The notes below the pieces were generated by a model. It was not told where the DNA came from, ran no database searches, and saw only the letters and a list, made by a program, of their open reading frames with translations. A DNA stretch of 64,000 nucleotides from Branchiostoma lanceolatum (Eukaryota > Chordata > Leptocardii > Amphioxiformes > Branchiostomatidae): assembly GCF_035083965.1 (NCBI RefSeq), contig NC_089735.1:9140001-9204000 (forward strand), written 5' to 3'. Every line of letters starts with the position of its first letter. Positions within the stretch are counted from its first letter, which is position 1. A program made the translations under genes and the position numbers. Positions 1 through 64,000 of this stretch are shown piece after piece.

Positions 1-83
1 TGTGCTTCATTGGCAGGTTATTTGAGAGGGTTAGAACACCTTTGAAATGTCTGACATGCTTGAACAATGATTCACTAAGATGC

Positions 84-135
84 ATATAGGGACACCAACA
101 TGGCGGCAGACATAGCGATTACGTCCCTATGAAAA
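84..135. repeat. Dispersed repeat fragment (copy 1) with ATGGCGGC core
   Basis: About 45 bases starting atagggacaccaacatggcg recur almost unchanged at 58003-58048, in an intron of the metalloproteinase gene. Here the copy lies just 3' of the third NME5 exon. The core CAACATGGCGGC resembles a YY1-type site. It looks like a fragment of an interspersed element rather than conserved coding sequence, because both copies are intronic. Confidence 0.6.
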
Positions 136-178
136 TGGTCTTTAGTGGCATGGATGATGGCATGATGTCTATACTCAC

Positions 179-1580
179 TGTCTGGGAACATAAAGCGAAC
201 CTCCCTCTCTGATGACGAATAACTGTCGCTACCGTGCACTGCGTTCCTCTGGTCGTCTGTTCCGTAGATTGCACGTAGACTACGTTTGGAAATAAAAAGG
301 CAGATATGCTCGTCAGTCCTATGAGAAATACTGTGTGCATAAACAGAAACTCTCAAATATTTGGTATAAACTAGAAATTGTACTGACTATCAAAAGCCCC
401 ATGGGCATGAGGGGAAGTAGTACACCCGGGAATCAAACCTGGGCCAGCCAGCGCACAAACCCAATGTACTTACCACTAAGTTAAAAGGACCTGGACCAGT
501 TTAAGCTATAGACTGGTCAGTAACTGGCACTTGAATTGAAACACGCTGTTACAGAGGCAAGGGCAGAGATGGTAGACTTCACCACCCCTTCATGTTGGTC
601 AAACACACACACACACACACACACATGTACACACACACATGTACCCACAGTCAAGCCACAAACAACAAGTAAAAATCAAGTCTACATAGTCTGGCATTCA
701 ATCTCCAAGCAGATGTTGGGAGGCAAAAATCGTAACGTTTTCTTGTCATAGCTGCCCGTTTGTTTCAACATCACATACCTGTCGGGATGCGTCTCCCTGG
801 CCTTGTACGTGTTGGTGGGTCCAATCAGGTCTCTCCAGTACCCTATACACTTGTCTCGTGCCAGGACCATGGCCATGATGGGTCCACTGCTCATGTACCC
901 CACCAGACTGGGGAAGAACATCTTGCCGTAGTGTTCTGCATAGAAGTCACTGGCCTGCTCTGGGGTAAGGTGCACTTTTCTTTTCTATATGGGGAAGAAA
1001 TGAAGTGAAGAATTAATATCTTAGAGCTCATTTGTGCAAGTATGAATTTTCTAAATATGTACTGTACTTCAAAAAGTGACATTTAATAAGATCTTTAAAA
1101 ATTGAACAGGCCGGAACTTAAATCTTGAAGAAAGAGCCTTAAATTTCTGCCTACATGTGTCTTTTGTTTTCGTCCTCTAAATGTTGAGGTCTAATATTAT
1201 ACGGAATAGACTTTTGTAGCCCTAAAATGTTTCATGTGCATGTCTTAAATTGCATAGAGATAGATGGCACTGAACGTCTATTATAATTAGCTCTAATATG
1301 ATACTTTCAGGAGTACTTAGTCTCTTTTTAATATCACTTGATGTAATAAAAACTGAACTTTAAGAGATGAAACTGTTTCGGGATCATTTTTACCTGAAGA
1401 ATGGTGAACCCAGATCGCAGTATGATGTCTTCTATCTCCTCAGCCTTGCCGATGGCATCAGGCTTGATGAGTGCCAAGGTCCGCTCCACATAGATCTGGG
1501 GAGGGTCCATGGACACTTCTAGCTGGTCTTGTGCCTGCATGGCGGCCTTAGACGTGCTAGGCTGGGTAGTTGTCGTCTCG
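179..1580 (-). CDS. NME5: NME5-like nucleoside diphosphate kinase homologue, partial (N-terminal and central NDK domain)
   Basis: Three minus-strand exons are seen: 1580-1394 (ATG at 1540), 984-779 and 279-179. All junctions are GT/AG and the frame is continuous (49 codons; 68 codons plus 2 bases; 1 base plus 33 codons plus 1). The start region reads VSMDPPQIYVERTLALIKPD, followed by EEIEDIILRSGFTILQ. The second exon has YGKMFFPSLVGYMSSGP, and the third has IYGTDDQRNAVHGSDS. The motif NAVHGSDS holds the histidine that is phosphorylated in active NDP kinases. This order and wording match the NME5 family, known from ciliary radial spokes and sperm. The first exon begins at a splice acceptor (AG at 1581-1582), so a 5' UTR exon should lie further right, towards or inside the satellite array. 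The C-terminal part, including the expected DPY30-type segment, would lie left of base 1. NME5 assignment is by recall of the family. Confidence 0.9.
395..485 (-). repeat. tRNA-derived SINE head
   Basis: On the minus strand a Pol III A-box-like TTAGTGGTAAGT (complement of 468-479) is followed by a B-box-like GGTTTGATTCC (complement of 429-439). I cannot draw a convincing full cloverleaf, so this is better read as a tRNA-derived SINE or tRNA pseudogene in an NME5 intron than as a functional tRNA. Confidence 0.55.
603..640. repeat. (CA)n microsatellite
   Basis: A run of CA dinucleotides interrupted by ATGT, inside an NME5 intron. Short open frames across it are artefacts of low complexity. Confidence 0.9.
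699..720. repeat. Dispersed terminal motif AATCTCCAAGCAGATGTTGG
   Basis: The same motif, in either orientation, recurs near 21138, 21211, 37693 and 50773. It is probably the end of one interspersed family of the MITE type. Confidence 0.55.
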
Positions 1581-1967
1581 CTAAGGCAGAGAAAGTTTAA
1601 GAAAGGTGAGTTAGTGTACTGTACATCAACACTGCCGTGTCCCCCGTTGCTAGGACTGGAGAACTATGTTTGGACCTAATTCTGGCACATACCAAAACTC
1701 AAACAAGGAGGAAAAATATAATTTTCACATAGACTCACAACAAACCCTCAACCAATTTTACCCTCTACTCAATGATATATGATTTAATTTTGTGTTAATA
1801 CAAAAATAACTGAGATTAGTTAGAAAATGTACTGTTTATTTGGGATAATTGTCTCCTCCCTACTATCAGTTTGGTATTTCCCAATAGTGTTCTGCGCAGG
1901 GTCAGAGGGCCATATTTCCCGCCATGCTTTGCGTGGCTTATGGTGGGGTTACTCGAGGTCATTTAAG
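1581..1967. other. NME5 5' side between its first seen exon and the satellite array
   Basis: No open reading frame with exon-like borders is evident. The stretch holds the polypyrimidine tract of the NME5 exon acceptor (near 1583-1605) and should contain part of a first intron or the promoter. The cue GTTGCTAGG near 1646 is only a half X-box. The array begins after TTAAG at 1963-1967. Confidence 0.5.
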
Positions 1968-2744
1968 GTTGCAGACCACAGTATTTCTCCTATAGGGATT
2001 TATATAGTTAAGGATCCCAAGGTGAGATGCTTCGACGCTTGAAAATTTATAGAAAGGTGCAGAATTAGGGTACCAGATTTTTATATGCTTGACTTCAAGG
2101 TTCAATCTACAAAATATCTGCAAAATGAGGTTGAATTTGCCGGCTCGTTCTCTTTTAAAAGCCACTTTGATATGCCCCCCGGCGGAGGTCACCGTACTGC
2201 AGGCGACTTACAGTAGTCGGGCGGTAACAATATCCAGGCGCGAATCCAACCCGACCGAACAAACATCGTAATCAAACTCGTACTGTCTCAAAACTGACGT
2301 ATTCCTCTACCATTCACCACAGTTTCAGCCTCGCTAACGTGCACAGAAGATAAACTATGGCCTTTTCAAGTAATGTGACGCACTACTTCATACCCGAACT
2401 ACTATTGTCCACGGGGGTCGCCCATTAATACTGTGTTCTGCGACCTTAAGACGACCTTGACCTTGGTTTTCTTTTGTTCATGCAATGTAACAGGTTTAGT
2501 TGAAGAAGTGTACCAAAGCTTTTTGCAAACATCCGAACGGTTGCCGAGATATCGCCAGCTTTGCACTTCAGGACCCGGCATAGGGGAAGACCCAGGGCAA
2601 GGCCTGTATGACGGGCCATTTAGCGCTCTCATTATCTAGACAAAATTACTATTCTGGTGGGTTTTTTTCCGTGGAAGTTATCATTACTGTATATTCTTAA
2701 GTTCTAAGTGATTTTAGGTCAGGTTCATGGTTAGTTACGACGCA

Positions 2745-2756
2745 GGGGGGGGGGGG
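2745..2756 (+). repeat. Variable G homopolymer in the B segment (first copy)
   Basis: Each B has an uninterrupted G run between CGCA and AGAAGCGG. Counts read by eye for the 21 copies in order are 12, 17, 16, 17, 17, 19, 12, 19, 13, 14, 18, 13, 14, 16, 17, 17, 16, 16, 16, 16 and 15. These runs explain nearly all length differences between units. Homopolymer counts are also sensitive to sequencing error. Confidence 0.85.
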
Positions 2757-2819
2757 AGAAGCGGTGTCCGGGTCCACACCAAGTCCTATAGTTAAGGATA
2801 GGGGGCGGTCTTAGAGGCC

Positions 2820-2833
2820 GTTGCCATGGCAAC
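2820..2833. promoter_or_regulatory. Perfect palindromic RFX X-box, first of 21 copies in the array
   Basis: GTTGCCATGGCAAC lies inside an 18-bp perfect palindrome, CCGTTGCCATGGCAACGG (2818-2835), in every B segment. Other copies start at 3325, 4312, 5300, 6288, 6795, 7778, 8285, 9269, 10254, 10760, 11744, 12729, 13233, 14221, 15209, 16196, 17183, 18170, 19157 and 20143. The sequence matches the classical RFX-factor X-box (two inverted GTTGCC half sites). Binding is inferred from the motif only. Confidence 0.7.
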
Positions 2834-5800
2834 GGCGGGTCTGGCGGCAACAAAAACGACCGATTTCAAGTGAGTCGACGTCAATTACTGATACACCAGT
2901 AAAATTTGACCGAATGCAACGTTTATGGCCAATCCCCGCTGGGGGTTAAGACGACCTTGACCTTGGTTTTCTTTTGTTCATGCAATGTAACAGGTTTAGT
3001 TGAAGAAGTGTACCAAAGCTTTTTGCAAACATCCGAACGGTTGCCGAGATATCGCCAGCTTTGCACTTCAGGACCCGGCATAGGGGAAGACCCAGGGCAA
3101 GGCCTGTATGACGGGCCATTTAGCGCTCTCATTATCTAGACAAAATTACTATTCTGGTGGGTTTTTTTCCGTGGAAGTTATCATTACTGTATATTCTTAA
3201 GTTCTAAGTGATTTTAGGTCAGGTTCATGGTTAGTTACGACGCAGGGGGGGGGGGGGGGGGAGAAGCGGTGTCCGGGTCCACACCAAGTCCTATAGTTAA
3301 GGATAGGGGGCGGTCTTAGAGGCCGTTGCCATGGCAACGGCGGGTCTGGCGGCAACAAAAACGACCGATTTCAAGTGAGTCGACGTCAATTACTGATACA
3401 CCAGTAAAATTTGACCGAATGCAACGTTTATGGCCAATCCCCGCTGGGGGTTAAGGTTGCAGACCACAGTATTTCTCCTATAGGGATTTATATAGTTAAG
3501 GATCCCAAGGTGAGATGCTTCGACGCTTGAAAATTTATAGAAAGGTGCAGAATTAGGGTACCAGATTTTTATATGCTTGACTTCAAGGTTCAATCTACAA
3601 AATATCTGCAAAATGAGGTTGAATTTGCCGGCTCGTTCTCTTTTAAAAGCCACTTTGATATGCCCCCCGGCGGAGGTCACCGTACTGCAGGCGACTTACA
3701 GTAGTCGGGCGGTAACAATATCCAGGCGCGAATCCAACCCGACCGAACAAACATCGTAATCAAACTCGTACTGTCTCAAAACTGACGTATTCCTCTACCA
3801 TTCACCACAGTTTCAGCCTCGCTAACGTGCACAGAAGATAAACTATGGCCTTTTCAAGTAATGTGACGCACTACTTCATACCCGAACTACTATTGTCCAC
3901 GGGGGTCGCCCATTAATACTGTGTTCTGCGACCTTAAGACGACCTTGACCTTGGTTTTCTTTTGTTCATGCAATGTAACAGGTTTAGTTGAAGAAGTGTA
4001 CCAAAGCTTTTTGCAAACATCCGAACGGTTGCCGAGATATCGCCAGCTTTGCACTTCAGGACCCGGCATAGGGGAAGACCCAGGGCAAGGCCTGTATGAC
4101 GGGCCATTTAGCGCTCTCATTATCTAGACAAAATTACTATTCTGGTGGGTTTTTTTCCGTGGAAGTTATCATTACTGTATATTCTTAAGTTCTAAGTGAT
4201 TTTAGGTCAGGTTCATGGTTAGTTACGACGCAGGGGGGGGGGGGGGGGAGAAGCGGTGTCCGGGTCCACACCAAGTCCTATAGTTAAGGATAGGGGGCGG
4301 TCTTAGAGGCCGTTGCCATGGCAACGGCGGGTCTGGCGGCAACAAAAACGACCGATTTCAAGTGAGTCGACGTCAATTACTGATACACCAGTAAAATTTG
4401 ACCGAATGCAACGTTTATGGCCAATCCCCGCTGGGGGTTAAGGTTGCAGACCACAGTATTTCTCCTATAGGGATTTATATAGTTAAGGATCCCAAGGTGA
4501 GATGCTTCGACGCTTGAAAATTTATAGAAAGGTGCAGAATTAGGGTACCAGATTTTTATATGCTTGACTTCAAGGTTCAATCTACAAAATATCTGCAAAA
4601 TGAGGTTGAATTTGCCGGCTCGTTCTCTTTTAAAAGCCACTTTGATATGCCCCCCGGCGGAGGTCACCGTACTGCAGGCGACTTACAGTAGTCGGGCGGT
4701 AACAATATCCAGGCGCGAATCCAACCCGACCGAACAAACATCGTAATCAAACTCGTACTGTCTCAAAACTGACGTATTCCTCTACCATTCACCACAGTTT
4801 CAGCCTCGCTAACGTGCACAGAAGATAAACTATGGCCTTTTCAAATAATGTGACGCACTACTTCATACCCGAACTACTATTGTCCACGGGGGTCGCCCAT
4901 TAATACTGTGTTCTGCGACCTTAAGACGACCTTGACCTTGGTTTTCTTTTGTTCATGCAATGTAACAGGTTTAGTTGAAGAAGTGTACCAAAGCTTTTTG
5001 CAAACATCCGAACGGTTGCCGAGATATCGCCAGCTTTGCACTTCAGGACCCGGCATAGGGGAAGACCCAGGGCAAGGCCTGTATGACGGGCCATTTAGCG
5101 CTCTCATTATCTAGACAAAATTACTATTCTGGTGGGTTTTTTTCCGTGGAAGTTATCATTACTGTATATTCTTAAGTTCTAAGTGATTTTAGGTCAGGTT
5201 CATGGTTAGTTACGACGCAGGGGGGGGGGGGGGGGGAGAAGCGGTGTCCGGGTCCACACCAAGTCCTATAGTTAAGGATAGGGGGCGGTCTTAGAGGCCG
5301 TTGCCATGGCAACGGCGGGTCTGGCGGCAACAAAAACGACCGATTTCAAGTGAGTCGACGTCAATTACTGATACACCAGTAAAATTTGACCGAATGCAAC
5401 GTTTATGGCCAATCCCCGCTGGGGGTTAAGGTTGCAGACCACAGTATTTCTCCTATAGGGATTTATATAGTTAAGGATCCCAAGGTGAGATGCTTCGACG
5501 CTTGAAAATTTATAGAAAGGTGCAGAATTAGGGTACCAGATTTTTATATGCTTGACTTCAAGGTTCAATCTACAAAATATCTGCAAAATGAGGTTGAATT
5601 TGCCGGCTCGTTCTCTTTTAAAAGCCACTTTGATATGCCCCCCGGCGGAGGTCACCGTACTGCAGGCGACTTACAGTAGTCGGGCGGTAACAATATCCAG
5701 GCGCGAATCCAACCCGACCGAACAAACATCGTAATCAAACTCGTACTGTCTCAAAACTGACGTATTCCTCTACCATTCACCACAGTTTCAGCCTCGCTAA

Positions 5801-8800
5801 CGTGCACAGAAGATAAACTATGGCCTTTTCAAATAATGTGACGCACTACTTCATACCCGAACTACTATTGTCCACGGGGGTCGCCCATTAATACTGTGTT
5901 CTGCGACCTTAAGACGACCTTGACCTTGGTTTTCTTTTGTTCATGCAATGTAACAGGTTTAGTTGAAGAAGTGTACCAAAGCTTTTTGCAAACATCCGAA
6001 CGGTTGCCGAGATATCGCCAGCTTTGCACTTCAGGACCCGGCATAGGGGAAGACCCAGGGCAAGGCCTGTATGACGGGCCATTTAGCGCTCTCATTATCT
6101 AGACAAAATTACTATTCTGGTGGGTTTTTTTCCGTGGAAGTTATCATTACTGTATATTCTTAAGTTCTAAGTGATTTTAGGTCAGGTTCATGGTTAGTTA
6201 CGACGCAGGGGGGGGGGGGGGGGGAGAAGCGGTGTCCGGGTCCACACCAAGTCCTATAGTTAAGGATAGGGGGCGGTCTTAGAGGCCGTTGCCATGGCAA
6301 CGGCGGGTCTGGCGGCAACAAAAACGACCGATTTCAAGTGAGTCGACGTCAATTACTGATACACCAGTAAAATTTGACCGAATGCAACGTTTATGGCCAA
6401 TCCCCGCTGGGGGTTAAGACGACCTTGACCTTGGTTTTCTTTTGTTCATGCAATGTAACAGGTTTAGTTGAAGAAGTGTACCAAAGCTTTTTGCAAACAT
6501 CCGAACGGTTGCCGAGATATCGCCAGCTTTGCACTTCAGGACCCGGCATAGGGGAAGACCCAGGGCAAGGCCTGTATGACGGGCCATTTAGCGCTCTCAT
6601 TATCTAGACAAAATTACTATTCTGGTGGGTTTTTTTCCGTGGAAGTTATCATTACTGTATATTCTTAAGTTCTAAGTGATTTTAGGTCAGGTTCATGGTT
6701 AGTTACGACGCAGGGGGGGGGGGGGGGGGGGAGAAGCGGTGTCCGGGTCCACACCAAGTCCTATAGTTAAGGATAGGGGGCGGTCTTAGAGGCCGTTGCC
6801 ATGGCAACGGCGGGTCTGGCGGCAACAAAAACGACCGATTTCAAGTGAGTCGACGTCAATTACTGATACACCAGTAAAATTTGACCGAATGCAACGTTTA
6901 TGGCCAATCCCCGCTGGGGGTTAAGGTTGCAGACCACAGTATTTCTCCTATAGGGATTTATATAGTTAAGGATCCCAAGGTGAGATGCTTCGACGCTTGA
7001 AAATTTATAGAAAGGTGCAGAATTAGGGTACCAGATTTTTATATGCTTGACTTCAAGGTTCAATCTACAAAATATCTGCAAAATGAGGTTGAATTTGCCG
7101 GCTCGTTCTCTTTTAAAAGCCACTTTGATATGCCCCCCGGCGGAGGTCACCGTACTGCAGGCGACTTACAGTAGTCGGGCGGTAACAATATCCAGGCGCG
7201 AATCCAACCCGACCGAACAAACATCGTAATCAAACTCGTACTGTCTCAAAACTGACGTATTCCTCTACCATTCACCACAGTTTCAGCCTCGCTAACGTGC
7301 ACAGAAGATAAACTATGGCCTTTTCAAGTAATGTGACGCACTACTTCATACCCGAACTACTATTGTCCACGGGGGTCGCCCATTAATACTGTGTTCTGCG
7401 ACCTTAAGACGACCTTGACCTTGGTTTTCTTTTGTTCATGCAATGTAACAGGTTTAGTTGAAGAAGTGTACCAAAGCTTTTTGCAAACATCCGAACGGTT
7501 GCCGAGATATCGCCAGCTTTGCACTTCAGGACCCGGCATAGGGGAAGACCCAGGGCAAGGCCTGTATGACGGGCCATTTAGCGCTCTCATTATCTAGACA
7601 AAATTACTATTCTGGTGGGTTTTTTTCCGTGGAAGTTATCATTACTGTATATTCTTAAGTTCTAAGTGATTTTAGGTCAGGTTCATGGTTAGTTACGACG
7701 CAGGGGGGGGGGGGAGAAGCGGTGTCCGGGTCCACACCAAGTCCTATAGTTAAGGATAGGGGGCGGTCTTAGAGGCCGTTGCCATGGCAACGGCGGGTCT
7801 GGCGGCAACAAAAACGACCGATTTCAAGTGAGTCGACGTCAATTACTGATACACCAGTAAAATTTGACCGAATGCAACGTTTATGGCCAATCCCCGCTGG
7901 GGGTTAAGACGACCTTGACCTTGGTTTTCTTTTGTTCATGCAATGTAACAGGTTTAGTTGAAGAAGTGTACCAAAGCTTTTTGCAAACATCCGAACGGTT
8001 GCCGAGATATCGCCAGCTTTGCACTTCAGGACCCGGCATAGGGGAAGACCCAGGGCAAGGCCTGTATGACGGGCCATTTAGCGCTCTCATTATCTAGACA
8101 AAATTACTATTCTGGTGGGTTTTTTTCCGTGGAAGTTATCATTACTGTATATTCTTAAGTTCTAAGTGATTTTAGGTCAGGTTCATGGTTAGTTACGACG
8201 CAGGGGGGGGGGGGGGGGGGGAGAAGCGGTGTCCGGGTCCACACCAAGTCCTATAGTTAAGGATAGGGGGCGGTCTTAGAGGCCGTTGCCATGGCAACGG
8301 CGGGTCTGGCGGCAACAAAAACGACCGATTTCAAGTGAGTCGACGTCAATTACTGATACACCAGTAAAATTTGACCGAATGCAACGTTTATGGCCAATCC
8401 CCGCTGGGGGTTAAGGTTGCAGACCACAGTATTTCTCCTATAGGGATTTATATAGTTAAGGATCCCAAGGTGAGATGCTTCGACGCTTGAAAATTTATAG
8501 AAAGGTGCAGAATTAGGGTACCAGATTTTTATATGCTTGACTTCAAGGTTCAATCTACAAAATATCTGCAAAATGAGGTTGAATTTGCCGGCTCGTTCTC
8601 TTTTAAAAGCCACTTTGATATGCCCCCCGGCGGAGGTCACCGTACTGCAGGCGACTTACAGTAGTCGGGCGGTAACAATATCCAGGCGCGAATCCAACCC
8701 GACCGAACAAACATCGTAATCAAACTCGTACTGTCTCAAAACTGACGTATTCCTCTACCATTCACCACAGTTTCAGCCTCGCTAACGTGCACAGAAGATA

Positions 8801-11800
8801 AACTATGGCCTTTTCAAGTAATGTGACGCACTACTTCATACCCGAACTACTATTGTCCACGGGGGTCGCCCATTAATACTGTGTTCTGCGACCTTAAGAC
8901 GACCTTGACCTTGGTTTTCTTTTGTTCATGCAATGTAACAGGTTTAGTTGAAGAAGTGTACCAAAGCTTTTTGCAAACATCCGAACGGTTGCCGAGATAT
9001 CGCCAGCTTTGCACTTCAGGACCCGGCATAGGGGAAGACCCAGGGCAAGGCCTGTATGACGGGCCATTTAGCGCTCTCATTATCTAGACAAAATTACTAT
9101 TCTGGTGGGTTTTTTTCCGTGGAAGTTATCATTACTGTATATTCTTAAGTTCTAAGTGATTTTAGGTCAGGTTCATGGTTAGTTACGACGCAGGGGGGGG
9201 GGGGGAGAAGCGGTGTCCGGGTCCACACCAAGTCCTATAGTTAAGGATAGGGGGCGGTCTTAGAGGCCGTTGCCATGGCAACGGCGGGTCTGGCGGCAAC
9301 AAAAACGACCGATTTCAAGTGAGTCGACGTCAATTACTGATACACCAGTAAAATTTGACCGAATGCAACGTTTATGGCCAATCCCCGCTGGGGGTTAAGG
9401 TTGCAGACCACAGTATTTCTCCTATAGGGATTTATATAGTTAAGGATCCCAAGGTGAGATGCTTCGACGCTTGAAAATTTATAGAAAGGTGCAGAATTAG
9501 GGTACCAGATTTTTATATGCTTGACTTCAAGGTTCAATCTACAAAATATCTGCAAAATGAGGTTGAATTTGCCGGCTCGTTCTCTTTTAAAAGCCACTTT
9601 GATATGCCCCCCGGCGGAGGTCACCGTACTGCAGGCGACTTACAGTAGTCGGGCGGTAACAATATCCAGGCGCGAATCCAACCCGACCGAACAAACATCG
9701 TAATCAAACTCGTACTGTCTCAAAACTGACGTATTCCTCTACCATTCACCACAGTTTCAGCCTCGCTAACGTGCACAGAAGATAAACTATGGCCTTTTCA
9801 AGTAATGTGACGCACTACTTCATACCCGAACTACTATTGTCCACGGGGGTCGCCCATTAATACTGTGTTCTGCGACCTTAAGACGACCTTGACCTTGGTT
9901 TTCTTTTGTTCATGCAATGTAACAGGTTTAGTTGAAGAAGTGTACCAAAGCTTTTTGCAAACATCCGAACGGTTGCCGAGATATCGCCAGCTTTGCACTT
10001 CAGGACCCGGCATAGGGGAAGACCCAGGGCAAGGCCTGTATGACGGGCCATTTAGCGCTCTCATTATCTAGACAAAATTACTATTCTGGTGGGTTTTTTT
10101 CCGTGGAAGTTATCATTACTGTATATTCTTAAGTTCTAAGTGATTTTAGGTCAGGTTCATGGTTAGTTACGACGCAGGGGGGGGGGGGGGAGAAGCGGTG
10201 TCCGGGTCCACACCAAGTCCTATAGTTAAGGATAGGGGGCGGTCTTAGAGGCCGTTGCCATGGCAACGGCGGGTCTGGCGGCAACAAAAACGACCGATTT
10301 CAAGTGAGTCGACGTCAATTACTGATACACCAGTAAAATTTGACCGAATGCAACGTTTATGGCCAATCCCCGCTGGGGGTTAAGACGACCTTGACCTTGG
10401 TTTTCTTTTGTTCATGCAATGTAACAGGTTTAGTTGAAGAAGTGTACCAAAGCTTTTTGCAAACATCCGAACGGTTGCCGAGATATCGCCAGCTTTGCAC
10501 TTCAGGACCCGGCATAGGGGAAGACCCAGGGCAAGGCCTGTATGACGGGCCATTTAGCGCTCTCATTATCTAGACAAAATTACTATTCTGGTGGGTTTTT
10601 TTCCGTGGAAGTTATCATTACTGTATATTCTTAAGTTCTAAGTGATTTTAGGTCAGGTTCATGGTTAGTTACGACGCAGGGGGGGGGGGGGGGGGGAGAA
10701 GCGGTGTCCGGGTCCACACCAAGTCCTATAGTTAAGGATAGGGGGCGGTCTTAGAGGCCGTTGCCATGGCAACGGCGGGTCTGGCGGCAACAAAAACGAC
10801 CGATTTCAAGTGAGTCGACGTCAATTACTGATACACCAGTAAAATTTGACCGAATGCAACGTTTATGGCCAATCCCCGCTGGGGGTTAAGGTTGCAGACC
10901 ACAGTATTTCTCCTATAGGGATTTATATAGTTAAGGATCCCAAGGTGAGATGCTTCGACGCTTGAAAATTTATAGAAAGGTGCAGAATTAGGGTACCAGA
11001 TTTTTATATGCTTGACTTCAAGGTTCAATCTACAAAATATCTGCAAAATGAGGTTGAATTTGCCGGCTCGTTCTCTTTTAAAAGCCACTTTGATATGCCC
11101 CCCGGCGGAGGTCACCGTACTGCAGGCGACTTACAGTAGTCGGGCGGTAACAATATCCAGGCGCGAATCCAACCCGACCGAACAAACATCGTAATCAAAC
11201 TCGTACTGTCTCAAAACTGACGTATTCCTCTACCATTCACCACAGTTTCAGCCTCGCTAACGTGCACAGAAGATAAACTATGGCCTTTTCAAATAATGTG
11301 ACGCACTACTTCATACCCGAACTACTATTGTCCACGGGGGTCGCCCATTAATACTGTGTTCTGCGACCTTAAGACGACCTTGACCTTGGTTTTCTTTTGT
11401 TCATGCAATGTAACAGGTTTAGTTGAAGAAGTGTACCAAAGCTTTTTGCAAACATCCGAACGGTTGCCGAGATATCGCCAGCTTTGCACTTCAGGACCCG
11501 GCATAGGGGAAGACCCAGGGCAAGGCCTGTATGACGGGCCATTTAGCGCTCTCATTATCTAGACAAAATTACTATTCTGGTGGGTTTTTTTCCGTGGAAG
11601 TTATCATTACTGTATATTCTTAAGTTCTAAGTGATTTTAGGTCAGGTTCATGGTTAGTTACGACGCAGGGGGGGGGGGGGAGAAGCGGTGTCCGGGTCCA
11701 CACCAAGTCCTATAGTTAAGGATAGGGGGCGGTCTTAGAGGCCGTTGCCATGGCAACGGCGGGTCTGGCGGCAACAAAAACGACCGATTTCAAGTGAGTC

Positions 11801-14800
11801 GACGTCAATTACTGATACACCAGTAAAATTTGACCGAATGCAACGTTTATGGCCAATCCCCGCTGGGGGTTAAGGTTGCAGACCACAGTATTTCTCCTAT
11901 AGGGATTTATATAGTTAAGGATCCCAAGGTGAGATGCTTCGACGCTTGAAAATTTATAGAAAGGTGCAGAATTAGGGTACCAGATTTTTATATGCTTGAC
12001 TTCAAGGTTCAATCTACAAAATATCTGCAAAATGAGGTTGAATTTGCCGGCTCGTTCTCTTTTAAAAGCCACTTTGATATGCCCCCCGGCGGAGGTCACC
12101 GTACTGCAGGCGACTTACAGTAGTCGGGCGGTAACAATATCCAGGCGCGAATCCAACCCGACCGAACAAACATCGTAATCAAACTCGTACTGTCTCAAAA
12201 CTGACGTATTCCTCTACCATTCACCACAGTTTCAGCCTCGCTAACGTGCACAGAAGATAAACTATGGCCTTTTCAAGTAATGTGACGCACTACTTCATAC
12301 CCGAACTACTATTGTCCACGGGGGTCGCCCATTAATACTGTGTTCTGCGACCTTAAGACGACCTTGACCTTGGTTTTCTTTTGTTCATGCAATGTAACAG
12401 GTTTAGTTGAAGAAGTGTACCAAAGCTTTTTGCAAACATCCGAACGGTTGCCGAGATATCGCCAGCTTTGCACTTCAGGACCCGGCATAGGGGAAGACCC
12501 AGGGCAAGGCCTGTATGACGGGCCATTTAGCGCTCTCATTATCTAGACAAAATTACTATTCTGGTGGGTTTTTTTCCGTGGAAGTTATCATTACTGTATA
12601 TTCTTAAGTTCTAAGTGATTTTAGGTCAGGTTCATGGTTAGTTACGACGCAGGGGGGGGGGGGGGAGAAGCGGTGTCCGGGTCCACACCAAGTCCTATAG
12701 TTAAGGATAGGGGGCGGTCTTAGAGGCCGTTGCCATGGCAACGGCGGGTCTGGCGGCAACAAAAACGACCGATTTCAAGTGAGTCGACGTCAATTACTGA
12801 TACACCAGTAAAATTTGACCGAATGCAACGTTTATGGCCAATCCCCGCTGGGGGTTAAGACGACCTTGACCTTGGTTTTCTTTTGTTCATGCAATGTAAC
12901 AGGTTTAGTTGAAGAAGTGTACCAAAGCTTTTTGCAAACATCCGAACGGTTGCCGAGATATCGCCAGCTTTGCACTTCAGGACCCGGCATAGGGGAAGAC
13001 CCAGGGCAAGGCCTGTATGACGGGCCATTTAGCGCTCTCATTATCTAGACAAAATTACTATTCTGGTGGGTTTTTTTCCGTGGAAGTTATCATTACTGTA
13101 TATTCTTAAGTTCTAAGTGATTTTAGGTCAGGTTCATGGTTAGTTACGACGCAGGGGGGGGGGGGGGGGAGAAGCGGTGTCCGGGTCCACACCAAGTCCT
13201 ATAGTTAAGGATAGGGGGCGGTCTTAGAGGCCGTTGCCATGGCAACGGCGGGTCTGGCGGCAACAAAAACGACCGATTTCAAGTGAGTCGACGTCAATTA
13301 CTGATACACCAGTAAAATTTGACCGAATGCAACGTTTATGGCCAATCCCCGCTGGGGGTTAAGGTTGCAGACCACAGTATTTCTCCTATAGGGATTTATA
13401 TAGTTAAGGATCCCAAGGTGAGATGCTTCGACGCTTGAAAATTTATAGAAAGGTGCAGAATTAGGGTACCAGATTTTTATATGCTTGACTTCAAGGTTCA
13501 ATCTACAAAATATCTGCAAAATGAGGTTGAATTTGCCGGCTCGTTCTCTTTTAAAAGCCACTTTGATATGCCCCCCGGCGGAGGTCACCGTACTGCAGGC
13601 GACTTACAGTAGTCGGGCGGTAACAATATCCAGGCGCGAATCCAACCCGACCGAACAAACATCGTAATCAAACTCGTACTGTCTCAAAACTGACGTATTC
13701 CTCTACCATTCACCACAGTTTCAGCCTCGCTAACGTGCACAGAAGATAAACTATGGCCTTTTCAAATAATGTGACGCACTACTTCATACCCGAACTACTA
13801 TTGTCCACGGGGGTCGCCCATTAATACTGTGTTCTGCGACCTTAAGACGACCTTGACCTTGGTTTTCTTTTGTTCATGCAATGTAACAGGTTTAGTTGAA
13901 GAAGTGTACCAAAGCTTTTTGCAAACATCCGAACGGTTGCCGAGATATCGCCAGCTTTGCACTTCAGGACCCGGCATAGGGGAAGACCCAGGGCAAGGCC
14001 TGTATGACGGGCCATTTAGCGCTCTCATTATCTAGACAAAATTACTATTCTGGTGGGTTTTTTTCCGTGGAAGTTATCATTACTGTATATTCTTAAGTTC
14101 TAAGTGATTTTAGGTCAGGTTCATGGTTAGTTACGACGCAGGGGGGGGGGGGGGGGGAGAAGCGGTGTCCGGGTCCACACCAAGTCCTATAGTTAAGGAT
14201 AGGGGGCGGTCTTAGAGGCCGTTGCCATGGCAACGGCGGGTCTGGCGGCAACAAAAACGACCGATTTCAAGTGAGTCGACGTCAATTACTGATACACCAG
14301 TAAAATTTGACCGAATGCAACGTTTATGGCCAATCCCCGCTGGGGGTTAAGGTTGCAGACCACAGTATTTCTCCTATAGGGATTTATATAGTTAAGGATC
14401 CCAAGGTGAGATGCTTCGACGCTTGAAAATTTATAGAAAGGTGCAGAATTAGGGTACCAGATTTTTATATGCTTGACTTCAAGGTTCAATCTACAAAATA
14501 TCTGCAAAATGAGGTTGAATTTGCCGGCTCGTTCTCTTTTAAAAGCCACTTTGATATGCCCCCCGGCGGAGGTCACCGTACTGCAGGCGACTTACAGTAG
14601 TCGGGCGGTAACAATATCCAGGCGCGAATCCAACCCGACCGAACAAACATCGTAATCAAACTCGTACTGTCTCAAAACTGACGTATTCCTCTACCATTCA
14701 CCACAGTTTCAGCCTCGCTAACGTGCACAGAAGATAAACTATGGCCTTTTCAAATAATGTGACGCACTACTTCATACCCGAACTACTATTGTCCACGGGG

Positions 14801-17800
14801 GTCGCCCATTAATACTGTGTTCTGCGACCTTAAGACGACCTTGACCTTGGTTTTCTTTTGTTCATGCAATGTAACAGGTTTAGTTGAAGAAGTGTACCAA
14901 AGCTTTTTGCAAACATCCGAACGGTTGCCGAGATATCGCCAGCTTTGCACTTCAGGACCCGGCATAGGGGAAGACCCAGGGCAAGGCCTGTATGACGGGC
15001 CATTTAGCGCTCTCATTATCTAGACAAAATTACTATTCTGGTGGGTTTTTTTCCGTGGAAGTTATCATTACTGTATATTCTTAAGTTCTAAGTGATTTTA
15101 GGTCAGGTTCATGGTTAGTTACGACGCAGGGGGGGGGGGGGGGGGAGAAGCGGTGTCCGGGTCCACACCAAGTCCTATAGTTAAGGATAGGGGGCGGTCT
15201 TAGAGGCCGTTGCCATGGCAACGGCGGGTCTGGCGGCAACAAAAACGACCGATTTCAAGTGAGTCGACGTCAATTACTGATACACCAGTAAAATTTGACC
15301 GAATGCAACGTTTATGGCCAATCCCCGCTGGGGGTTAAGGTTGCAGACCACAGTATTTCTCCTATAGGGATTTATATAGTTAAGGATCCCAAGGTGAGAT
15401 GCTTCGACGCTTGAAAATTTATAGAAAGGTGCAGAATTAGGGTACCAGATTTTTATATGCTTGACTTCAAGGTTCAATCTACAAAATATCTGCAAAATGA
15501 GGTTGAATTTGCCGGCTCGTTCTCTTTTAAAAGCCACTTTGATATGCCCCCCGGCGGAGGTCACCGTACTGCAGGCGACTTACAGTAGTCGGGCGGTAAC
15601 AATATCCAGGCGCGAATCCAACCCGACCGAACAAACATCGTAATCAAACTCGTACTGTCTCAAAACTGACGTATTCCTCTACCATTCACCACAGTTTCAG
15701 CCTCGCTAACGTGCACAGAAGATAAACTATGGCCTTTTCAAATAATGTGACGCACTACTTCATACCCGAACTACTATTGTCCACGGGGGTCGCCCATTAA
15801 TACTGTGTTCTGCGACCTTAAGACGACCTTGACCTTGGTTTTCTTTTGTTCATGCAATGTAACAGGTTTAGTTGAAGAAGTGTACCAAAGCTTTTTGCAA
15901 ACATCCGAACGGTTGCCGAGATATCGCCAGCTTTGCACTTCAGGACCCGGCATAGGGGAAGACCCAGGGCAAGGCCTGTATGACGGGCCATTTAGCGCTC
16001 TCATTATCTAGACAAAATTACTATTCTGGTGGGTTTTTTTCCGTGGAAGTTATCATTACTGTATATTCTTAAGTTCTAAGTGATTTTAGGTCAGGTTCAT
16101 GGTTAGTTACGACGCAGGGGGGGGGGGGGGGGAGAAGCGGTGTCCGGGTCCACACCAAGTCCTATAGTTAAGGATAGGGGGCGGTCTTAGAGGCCGTTGC
16201 CATGGCAACGGCGGGTCTGGCGGCAACAAAAACGACCGATTTCAAGTGAGTCGACGTCAATTACTGATACACCAGTAAAATTTGACCGAATGCAACGTTT
16301 ATGGCCAATCCCCGCTGGGGGTTAAGGTTGCAGACCACAGTATTTCTCCTATAGGGATTTATATAGTTAAGGATCCCAAGGTGAGATGCTTCGACGCTTG
16401 AAAATTTATAGAAAGGTGCAGAATTAGGGTACCAGATTTTTATATGCTTGACTTCAAGGTTCAATCTACAAAATATCTGCAAAATGAGGTTGAATTTGCC
16501 GGCTCGTTCTCTTTTAAAAGCCACTTTGATATGCCCCCCGGCGGAGGTCACCGTACTGCAGGCGACTTACAGTAGTCGGGCGGTAACAATATCCAGGCGC
16601 GAATCCAACCCGACCGAACAAACATCGTAATCAAACTCGTACTGTCTCAAAACTGACGTATTCCTCTACCATTCACCACAGTTTCAGCCTCGCTAACGTG
16701 CACAGAAGATAAACTATGGCCTTTTCAAATAATGTGACGCACTACTTCATACCCGAACTACTATTGTCCACGGGGGTCGCCCATTAATACTGTGTTCTGC
16801 GACCTTAAGACGACCTTGACCTTGGTTTTCTTTTGTTCATGCAATGTAACAGGTTTAGTTGAAGAAGTGTACCAAAGCTTTTTGCAAACATCCGAACGGT
16901 TGCCGAGATATCGCCAGCTTTGCACTTCAGGACCCGGCATAGGGGAAGACCCAGGGCAAGGCCTGTATGACGGGCCATTTAGCGCTCTCATTATCTAGAC
17001 AAAATTACTATTCTGGTGGGTTTTTTTCCGTGGAAGTTATCATTACTGTATATTCTTAAGTTCTAAGTGATTTTAGGTCAGGTTCATGGTTAGTTACGAC
17101 GCAGGGGGGGGGGGGGGGGAGAAGCGGTGTCCGGGTCCACACCAAGTCCTATAGTTAAGGATAGGGGGCGGTCTTAGAGGCCGTTGCCATGGCAACGGCG
17201 GGTCTGGCGGCAACAAAAACGACCGATTTCAAGTGAGTCGACGTCAATTACTGATACACCAGTAAAATTTGACCGAATGCAACGTTTATGGCCAATCCCC
17301 GCTGGGGGTTAAGGTTGCAGACCACAGTATTTCTCCTATAGGGATTTATATAGTTAAGGATCCCAAGGTGAGATGCTTCGACGCTTGAAAATTTATAGAA
17401 AGGTGCAGAATTAGGGTACCAGATTTTTATATGCTTGACTTCAAGGTTCAATCTACAAAATATCTGCAAAATGAGGTTGAATTTGCCGGCTCGTTCTCTT
17501 TTAAAAGCCACTTTGATATGCCCCCCGGCGGAGGTCACCGTACTGCAGGCGACTTACAGTAGTCGGGCGGTAACAATATCCAGGCGCGAATCCAACCCGA
17601 CCGAACAAACATCGTAATCAAACTCGTACTGTCTCAAAACTGACGTATTCCTCTACCATTCACCACAGTTTCAGCCTCGCTAACGTGCACAGAAGATAAA
17701 CTATGGCCTTTTCAAATAATGTGACGCACTACTTCATACCCGAACTACTATTGTCCACGGGGGTCGCCCATTAATACTGTGTTCTGCGACCTTAAGACGA

Positions 17801-20273
17801 CCTTGACCTTGGTTTTCTTTTGTTCATGCAATGTAACAGGTTTAGTTGAAGAAGTGTACCAAAGCTTTTTGCAAACATCCGAACGGTTGCCGAGATATCG
17901 CCAGCTTTGCACTTCAGGACCCGGCATAGGGGAAGACCCAGGGCAAGGCCTGTATGACGGGCCATTTAGCGCTCTCATTATCTAGACAAAATTACTATTC
18001 TGGTGGGTTTTTTTCCGTGGAAGTTATCATTACTGTATATTCTTAAGTTCTAAGTGATTTTAGGTCAGGTTCATGGTTAGTTACGACGCAGGGGGGGGGG
18101 GGGGGGAGAAGCGGTGTCCGGGTCCACACCAAGTCCTATAGTTAAGGATAGGGGGCGGTCTTAGAGGCCGTTGCCATGGCAACGGCGGGTCTGGCGGCAA
18201 CAAAAACGACCGATTTCAAGTGAGTCGACGTCAATTACTGATACACCAGTAAAATTTGACCGAATGCAACGTTTATGGCCAATCCCCGCTGGGGGTTAAG
18301 GTTGCAGACCACAGTATTTCTCCTATAGGGATTTATATAGTTAAGGATCCCAAGGTGAGATGCTTCGACGCTTGAAAATTTATAGAAAGGTGCAGAATTA
18401 GGGTACCAGATTTTTATATGCTTGACTTCAAGGTTCAATCTACAAAATATCTGCAAAATGAGGTTGAATTTGCCGGCTCGTTCTCTTTTAAAAGCCACTT
18501 TGATATGCCCCCCGGCGGAGGTCACCGTACTGCAGGCGACTTACAGTAGTCGGGCGGTAACAATATCCAGGCGCGAATCCAACCCGACCGAACAAACATC
18601 GTAATCAAACTCGTACTGTCTCAAAACTGACGTATTCCTCTACCATTCACCACAGTTTCAGCCTCGCTAACGTGCACAGAAGATAAACTATGGCCTTTTC
18701 AAATAATGTGACGCACTACTTCATACCCGAACTACTATTGTCCACGGGGGTCGCCCATTAATACTGTGTTCTGCGACCTTAAGACGACCTTGACCTTGGT
18801 TTTCTTTTGTTCATGCAATGTAACAGGTTTAGTTGAAGAAGTGTACCAAAGCTTTTTGCAAACATCCGAACGGTTGCCGAGATATCGCCAGCTTTGCACT
18901 TCAGGACCCGGCATAGGGGAAGACCCAGGGCAAGGCCTGTATGACGGGCCATTTAGCGCTCTCATTATCTAGACAAAATTACTATTCTGGTGGGTTTTTT
19001 TCCGTGGAAGTTATCATTACTGTATATTCTTAAGTTCTAAGTGATTTTAGGTCAGGTTCATGGTTAGTTACGACGCAGGGGGGGGGGGGGGGGAGAAGCG
19101 GTGTCCGGGTCCACACCAAGTCCTATAGTTAAGGATAGGGGGCGGTCTTAGAGGCCGTTGCCATGGCAACGGCGGGTCTGGCGGCAACAAAAACGACCGA
19201 TTTCAAGTGAGTCGACGTCAATTACTGATACACCAGTAAAATTTGACCGAATGCAACGTTTATGGCCAATCCCCGCTGGGGGTTAAGGTTGCAGACCACA
19301 GTATTTCTCCTATAGGGATTTATATAGTTAAGGATCCCAAGGTGAGATGCTTCGACGCTTGAAAATTTATAGAAAGGTGCAGAATTAGGGTACCAGATTT
19401 TTATATGCTTGACTTCAAGGTTCAATCTACAAAATATCTGCAAAATGAGGTTGAATTTGCCGGCTCGTTCTCTTTTAAAAGCCACTTTGATATGCCCCCC
19501 GGCGGAGGTCACCGTACTGCAGGCGACTTACAGTAGTCGGGCGGTAACAATATCCAGGCGCGAATCCAACCCGACCGAACAAACATCGTAATCAAACTCG
19601 TACTGTCTCAAAACTGACGTATTCCTCTACCATTCACCACAGTTTCAGCCTCGCTAACGTGCACAGAAGATAAACTATGGCCTTTTCAAATAATGTGACG
19701 CACTACTTCATACCCGAACTACTATTGTCCACGGGGGTCGCCCATTAATACTGTGTTCTGCGACCTTAAGACGACCTTGACCTTGGTTTTCTTTTGTTCA
19801 TGCAATGTAACAGGTTTAGTTGAAGAAGTGTACCAAAGCTTTTTGCAAACATCCGAACGGTTGCCGAGATATCGCCAGCTTTGCACTTCAGGACCCGGCA
19901 TAGGGGAAGACCCAGGGCAAGGCCTGTATGACGGGCCATTTAGCGCTCTCATTATCTAGACAAAATTACTATTCTGGTGGGTTTTTTTCCGTGGAAGTTA
20001 TCATTACTGTATATTCTTAAGTTCTAAGTGATTTTAGGTCAGGTTCATGGTTAGTTACGACGCAGGGGGGGGGGGGGGGAGAAGCGGTGTCCGGGTCCAC
20101 ACCAAGTCCTATAGTTAAGGATAGGGGGCGGTCTTAGAGGCCGTTGCCATGGCAACGGCGGGTCTGGCGGCAACAAAAACGACCGATTTCAAGTGAGTCG
20201 ACGTCAATTACTGATACACCAGTAAAATTTGACCGAATGCAACGTTTATGGCCAATCCCCGCTGGGGGTTAAG

Positions 20274-20733
20274 GTTGCAGACCACAGTATTTCTCCTATA
20301 GGGATTTATATAGTTAAGGATCCCAAGGTGAGATGCTTCGACGCTTGAAAATTTATAGAAAGGTGCAGAATTAGGGTACCAGATTTTTATATGCTTGACT
20401 TCAAGGTTCAATCTACAAAATATCTGCAAAATGAGGTTGAATTTGCCGGCTCGTTCTCTTTTAAAAGCCACTTTGATATGCCCCCCGGCGGAGGTCACCG
20501 TACTGCAGGCGACTTACAGTAGTCGGGCGGTAACAATATCCAGGCGCGAATCCAACCCGACCGAACAAACATCGTAATCAAACTCGTACTGTCTCAAAAC
20601 TGACGTATTCCTCTACCATTCACCACAGTTTCAGCCTCGCTAACGTGCACAGAAGATAAACTATGGCCTTTTCAAATAATGTGACGCACTACTTCATACC
20701 CGAACTACTATTGTGTTCTGCGACCATATGGTT
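20274..20733. repeat. Terminal A segment with a 26-bp deletion
   Basis: The last A lacks the 26 bases that in all other copies separate CTACTATTGT from GTTCTGCGACC. It then leaves the array at GCGACC, followed by unique sequence (ATATGGTTGGAAAC), without the usual TTAAG joint. TGT is present at both edges of the missing piece, so a short-homology deletion or slippage is a simple explanation. Confidence 0.8.
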
Positions 20734-21109
20734 GGAAACTGTGAATGGCACTTCTGTTGTTGAAAATCAGCTGTATCATAATATACAGTTAATAACGCCA
20801 GGAATTTTATTTTCATAAAAGACATTAACGTATATATGCTAGTATAATGCTACTATTAGTGGGTTTCGTAGACCTCATCACTTGGTAACCCATTATAATG
20901 TCCTTGCCCTGTATGACTGTATGTTTCCTCTATGTTCATATGGGATCATATGGGGTATAAAAGGATGCGTAAAAAGTTGCCTTATCTTTTCATATCCTTT
21001 TTCAAACCTTACAGGAAGAAAATAGTTCGTTCATACATTGACTTGGTGATTCAAAAACACGATTCACTAAGAAAACGTACAGTCAGTAGAGGATTAGCCT
21101 CCCGAAACA

Positions 21110-21255
21110 CGCGTAAAAGGCTGACTCGGTCGAACTTAACATCTGCTTGGAGATCAAGAGCAGATTTAGATGGGGGGTGATCGCGTAAAAAGCCTGACTC
21201 GGTCGAACTTAACATCTGCTTGGAATTATACAAAAGAGCAGATTTAGATGGGAAT
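21110..21255. repeat. Short tandem duplication, unit about 73 bp
   Basis: Two adjacent copies read GCGTAAAA(G/A)G-CTGACTCGG, then TCGAACTTAACATCTGCTTGG, and end AGAGCAGATTTAGATGGG. Both contain the dispersed AACATCTGCTTGG motif. Confidence 0.8.
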
Positions 21256-21419
21256 GATCAGTATAACTTTCCCCTATAATATTGAATTCAAATGGGTCCG
21301 TTTCGTGATACAATTATGTATTTGCCACTGTATTAGATGCAAAGAAATTTTCTTCCCGACTTAAGAGTCTCAAGAAAACGAACACAAACGAACACAAACT
21401 TTTCAAGGAACGGGCGATA

Positions 21420-21592
21420 AGGCCCGGTCTACACACGTGTTTCCAAGTAAAGTCGGAAATGCGTGTGTAAACTAGACTGGAATCCAAACCTATTATAGCT
21501 CCCGCGCCTCCTCTCCGCAAGTAAAGTTGCTATTTGGAGAGAGGAGACTCGGGAGCAATAATAAGTTTGTGTGCGTGTAAACCCCTGAGCCT
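21420..21592. mobile_element. Imperfect foldback (MITE-like) element
   Basis: Inner arms GCTCCCG...CCTCCTCTCC and GGAGAGAGGAG...CGGGAGC pair across a short loop (about 21498-21564). Outer arms GGCCCGGTCTACACACGTG and the complement of CGTGTAAACCCCTGAGCC are looser. No clear target-site duplication was found. Confidence 0.5.
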
Positions 21593-23757
21593 AAATCTGT
21601 TAAATCGATCGCAGACGTCGGCATGTGCCATTATGCTGTGTACTACCAATGGTCACTAGCAACAAAGCTATTCCTCAACATAATTTCCAACACAACACAA
21701 CACAACACAACATTTCAATGGCGGATAATTACAAAATAAATGTATACGCCGTTAGCAACCTTCTTACATCCGACGTTAGTGTACTTTGAAAAGAATAGTT
21801 GCACTTCGCGTGAAATTCATTATCAGAACGGTTGAATATTGTGACGACCGGGAATCATACGGGAAAATTCACCGATCACTAACAAGTTAAGCACGTTATT
21901 ACAAACGTATCAGATGTTACTGGATCAGTGTGATCAACTACACTGTTAAGATTTTGTTTGAATACTTCTGTCCTGAAGATGATCACTAGCACTAGACACT
22001 TTGATTTATATCATAACATGTGGGTATAGTTATATGGTTTTATGGGGTTGAGAATAGTTTTTATGAAAAGTCTACTCTCAATCATATCTAAGTCGGGACG
22101 GCCTAAGTTTTGTTTGTTTTGGATGAAATCTTTAGTGTTGCTAGTCTACCGTGAAAGCTAATATACTTAGCTCTCAACTACTAGTATGTATCACACAGAT
22201 CATAGTAAGTCCAAAACCCCGATGGCTTAGTTATCTAGTTCATATACACGTATGTGTAGTCTATGAATCGTTTTCTGGCCAATCGGCTTTGTGTTCTTAT
22301 AATTCAATCAAATCTTCAAACAACAGCAATTTTACCCTTACCGACGCTATAGACAGGGTTCACAACAAACTCCTTACCTTGTTATATTGCTCATTGTGTC
22401 CATCTTGCCGGATCTGTTATGTGTAGGGACGTGTGTTTCCAACCAAACACTCCTATCCAAACTGTGATTTTGGCAACCAGTCTGGACGTTTATACTAGCC
22501 GGTAAGACAAGTTTTGGTCTCAAACAGGTGTTGTCTTGGAGACCATTGACTGGCAAGGAACGGGTGGTCGGGTAGGATTCACTACTGCAACGTCCTTAGC
22601 GAGAGGAATAAAACCGCAGGTTCGGACGCCATTCGAGTAACAACTAAACCACTAATATTTCAACGGAGTAAAATTATCACCATTTCAATACCCCAAATTA
22701 CCATTTTTGATACATCTTATTTATTTTGAAAGTGATTGCATATTAGTTTGTTTCAAAATGTAGACAATTGACAGAAAGACAACTCAAAATGTACTGCTTT
22801 AAACAGTCATCATTCCTGCTGCTAAGCCAGAGCAATTGCCAGGAGGCAATGTTACTTACAAGAGACTCAGTTTACGTTTTCTATTCACGACGTTTAGTCA
22901 ATAGGATTATTGAGTTACTGGTGACACTTCAGAAGGGACTCTTTTGTTGTTAAGCTTTACAGTAGCCATTGTTGTTTATTCTGTGGCTCAAATTAAAACC
23001 TGAGTGGAGGCACAAATGAGTCTAACCTGGTCACCAGTCTCTCCCAGGGCTGTAGGCTGGGTTCGTCGGCACCGTAAGCTCATATCCCCGCCTGGCTAAC
23101 TAATCCCACCCGGTGATTTTGCCTGCCTGAATTTGATTGAATCCCTCTTCTCAGTTTCGTCAGGGGTATGTTTGGACCTTGTACCAAAAGGCTGACCTGT
23201 CTGCACCCTGTCAACAGTCTGAATTCCAGGTTACAAACGACTGGCCCCCTACTGGTTTGGCGCGGCAATGCAACATCCAAAAATCATGGCGCATGGAGTA
23301 CACTAGTACTCTCGATGCCATTTGCAGCATTATTAACTCTCCCCATACTAGTCTGGGGGTTGGTACTTCTTTTATTGTTAGTTTCATTAATTTTCCTTGA
23401 ACCCGTAACTGAGAACTTGATTCCTCTGTCCTTGGACCATCTAGATTTTATAAGTGTTTAATGCATTGATATTTGGGCGCCAAAACTAGACAGCTTGAAA
23501 TTGATTGTCGGATTTCAAAATCTTCGTGTTAAAGTGACGTCTATAATTACATTTTCAAGTACATTTTAATTGTACACTTGCATCATTTAATACTGAGTGT
23601 TTTCTGGGAACAGTGCCTAACTGTGTTGAGATATGGGAGGAAATATCTTGGAACATCGTTCTAATCTTACATTGAGACCCTTTCATTCGTCCACTTGATC
23701 CAAAGATCTTATTTAGACACTTGTTTTTAACTCTTGAGTTTATTGTTCTTAACATCT

Positions 23758-23825
23758 ACTAACATAATTCCACCAGGGTCCATGATTCCGCCATCCTGAA
23801 AGCATACGTCCAAACAAATCTCCAG
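23758..23825. repeat. Dispersed repeat fragment shared with 54586-54655
   Basis: Both copies start TAACATAATTCCACCAGGGT and continue with ATTCCG, CCTGAAA and CGTCCAAACAAATCTCCA with small differences. The end resembles the AATCTCCAAGCAG motif listed elsewhere, so these may be pieces of one family. Confidence 0.65.
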
Positions 23826-24150
23826 CCAAACGTCCGCCAGTATAATGCACTCCTGTATATCTAACTGTGCATACCTTGGGGGTGCTGCACTAGAGGTCTC
23901 TACAACCCAGTGTTTTTCAAAGTGTCGGATTTCTGTAACCCGGTGGACTAATGATAATGGGAGTTAGATCCCCAGTGTCAAATCAAGAGGTTGATGCCAT
24001 CCAGCTAACAACAACACGTGACAAAAACTATATACTACGCTGAGACACGACCACGGGACAAATGCATGGTTCGTACTTCTGTAAACAAACGGTGACTCAT
24101 TCCCTATTTAACCTCCTTGCTCATACGCAACAGGACAAGGTCGGTGCAGG

Positions 24151-24157
24151 TATAAAA
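24151..24157 (+). promoter_or_regulatory. TATA box of the first ependymin-related gene
   Basis: TATAAAA lies 95-101 bases upstream of the ATG at 24252, a reasonable distance for a TSS near 24180 and a short 5' leader. No comparable TATA box was seen before the second copy. Confidence 0.6.
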
Positions 24158-24251
24158 ACAACGTGAGGCCAAAGCTGGTCAACTTTTCCCGTGACAGACT
24201 ACACCTGAGCAGGGACCTGAGGCAGGCACGAACTGAAAACACCTGGGGAAT

Positions 24252-27223
24252 ATGCGGATCACAGTTGTAATCGCAGGTAAGAGTAGAGGCCCGATTTACT
24301 CACAAGTTTCTAGTCGGAGCCAACTCGGGGCTGTATGTGAGGAGCTTTGGGCTGGTCAAGTGGAGTTTCTCTACCAGAAAACGCTGCCCGTAATGAGTGG
24401 CCTTGGGCTCTCCTTGCACAGCCCAGAGTCGACCCCGAAACCTTGTGTCGTCTCAAAAACGCGTGTGCAGACCCAGGCAGAGTTATGCAGGTAGTAGAGG
24501 GAACACTGACATGGGTAGTGAAAAACAACAATGATACATTGTTTGCATACAGCGTGAGGAGTTTGAGCGTGTATTTTGTACCATTTGCTTGTTTTTGATA
24601 CTATACAATACTATGTGTTACGTAGACATAGTACCTGTATATCATAATCTTATTCCAGAACAAAACACTGACTCTTTGTTTTGTATATGTACATATTAAA
24701 CATATCAGTTTTTCAATGTGTCGGAGGAGGGGGGGAGACATACTGCGGCAATCGACATCAAATGAAAAGCGAATAAGCATAAAAAAATAGCCTTCTTGGC
24801 GAAGGCAATTATTGTAACTGTATACTTTCTTGGCTTGCTGGAGTTGTATCGCTCCGTGACCATGTCGTATTTTGTGTTTTTCTTACGGTCTGCAGCCTTA
24901 CTTGTGGCGACATGTACGGGCAATGTAGACGTCCCACCCCGCTGTTGCTTCCCTAAGGTATGGGAGGGCATGATGGCGACAGCGCAGACTGGACCTCAAG
25001 GTCAGTTCTCATATAGTTAACAAAGTTCTTGGTACAAATTCACGCAGTATACATCACATACTGACGTTTGGGTGACCATCTGTCACCTTCCTCGGGGCAA
25101 TACTGACTGATTCTACTTCATACTAGTAGTACTAGTACACTGCAGATAGGTGTCGCTGCTACTATGTGAAGATTACGGTTCCTGACATGACTGAGTTTGT
25201 ATCACCCTCATCACGGTTCATGGGTGGAGTAGATTTTATCCATGCAGTTACGTACTAGCCATAAGTGGTTGTTATATCGTCTTTCACAGCTAGCTCACTA
25301 CATGAAAATAGATCTTTAATCACTGATCTTAAAGTATGTGTAAAGGTATCGTTTCTTCACGCGGGTCGGGGAAAAAGGACATTTACGCATCATTTAGGAT
25401 ATGCTTAAAGATGCAGCTTGCATTTGTTGAAGATATTGTGTACACTACATGTAGTTACTCAGTTTCTCACAATATGTTCAAACTGATGGCCATGCACGAT
25501 TTTAGCCAATATAAGTATGGCACACTAACGAATTCCAGTTACAGGAGTAACAGATATACGAACACAGTACTACTATATCCACTAGATATAAACTCTAACC
25601 CATATCAACTCCTGTCAATTGTTTTTTTTTACATGTATGTTAGGCTCAGTGACAACGTCCATGATGGTAATGTCTTACGAATCCTCCATCAAGAAATTCG
25701 CTCTGCAAGAGGTGAACATGAAGTTTAGGGTTGTTGGAGACTACAACAAGGTACAATATATTTTGAACTGAAAAGGAACGAAGGAATGTAATGAATGAAT
25801 GTATGAATAAATCGATGATTAAGTAACGTAGATGGTTGAAAGAAAGATCAGTTGTTTATTGCCTGATCAGGTGATGCAGGTACATACGTATAAAGCTCAT
25901 GAATGATCATTAGTATTGTCATGAAAGAGATGGGGGAACATAATATATATTAGCCTTATCTATTTACCAATTTTGGTATGTGTGGAATGCATGACGCTGT
26001 CTCAGTAACAATTGCAATAAAAACATCCTAACTTTTATCACTAGATGCTTCAGTACATCATCACCCCTGACGGGAAATGCACAACTTCAAAGTTGCCGAC
26101 GGACATGCTGGCCTGCATTCCTGGTAAGTTGCCTTACATAGATACAGTAGAAGCCAAAATATACCACATACAGATCATTCTGTTTCTTTCCATAGAAATC
26201 TTAAGCCTTATATCTGTGAATAGAATGTTAACTTCAATCGAATTGTAAACAGCTAGTCGACATAAAAAGGTATGGCTGTCTCTTATAAGGCACAGTATTG
26301 GAAGGCGGAACCCATCCCTCTCCTTCCACCGCTTTTTACAGTTACAACAGAAGTCAGGTACCCATACTTTCTCCTGAATGGAATAAGAAAATTCGAGTAA
26401 GGTAAGAACACAGCGTCCAGCGAGGAATACCAGGAATCGAACCCGTGACCTCTCGATTTCATGTCCGTTAGCAAAGCCAATCGCACCCGGTACCCCGACC
26501 AATCGAACCACGTGAATCGCATTGAAACTCAGATTCGTTTCAGCCATTTCTCGACAAATCGCTTTCTAACTTGCGTAAACGACTTCATCTGAGCAAACAA
26601 ACTCGCCAGTGAGATGGTGGAAGGTGTCAGCTTCCAAAAGACGTTTTCAGATTGACAATTTTGGCACTTTGTAGATTGATCCGCCCGCGATTTAACTTCT
26701 AGTTTCTACTACTACTTTTCTCTAGACGCGGGCGGATTCAATCACTTCCAAAGTGCCAAAATTGTCAATTTTCAGTTTCAATGCGATTCACGTGGTTCGA
26801 TCGATTGGTCGGGTGAATCGGCCAGACGACGTCACTAGACCTACAGGGTACTTATGATATTAATAGGTATACCTACAAAACTCCCCCCTCTCATGTTTCA
26901 GACAACGCCACGTTCATAGACACAGTAGTGTTCGGAGGACCAGGCGGTATGGTGCTGGATAAGTGGACGGTGAAAGTACCAGATCCCCCGCTTGAGGCGT
27001 TCATCACCGTCACCAGGGACGGATGTGTCTTCGTAAGTGAAGTGGTCACCGGTACAATTAGCGGAGGTACGTCATAATTAGGTCATGTTTATTGAATTGG
27101 TTAACACACACACACACAGACACACACAGACACACGCGCGCACACACACACACACACAAACACACACATACATGCATATACATTTGAACACACACATACA
27201 CACGCACATACAAATACACACAG

Positions 27224-27273
<50 letters not shown>

Positions 27274-28006
27274 ATACCAACATACATCATATATAAATCA
27301 TGTTTGTAATACATAAATAGATACACTCATTTCTTCACATGTACGAACATTACATTCGTATCTTGCCCATATCAAGTCTTGTTCATAATATGTAATTACA
27401 CGTAAAGCAGTGAGGTTGTCTTTTACTTATTTTACTTTTACTTATTTTATTTTCCTATTTTCAGCCCCTTTCTTCCAGGCCATTGAGTTTTCCAACATCA
27501 CTTACGCTATCAAGGACCCGGCGGTGTTTAACGTGCCCAGTCCTCCCTGTCCGTCTGACCAGGATGCGGTAAGTTTATCAGTGTCCAATCCCATGAACAG
27601 GTCACTTACAAATACAGAAATGTACTACACTAAGTCTGTTGATTGTCATCATATCACTACCTTCCTCCACTTTCTTGGTCTTTTTCCTCATTCTACAGTT
27701 TATCATTTATCGTTTTCTGTATAAAGGTTTAAAAAAGTGCAGTTTCCAACACAAGAATTTGAACTTACTCAAATCTTCGACTGATCAGCTCCAGTCTTTA
27801 TCAGGGAATAACGTCTCTGTGACGTCGCATTATGCAGATAGGACACTCGTGAGCAGCGGATCATACGTTGTAGAAAGTCTATGGCGCCCTCCGTCTCTGT
27901 AAAGGGATGGTTGTAAAGCCCTGGTGTAAATGGCTTCTTTTATTCCTCTATCGTTTTTTTACAGAACATGGTGACGGGAAAAACGCCGTTCTTTATGGGG
28001 TTGTGA
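24252..28006 (+). CDS. Ependymin-related secreted protein, copy 1
   Basis: Seven coding exons: 24252-24276, 24896-25000, 25644-25750, 26045-26123, 26902-27066, 27465-27568 and 27965-28006. All have GT/AG borders and an unbroken frame, giving 208 residues, a usual length for ependymins. Exon 1 and the start of exon 2 encode a hydrophobic signal peptide (MRITVVIAALLVATC). The mature N terminus has RCCFPKVWEG, the family signature of a cysteine pair and WEG. Later landmarks are KCTTSK, ACIPDNATF, GGPGGMVLDKW, DGCVFV and SPPCPSDQD. Ependymin-related proteins are secreted, often calcium-binding or lysosomal glycoproteins; NATF and SNITY are N-glycosylation sequons. The next gene is a tandem paralogue with the same exon phases. 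A polyadenylation signal AATAAA lies at 28028-28033. Subgroup and function are not assigned. Confidence 0.9.
26433..26525 (-). repeat. tRNA-derived SINE head in an intron
   Basis: Minus-strand GGTTCGATTCC (complement of 26433-26443) is a canonical B box. Upstream, TTGGCTTTGCTAACGG has tRNA-like D-arm and anticodon-arm wording. The unit overlaps the left outer arm of the neighbouring foldback structure, in intron 4 of the first ependymin-related gene. Confidence 0.5.
26494..26813. mobile_element. Nested foldback structure in intron 4 of ependymin-related copy 1
   Basis: Outer arms: CGTGAATCGCATTGAAACT (left, about 26494-26530) pairs with AGTTTCAATGCGATTCACG (26774-26813). Inner arms: ATTGACAATTTTGGCACTTT at 26651-26670 pairs with 26750-26769, and CCGCCCGCG pairs with CGCGGGCGG at 26727-26735. 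The inner pair is not centred on the outer pair, which suggests one foldback inserted into another. The right outer arm has an extra ATCG. Confidence 0.7.
27103..27269. repeat. (CA)n followed by (GA)n
   Basis: Imperfect CA repeats (27103-27222) are followed by an uninterrupted GA run (27226-27269) in intron 5 of the first ependymin-related gene. The overlapping long open frames here are low-complexity artefacts. Confidence 0.95.
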
Positions 28007-28880
28007 GTCAGAGGTGGAACCAGAACGAATAAACTCAATTCTGAATTCAATATGAAACCATGTGGCCTTATGTTTGTTATAGAATTTTGATTCTTTTATG
28101 CAGGGAATGTAAATTAGAAACATGCACTTAAAAGTTGTAAAAAGGAAATTACTTTAGAAATGATGTTTTTTGAAACTCTTCTCAAATAAAACGTTCTACC
28201 AGGAACTTAGTAATCATGTCTCTGAGTCTTGCTTCAATTTTAAGACAAGAAATAAAAGATCTTTGTGAAAGTTTTTGTGAATTTCTTGATCTCATAACCC
28301 TAGCCATCACCACAATCCCAGCTATCTCCCATCAGGGGATATTCGGGAATGGCTGACCACTGCCCATCGATTATACTTTCAGGAAGGGTTGTCTTCCTGT
28401 AATACTGCAGTACCTAAAATACTGCGAGGGGGCCCAACATCGCACTGTTTCTTTGGGACCTGAATAACTACCCACATAACAAAGTTCAAGGATCTTGAGT
28501 TATAGGCGTGAACACGCAAACACGACCAAAAACAGTACCCCCATCCCCCATCCGAGGTGAACCTCCTTAATAAGTCGAATAAGTGTGGTGTGGGACATCC
28601 GTTAAACTGTGATGCTAGAAAATTATCGCAGATAGCAATGTAAGTGTAAATACGCTTTGGAAATTCATTTAAAAACATGTACAATACCATCATATCCATC
28701 CCCAACCTGAGTGAAGATAATACAATCAGAGGCCCCGCAGTGATCACAGTGTAAACAAGCTTTAAGGGTCACTTGAGCTCACCTGCTCAAACTAGACAAA
28801 CAGGTTCTGGGCAAAGCTGATATCTCGAAACAGAGACGTGAGAACTCTTGTAAGAGGTGTGAGCACAAAATCCTGGCAAC
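28007..28880. other. Spacer between the two ependymin-related genes
   Basis: This contains the 3' end of copy 1 (AATAAA at 28028-28033) and the presumed promoter and leader of copy 2. No TATA box or further exon is evident. A minus-strand open frame (28379-28747) shows no recognisable domain. Confidence 0.5.
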
Positions 28881-31800
28881 ATGCGGATCTTCGTTGCATT
28901 GGCAGGTAAGAATGGAGATATGATTTCCTCCTTTACCCATTTACTTTCGTTGTGGGCGTACGTCCAGTATGGTGGAAGAGGAGACAGTTTAGCAAATTGA
29001 TATCCAGATAGTTACATATTGACGATTGTAGACTAAGTGGTAATTGTGTTGTTAGAGTTGGGTAACCAAGCATGTAACCTGGTGTACATGTGGACGTATA
29101 TTTTTACCTCCATTCGTATTCTTGACAATGAATTCGTGTGTCTATAGCCATACTTGTGGTGACATGTGCCAAACAGTTGGACATCCCAATCCGCTGTTGC
29201 TTCCCCAAGGTATGGGAGGGCATGATGGCGACGGTTCAGATTGACTCGTCAGGTAAGTCACTGTCTTACCTTGTTTTTATTTTCCTATCTCTCTGGCACA
29301 TATTAGGCACTACAATCTTGTTAGCAAGTTCTATTCAAAGAAGGGTCAAGTAACAAAGCGAGTAATGTTTCTTGTCAATTAATGTTTTGATTGTTGACAA
29401 AACTTGTAAATGCTGAATCTTAATAGAGGTTGATAATAACAAATGATAGAATTATTGCATTACTCGAGTAAATGACATTAAAAGGCTCGGGATGACAGTT
29501 AACGCCATTGATGGTACTTAAAAAACACGCAGAAAAGCCAAAGAATCATGGAATCCTAAACTCCTTTGTATTTTGTTGCAGGCATGAAGTCTTCAATGCT
29601 GTCAGTCTCGTACGATTTCTCTGTTGACAGATTCGCTCTGCAGGACGTTGACATGAAGTATAGGATTGTTGTAGACTACAGCAAGGTATGAAAACTAGCT
29701 CAGTATGTGATAGGGCAGTATGACATGTCCGACATCGCAAAAATATACTTGAATCAGTGATAGAAGGAGGAGATAAAATGAAGGAAGGAAGGAAGACAAG
29801 AAGGAATGAAGGATCGCGAGGAACAATTAACAAACGAAGGAAGGACGGAAAGAAATAAAAGAAAAATGAAGGAAGGGAAAATTGAGAAAGGACGAAAGGA
29901 ATAAATGATTGAATGGAAGGAAGAATGGCTGTAGGAAGGACAAATGTCGATATATGTTGGGAGTATTGACTTGGGCAATGCAGCATTTTCACGATGATCA
30001 TCCATTGACCACTTGCTCTATTTAGATGATACAGTACGTCATCACATCAGAGGGGCTGTGTTCTGCTTCAAAAGTGCCGAATAAGGAACTGAACTGCATC
30101 CCTGGTAGGTGGGTAGTGTTCTGATCGGGAATTGCGGATGGAGAAATCTAAAATAACAAATCTAAATCTCTTATGTAGCAAAAAAATGCCAAGTAAGAAT
30201 GTTTCAAACACAAGAGAATCGAATAATCTCACCACATTTTTGACTATAGACCTCTAGCCACAGTCCCCGACCCTCAAGATGAGGATGGTACTAGGTGAGG
30301 TGAGATGCCCTTTATAGCCCTCCTCACGGCAATATAGACCCGATTGCATGTAATACAAAAAGAATGTGTTTGACAGTGCTATACGTAAGCAAATGTGCTT
30401 TATATCTCAAACGTGATCACATATTTCCAAATGTTTCAGACAACGCTACGTTTGTAGGCTCGGTTGTGTACGGTGGCCCAGGCGGTATGGTACTGGACAA
30501 GTGGAGCTATAAAGTGCACTACCCTCCCGTCACCGCAGTCATCACTGTCACTAGGGACGCCTGTGTCTATGTCAGTGAAGTGGGCGCTGGGACATTAGGC
30601 GGGGGTAGGTGTTTGATATTGTAGACGTAACGTTAAGTTACGGCGGCCATTTTGAATTTCCCAGGACCGTGCACCAAAACGAGGCTGCAATTGGCGCTCC
30701 CTACTTATAAGCCTGTATCACAGAAAAGGAAGCACCAACTGGAGCCTCGTTTTAGTGCACAGTCCCGGGAAATTCAAAATGGCCACCGTAATTGGCAAGA
30801 GGTACATTGCAACTGGAGTTCCACGATGCTATACCTCCGCCAGAAACTATTTTCTCGTTAGATATGCATGAAATGCCTCAATTTGCATGATTATATCTAA
30901 TGAAGCTCAACCTGACTAATATATGACAAAAAAATATTTAAGTTCTTTCCTCATTAACTATCCGAATAATTTCTATCCAATTGATCACCTTCTCTAACCC
31001 AATTGCATATGTCGTAATTATAAATAAAAGTCCTATCCTTGCACAGATAGCTGTTATGTCGTTATTTGTATGATCTATGTCTGTGTTAAATTTCAAGCTC
31101 TTGCAATTGAGTACATGTATTCTGAATTGATTTTTTTATCATCTGGATGAGCTGATGAAATGGATAGGTTTATTTCAGCATTCCTTTAAAGATATGGTAT
31201 CAATACCAATCGGTATTGTATATATATAATACGTAAACGTCACGAAAATCAAGTGTCTCTTGTATATCACAGAGGTTTGATACTTAACCTGTTCCACTGC
31301 AATCTTCATTTCCAGTGCCCTTCTATCGGTCCGATGAGTTTTCCAACATCACTTACGCTATCAAGGACCCAACTGTGTTTAACGTGCCCAGTCCTCCCTG
31401 TCCGTCTGACCAGGACAACAATCTGGTAGGTTTATCAATGCCCTAGTATTGATAAAATGAACAAACTTAGGGTATAGTGTTTTTTTATGTTTTAACAAAT
31501 TGTGCAAATTCCAAACAAATACTTCACAAGATTGTGCGAATCCCCCCTCCAATATTTGCAATTATGTAAACAACTTGTCTCCTATTGATAAAATGAACAT
31601 GGTCCAATGTCCTTTCAAAATTGTGGGAACTAAAAGGAAAAAAAAATTAAAAAACTATGCGAATTCCACACAAAAAATCTCAGCAATTATGTAAAGAAAT
31701 TGTCTGATATTGATAAAATGAGCAATGTATTGTGTTCTTTCATGATTTAAATGGGAACTCAACTCCAGAGACGAGTGTTCTGTTTCTGCGGATAATATTT

Positions 31801-32069
31801 TCTGATTGGCATTGTCTGCATGGAGGGGCACTTCTCAGTCACTGGATTATAAATGATTCATCTATTTGTTCATCTGTGATGAAATCTAAGGTTTCAACAA
31901 TTTTGCTGATTTTGTATTCGTAAAAATGTTGTCTTTTAGAAGATACCATCCGCTTCTCGGATTGAGTTCCCGTCTGCCAAAATGATTCCTAGCAATTCAT
32001 GTTAACAAACTATCTTTCACTTCACAGGTCCTGATAAGAGGGCAGACATCAGTCTTTACGGGCCTGTGA
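28881..32069 (+). CDS. Ependymin-related secreted protein, copy 2
   Basis: Seven coding exons: 28881-28905, 29148-29252, 29582-29685, 30026-30104, 30440-30604, 31316-31425 and 32028-32069, giving 209 residues. Exons 1, 2, 4, 5 and 7 have exactly the same lengths as in copy 1. Exon 3 is one codon shorter and exon 6 two codons longer. The protein has a signal peptide (MRIFVALAAILVVTC), IRCCFPKVWEG, YDFSVDRFALQDVDMKYRI, LCSASK, NCIPDNATF, GGPGGMVLDKW, ACVYV and SPPCPSDQD. The last two exons end in VFTGL, parallel to FFMGL in copy 1. The function is as for copy 1: secreted ependymin family, specific role unknown. A polyadenylation signal AATAAA lies at 32432-32437, about 360 bases after the stop. 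Confidence 0.9.
30638..30791. mobile_element. Palindromic MITE-like element, 154 bp, long terminal inverted repeats
   Basis: The left arm begins TTACGGCGGCCATTTTGAAT and the right arm ends with the near-perfect complement (ATTCAAAATGGCCACCGTAA). The arms extend about 57 bases each with few mismatches, leaving a loop of about 40 bases. It lies in intron 5 of ependymin-related copy 2 and is absent from the same intron of copy 1, so it inserted after the duplication. Confidence 0.85.
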
Positions 32070-34895
32070 TGAAGGAGATGCCGCAGAAATTTGAATAATC
32101 CCCACGATAGAAGCCTTGGTCCCGTGACAGTCACGCGTCAGTCACGTGATAGTCACGCGCTCTCGCTGATGATATCTGATGTGTCCTCTTCACCATCATC
32201 ATCATCATTCTTCCTCTTATAGATGTGCCCATGGATGTAGCTAACGAGTTAGATCAGAGCAGCCCGCAGGTTTTGAGGCGCCGTATGTGTCTTCGAATGA
32301 TCTCTTTGATGTCCTCTAGAAATCGATCGCAGACAAGGCGTCTAAAACGCGTGTAGGTTTTATCATTTCAATACTAGTACCAAGCATGTTTCTAGCAAAC
32401 TCTGGAAATCTCTATCATTTTACAACACCAAAATAAACTTAGAACAAAAGAAACTTGATTTCAGTTCATCATACCTCCATCCGTCGATCGTTTGTAAATT
32501 CCATTGTGTTATATATCATTTGAAAGCCTATTCATTACCCTTTGAAACAGCTTTTGTGTCAAGTCTATGTACGCGTATGTATATAGGGTTTTACCGTTTG
32601 TAACAAGAGGGGTTTGTGCCTGGTAGTTTGTATTTACTTAACGTACCTGCTTTGATAATGGTATCTATCGTGTTTGATGCCTGTAGTGCGCTATTTAACA
32701 TTCCGTTTGATAAGGACTGTCATGTACTTAGGAAAATTATACTTATCGGGAAAGTATATAATTCTAGTAAACGGGCCATACAAGTTTACTATTGCAGAAA
32801 TCTTCACGATGTATCCATCACACCCTTGAAAACGCATATTCTAAAATTCGGTAGAAGTTTCAAACTACGAATCTGAGACGGTTTTCCAGGTACATTCCCC
32901 TTCACGCACAGCTAATAAACTAATCGTTTCAGAAACGTCTCACAACAATAAATGCAGCATTTGGGAAGTTATCAAATAGAGAAATAATCTTTTGGCATAT
33001 TTTCTTCTTGTATATTCTCTAAAATTTTCCCTTTTTATAATCTGTAACGCTCTTATTGTATCTACTTTTATGGGGGGGAAGGCAAAGTACAAGCAGAAAC
33101 CGACGTCTTTTGTTGTATCGACTTTAGAGGTCACCCCTATTATACTGCACCGGCGAGTGAACAAATGGGTCGGTAGGGGGCGTGGTCTCGCGCCCTGCTC
33201 CAATTCGTCAGCCACAATCACGGCTGTCAATAGACGCGAGGATAAAGTATACTAACCAGGGAAACCCGATATCAGCTCCCGGTACGGGTAACCCAAACCT
33301 GGAGACGCCGGGCAAACTTCTTAAAGGGACGCTTAAGATTTTTAAGTTCCGAAATCCTTGGATTTCAAAAGCCCGGCAGTTGGGAATAGAGTGTGGGAGA
33401 GGCGGAGGTTTGGAGGGGGTGTGCCGTGGGAGGACTTATCCAAGGTAAGCCTGTACACTGATCTATGGCATAGAGGGGAGTTTTACACAGTGTTGTGTTT
33501 ACATTCTTGACAGCTGGACTAACTATAGCTGTCAGCGTTGCAAGAGCGGGGGGGGGGGGGGTAGCTTTGTGTTGTGCTCGATTATTGTAGCCGAAAAATT
33601 ATTGCACACTCTTCTAGTTCCGAAAAGCAGGAAAAATCTGCCATAAATTCAGTTAGGAAAAGTCGAAATTTGTCAAATATGTCCCGACCTAACCCGGGGT
33701 TAGACTCGGAAGTATCTAAGGCACCTGCCCCCAAGCGCTGATGACGCATGTCGATATTTTTAGGTCCAGACGTTTCGTGACCACACGTAAGGTCGGGATG
33801 CCACGGCTATCTTCTATAAAAATGTTTATACAGGCCCGGATTTAGGGACGTAGAAATGATCTACATAAAAACTAGACCTAGCTGACTGATGGTTATACAA
33901 AATAATCTGGGATTTACGGTTTTTGAAGTCTGAATACTCAGTGAAAGGAATTCAGAAAACATAATGATCGCAGTCAGTACAGTTACACGTGATGGTATTT
34001 AGAGTGGAGTAGGAGTTATCTAGGTTGCCAATTAGATCTATTTTAGAAGCACTTTGGCGATAGCCTGAGTGCCAGCCTTTTCAGCTTTCGTCCGCTACCC
34101 TAGCTCCGCTGCGCTACCCAAGCTCCGCTGCCGGCGAGGAGCGGAGCTTGGGTAGCGCGTGACGGAAGCTAAAAAGGCTGGCACTCAGGCTACTTTGCTG
34201 ACGTCAAACTGTGACAAAGACAAGCTCTCATCTTTCGCATAGCCATGCGTTTGTGGACAGTAGATGACTACACGGTGCCAACAGTGAAAGATAGCTTGCA
34301 TTTTGATATGTCGGACGTGTTTAGTAGATCGTTAAATCCTTAATATGAAACGTATACTCTATGTCAAGTTTTCTTACGAGCTTAATGCAGAACCAACACT
34401 AGTAAAACTGGACATATTGCGTTACTAATATAACGTCACCGGACGGCACGAAACATTGGTGAAAATGTCGGCCGCCGCTGTATGGTCCCGATAGTACTGT
34501 CAAACAGATCTCTGGTAACTAGGGTAAAAGGTATTGACGTGAAACATTATGACGTACTTATAATTAGCTGTGAAGGACGTTCTAGAACAACGTTGTGTGA
34601 CACCTATCCCCCGTTAAATCTCTCATGTGTCATGTCACAGCTACCATGCACAATGGGAAGCTCTAGAAATATGTCTCTTTGAAATACGTCACAAAAGATA
34701 AGTTTCCCCTTGTTATATGACAATGGTATTGTACCAAACAATTCGAGGCTCTAAGTAGTAGTTTACAACAATTAAACGACACAATTGATTGTGTATGACA
34801 CAATAAAACAAAACATACAAATTCGTGTTTCTTTGTGATCGCATGTTTTATGGGATTTTCTGTTTTTTTTAGAAAATCTACGCCGGGAGTCCGCG
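32070..34895. other. Intergenic region between ependymin-related copy 2 and the acyl-CoA synthetase
   Basis: It contains the 3' UTR of copy 2 and, further right, a foldback element at 34063-34190. A G run of about 14 lies near 33548. I found no exon set; open frames of 86-96 codons near 32.6-33.3 kb overlap on both strands. An AG at 34871-34872 behind a T-rich tract could be a splice acceptor for an upstream noncoding exon of the synthetase. Confidence 0.5.
34063..34190. mobile_element. Foldback MITE-like element with TA flanks, 128 bp
   Basis: The left arm GCCTGAGTGCCAGCCTTTT pairs with the right arm AAAAGGCTGGCACTCAGGC (the right end has one extra A), continuing inward through AGCTT and the GCTACCC/GGGTAGC block. 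TA at 34061-34062 and at 34191-34192 gives a two-base target-site duplication, typical of Tc1/mariner-type MITEs. Confidence 0.85.
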
Positions 34896-37800
34896 ATGTT
34901 GGGCGGAGCCTGTCGCACCTGTATCCGCCAGCTCGCCCGGCGCCAGGCCGCTACGGGCCCGCTCAGACTGGGGGCGGCCGCCAACATTGCCACGCCAGGC
35001 ATCAGGGTAACGACCCAAAGGTATGACTAGCTCCAGTCAACGGGCACAAAATTTGGGGTGGACCGTTTTCAACACAAAGATATGATGCATCGGACTTTGA
35101 AAATCCAAGTTTTCAAAATGACTAACCCGATTAGCTTGAAAGTTCATATGTGTCAACTTGGTATACGTAGAAGTCATTCTGGAACAAGTTTGAACTGATT
35201 TAATTCCTGTAGACTGTAGCTATATAGTAGAAAATCTGGGTAAGTCCGGTTTGTGTTGGAAATAACAGTTGTTCCAGAATGACTAACCCGGTTGATTTGG
35301 ACACGTGACATGTTCTGAAAACTCCCGAAAACTCCCTCAAACGTACGTTCCTCAACTTTCACCTTGTTAAATCTCATTACGTTTTATATATTCTCTCTGT
35401 CAGTCCGTGTGAGTGAATTACAATGTATGTATCATATATATGTTACATATTGTTGTCTTTTACGTCTCTTTAGATGCATTGGGATGGAGAGTGTTGCGGC
35501 GTTGGGGGTGGGGGCAGCCGTCCTGGGCGGGGTGCTCATGAGAAACCGACCCCGTCCCGTCACGCCACCTTGCGACATCAGCATGCAGTCCCGCGAAGTG
35601 CCTGTAAGTACAACAGCGGGTAACTTGACGAACGTTTTGTTTCAGAATGTGTTTGTTTGGAAAATGTTCCTACAGATAATTAACAAGTACTGCGGGAAGC
35701 AAAAGCGTTTGCCAAAAGTCGTTTGGCCAGGCGAAACGCAAATACAGCGAAAACAACAGCTGATGTGTTTCCATTGATTCCTGTGTGTTAGGGGACTGGG
35801 GGAGGGCGCATCCCGGCTTATTTGGAGGGGGACAAGCTGGTGGAATCTTGCTATGACGGCATGCAGACCCTCCACGATGTCTTCAAGCGGGGAGCAATGG
35901 TTTCAAGTAAGTACATCGATCAATCTTTCAGAATCCACACAAAAAACTTACAACACCAAGCTAATACATTGCAATCAACTCTAATTGTAAGGGGGCTTGC
36001 CCCTCCCTCTTCCTTTGTTTGTGATTATTGGAGACACTTATGACATACTTTTCTCTTAGAAATATATGAAATGAGATGAACTAGCAGTAGATAAGGCCAC
36101 CGAGAGTCTCACCGCGCGAAAATGATTTGGTTCCGTCCTTGGTGCTGAAAGGAGTATCTTCCAATGAACGTCGGAGTTATTTTCAGAGATTTATCATGCA
36201 TTATGTTGACGACGAAGAATGCAGTGGATTTTTTTCTCATTTGTGTTATTAACAATCACGGATTTCAATTTCTTTTGTTTTCTATTTTGTCTACCGTCGG
36301 TTTTAAACCAGGAGAGTGTGTTGAAGTTATGGTAAAATACCAGCATGTACTTCTCTTTTCCACACAGACAATGGTCCGTGTCTGGGGTGGAGGTCGGGAC
36401 CAAACAAGCCTTATGAGTGGGTCACATACAACGAGGTACGTTCAACATACATGTGCAGTACACTTATAAGACTTAGTAGATATTTCCTAATATTTAATAT
36501 TTTCAAATTCTGCCATAACATTTACATTGTACTATAGGCAGTTGGAACATAAATTGCTTTGCTTAAATGTGTGGTAACAGTCTCCATAATCCCTAATTTT
36601 TCTGTTTTCTATATATTTTAGATTTTGTGTATATACCTTCTAAAGGGATTGCAGTTCCAATCTTCAGCTCATGATCATCTAGCTAGTCATTTAAATATCT
36701 GGGCATAACAAAGTATTCTATTGACCATCTTACTGTTTCTTGTAAACATTTTAAGTATTTCTACTTCTGAGTTCTAAATATTCTTGATGTGGAGACTGAA
36801 TGACATGTTTTGTGTTGCTATCAGTCAAGGTTGATTGGGCACTGCAGGATAACTAAAGGTGATTGGTTGGTTGATGAGTTGATTGATTGATTGACAGGTG
36901 CTGGACCGTGCCACCCACTTTGGGTCAGGACTGATCGCCCTGGGATGTAAACCCAACCAGACCAGCTTTGTGGGGATTTTCTCTCAGAACAGAGTCGAGG
37001 TGAGTCAGTGTCCACCTCAATCCATCACCAAAGAAAAACACTTTGTATTCAGAAAGGTATTTTATTTGTGTCTGTGTCTGCATCAGTGCCAAGAACGAGC
37101 AACATGGAATCTTTCTAGCTAATTCAATTTCATCAGAGTAATGCTAGTTCACTATTCTAGATCAGTTAGTCCTATCAGGTTATCTTCTAAGTACGTCCTC
37201 TCTATAAAGTTATCTATCATGCAGTTGATTTACAATATGGACTATATGTATTATATGTGTGTATCATCAAATTGTAAGTGACAAACCTTTGCAAAAATGA
37301 TGTCTGCGAGCTCTACAATGTCAATGAAATCCTAATAGTTCCTGGCTCAAAATGTTCTCTAAATCTAAGTCTACTAACCAGTCTCCATGTCCCGTTGCCA
37401 GTACGTTGTTGCTGACCAGGCGTCCAACATGTTCTCCATGGTGACGGTGCCCATGTACGCCACCCTGGGAAGGAGTGCCCTGAGGTTCATCATCAACCAG
37501 GGTAAGCATGGACCATCCTAAACCAGGGTAATGTTATCATCAACAACCATTGCGAGTTACCATGACAATCTGGGGTCAAGTGTGGCATGACATTTTTGTA
37601 ATCATCTAACAATAAGCAGCACTCGTATATGCATGTATATTCCCCAGCAGTTTCTCTAATACTGTAACTGTAACAACATTACCATCTACCATCCCAACAT
37701 CTGCTTGGAGATTACTTAACAGGACTTCCATAACCTAGCAAAATTTCACTATATGACCATTAGTTAGATTTTTAGATATTTGAGGTAGGTGTGACACCAT

Positions 37801-40800
37801 GTTAGGCATGTGTAAATCATATATCTAGAAAAGTGTCACATCATTAGAGATTAGCTAGTCCACAATCATTCGTGACTTAACATGTACCAACAACAGCCAT
37901 TCTAGGTCATGTTAGCTGCATTTCTTTTGTATGCTCAAGCAAAATGTATTTATCATGTATGCGTAACCATACACATCACCATGTCTGAAGTTACTGTAAA
38001 TTCATTTATGTTCATGGGGACTTCATTTTGTAGTAGGGGAAAGGACTCTTGCAGTGTTATGATACAATGGAGACACATATTCATGGTGTCATGATTTTGC
38101 AACAGAAAGTTTATCATAAAGACCACAAAAATAAAACCATCACAGTCATTACAAGATGTACACTATTTAATTTTGCATCTGTTCAACATGAAGACCACAA
38201 AAGCCATAAATCATTCCAAGATGTACACTATTTTACACAGCCCAACTGGAAACTATCCTCTGTGACGAGGAGTCCAAGGTCATGCTCCTGCTGACCTTCA
38301 TCAGTAACAAACAGGTGTCGACCGTCAAGAGGATCATCACCACGGAGGTCATGGCTGATGAGGTCATCCTCATGGCAGAACGTCATGGCGTACAGATGTT
38401 GGCCTTCAACGAAGTTGTGGTGCGTTTACTGTAGTTTCATTTATTTCTGCAATGATTTAATTTTGAGGTAGGAGTGGAAAGGAAGTTTTTGGGACAACAA
38501 TATTGTATAGCTTATAATTTTATAGGCCGTGTCACAGTTAACAGTGGAGAGGCACCACAAAGATGAAACCACTGCAAACAATTTTTAAGACACACAGTGC
38601 AAACTGTATTGTCATGCTTTTTTTTATTGTATTATCTGTCTTTTAGAACAATACTCATGTGTGATATGTGACAATGGAAGTAGATGTTTTGACACACCAT
38701 ATGTTTATTGAATGTTTCAATTATTTTTGAATACTATCTACATTTTAAATTTACTAGTTCATGAAACTCAGTACTGGTTTCTCTGAACCTTTTAGATTTT
38801 CCATTCATGGATAAAGACAATTGCATGTTTGTAAGGGACAGGTTTCCTTATGGTCAATTTGGTGACTCTCTGTGTTCTATTCTCTTTTAGCGTTTGGGGC
38901 AGCAGCAACCACACGACCAAGTGGTAAGTTTTTGTTTCACGGTCTTGCAGTGGTAGAACAACATTGCCATGTACAAAGAAGACAATGCATTGTCACAATC
39001 ACGTCATGCTAACAGCATTCTCACAAACAGCTCTTTGTTCAATGTAACCATTACTCGAAGATACTTCCTGATATTACACTTTTTAATGCTCTACCATCTT
39101 GATAATATTATAAAGACTATAAAAAGATAAGCTACTCATTCTGACTTTTTGCTTTAGCTACCCAGTCCTGACGACTTGGCTACAATCTACTACACCAGCG
39201 GCACAACAGGTATGAAATATGATCATAGTATTCGTATGTGCAGTGTCTCTTCTTTTACCTTTAAGACTACATTTTCTACCGGTGTCACATTTTTGACAAC
39301 AATAGTATACGTCCGCAACACCAATCACAAGCCATTGGCTACAGGATAATACAAGTCAGAGTATATATAGCGGTGAAAATTATCAATTGGTTTCTGTACA
39401 TTCAGGTGACCCAAAGGGAGCCATGTTAACACATCGGAACCAGATAGCCGAACTGGGAGGTGCTGTGGGGCATTTCCAGGTAAGATACAGCTTCACAAGA
39501 TGTATGGGGTCTTGTATCTTTATCTAATGATAGACTGGTACAGTGGTATCAGAGTCACACAGATCATGTAGGAGAAGCACAATGTCTTTCCAGGTATTGG
39601 TAAATGTCTAAGTGGGTATTTTGTGCATCATATATGGAAAAAAGCCATGCAGACCCCAAAGAATGGCCAAGAAATACACCACAATCTTGAGAAGAAACTG
39701 CTATGCAGCTGAGCTTTGCTAATCTTTTACATTGTACTATTACATTCAACAATATTTTGTCTCGTTCTCAGGACACCATCAAGTTTTGTCCAGAAGATGT
39801 CTACATCTCGTACCTCCCTCTGGCCCATGTGATCGAGAGAATCATGCAGGTATATGAAGCAATGTGCTTTGATACAACTTGTGATTAACTGTCGAGTGCA
39901 ATGTTCTGGTATTCTTTTATGTTAGCATATCTGATTCAATATTCCCTTCAATGACGTTTGGAACTGTACATGGTTTACAACCTATTATTATGATATAGCT
40001 AAGTGGCAAAATGACAAGAAATGGGTTTTTGAAAGCACCAATATCTGAGAAGACCATTTCACGTGCAATAGGAGAATCTGCTTGATTATTCCAAATTCAT
40101 TTACCTTAAGTTTGCTGCTAGGGACTTAATTTCACAGTAAGAAGGGGAAAAGAGTGTGTTTTAAGTTCACTGTTGAAACGACTCAGTCTGTAGTAATACA
40201 AAGGAATAGCCTATTGTGTCATGGTTTTGCGGTGACCTCTTTAGAAAATGAAATCATCGCAAACATCTGATTGTTCACTTTGTCTCCTCCGCAGCTGTAC
40301 CTGTTCACACACGGCGCCAGTATTGGGTTTTTCCGTGGTGATGTGAAGGAGTTGATGAGTGACATCCAGGCTCTCCAGCCCACCTGTATGGCCACTGTGC
40401 CCCGTGTGCTCATCAGGATACATGACGCGGTGAGAGCTTCATTTCAAATCCTTACATATCAATGAGGCATACATCTAATGTGTTTCTTGTATTTTGTATC
40501 TATTGACAATGAAGACGAGTCATTACACTGAGTCAGCCTAGGCAGCTCTTGTTGGTAACGGCTGATCCACAAAATACAGACGGACATACAACTTATATAC
40601 ATAACTTGCAGTAAATTTATTTACACTATACATGGTATAGAATACAATACAATACATAATAATGCAGCTGTACAGAATTGATAACAGATAGAAGTTCTGG
40701 TTGAAAAAAATTCATTTTAGGTCATCCTGGTCTCCCGGTAATCATAGACTTTACCCTATGTGCTCACCAGGATCCATGATGTGGTAAGATTGATAAAAAT

Positions 40801-43800
40801 AAACATAGGATGTCCCTGTAGCTCAATTGGTAGCAGCCTCACAGTTAAACTCCTGGTACCAATTACATGTAGTTGATAACTAGGAGATCTCGGTTCGAAA
40901 CCGGGGAAGGACATCCTGGTTGGAGCTACATTTGTCTTTCGGCAAAGATGTAAAATGGGGGTCCTGTGATCGAGGAGCAAAAAGCTGTTTGAAGTTGCTT
41001 GAAAGATTTTGTAAGTTGAAAACTTCAGAATGCGCTGTGTTATATAGGCCACAGACTGCTACCATTAGAATACAATATTCTGCAGGCAGTAGAAATGCTG
41101 TCTTGGGATTGTCATTTGTCATGTGCATGATTACCATCACAGTAGAGCTTTAGGGAAATCCTTGCTTAGTGTTTTTCTTTGAAACATTTAATCCAACATG
41201 GCATTTTTTTAGGTTATGGCAAAAGTACAGGGGAGTCCTATGAAGAAACGTCTGTTGAAAGCTGCTCTTCAGTCAAAGGAAAAGCAACTGGTGAAGTAAG
41301 CAAATAATGTGACAGTCATATATTTATCTTCTCTATATACTTGCCCATCAATTCATTTTTACTACGATTACTTGTAGATATATGATGAGGAGTCAATAAG
41401 GTTGGCGAATAATTTTCTAAGCACAAGTATTAACAAGTTACAATCAATGTTTGTCTCCTTTATACAACCTCTTGCAGGGGAATCCTCCGAACTGACACCT
41501 TCTGGGACAAGCTGTTGTTGAAGAAAGTACAGGTATGTACCAATGAGGACATGTTTCAAAGACCAGTAATATTAAAAGAGAAAAAAATATAGACTATGAA
41601 AAAAACATCATATTTTCAGTGGAGTGAAGGTTTTATACAATAATACAGATTCAGATGTAACTGCCTTTAACCTTTATAGCACACTGAAGTAGCCGTTTGG
41701 TATCCAATTCCCTACTGGTTAGAGTTAGGCAGCCGAGAGAAGGTTAATTAGATTGTGTAAGATCATCAGATTTTATAAACTCTGTGGTCTTCTTTTCCTC
41801 AGGACCAGCTTGGAGGAAGGGTCAGACTGATGTTCGTGGCAGGGGCTCCGATTTCTGGGAAGATCCTCACCTTCACCAGATGTGCCTTTGGAGCCAGTGT
41901 AAGCAGTTTTCTAAGATTATCAAATAATGGACACAGCATGCAGACACTAGAATTTCAATAAATAAACGGAATTCGATAAGTTAGCATAAATCAGATATGC
42001 AGTCCACTTTTTTAAAAGTACTTGAATCAAATAGTGTACTGCGCTCACATGTAACGACATTGTCACTTGATCAATGGAACAAAATGTGCTACATGTATAT
42101 AGGAATGGCCAGAGTATGATGCCTTGAGGAACCATTTTATCAATGAACATGAATGCAATCAAGCAATCAAGAGAACTTGTCTAAGCACTACTTCAGTGAA
42201 ACACCATGATCATCTCTTAAACTATATGTTAATCAGCCCTGGATTATTAACGTTATGAGAGTAAGTTCTAAAACTTTTGACATAATTTTTGCCATTCCCA
42301 GGTGTTTGAAGGTTATGGCCAGACAGAGGTATCCGGATCAGGTACATTCACCATCCCGGGGGACAACTCAATTGGTAAGTACACTTTAAAGCATAATGTT
42401 TCGGTACAAATCCTGACATCAACAAATACGTCTTTGTGGAGTTCTGGCTGAAAAGTTAAAGTTTCATTTTTGGTCTTCATAGTTTCCCAGTTATCACAGT
42501 CTTTTAAGCCTGACTTTAGCTGTAACCAGTGTACATGATGTTTTGACAGGTCACGTTGGAACACCGCTAGGCTGTAACCTGGTCAAACTGGTGGACGTTC
42601 CTGACATGAACTACTTCACTGAGGACAAACAGGGAGAAGTATGTTCTACATCTTATCATAACAGTAAAAGCATTCTCTAAAATATAAATGATATAATCAT
42701 ACATGTACATGTCAGGTGCTTTATCACTGTCTATTATTAGAGTGCTAATTTAGATCTTCAAAGAGAATTACCACAATATTTTGTAACTCAACTGTGAAGA
42801 ATTAAGATTTGAACTAATGTACAATGCCTTGATCTTGATAAATATTTCAGTCAAGATTATTGATGATAATGCACTCTTATGAAAGGTATTAGCAAACGCT
42901 CTATGTTAGGATTATATTTTATAAATACATTGTATATGCAATAAAATAAGGGACCTAATAGTGTGCAAATCAACCCCAGGTGTGCTTCAAGGGACCAAAC
43001 GTCTTTAAGGGCTACCTTAACGACAAGAAGAACACGGACGAGACCATTGACGGTGATGGCTGGGTGCACTCTGGAGACATCGGCATGTGGTTACCTGTAC
43101 GTACACCTGAGAAACCTCACAGCATCCAAACACGTACATTGTACCTAATGTTAGAAACCAACCTTTGATAATAATATGATGCTTACTTTATCTTTGTTAA
43201 CCACATAAAAATATGCCCTTTAGATCGAAAAAGACATCTGATTATCACTTGATATTAGTTTTTATATTACAGTTGTAGTAGTCTTAAATATCTTGAAATG
43301 TGTCTAGTGTCTTTTAATGTGACCTCTTTCATTTGCAGACAAAATGTTTTCCGCTATCTTTTTGCCTGTTGTAATGTTTTAAATTCAAACACATACAGGT
43401 TTTAGCCTTTACTATATCATTCACAATTTGTGTTTATCCAGAATGGCACTCTGAGAGTGATTGACCGTAAGAAGAGCATCTTCAAGCTGGCACAGGTGGG
43501 ATATTCTGAGTTTTAACTGTGTTAATAACTTTTATTGTGCTTTAAAGGAGTCCTTAACTCCATAGGGGGGAGTTATGTTCCAATAGATGATAATTTTAGG
43601 AAGTAAAAATGAATACTTTTTACAGTATACGATATAGTACCCACTAGTCCCGTGCGCATCAAAAAGCATTCAGTATTGTACCGAATTCCCAGGAGGCCCT
43701 CTATTTTCTGATTAATTAAATAAAACAACCTGAGCCTATGGCCTAATACAATGTGCCTGAAAAGGCCTGACAAAAGTTAGATCACAAAAAGAATGTCATG

Positions 43801-45548
43801 GGGGTTAAGAAAAACTCGTCTTGCTATGTGTTCTTTTGTATCTTATTAACAATTGGCCTTCTTCTTGTGCTTAACCACCCTAATAAATGCCGAAAATATC
43901 CACGATTAATGATGTATGTTTACGCATAGGGAATACATGGGTAGGGTCTGCATGGGTTTAGTGAGTATCATATTGTTTTAGAAAACACACCTTGTAAAAT
44001 TTACCACAAACAGAATTCTGTAAAAAGTCGGCTGATTATGTATTAATTGATACATAATCTAGTGGAAAATAACACCCCCTTCTGGAGCTTAGGACTCCTT
44101 TAAGGTGCTGGTAACAGTTCCAGGGTTAATGTTCTTATACCATTGCAGGGTGAATATGTGGCTCCAGAGAAGATAGAGATGGTATACAACACTTGTCCTC
44201 AGGTGGCACAAAGCTTCGTGTACGGAGACAGTCTGAAGGTAAAGTTATCAATATGACAACTATCAATTGTGTGAATCAATTATAGATTACTGATCATCAA
44301 TATTATTATGATAAGACAAAGGGAATGTATTTTCTTGCTCCTGTCTTTTCTCAAGCTATATTCATGAACTAGAAAAACGGTTAGCTTTGCTTATTTATGA
44401 TGCAACAACAATAGGGAAACACAGTATGTACTTACATTGTTATGCTTCTATCAAATTGCTTCCGGTCATTTTCTTGACAGGGACAACACTATTTTCTCTT
44501 TCAAAACTTGTACAAAAGAGTTTTTTAACAAAAACAACTTTTGATTGACAGGTAATGTTGTTTTCTTGTAACTTTGTTTTCTAGGCAGTTCTGGTGGGAA
44601 TCATTGTGCCAGACCCCGATGTTCTGACATCATGGGCTGCAGCTAAGGGGATCGGTGGCCATGTCGATGCCCTCTGCCAGAATGAGGTAAAACTGCAGGT
44701 CCATGTTAAAACAATACATGTGAATGAATGTATGTTTGTATGAAAAAAATGAAGAAAGAAAAAGTGCAATGGGAACATTGAGGAAACATAGAATCCCTAA
44801 AATTGAAGATATTACAGGATTATAACTGAAGACCAGACTACAAAATGGCCTCCCATTGCTAAGAGGTCGGTAGGAAGTTAGAAGTCTCACATTCAACTTG
44901 AAGTTATAATCATCACATTATGGTCCTCTACAGGAAGTGAAAAGTGCCATCTTCCACAAAATCTGCACCTTGGGTGATCAGGCAGGCCTCATGGGGTTTG
45001 AACAGGTAACGTTTCTTTTTATATGTTTACGACTGTCAATTCCATATTTGATGACATTATTGATTAAGACTACACCAATAAAAACAATGCTAAATTGGGA
45101 TATCAACAGCGAAAGACAGTTTGACAGGAATACCTGCACCTTGGTTCCATGGGGAGAACCAGTCATCGCAAGTCCTATTTTGGTATGAGTAGATCAAATC
45201 TATCGGTCCAGTCTTCTTGTATTTACAGTACAAAACTTATGTGTTTGCCCATTGAGGCTGTTTAGTTGTTATGCGAAAACAAACAAAAGTTGCAACATTT
45301 TTTGACATTACTTTTGTGATTCTGTCAACCAGGTGAAAGACATCTTCCTGTGCCCAGACCAGTTCACCGTTGAGAACGGGCTGGTCACCCCGACCTTCAA
45401 ACTGAAGCGGAGCCAGCTCAAGGACACATTCCAGACACAGATCGCCGACATGTACCAGAGACTGGACCTGGCCAGGGAAAACAACAACGCGGCCAACAAC
45501 ATCAACATGAACATCCCCAACAACGTGGAGCTCAAACAGGGACAGTAG
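34896..45548 (+). CDS. ACSL: Long-chain fatty-acid-CoA ligase (ACSL1/5/6 type)
   Basis: 23 coding exons, 745 residues: 34896-35020, 35474-35603, 35792-35906, 36368-36435, 36898-36999, 37402-37501, 38241-38419, 38891-38923, 39158-39209, 39406-39479, 39772-39849, 40295-40429, 41213-41295, 41478-41532, 41803-41898, 42302-42374, 42550-42638, 42980-43096, 43442-43495, 44149-44238, 44585-44686, 44934-45005, 45333-45548. All borders are GT/AG and the frame closes exactly. The enzyme activates long-chain fatty acids with ATP and CoA at ER or mitochondrial outer membranes. Evidence: Arg-rich N terminus, a hydrophobic segment ([16 protein letters not shown]) and [13 protein letters not shown]. The ATP-binding loop TSGTTGDPKG is at about 297-306, FEGYGQTE at 477-484, and the fatty-acyl-CoA synthetase signature runs from [10 protein letters not shown] (555-564) through [14 protein letters not shown]. 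The C-terminal tail, rich in Asn, is longer than usual. Which vertebrate paralogue is closest was not tested. Low-risk points: the start exon and the 33-bp exon 8. Confidence 0.95.
37693..37713. repeat. Dispersed motif CCAACATCTGCTTGGAGATT (intron 6 of ACSL)
   Basis: One of five copies of the same motif in the window. No surrounding element could be bounded here. Confidence 0.5.
38105..38236 (+). repeat. Short tandem duplication before ACSL exon 7
   Basis: AAGACCACAAAA ... CAAGATGTACACTATTT occurs twice, about 70 bases apart. The second copy runs directly into TTACACAG, the acceptor of exon 7; the first copy lacks the AG. Confidence 0.7.
40807..40917 (+). repeat. tRNA-derived SINE head in ACSL intron 12
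   Basis: A-box TAGCTCAATTGG (40818-40829) and B-box GGTTCGAAACC (40892-40902) are intact, with a T-arm CTCGG/CCGGG. The ends AGGATGTCC and GGACATCCT pair perfectly. The 62-base gap between the boxes, without a normal anticodon arm, argues for a tRNA-derived SINE rather than a tRNA gene. Confidence 0.7.
43546..44099. mobile_element. TTAA-flanked nonautonomous DNA element in ACSL intron 19
   Basis: The element starts AGGAGTCCTTAACTCC and ends GGAGCTTAGGACTCCT, imperfect terminal inverted repeats of about 28 bases. It is bounded on both sides by TTAA (43542-43545 and 44100-44103). TTAA duplication is the hallmark of the piggyBac superfamily. The 554-bp interior has no transposase-like frame. 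Confidence 0.75.
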
Positions 45549-46107
45549 TGGCTGGTGTTTGTTGTTCTTCACATCACGTCATTCTTAAACATACTCCATA
45601 AAACATTTGCTTAGTCAAGTGTACAAATTCTTACCATACCATGTGAAAGGATGGCATTTTGTTACACTAGTGATGTAAAGAACAAAACAAAGGCCACTAG
45701 TACTGTAGTTGGTTATTACTAGTAACTTGTCTCCAAAAAGTTGACTGCCAAGAAGTTGTTTGGAACTCAAACAGGGACAATAGTGGCCTTTGTTTTGTTT
45801 CTTACATCACGGCATTCGTAAATATACTTCACAAAACATTGCTTGGTCAAGCGCACAAAATCTTACCATGCCATGTAAGGATGGTATTTTGTTAGTTGCT
45901 TATCAACTGATCTCCAAAAGGTTGACCATAAAGAAGTTGTTTGGAACTCAAATAGGGACAATAGTTTCCTTCGTTTTGTTGTACTTTACATCACATCATT
46001 CGTAAATATACTTCACAAAACATTGCTTGGTCAAGTGTACAAAATCTTACCATACCATGTGAAAGGATGGTATTTTGTTAGTTGGTTAACTGAACTCCAA
46101 AAAGTTG
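45526..46107 (+). repeat. Tandem triplication that begins in the last ACSL codons
   Basis: The sequence around the stop, GAGCTCAAACAGGGACAGTAG, recurs as GAACTCAAACAGGGACAATAG (stop-equivalent 45781) and GAACTCAAATAGGGACAATAG (45962). Each is followed by similar 3' UTR text (CACATCA, TTCGTAAATATACTTCACA, TTACCATRCCATGT, GGATGGTATTTTGTTA). Spacing is 235 and 181 bases; the first unit has about 50 extra bases. Confidence 0.9.
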
Positions 46108-47817
46108 CGCCTTTGTGCGTTTTATTGTCAATCCTTGAAAGTGTTTGTTTGTGTACATTTAAATATAGTTGACTGTAGCCCTTTATAATACTATACAAGT
46201 GTAGTGATGGTAACGATATGTATTTGAATGTGTGCGTATGTGTTGGTTGAAGCCGGTGTCAGAGTTAGAAATTGGAGGAAGAAGGTATAGTATAAGGGAC
46301 ATTGGGAAAGAGACAAAGGGGAAGTGAGCATAATATCTTTTTGATATGATAAGCGATGGAGCAAGAAGTATATGTGGGATGGATTTCTTAAAAATGTGGT
46401 AAAAACATGGAAAACAGAAGGAGGTGAAGAGGTTTTAGAGTAGCTTGAAAGATGGGAAGATTTTAAGGGGTCTGGATGCGGTTTGTTGCAGATAATTGTG
46501 AGAGAGGAAGAGTATCATTCAACAATGAATGCCGTTTAGTAGGAAGGATTTTTGTTTGTCCAAATGAGATGCTTGCATTGCAAGCAAAATGAGGAGCAGC
46601 AACTGGGCAGGATACTGGACTAAGGGTAACACACTTGTTCTCATGGTAAAAACATCACTTAACAAGGGAAACTTTAATTTTCACAATTATGTTGAGGTGT
46701 ATTTAGACTTGCAAAGTTTCAATGATGTGAATTTTATTTGTGTCTGTACATTGCGAAGTCTTACAGCTTGGGTGCAAGTAGAGTTATATTATGTTACAGT
46801 TACTGAGTTAGAAGTATGTCTAAGCTTGTTTAGTTTTGATATGCATGTACTTACAAACCTGCCTTAACTTTATTCAATGAAGCCATGGAAGTGACCATTA
46901 TCCATAAGTATTGTAAATGCTGCATTATGAAAGATGTAAATGATTTTCCTTGTCAATGTCAGACACTTTGTTTACAGAGAAACTTTGGCACTACAATTTT
47001 TGTCTAGACAGGAATACATGTACACTATTTGATGATGACTAGTGAAAGAAAACAGGTTACAGCTCTGAGCTTGTATTACTGTCGGTTAAGATGGCTAATG
47101 CTAGTAATAGCACCTTTATGATAAGCTCATTTGCATCTATGTAAATATCTTGTGGTTTATTTTAATAAATATCTCTGTATGACTAAAAGAGCAACATTTA
47201 TTGGATGGTCTGATAGACTCACAATTCACTTACAAGTAGCAACACAATGTATAGTTCTATACTCTTTCTAGTCTTTTAAAAAAGATGCTGAGTACATTTT
47301 ACTGTATCATAACTCTCGAGACATTCAACTATTTCTGGATTTAAAACACCTGAGACTGGTTTAACCTGAATTTACAAACCTTTCATAGAGCAAAATTCTC
47401 ATTCTTATATATATATCTTATAGTATCAAAAACTATATACATTTGTTACAGTAGTAGAAATCACATTTCAGAAAAAAATGTTTTGGCACACTTGTGAAAT
47501 GGAAGACTTACAAGCACTATTTGAAATCAACTATCATTAGTGACTCATTATTAAGTTACTAGTATCAATATAACTGTAGATATGCATAGGCTTGTGCTTT
47601 CCTGAAATAATAGCACAGCCTACTAGTTTACTACCACACATTTGGTATGCATGACGAAGGCAAACTATGAAAATTTGGCGCATGGCAAACCCTTATTAAT
47701 TAGATGGTTAAGCCTGATGGAAAGTTCCGACTCCACAAGTGCCAATACTGACATTTATAATTTCTATGTGTGCATCCTTATAAAAATTTGAAGCTGTTAC
47801 AAGCCGTGCCGTGGCCA
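45549..47817. other. ACSL 3' UTR and convergent intergenic region
   Basis: After the stop-region repeats no further exon is evident. TTTATTTTAATAAA at 47156-47169 offers a polyadenylation signal on the plus strand (AATAAA at 47164-47169) and its mirror on the minus strand. If it is the ACSL signal, the 3' UTR is about 1.6 kb. Confidence 0.5.
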
Positions 47818-48383
47818 ACGTACACACGTTTTGATGACCCAATGTCCCATGTACACACATTTTGGCGACTCAGGTCAAATGATGTACACATTTTGATGAC
47901 TCACGGTTCCATGTACATGTATTTTGGTGACCCATGTGCCCATGATCTACACACATTTTGATGACTCAAGGGACCATGTACACACTATTTGATGACCCTG
48001 TGTCCCATACACACACATTGCGATGAGCCAATGGCCCATGTGCACACAGTTTGGTGACCCTAGGGCACATGTGCACACATTTTGGTGACCATTTTGGCCC
48101 ATATGCACACATTTTGATGACCTATGGGCCCATGTACACAACTTTTGGTGACCTGCAGGTAGGTATACACACTGTATGATGACCAACTGGCCCACGTGCA
48201 CACAGTTTGGTGACCCTATGGCATATGTGTACACATTTTGGTGATCAAATTGGCCCATATGCACACATTTTGCTAACCTATTGGCCCATGTGCACAACTT
48301 TTGGTGACCCGCTGGCATGTATACACACTGTATGATGACCAACTGGCCCAAGTGCACACAGTTTGGTGACCTAATGGCCCTTT
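47818..48383. repeat. Degenerate minisatellite, unit about 31 bp
   Basis: Roughly 18 diverged units of the type TTTTGGTGACC, TGGCCCATG, TGCACACA are seen. The unit is not a multiple of three, yet a 136-codon minus-strand frame survives across part of it; its product is purely the repeat and I do not call it a gene. It lies just 3' of the C2orf68 homologue. Confidence 0.9.
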
Positions 48384-48447
48384 TGCACTCCTCTCAGTGG
48401 CCAACGTATGACCTGAGCAACCTACCTTTCAAATATTCACTCAGATG

Positions 48448-50728
48448 TTATTTCTTATCTGCTAACAGATGCTTGGACTTCTTCATCTCATCTACTATAT
48501 GAATATAGAGGGCATTTCTCAATTCATCTGATAGTCCCAACTGTGTTCCAAACCTTTCTGCTACTAATCTGGGGTCATCGTCCTGAAAAATCAAACAGAC
48601 AAAAGAGACAACTTAATAGTATACTATACCTTAATTACATCTTACGGTAGGTAATATCTTTTCCACAAGACAAACTTACGACACTTGCATGTACAATTTA
48701 CAGTGACTTCATTATCAACAAATCCAAAACTTTGGGTTAAACTAATATTCACTGTACAAATATACAAATCTTCTTGGTTGGTTTGTCTTTAGCTATGGGT
48801 GACATACATCATGTTAAATTCTATGCCCCTTTCAATGAAAGTAAATACCTAGAGTAGAGACAATCGACTCATAACGGAACCAAGCGTAATTACGTAACCC
48901 TGCACCAAGAGACCCCGTCTAGCGATATATTAGACGTTAAGCAAGGACAACAACAACAACAACAACAACAATAAGGAATAGAACTTCTTATAAACAACAG
49001 TCATGCAGTTGCCTATACATACCTCATAGATAATAATGTCTGTTACATCTCCATTCTTAGCTTCATACTCCAGCCGAAACAGTGGTTTCCTCCTGGGCAA
49101 GTCATCTGATGATTTACCTTTCTGTGTACCTGTGGTGGAGAAAGAGATGTTGGCATTACAGTACTGAGAAAGGTTGTCAATTAGCATATAAAAAGCATTG
49201 ACATAACAATATAAAAATCATGTTTTGTTCTTTATAGAAGTACTTTTTAGAAACTTGATTAGCAAACTTCGTAGACTGAGAAGTAGGAACAAATTTTTCA
49301 ACATGTGTTTAAAATCAAAACAAAAGGCTGGATAGAATTTCTATTTCTTACGACATTTATATGAGTAAGGAGGGGGCTAGAACTGTGATTAGAGCTATGT
49401 CAGTCGATTCTTGTGTCCCCCATGCTTTGAAATCTACGAAGACATTGTCAGAAAGTTTGATGAGGAATCCCTTAAGTCTGTATTTCAAATGGAAAGGGCC
49501 TAACTTTGAAGCACACACCTCAGGTCGCAGCTCATTTGTCCATGGTTTTTCCTTCTCTATCACCAAACATAACTGATTTTCAAAACAACCTCGCCTCCAA
49601 AGTAATGATCACAATTAGTTGAGTATTGGTGGACATTTATCAAAGGCTTCATACTCCATAAGGTGTACCCCGAAATTTGAATTGTGCATCTTGTATTTTG
49701 GTGAGTCCGAGAACTTATTGAACAACCCTCGTAGACTAGACTTGCAGGCCTTTACCTGTGCGTGTGTCCCGTTTGACACGTGGCTTGTACACCATCTGAT
49801 CAGGCTTCTTGGGCCGCACTGAGGGCTGGGTGTGACGAGGCTTTCTCTGACCCTGCTTGGCCTTCTGCTCTTTGTCATAGTTATCCCTTGAAATGGATGG
49901 AGAAAATAATATTTGAAAATGAATACTGCAAATGCAGAAATGTTTGCGGTGGTTTTATGTCATTTTTTTGCAATTTTCGTGGTGAACTTTCTGTGCGAAC
50001 TTAAAACCACCGCGAAATGTTTTGCCCACATATCACTGTAGCACTACTATTGTTTCAAATTTGAACTTAAATCCAACGCAAACATGCCATTTTCTCCCTG
50101 CCGCGAAAGAAAAACGCACTTACGGTACAGTATTTTATGAAAGAAAACATGCAGTAAAAGGTAATTTGAGAAAAGTACCCTGGTAACCATCCCAAAGGCG
50201 CCCTAGTCCTGGTAAGCGTTAGCCCTCTTTATGATAGTCGATCTGTCTAACACTAACAGCTAGGTAACTCCACCTCGTATCAAAATTTGAATTCCAAGGC
50301 GTACGCTATTTGACCTGGGCGGGGGCGTAACACCCCTAGTGCCGAGGAGGTCCCGGGAAGCACACGATCATAATTTGGATGGAATGGTATCACGCTATAT
50401 TTTGAAATGTGATGCATGCTCTTTATTATGTATCCACTTATCTACTATATACTGTGCCTGCCAACCTGTTTGTATAATCGCAAAGTCGCCAATAAAGTTG
50501 TACAAAATTATCACAATACTAGGAACGCGAACGCCCCCCTCCCCACCCCTAAAGGATTTCAGCAATATGCGAATATCACGCTTCGCTCAGTTTACATACC
50601 AAGCTAGAATACTTGCCAACTTACCTTGATTTCTGGTTCCGCCGTATGTGGTGCACAAACCCATGAGACATGTCCAGTTTGGCGGTTTTCTCTCCGGACG
50701 AGTCGACAGGATTTCCACCTGACGCCAT
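48448..50728 (-). CDS. C2orf68: UPF0561 family protein, C2orf68 homologue
   Basis: Four minus-strand exons: 50728-50625, 49886-49756, 49129-49023 and 48582-48448, giving 158 residues with GT/AG borders and continuous phase. Exon 1 encodes LDMSHGFVHHIRRNQ. Exon 2 encodes RDNYDKEQKAKQGQRKPRHT and RPKKPDQMVYKPR. Exon 3 encodes LFRLEYEAKNGDVTDIIIYE, and exon 4 encodes ERFGTQLGLSDELRNALYIH. These match the conserved blocks of human C2orf68 (UPF0561), recognised from memory. The molecular function of the family is unknown. The lysine/arginine-rich middle region suggests nucleic-acid or nuclear association, but that is only inference. The gene is convergent with ACSL and divergent from the kelch-like gene, about 1 kb away. 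Confidence 0.9.
48947..48972. repeat. (CAA)n microsatellite
   Basis: About eight CAA units in the last intron of the C2orf68 homologue, possibly the tail of an old retroelement. Confidence 0.85.
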
Positions 50729-51704
50729 GTTGTCACCTCTGACACAGGTCATAGGTGAATTCCAACCTGATTACTCCAAGCAGATGTTGGGACGGAATAT
50801 AGTAATGATTTTTTGAGCTAACGTTACTCCTTGATTCAGATACTGAAATTTCCGATTTTTAGTGGAACGAAAGATCTTACACTTTAAACACAAGTCGATT
50901 TATGATTTCCAATCTTCATCATCGTAAACTGAGTTTGTACCCAAAGTTGGAATGGAACAGTCCAGTTTGAAAACGTGGCGGTGCACCATCGCGTTGTTGC
51001 AAGAGAGTCGGGAGAAGACGGTGGTTCCTGACGCGCCCGAACACCAGGTGACTCCAGGAGACGTCATCAGAACGGGCATAAGATACATCAGGTACCACAC
51101 AGGAATTGTTGAGTCCGCGTAACTTCGAGAGTATGACTATATTGAGTATAATGTCGATTTAGTAGCGTTTGGGGGAGGGGGGCCGGGGCATTGTGAACAC
51201 GTGTGGCCCGTGCATAATTTGATTATGATAATAGTCAGGTACGGGTCTCTTCTTCTTTTATTCGGCTTAGACGGGTCTCTTCTTCTCTTTTACGGCACCA
51301 TAAAAATGGGATTACTACTAGCAGTTCCACTACGGCTATTTACATACAAACTTGCAAGTGACCAGTACAAATAAACGAAGGGAAAAACTAGTAAAGCTTT
51401 TATATTATAAGGATAAGAGGCTAAGAAACATAGGCAACTGATTTTGTTTAAGACAGAGGTATACTACTAGTACTGGTACATGCATACTCTCAAGATCAAG
51501 GCAGCTTATCTTCCTGATCTATATCATCATCATCATATATAATATTAATAATGTAACACGGCTACTAACGCCCCATAGACCTGAATGAGAACACAGCCTT
51601 GGAGTTGGACCAGAAACTGATTCAGAAAATACAATGTATTAGTATTACAGCTAGTAAACATTGCAGTTTCACATGTACCCTGACTTTCCCTCTTTTTGTT
51701 ACAG
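50729..51704. other. Divergent promoter region between the C2orf68 homologue and the kelch-like gene
   Basis: Contains one copy of the dispersed motif TCCAAGCAGATGTTGG (50776-50791). GC-richer sequence at about 50930-51091 ends in a possible splice donor (ACATCAG|GTACCAC). It could be the 5' UTR exon of the kelch-like gene, since that gene's ATG exon starts at an acceptor. No TATA box was seen. Confidence 0.4.
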
Positions 51705-51744
51705 TTGACTTTCTGGCTGACAGGTAGCTTGTGACAGCTAACTG

Positions 51745-53787
51745 ATGGCTTCTGATGATAGTGACTGTGAAGAGAACTATGGCTCGGCAGAATTTGACTC
51801 TGAAGACGACTGCAGATCTAGTTACAATTATTGCCACAATGATGGCTCCCGTTGCTTCAGCAGCATCCGCCAGTGTTCTCAAATATTTAACGGCCTTGTC
51901 AGCCAGCGTGAGAACAATGAGTTCCTTGATGTTGTGGTGGAAGTAGAAGGCAGGCAGTTCCCTTGTCACCGAGCCGTGTTGGCCACAACACCGTACTTCA
52001 AAGCCATGTTCTCCTCCAAGCTTGCAGAAAGTACATCAAAGGTTATAACACTGCACAAGATTAGCGCTAAGATCTTCTCAAAGATTCTGGACTTTGTCTA
52101 TACTGAAAAGATACGCATCGGTAAGGATGATGTTCAGGATATTCTGCAGGCAGCACACATGCTTCAGTTTGAAGAGATTATGAACTTCTGTTCAGAATTC
52201 ATTCGAAAAAACCTTTGCCCATCAAATTGTATTGGTGTCATGTGCCTTTCTGACATGTATCATGATGAGTATGACTTTCGTCAGCTAAAAACTAAAGCTG
52301 AAGACATGGCAGTATCTCACTTTTTAGAAGCCAGACAAAGTGAGGAGTTTCTGGGCCTCTCAACGCAGCAGCTCTTGGATCTACTCAAACATAAGAAGCT
52401 ACAAATTACAAATGAAGATGACATTGTGCTTTCTGTGTTGCGATGGCTGGACCATGATCCCGATGGCCGAAAAGCAGCCGTGTCAACAATTTTGCCAGCA
52501 ATTCGTTTGTTGTATGTGAGGGTCAGCGTACTAAGCAAGCTTTTGTCTCATCCTGTGGTACAACAGTCTGCTGAATGTCTGGCTAAAATTGAGGAAGCGA
52601 AGGAGGAACACCTTACTGGTGCACAAAAAGTCAACGCAAGCAAACTAGACCAAGCTGACAGTAAACCTAGGCACAGAACATCAGATGACCTGGTGATCAT
52701 TGCCGGCGGTTGGAAAGCAAAACAACGTCACAGCAGCACTCCTGCACCACCAATGCCCATGCAAAGCATATTTTGCCTAGATCATGATAGCGATCAATGT
52801 TACCACATCTCAGACCTACCAACACCTGTTTGTGGGTACATGAGTGTCACTACTAGTGAAGAACGATGCCTGTATGTAACAGGGGGGCGTACCGCTCCTC
52901 TGGTCGGCCAGGGTCCTCACAGTGCACCATCCAGACAAGCCTTTCGGTATGACTTTCTAACAGACAGTTGGACGAGGTTACCCGACATGCCTCGTGGAAG
53001 GGCTGGGCACCAGTCCGCTGTCGTCAATGGGAAACTCTTTCTGGTTGGAGGTGATACTGAGGCGACGTCTGACGAGGCAGAGTCTGTGTTGAGTATGGAC
53101 TGCTTCGATCTTGCAGAAGGGCCCTGGATAAAGTCACCCACAGTGCCTGTGTTAGACTCAGCATTGGATTTGGTAACATCCTGCAAGGGGAAGATACTAC
53201 TTTTTGAGGCACTATACTACACGCCATTTCTCTCACTGAAGCACCCTGGGTTTCGTGGACAGATGTATACTGAGCAGAGAAAGCTGCACATCCATGCCTT
53301 TGATGTAGAAACGGAACGTTGGACGCACTCGGATCTCCTCATACAGCACTTTGGAGAGGTCTTCATCTTGGATGTTACGGGACGTGATGACAAGCTATAT
53401 ATCTGCAGTGATAGAGGATGTGATGTCTGTACAGGTAAAGGACGTTGTTTCAACCTCTACGCCTATGATTGCAAAGAAGAAACCCTGTCCGAGGTGGAAA
53501 ACGAAAAGGATGTCACAGGGAGCTTCCTACATATGGATTGCTACCGCAGATATGATGATGTTCAGATGGATGTCAAGGATGTAGTATTGAGTGATGGATA
53601 CAGCTGTGGGATGGTGCGAGGGAGGTCTAAGTTAGCCCTTCCATCTGGCTTGTTTGGCCACAGTTTCCTTGGAACCAAAAAGAATAGTGTTGGATGGTAC
53701 TGTCGAAAGATGGAGAAGAATGACGATCAGGCCGAATGGTTCTGTTGGGACAGGAGACCACTCAGGCCGAATAGCTGTGTGTGCTAA
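51745..53787 (+). CDS. Kelch-like protein (BTB-BACK-kelch), 680 residues
   Basis: A single uninterrupted coding exon. A splice acceptor (TTTTGTTACAG, ending 51704) precedes the ATG by 40 bases, so the 5' UTR is spliced. The BTB domain is at about 45-155, with NNEFLDVVVEVEGRQFPCHR and ATTPYFKAMFSS. The BACK domain is at about 160-275, with VLRWLDHDPDGRK. Kelch repeats run from about 315 on, with LVIIAGG, LYVTGG, and RYDFLTDSWTRLPDMPRGRAG followed by LFLVGG. The N terminus is acidic and Ser/Asp/Cys-rich. Proteins of this layout are usually substrate adaptors of Cullin-3 ubiquitin ligases: BTB and BACK bind CUL3 and kelch recruits substrate. The C-terminal third is cysteine-rich and its kelch repeats are degenerate. 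Orthology within the KLHL family was not settled. AATAAA lies near 54411. Confidence 0.95.
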   Translation: MASDDSDCEENYGSAEFDSEDDCRSSYNYCHNDGSRCFSSIRQCSQIFNGLVSQRENNEFLDVVVEVEGRQFPCHRAVLATTPYFKAMFSSKLAESTSKVITLHKISAKIFSKILDFVYTEKIRIGKDDVQDILQAAHMLQFEEIMNFCSEFIRKNLCPSNCIGVMCLSDMYHDEYDFRQLKTKAEDMAVSHFLEARQSEEFLGLSTQQLLDLLKHKKLQITNEDDIVLSVLRWLDHDPDGRKAAVSTILPAIRLLYVRVSVLSKLLSHPVVQQSAECLAKIEEAKEEHLTGAQKVNASKLDQADSKPRHRTSDDLVIIAGGWKAKQRHSSTPAPPMPMQSIFCLDHDSDQCYHISDLPTPVCGYMSVTTSEERCLYVTGGRTAPLVGQGPHSAPSRQAFRYDFLTDSWTRLPDMPRGRAGHQSAVVNGKLFLVGGDTEATSDEAESVLSMDCFDLAEGPWIKSPTVPVLDSALDLVTSCKGKILLFEALYYTPFLSLKHPGFRGQMYTEQRKLHIHAFDVETERWTHSDLLIQHFGEVFILDVTGRDDKLYICSDRGCDVCTGKGRCFNLYAYDCKEETLSEVENEKDVTGSFLHMDCYRRYDDVQMDVKDVVLSDGYSCGMVRGRSKLALPSGLFGHSFLGTKKNSVGWYCRKMEKNDDQAEWFCWDRRPLRPNSCVC

Positions 53788-54585
53788 GGAAGGATGCCCC
53801 TCAGCTACAAGACTGGGTACATGGGATGTAACCAGACACTCATGGCGCTTTCCTTTTTGTAGCACTCAGCTATTGTGTACGTAGTGCTGTGTTGTGCACC
53901 ATGAAATTTGGTGAGAATCTATGTACAGTACTAACAATCTATTTTGTACTTTGTAATACGTTTTTACCCTAAAACCATTGAAAACCTATAGGCGCAGATC
54001 GATAGTTGCAAAATGTAGAAACATGCCCAATGGCAATGACTCAATTTTCCCTTTTTTTAGCTAGCAGTCATGTATGAAATTCTAGGTAAACAACATTCAA
54101 AACACAAACTGAAATACTAGGTAGTAAGATGCTTTTGAAGGTTGAGTTAAGACTAACATAGTACTAGTAGTCAGGATTCTCTTGGTTCTGTTACTGTAGT
54201 ATTTTTAAATGTGAAGGACTGGAGGTTCCTTTGTCCACTTTTCTTCCTCTTAAATATCTTATTGTAATTATCTACAACCAGAAACATAATCTTGCACGGT
54301 GAATCTTGAGCGTTCTTGAGTTGTCTAGTTTTAAGTTAAACCCCTGTTACATTACCTTTGTTGACTTTTACCTCTTGAGAAACTAATTGATCAAGTAGTG
54401 AGATAAGTTAAATAAAGGATGTTTTTTTTAAATTCAGAAGGACTGTTCTGTTGTTCTTTGTATAGTTATTACATGATGGTATATATTTGTAGTTGCAGTC
54501 TACTATTTGTAATGGCAGCTATGATATAAGTATTGTAGGTTTCCCTTTGACAAAGTCTATTTAGGTCACAGCAGGTGACATCAAG

Positions 54586-54655
54586 TAACATAATTCCACC
54601 AGGGTACTAGTACTTAATTCCGTCACCCTGAAAAGATGCGTCCAAACAAATCTCC
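54586..54655. repeat. Dispersed repeat fragment shared with 23758-23825
   Basis: Starts TAACATAATTCCACCAGGGT and ends CGTCCAAACAAATCTCCA, parallel to the copy at 23.8 kb with a few substitutions and a different middle. Confidence 0.65.
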
Positions 54656-56451
54656 AAGTCTATCCAAGCTATGGAGTTGACCCCAAATAACCCCGCAAAC
54701 GGCACAGGGGGGTCCCTTGCTGAGGCGGGCCGGTCTCCAGCCTAGCTCGGAAAGTCTAACCGGGGGAGACAACACTATACTACCGGATAAGGCAGGGCGT
54801 TCCACTCAGGAATCGTATATGGGAAGAACAAAAAAATCTGTATGTGTCTGTACGAGCGTAGATTGTCTGGCGTTTAAGTTGGTGGCTTCCTCGGGTGTGC
54901 CCCTGAGAAGGTTTGGGTAAATTGTCGGCCTGTATGCTAATACAATGTATGTCTATACACTAGCTTGTAGAAAAAGGTGATGTTATCTGATCTCTAGACA
55001 CTCCTGCAACCTTTCTGACACATTTCTGCCAACTGTGACCTAACTTCCTGTTAGTCTTCCCGACGTTCCTTGTACGCAAATGCAAATTGAAATATGGACA
55101 CAGCCCACCGCCACAAACACTAAGGGCCCACAAACCCTCCGTTTCACGTACGTAGGTACATGTAACTTCACCGCCTTGTATATCGCTAAACGTACATGGG
55201 CAGCAATTTAAGCCAGGCAACCGGCGTCCAGTCGTAAATGCAGACTATATATGTATAGATTTGTTTTGATTATGAACTGAATCATTCCCAACTTGATATC
55301 TTCACGGGTTTTCTTAGAAAAGGACCATACGGTTGGAAAACACAGTGCCTATCTGTGACACCGAACTCGGCGCAAATCGCTGACTTTCACATTCCGATAA
55401 GATTATATTTGGCGCGCCTCCAACTGGGACGCTTGCCATCTAATCTTGTGGAAGCCACAGTAGAATCATTCATCTTGGAAAAGCTAATCTTGAAAGGAGA
55501 TTACTGGCCGGCTGACGAAGTGGTTTTCTTTTGGCAAACAACAGTCGGGCATCCATGCTTAGTGCAGTCGTGACGTGATCCCTCGTCTCAAGGTAAGCAA
55601 TTTCTTTCTTTTATTTATTTAACTCGCGGTACTGTTTAAACATCGTCCTGAACTACAGTTGTGTCTATAGGATAACTCTAGATGCTAGATGAAACTTTGG
55701 GTATGGGCCTATAGTAGGCTAAGCTCTAAAGCTATGACTCATCGGGGCCTAAGAAAGCCTGTGCCTTCTGGCACACATCAACGTCAAAGCCAACCTATTG
55801 TGCACAGTCGACTGGACGGCTGATCAACACATCAGTTTAGCGAATAAATATCATGTCGAAGTGACGAAGCACAGCTGTGAAGGAAAAGATAACGCCGAAC
55901 TCCCACAAACTGTTTTGGACCGAGTCCAACATCGTGCCTGGCTTTGGTCACATTATGTGAAGGACATTTGGTCAGGCTGTCAATCAAAATTATCTGCTTA
56001 ATTGTTAACACGTACATTTTTCATGGATTACACCATCGACAGGTTCTAGGAAATCTTGTAAGATTAGTAGGTGTTCCAGTGAATACCAGACTGGCAACGG
56101 ACGGGGAGGAAGGTAAAACCTGATTTTGAATGTGTATATGATTCCCCCAGTTAGTCTCATAATTCAATACAGAATGCTTCAATGGTTGGGATTGGTGAAA
56201 ATCAAATATTTGTTGTTATTTTTCTCAAATAGTGGTTCCCCCCACTTGACTTTGTTTCATTTCTGGATGTTCGCAATGAAATATTTACGTTACGTTGTCA
56301 GGAAACAACGGTATATATATATTACCCTTAACGTAAACATGCTGTGATAAGCTTTTGACATCATCCAGCTTGGCTGTTCTTGCATAAATGAAACGTACAG
56401 TGCGACGGTGACACAAGTTGTGGTGTCATGTGGATGCTAGAAGCTTTTTTG

Positions 56452-56452
<1 letters not shown>

Positions 56453-56529
<77 letters not shown>
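56453..56529. repeat. (CA)n microsatellite, uninterrupted
   Basis: About 38 perfect CA units followed by a short (CAAA) tract. Long Cys/Val or His/Thr frames here are artefacts. Confidence 0.95.
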
Positions 56530-56534
<5 letters not shown>

Positions 56535-56724
56535 AACAAACAAACAAACAAATAATCCATACGGCTTCACCAGTGGGTATTTCATGCAAACATTTCCTTG
56601 GGGCAATGCAAATGCTGAACTGCGTTTTCAAAGAATCTAGAGTATCATAGATGCCTGACGACTTGACCCGAATGTCATCATGATGGTTTCATTATTTTGT
56701 ATGTTTAAGAGTGGTTTTAGCACC

Positions 56725-59700
56725 ATGGCGAAACTGTGGCTCAACGTTCTTCTGATTGCGCCGCTTTTCTTCGCGCTTCGTGCAAGAAAAATAAAGGTAA
56801 GATTTGTTTGATTGTCATATGATGGTTTCCATCTAAGTACGGTATTCCCGAATACTAATGCGAACACAATGCCGATAGAGAGTTTTTTTTTCCCCAATTC
56901 TTCTAAAAGTGACTTTTGTTTTTTTGCGTATGTTAGTTTCGTACAATAGGTAAAGCGACAGCACGTCCCTAACTGAAGCTAGATACTCATTTTTATCTAA
57001 ATTGTGTGAGGAAGTAGGTCTACAATACTACTAATATGCTACTTACAAATAAAAGACTATGCTACACCATTGATATTGGGGATTTTAGGGATTTGAACTA
57101 AGAACCGTTAGATTCTAAGTAAACAACATTAACAATAAAACCACATTGCAGGAAGAGATCAGCAGAATGCCCGATAATGTTGACGCCGACGAAGCTGCGA
57201 ATAAGATGGCAAAGGTAAAGACATTTCAAATGATAAAGATTTATTCCTATCATTACGTTAAGAGTTAAACCATAAATGCATGAATGGATTTTAAGAAGAT
57301 GATGAATACACAAATATACATTATCAGACTAAGTATGACCCAGTATTCTTTATGATAGAAATAAACGAAATATGACATGTATCATGATCATGCTTGTTTG
57401 CAATATCTAGAAATCATTGGAAATGTCTAGATATCCATATCTTCATTGAAGCCAGTCGTTTACCGAGCTCTCAACCGTTCAACGGTTTAGTACGTTTTTA
57501 AGGTGCAGGAATTGACGTCGTCGGAGCAACGTCGAGACATTCCTTTTTGGAACGACTCCCGTCTATGCAACTATCACGAATGCTTCAAGACCTTAAAGGT
57601 AAATTAATCATACAGCCAGAAGTAAATTGTCCAATCAGGAGCCCGTATCTATTGTTTAATATGAAGCCGTAATACGATTGGCCAGCCAACAGTCGTAATT
57701 TATGGAATTTTATGCTACGCTACGCTACGCTCGGTGATTTACCCGGTGGTTTTTGGATCCAAACGGTATTATGTCGCCATATACACCTTTATTAATCACA
57801 GTTACCACTATCACTGAATTCTGTTGATTCTAGTCTGTCTACCTTGCCAAATGAAGTGACATGATATCAATGACAAATCAACGTTTTGTTATCAAGGACG
57901 CTAGATTTTAGCTTAGAAAATGAACGGTGGTTATTTGATAAGGCCAGACGATCTTTAAATGTCCGAGAACGCCTGAGCTATAATTTACTGAAATGTAGAT
58001 AGGGACACCAACATGGCGGCGGACACAGCGATGACGTCACATTGAAATTATCCTTATAGCACGACCACGTTCCTTTACACACGTGATCTTTCTCCACAGA
58101 CGTGGCCAGAAGTCCCCTACTATCTGCTGAAAGACGGGAATTTCGTCATCGACTGGCCGACACGTTACATCAGAATGCTCTTCATCTACAACAAAAATGC
58201 GGTAAGTTCAAGCGAGATTTTGAGTGAAGATACCATTAGACATAGTTCCGTTCTCCTCGGCGGGATGTCCCTCGAGGGCTTTGCCGAGTACTGTGTAGAT
58301 GTAGATGTATAAAATAGGTGCTGAAATACCCACACCTAACAAAAAAAGAGCAATATTAGAATGAAAACTCACTTCCATTATAAAGGAATCTATCGGCCGC
58401 ATCTATCATTGTTCATCAGGACTTGACCACTTTTCCTCACGCGCAATGGTCTTTGGGATGCGTGCGAGTGACGTCAGGAATGGGTCAAAGGTGGTGTTCA
58501 GGAAGTCGATACCTGCAACCGTCCAGGATTAACAAGAAAATCAGAATGTACGTGTTGTATTTAGTAACCAATATTTCTTATCTTTGATACCTTGCAGTTT
58601 GACAAAGTGTTCCAAGGTGACCGAGAGGCAGTTGAGAACCATGCAATGGAAGCAGTTGCAATTCTTGATAAGGTAAAAATGTCAACTTTACTTATCTTTA
58701 TTTCTATAGTATAGTACAAGCAACATAAACCTTTGTCGTATGTTAATGTTCTGATAACAAGATCACGAGCATTAGTTTTTATTTCATAGCTTGCCTTCAT
58801 GCCTTTTGATTATGTGAGGAATATACATGTACCAAAATCATTAAAACTCATTTCAAGTCTGTGGTATAGATATGTACCCACATTTCAAGAGGATTTGTTC
58901 GCAATTAGGAGTTCGTTCTCACCATTTACAGGCATACAGGACAATCAACTTTCGCGTGCTCCTAAGTGGGGTTCAGATTCTGGAGAACTATTGGCCTGGA
59001 GAAGAAGAGAGCCCTCATTATTATGACTATCTCAAGCCAAAGGTCAGGGAGTACATCTGGAATGACCTGCGACCAGTGCAGAAATTTGATACAGCAACAT
59101 TTATCACGTACGTAACACTATATCTTGTAACGGATGATATGCACTTTAGGTCCATAAGCTAGGTCACAGTTCCAAGTGCGCATGTGCAGGGGTCAACGGT
59201 TAAGGTCCCTGGTCATTCTTCTATATTCATGCCAGAAGCTTTAAAATTTGACCCTAGACCACACTATATCAAACGGCACATGCGCACTTGGAACTTTGAA
59301 TTGACTTGTCAATCGTGGCATCACTTTTTTTGGCCTGGATGCAATAGAGATTAGGTAATATATACATTCTCTAGAGCAAAGATAAAGATAGACAGAAAAC
59401 GTACTCAATTGGTTGATTTACAAACCAGCTACATTGCCAACATAGCCAAATTATATGTATCATAACAATTAGTAAGATTGAGAATTTTTTTCAGTGGTCC
59501 ACCCTATTTTCATGGAACCTCTGCCACTGGTGCAGGAATGGGAGACCTCTGCCAGATGGAGAGTGTGGACAACTTCCCCTTCATAATTAGCGGGGTGAGC
59601 TCAATTGCACTATCTATCATACCATTATATATATACAGTGTACTAACAACCTTACATTAGAAAATAACAAGATGAAATAATATGCAATATCATTTATCCA

Positions 59701-62700
59701 ATTGAAACTGGAAAAGTCATGTCATGTTACATCGTCTTTGTATAGTCAACTGCCATCACAACTGGTAGACCCGCCGACTACATCGATGTCCTTACTCATG
59801 AGATGGGGCATCAGTTTTTCGTGGGACATCCTTTCGGTGAGTTCGCGAATTTGGACTATTGAAGAAGTATGTGTCACCTCTATCTGTATCTGTATGGCCA
59901 AAACAACTACCATTCGGTGTAACACACCAGCTATGAACAGGTAAGGGGCGCGGAATGAATACATCGAATCATTAAATGATGTTTATTCTTTTAAAAGATC
60001 AATTGAATTAAACTCAGATGTCTTAATGGGGTTACAAGAACACAGGACATGTCTGATAATGAATGTCCTAGCGGCTTTTGATGGTACTGCAGCAGCACTT
60101 GGTGTTTGTATGACGGGTCCCGCACATGCTATGGTCACGATTTTTGAGTGACAGGTAGCTTTCATTTGATTTACAGCCAGTGATCTCAATAACTATAAGT
60201 TCATATCTGAAAATTGTCTGTTTATTCCTCTTGCATCCACAAGATCCCCTCGACGATGGGGACTCGCCGTGTCCTACAAGGAAGCTGTTTGGATCTGCTT
60301 GTACAATGGGTGGAAATGAGTAAGTACAAGCTGACACTTACAATGTTCATCAAAAGAGTCAATTGATGACACCATGCCGGTATGTTAAAATATTGCAAAC
60401 GTTGAACCAATTCTATACTGAATGAATGAAAATACTGTTTGTACAAAATCAAGTGTTCTATTTCATCGATGTTTCGGTGACAACTTGCCAGTTACCATGA
60501 GGAAGGTGACAGAGATGGTCACCGAAACGTCGGTGTAATAAAACACTTTCATTGTGTACATAGAGTCTTTTTATTCAGTAACTTACCAACCTGATGAAAC
60601 TATTCACGAATGCCATTTCTATACTCTTTTTAGAACCCAGTCTTTCAAAAATAACCTTTATTAAATATTCTACGACATAGATTACGATGACAACTAACAT
60701 CAAATGACAATGTAATCCCAGTGGTCCTTAACATTTGCCGATTTATTAATTTAGTATTTCGTGTTTGTTCTATTCTAGATACCCAAAGTCGTTTGGTCAG
60801 GCGTTCTTTGACAGCATAAGGAAACACAACTTCACGTGCTTGGAGAAGAAACCACCACAGGTACCGGCTATATTATGCAATCAATATAGCAATCGTTATA
60901 TTGCCTTTTATCTTAAGTCATAATGAAGAGACATGATAGAGAATTATTTCTTTTTATACTTTGAGTTGTAGGTTTGCTACAGGCGGCTCGCATTAAAGTT
61001 AACCTGCGTTGGTAGTTAACATAGTACAGAGATAAAAGTTTGTACTAACACAACATCAGCCATCACTCAACAAAGACGGCGGGCGGTACAGACTTCCTGA
61101 CTTTTTAACCATTGCCACGTGACCTATGTAGTTGCTAATTTGAATTCGGAAAAAGGCCTGCAGTAGGTGGGTCTAGAATTTGATTGTGGTGGAAGAACGC
61201 TTTAGCTCTGTTCCTATACAATGTATTGCAATGTGATCTGTTTAAAGGAAACCTTCCGAAGAGTGATCGAGGATGTAACGTTTTTAACAACGATTTTTTT
61301 TTTGTCATGAACTGTACAGTAACATTGCGTTTTGTTCCCTAGGAAGAAGTGTACAAATGTGGAAACGGGTTTGTTGACCACGGTGAGGAATGTGACTGTG
61401 GTTCGGACCAGGTAACAGCAGAGTTTTACTTCTACATCTTACAGTACTGCTGACAATCGTCCTCATTTGGAAAGAATATATCACGTTAAGTAAAGCTTTG
61501 TTTCTTGTGATACCTTTAGGTCACGACATAGTTATCGTTTTGGATGTAACATGATTTTATTGAAGTCCTCCTTTTACTTTGCTTTGCCTAATATCCTACG
61601 CATGATTGTACGTGTAATGAATGCATCTATTACAGGTCCATGTTACAAAATTACGAACGGATATCACAAGGTGCAAAGGTCCATATCCATCTTTAGGTGG
61701 ATCTGTATCCTTTTTTATGGATACGGCCACTATTTTTTAAATGAACACAAACTATCCCATAGAGCTGCCTGATGAGTGACCCATGTTGTGACGGTCAGAC
61801 ATGTAAACTGAAAGATGGTGCCCTATGCACGGAGGGTCAAAGCTGCTGCAAGAACTGCAAGGTACGAATGAATGATTATCATTTTTAGTTTATTGCATCA
61901 CCACGACTTTTGTCCTATCTGTACAAACATGTTTCATTCGAACCGTATGAGCTCAGCTAATATGCACAGTACATAACTATCATCAATCTTGTAAATGTGT
62001 TAGGTTGATCTGGAAAGTTGCCCCGTCAGTGCCACCAATACAGACAAACGTGTATGGGCTCCGTTTTTTCATGGTAAGTGATTCCGTTTTGTCATGGTGA
62101 TTTTTCAAACTAGCATAACATAGCCCAAGACAAACTAGTAATAATTTTTTTTTATGGATCATCTTTGTTATATCTTACAGAAAAAATATTTTCAATATTC
62201 ATACCATTAGATGATATTCATGATGACAAGCCTTACTAATTACTGCGGAGACCACACATTTGTAATCGTTTTATGCTTCAATTGTTTTAAGCAAGCTGTC
62301 ACGAATACAATAAAGTAATTTGTGGAAGTTAAGAGAACCATAACAGCCCTACAGAATCACAAGATCGTCTATATTAAGAGAATCTTCATATGTTCTGACA
62401 GCTTCAACTTTCTATACGGAGATCACCACACCTGCCTCTGGTGTCATAGAGCCGTTTCCCTTCGGGCAGTTGGCACCTGGAGATGTCAAGATACCTGGAA
62501 AGATGACACCTCCAAACAGCGTGTTCAGCTGGCTACTACACGCTCCTGTGGGCCAGACGGTCAAGATCCACCTGATGATGCCTCAGATGGTAAGACAAGT
62601 TTGAAGTTAAGGCTACTTTTGAACTTAGGAAGAAACAAACTTACAGACAACATGGTAGATAAGATTGATCTAACTCAGCAGAGACTTCTTTCTACTTTTA

Positions 62701-63919
62701 CAAGGAGGATACTGGATCCATGGAAGTGATGATGGAACCATCCCATGCTCAGCATTAATTGTCATACACAGTCCACAATACATATCCCAGACGACTGACT
62801 GTGAGCAACTTGCATAAAGCATGTCATGTCGTCTTTAACAGTACAGAAACTGATACAATTTGACAGTGTCGTCTTTGGTACTTTTGACAAGTTCTTGATG
62901 TTTCGTGTCCTTTGGTTCACGTGACCTAGGTGATTGGTCACATCTGCAGAGGACCGCAGTAGTCACTTCTGCAGAGGACTGCAGTAGTTACTTCTGCAGA
63001 GGACTGCAGTAGTCACCTCTGCAGAGGACCGCAGTAGTCACTTCTGCAGAGGACTGCAGTAGTCACTTCTGCAGAGGACTGCAGTAGTCACTTCTGCAGA
63101 GGACGGCAGTAGTCACTTCTGCAGAGTACTGCAGTAGTCACTTCTGCAGAGTACTGCAGTAGTTACCTCTGCAGAGTACTGCAGTAGTCACTTCTGCAGA
63201 GTACTGCAGTAGTTACTTCTGCAGAGGACTGCAGTAGTTACTCCTGCAGAGGAATGCAGTTGGACACCAGAAAAAAATCGATGCGCTTTTTGCATTTGAA
63301 CAAAGTTTCAACGCTCAGTACCGTGAAGATATGGCATTGTGATCTTGGCCACCGTTGTCAAATACTGAGCCAATGATGATAAGTTTTCTACCATTGTCGT
63401 TCCACAGAAGTCGGAGTATTTCGAAGTTTGGGTCGCATGTCCCTACGACTGGCTGGAAGTAAGGGACGGAGGGAAGGTGACGTCACCGCTATTGGGCCGC
63501 TATTGTACTCCGTTGCAAAATCACGTCATCACGTAAGTGTTTCTTCACAGAAAAATGACTGTACCATTGAAAAATGATTCATTATCGGTTTCACCATATA
63601 CTCACACACTCATCTAACGTGTCATTTAGCTAGCACAATAATTATGCTGTAAATTTTTAAATAAAAAGTTACACAAATATTGTTATTACAGCTGCAGGCA
63701 TTCTGTACAATGAGATTTTCTATCACATCACCAGGTAGCATTGCAAAGAGGATATGTAAGGAGGTTCTGAATGGTAAAAAAATCAAAATCGATCTAGGCA
63801 TTCGCTGACATGTTTTCGTTTTTACTTCAGGTCCTCCAAGAATAAGATGCTACTACGGTTGCGAAGTGATTCGTCATTTGATAGCCACTTTGTCGTGAAA
63901 TACGAATTCCATTCGCAAG
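56725..63919 (+). CDS. Secreted metalloproteinase (M12B-like) with disintegrin-like and CUB domains, 3' partial
   Basis: Sixteen exons: 56725-56796, 57152-57214, 57503-57598, 58100-58201, 58598-58672, 58932-59107, 59495-59594, 59746-59836, 60244-60319, 60779-60860, 61343-61411, 61763-61861, 62004-62073, 62402-62589, 63408-63532, 63831-63919. Phases agree throughout, giving 524 residues before the edge. A signal peptide (WLNVLLIAPLFFAL) is followed by a metzincin domain with the zinc site HEMGHQFFVGH (246-256) and a Met-turn ACTMGG (277-282). The disintegrin-like part has CGNGFVDHGEECDCG and DPCCDGQTCKLKDGALC (about 317-365). A CUB domain starts near 400 (FSWLLHAPVGQTVKIHL; YDWLEVRDGGKV; LLGRYC; KMLLRLRSDSS). 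The fold suggests an extracellular zinc protease with adhesion or binding modules. Oddities: the glycine usual at position 8 of HExxHxxGxxH is replaced by Phe, the prodomain is short, and no ADAM cysteine-rich domain precedes the CUB. The family name is inference. Confidence 0.85.
58003..58048. repeat. Dispersed repeat fragment (copy 2) with ATGGCGGC core
   Basis: Close copy of 84-135, in intron 3 of the metalloproteinase gene, 50 bases before exon 4. The two copies differ by a few substitutions. Confidence 0.6.
59169..59294. mobile_element. Foldback element, 126 bp, in metalloproteinase intron 6
   Basis: The terminal arms GTTCCAAGTGCGCATGTGC (59169-59187) and GCACATGCGCACTTGGAAC (59276-59294) are perfect inverted repeats of 19 bases. 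The interior also has GTCAA/TTGAC-type complementarity. No clear target-site duplication was seen. Confidence 0.7.
60451..60549. mobile_element. Foldback element, about 99 bp, in metalloproteinase intron 9
   Basis: The left arm AAGTGTTCTATTTCATCGAT plus GTTTCGGTGAC pairs with the right arm GTCACCGAAAC plus GTCGGTGTAATAAAACACTT, with some mismatches. The loop is about 37 bases. Confidence 0.65.
62938..63260. repeat. 25-bp minisatellite, about 13 copies, in metalloproteinase intron 14
   Basis: The unit is CTTCTGCAGAGGACTGCAG plus TAGTCA, with variants GGACC, GGACG and GTACT. Each unit holds two CTGCAG palindromes that can pair (CTGCAGAGGACTGCAG). Confidence 0.95.
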
Positions 63920-64000
63920 GTATGTTTTTTTAAGGAGCCCATAATGATTGACAGCACGTAGTTGATAGCAATTGATTACACATAATACAAAATTAGCCAT

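Follow-up and report, generated by a model that had tools for sequence, protein, structure and literature searches.

Tandem arrays of TTAA-duplicating MITEs are known from Acropora corals, where full-size copies of CMITE form tandem rows and, in one example, are separated by stretches of similar sequence (PMC2872659). According to the excerpted text of that source, replication slippage was inferred for the coral arrays, insertion took place at a TTAA between two direct repeats, and an element whose TTAA had mutated was lost (PMC2872659). In Xenopus, as far as the accessible parts of the sources go, T2-MITE/Xmix and Xstir link a Kolobok-type TTAA MITE to a tandem-repeat family (PMC6004289, PMC12628747, PMC9659126), and in Drosophila virilis the units of a young satellite come from the DNA transposon Tetris (excerpt of PMC4079207).

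The array described here lies within a window of 64,000 nucleotides of Branchiostoma lanceolatum DNA (the whole stretch analysed) and is built from two segments, A and B. Tandem TTAA-MITE arrays with spacers being already known in corals, it is a variant of that arrangement, which was the nearest published case found; the coral elements differ in their size of about 100 bp and their piggyBac CC[C/T]T ends, and an alternation of one and two spacers was not seen in the excerpted description (PMC2872659). In Xstir an internal part of the MITE was amplified, by the excerpted account, whereas in the present array each unit contains the entire element, both ends included, beside a foreign segment (PMC6004289). 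Tetris differs in being a Foldback transposon with target duplications of 8–10 bp, tentatively placed in Mutator in the part of the source available (PMC4079207). What sets the present locus apart is a complete element that alternates with one or two TTAA-bounded foreign segments, filled joints lying next to empty ones. No description of this array was found in the open-licence literature searched, and no match was obtained there for LanceleTn, the name of an amphioxus MITE. Tandem arrays of a TTAA transposon are likewise said to exist in Aedes aegypti, where Adelman in 2004 reportedly described large arrays of transgene-borne piggyBac elements.

When one A and one B were compared with the window by BLAST, exactly the 17 A and 21 B copies counted in the first-pass annotation were returned, head-to-tail and all in one orientation over about 19 kb (18.8 kb). 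Full-length copies comprised 16 of the 17 A (479 bp), the last being shortened, and all 21 B; no additional copy of either was found in the window outside the array at an E value of 1e-3. The previously reported order (ABB, AB, AB, ABB, ABB, AB, ABB, AB, ABB, seven AB and a terminal A) was recovered unchanged, copy number and order being taken from the assembly alone. The sizes given earlier, 483 bp for A and 488 bp for B, turned out to include the TTAA joint (A, 479 + 4 bp; B, 484 bp + poly-G run + 4 bp), and the edges given for the array, 1968–20733, needed correction (Table 1). It was absent from the Tandem Repeats Finder list, in which the longest period was 500. As a homogenised, non-coding, head-to-tail tandem array it has the layout of satellite DNA.

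Table 1. Positions within the window of the array, its components and the neighbouring exons
Feature	Position	Strand	Remarks
Whole array	1967–20725	+	17 A, 21 B (units: 5 ABB, 11 AB; then a terminal A)
TTAA at left edge of array	1963–1966		
First A	1967–2445	+	479 bp; terminal inverted repeats 17/19; TTAA on either side
First B	2450–2945	+	484 bp and a run of 12 G; without terminal inverted repeats
First BB joint	2946–2949		Single TTAA
Mixed ABB/AB block	1967–13362	+	Nine units; A404 = A in 3/9
Pure AB block	13363–20725	+	Seven units and terminal A; A404 = A in 8/8
Terminal A	20273–20725	+	453 bp; 26-bp deletion; followed by ATATGG
Palindrome with perfect RFX X-box core	2817–2836		20 bp; first of 21 (one per B)
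First coding exon found, NME5-like gene	1394–1580	-	Splice edges by eye
Next NME5-like exon	773–984	-	Edges by eye

Segment A starts with GGTTGCAGACCACAGTATT and, read inwards from its opposite end, with GGTCGCAGAACACAGTATT; the two agree at 17 of 19 positions, and both begin with GG beside the TTAA (GGTT and GGTC). Flanked by TTAA left and right in 16 of the 17 copies, the terminal A lacking it on the right, A has the inverted repeats and target site duplication expected of a MITE. As a control, the same scoring was applied to TTAA pairs in the DNA outside the array that were separated by 60–2,000 bp, 1,992 of them to the right and 69 to the left. The best pair on the right agreed at 16 of 19 positions and was itself a MITE-like element, the next reached 12, and the best on the left reached 10. 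Kolobok is defined by a TTAA target and RR terminal bases in the excerpted text of PMC6004289, and A has both, its ends (GGTTG and GGTCG) differing from the T2 motif AGGRR given there. From its layout, A looks like a non-autonomous TTAA-inserting DNA transposon, nearer to Kolobok than to piggyBac. Membership of piggyBac was rejected because the ends are GGTT and GGTC rather than the CC[C/T]T motif reported in the excerpt of PMC2872659. The MITE-like element that gave the best control score, at 43542–44103, is 554 bp long with TTAA on either side; its inverted ends begin with AGGAG, resembling the T2/Kolobok motif.

Several other identities were considered for the segments. B was rejected as a second inverted-repeat transposon, as its ends do not match. 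Helitrons start with TC and end with CTRR, neither of which was seen by eye. A tandem cluster of RNA genes was rejected with no Rfam match at E values up to 1 in positions 1900–5500; across the whole window no match reached the Rfam gathering score and no tRNA was found. Nor did a protein-coding repeat fit, the longest frame of the AB unit being 101 aa, on the minus strand, without a Pfam match (10 of 62 frames scanned). The two segments have in common a 13-mer, TATAGTTAAGGAT, with TTAA inside it (2003–2015 and 2787–2799; E = 0.003). In a collection of viral contigs no match was obtained for the left end of A, for the palindrome with the X-box or for 25 bp taken from B. A degenerate pattern of TTAA and inverted repeats matched one bacterial MAG in a prokaryotic contig collection where about two matches were expected; both results are uninformative on animals.

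Every one of the 38 segments has a TTAA in front of it, at the left edge as well as at the 37 inner joints, and each of the five BB joints is one TTAA, the expectation if A was never there or was lost without trace. The difference between AB and ABB is that between A present and A exactly absent at a TTAA. The two-segment reading of the first-pass annotation holds, although the TTAA at every joint and the transposon-like ends of A had been overlooked. At the left edge the order is flank, TTAA, A, and at the right edge the array stops, exact to the base, at the end of A, where ATATGG stands in place of the expected TTAA. The internal deletion of the last A lies near its right end, with 3 bp of homology at the break. 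Because of the ATATGG, neither the array nor the first A has an intact target duplication, which counts against simple insertion; trimming of an overhang at insertion, or later decay, would be guesses at the cause.

We favour, with roughly even confidence, the explanation that an A-B-A arrangement was amplified by recombination and that A was lost at a TTAA to give BB, leaving a young satellite with a mobile element at its core. The structure, the joints, the inverted ends and the near identity of the copies are observed; from them we infer the transposition, the A-B-A start, the manner in which A was lost and the sequence of events as follows. A would be a non-autonomous TTAA-inserting transposon, Kolobok-like by its GG ends, and B either the stretch of about 500 bp that separated the TTAA sites of two A copies or the passenger of an A-B-A composite. 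Out-of-register recombination between A copies, or re-insertion of an amplified circle, would have given (A-B)n-A with A at both termini. In at least one unit A would have been lost exactly at TTAA, yielding B-TTAA-B, and the resulting ABB unit would afterwards have been copied together with AB units; the uniform right block would have arisen when, late on, one AB unit expanded locally. As to how A may have been lost, slippage or an end-joining deletion between two TTAA repeats would mimic excision, and sequence alone does not separate them. This explanation is preferred because the flanking TTAA and inverted ends of A surpass all control pairs, because of the TTAA before every segment, the single TTAA at each BB and the A ends at both edges, and because of the G-run order within ABB units (below) and the coral precedent for tandem TTAA MITEs (PMC2872659, in excerpt). 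It is weakened by the ATATGG at the right edge and by the confinement of A to the array within the window.

The edges and the BB joints also bear on two other origins. A tandem B satellite with TTAA in its joints may have come first, A having inserted at one BB and spread by unequal exchange. That course of events is doubtful; the BB joint is an exact empty TTAA target, with five examples in the array, but B would be predicted at an arbitrary phase at the edges, both of which are exact A ends. Having A at both edges is natural for an A-B-A start followed by recombination between A copies and unexpected if a B satellite is older. It is also unlikely that the array arrived as one piece, grown elsewhere or as a circle and inserted by a transposase that acted on the left end of the first A and the right end of the last. 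Such an event would account for A ends at both edges, the left one at a TTAA, but not for a right edge without TTAA, and 18.8 kb would presumably be long for it.

The copies are almost uniform. With the poly-G run of B set aside, a single site varied in 18,270 compared bases, A404, which is G in six and A in 11 of the 17 A copies; the 484-bp core of B was identical in all 21 copies, with G runs of 12–19. Observed/expected CpG ratios were 1.00 for A and 0.87 for B. The left flank gave 0.47 and the near right flank 0.77, and the value for the whole of the DNA right of the array was 0.66. The high ratios of A and B fit young DNA that has yet to lose CpG, with other causes possible. The near identity of copies noted earlier is thus borne out, and recent amplification or active homogenisation, as proposed then, fits both the single variable site and the CpG ratios relative to the DNA on the right.

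Variation along the array was patterned. The left and right blocks differed in A404 (Table 1; Fisher P=0.009), in the variance of poly-G length, greater on the left (G12–19, against G15–17 on the right; Levene P=0.006), and in the placement of the five ABB units, all within the first nine of 16 (P=0.029), these P values being optimistic since the split point was picked after the data were seen. With that reservation, the two expansion histories suggested in the first-pass annotation are moderately supported. The two G runs of the five ABB units measured 12/17, 17/19, 12/19, 14/18 and 14/16; the second was longer in all five (Wilcoxon P=0.06), which suits one copied BB origin and argues against five independent excisions. 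Units 1–2, 5–6, 7–8 and 9–10 all read ABB-AB, so that ABBAB as a whole may once have served as a repeat unit. G runs that follow G-type A copies were shorter than those that follow A-type copies (P=0.011), and poly-G lengths and A404 together serve as weak tags of array history.

The array lies upstream of an NME5-like coding region, either between genes or in an upstream intron; its left TTAA is 382 bp from the exon edge at 1580, an edge placed by eye. The best solved-structure matches of exon 773–984 were chains named NME5 (nucleoside diphosphate kinase homolog 5; 8wzb_E, E = 2.7e-28), and the Pfam NDK model scored 70.4 bits in frame 682–984 and 26.4 bits, just below the cut-off of 27, in frame 1334–1663. 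To the right of the array, the plus-strand frame 30304–30621 had an ependymin match below the Pfam cut-off (E = 5.7e-5), with an earlier start near 24253 as judged by eye. The right flank holds two copies of a repeat of about 70 bp (21110–21174 and 21182–21252, 86 % identical), a 17-bp piece of which recurs inverted at 701–717, left of the array. Farther to the right are a diverged 31-bp minisatellite of 18.2 copies (47812–48380), in part with a 156-bp higher-order period, a single 681-aa open frame with BTB, BACK and Kelch domains (51742–53787), and a minisatellite of 13 25-bp units with 93 % matches (62937–63260).

Each B carries GCCGTTGCCATGGCAACGGC, in 21 copies the sole perfect palindrome of at least 16 bp found in the window. 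The loose X-box pattern is GTNRCC N0–3 RGYAAC. Each strand of every B had one occurrence (21 and 21), and the window outside the array had a single one, right of the array on the minus strand (GTCACCAGTAAC); 0.00265 occurrences per B were expected on one strand from 20,000 mononucleotide shuffles. On the minus strand at 1640–1660, a short way upstream of the first exon found of the NME5-like gene, lies TAGCAACG, which by eye we take to resemble an X-box half site. The core of the palindrome is identical to the RFX X-box printed in the accessible part of PMC4168999, and that of PMC3889689 lists NME5 as a target of Rfx2 in Xenopus. The 21 perfect candidate sites near a ciliary gene may be a coincidence; they offer a lead. 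A bolder and improbable extension would make B a native upstream stretch of NME5 with its own RFX X-box, bracketed by two TTAA transposons and recombined to 21 copies, the exact transposon loss fossilised in BB, so that an array of ciliary enhancer sites would stand beside its own gene.

Two further accounts dispense with a mobile element or with the array as assembled. An ordinary satellite, in which recombination alone was at work and the inverted ends of A and the TTAA joints are incidental, would agree with the lack of any sign of A mobility in this analysis, but is very improbable given that no control pair equalled A in TTAA and inverted ends. Least probable of all is an artefact of assembly in copy number or order, to which almost identical units and error-prone poly-G runs would be open, as the A404 alleles, the lengths of the G runs and the places of the ABB units vary along the array in a patterned way and A and B were not found elsewhere in the window.

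Satellites have often been traced to transposons, mostly at old, eroded stages. In this array the steps can still be read: the element is complete, the TTAA joints are intact, joints that hold the element lie beside ones that lack it, and mutations are almost absent. Such an array could help to distinguish excision from exchange and to date the seeding of a satellite by a MITE. Should the RFX sites in B act on NME5, a transposon would here also have multiplied a regulatory site.
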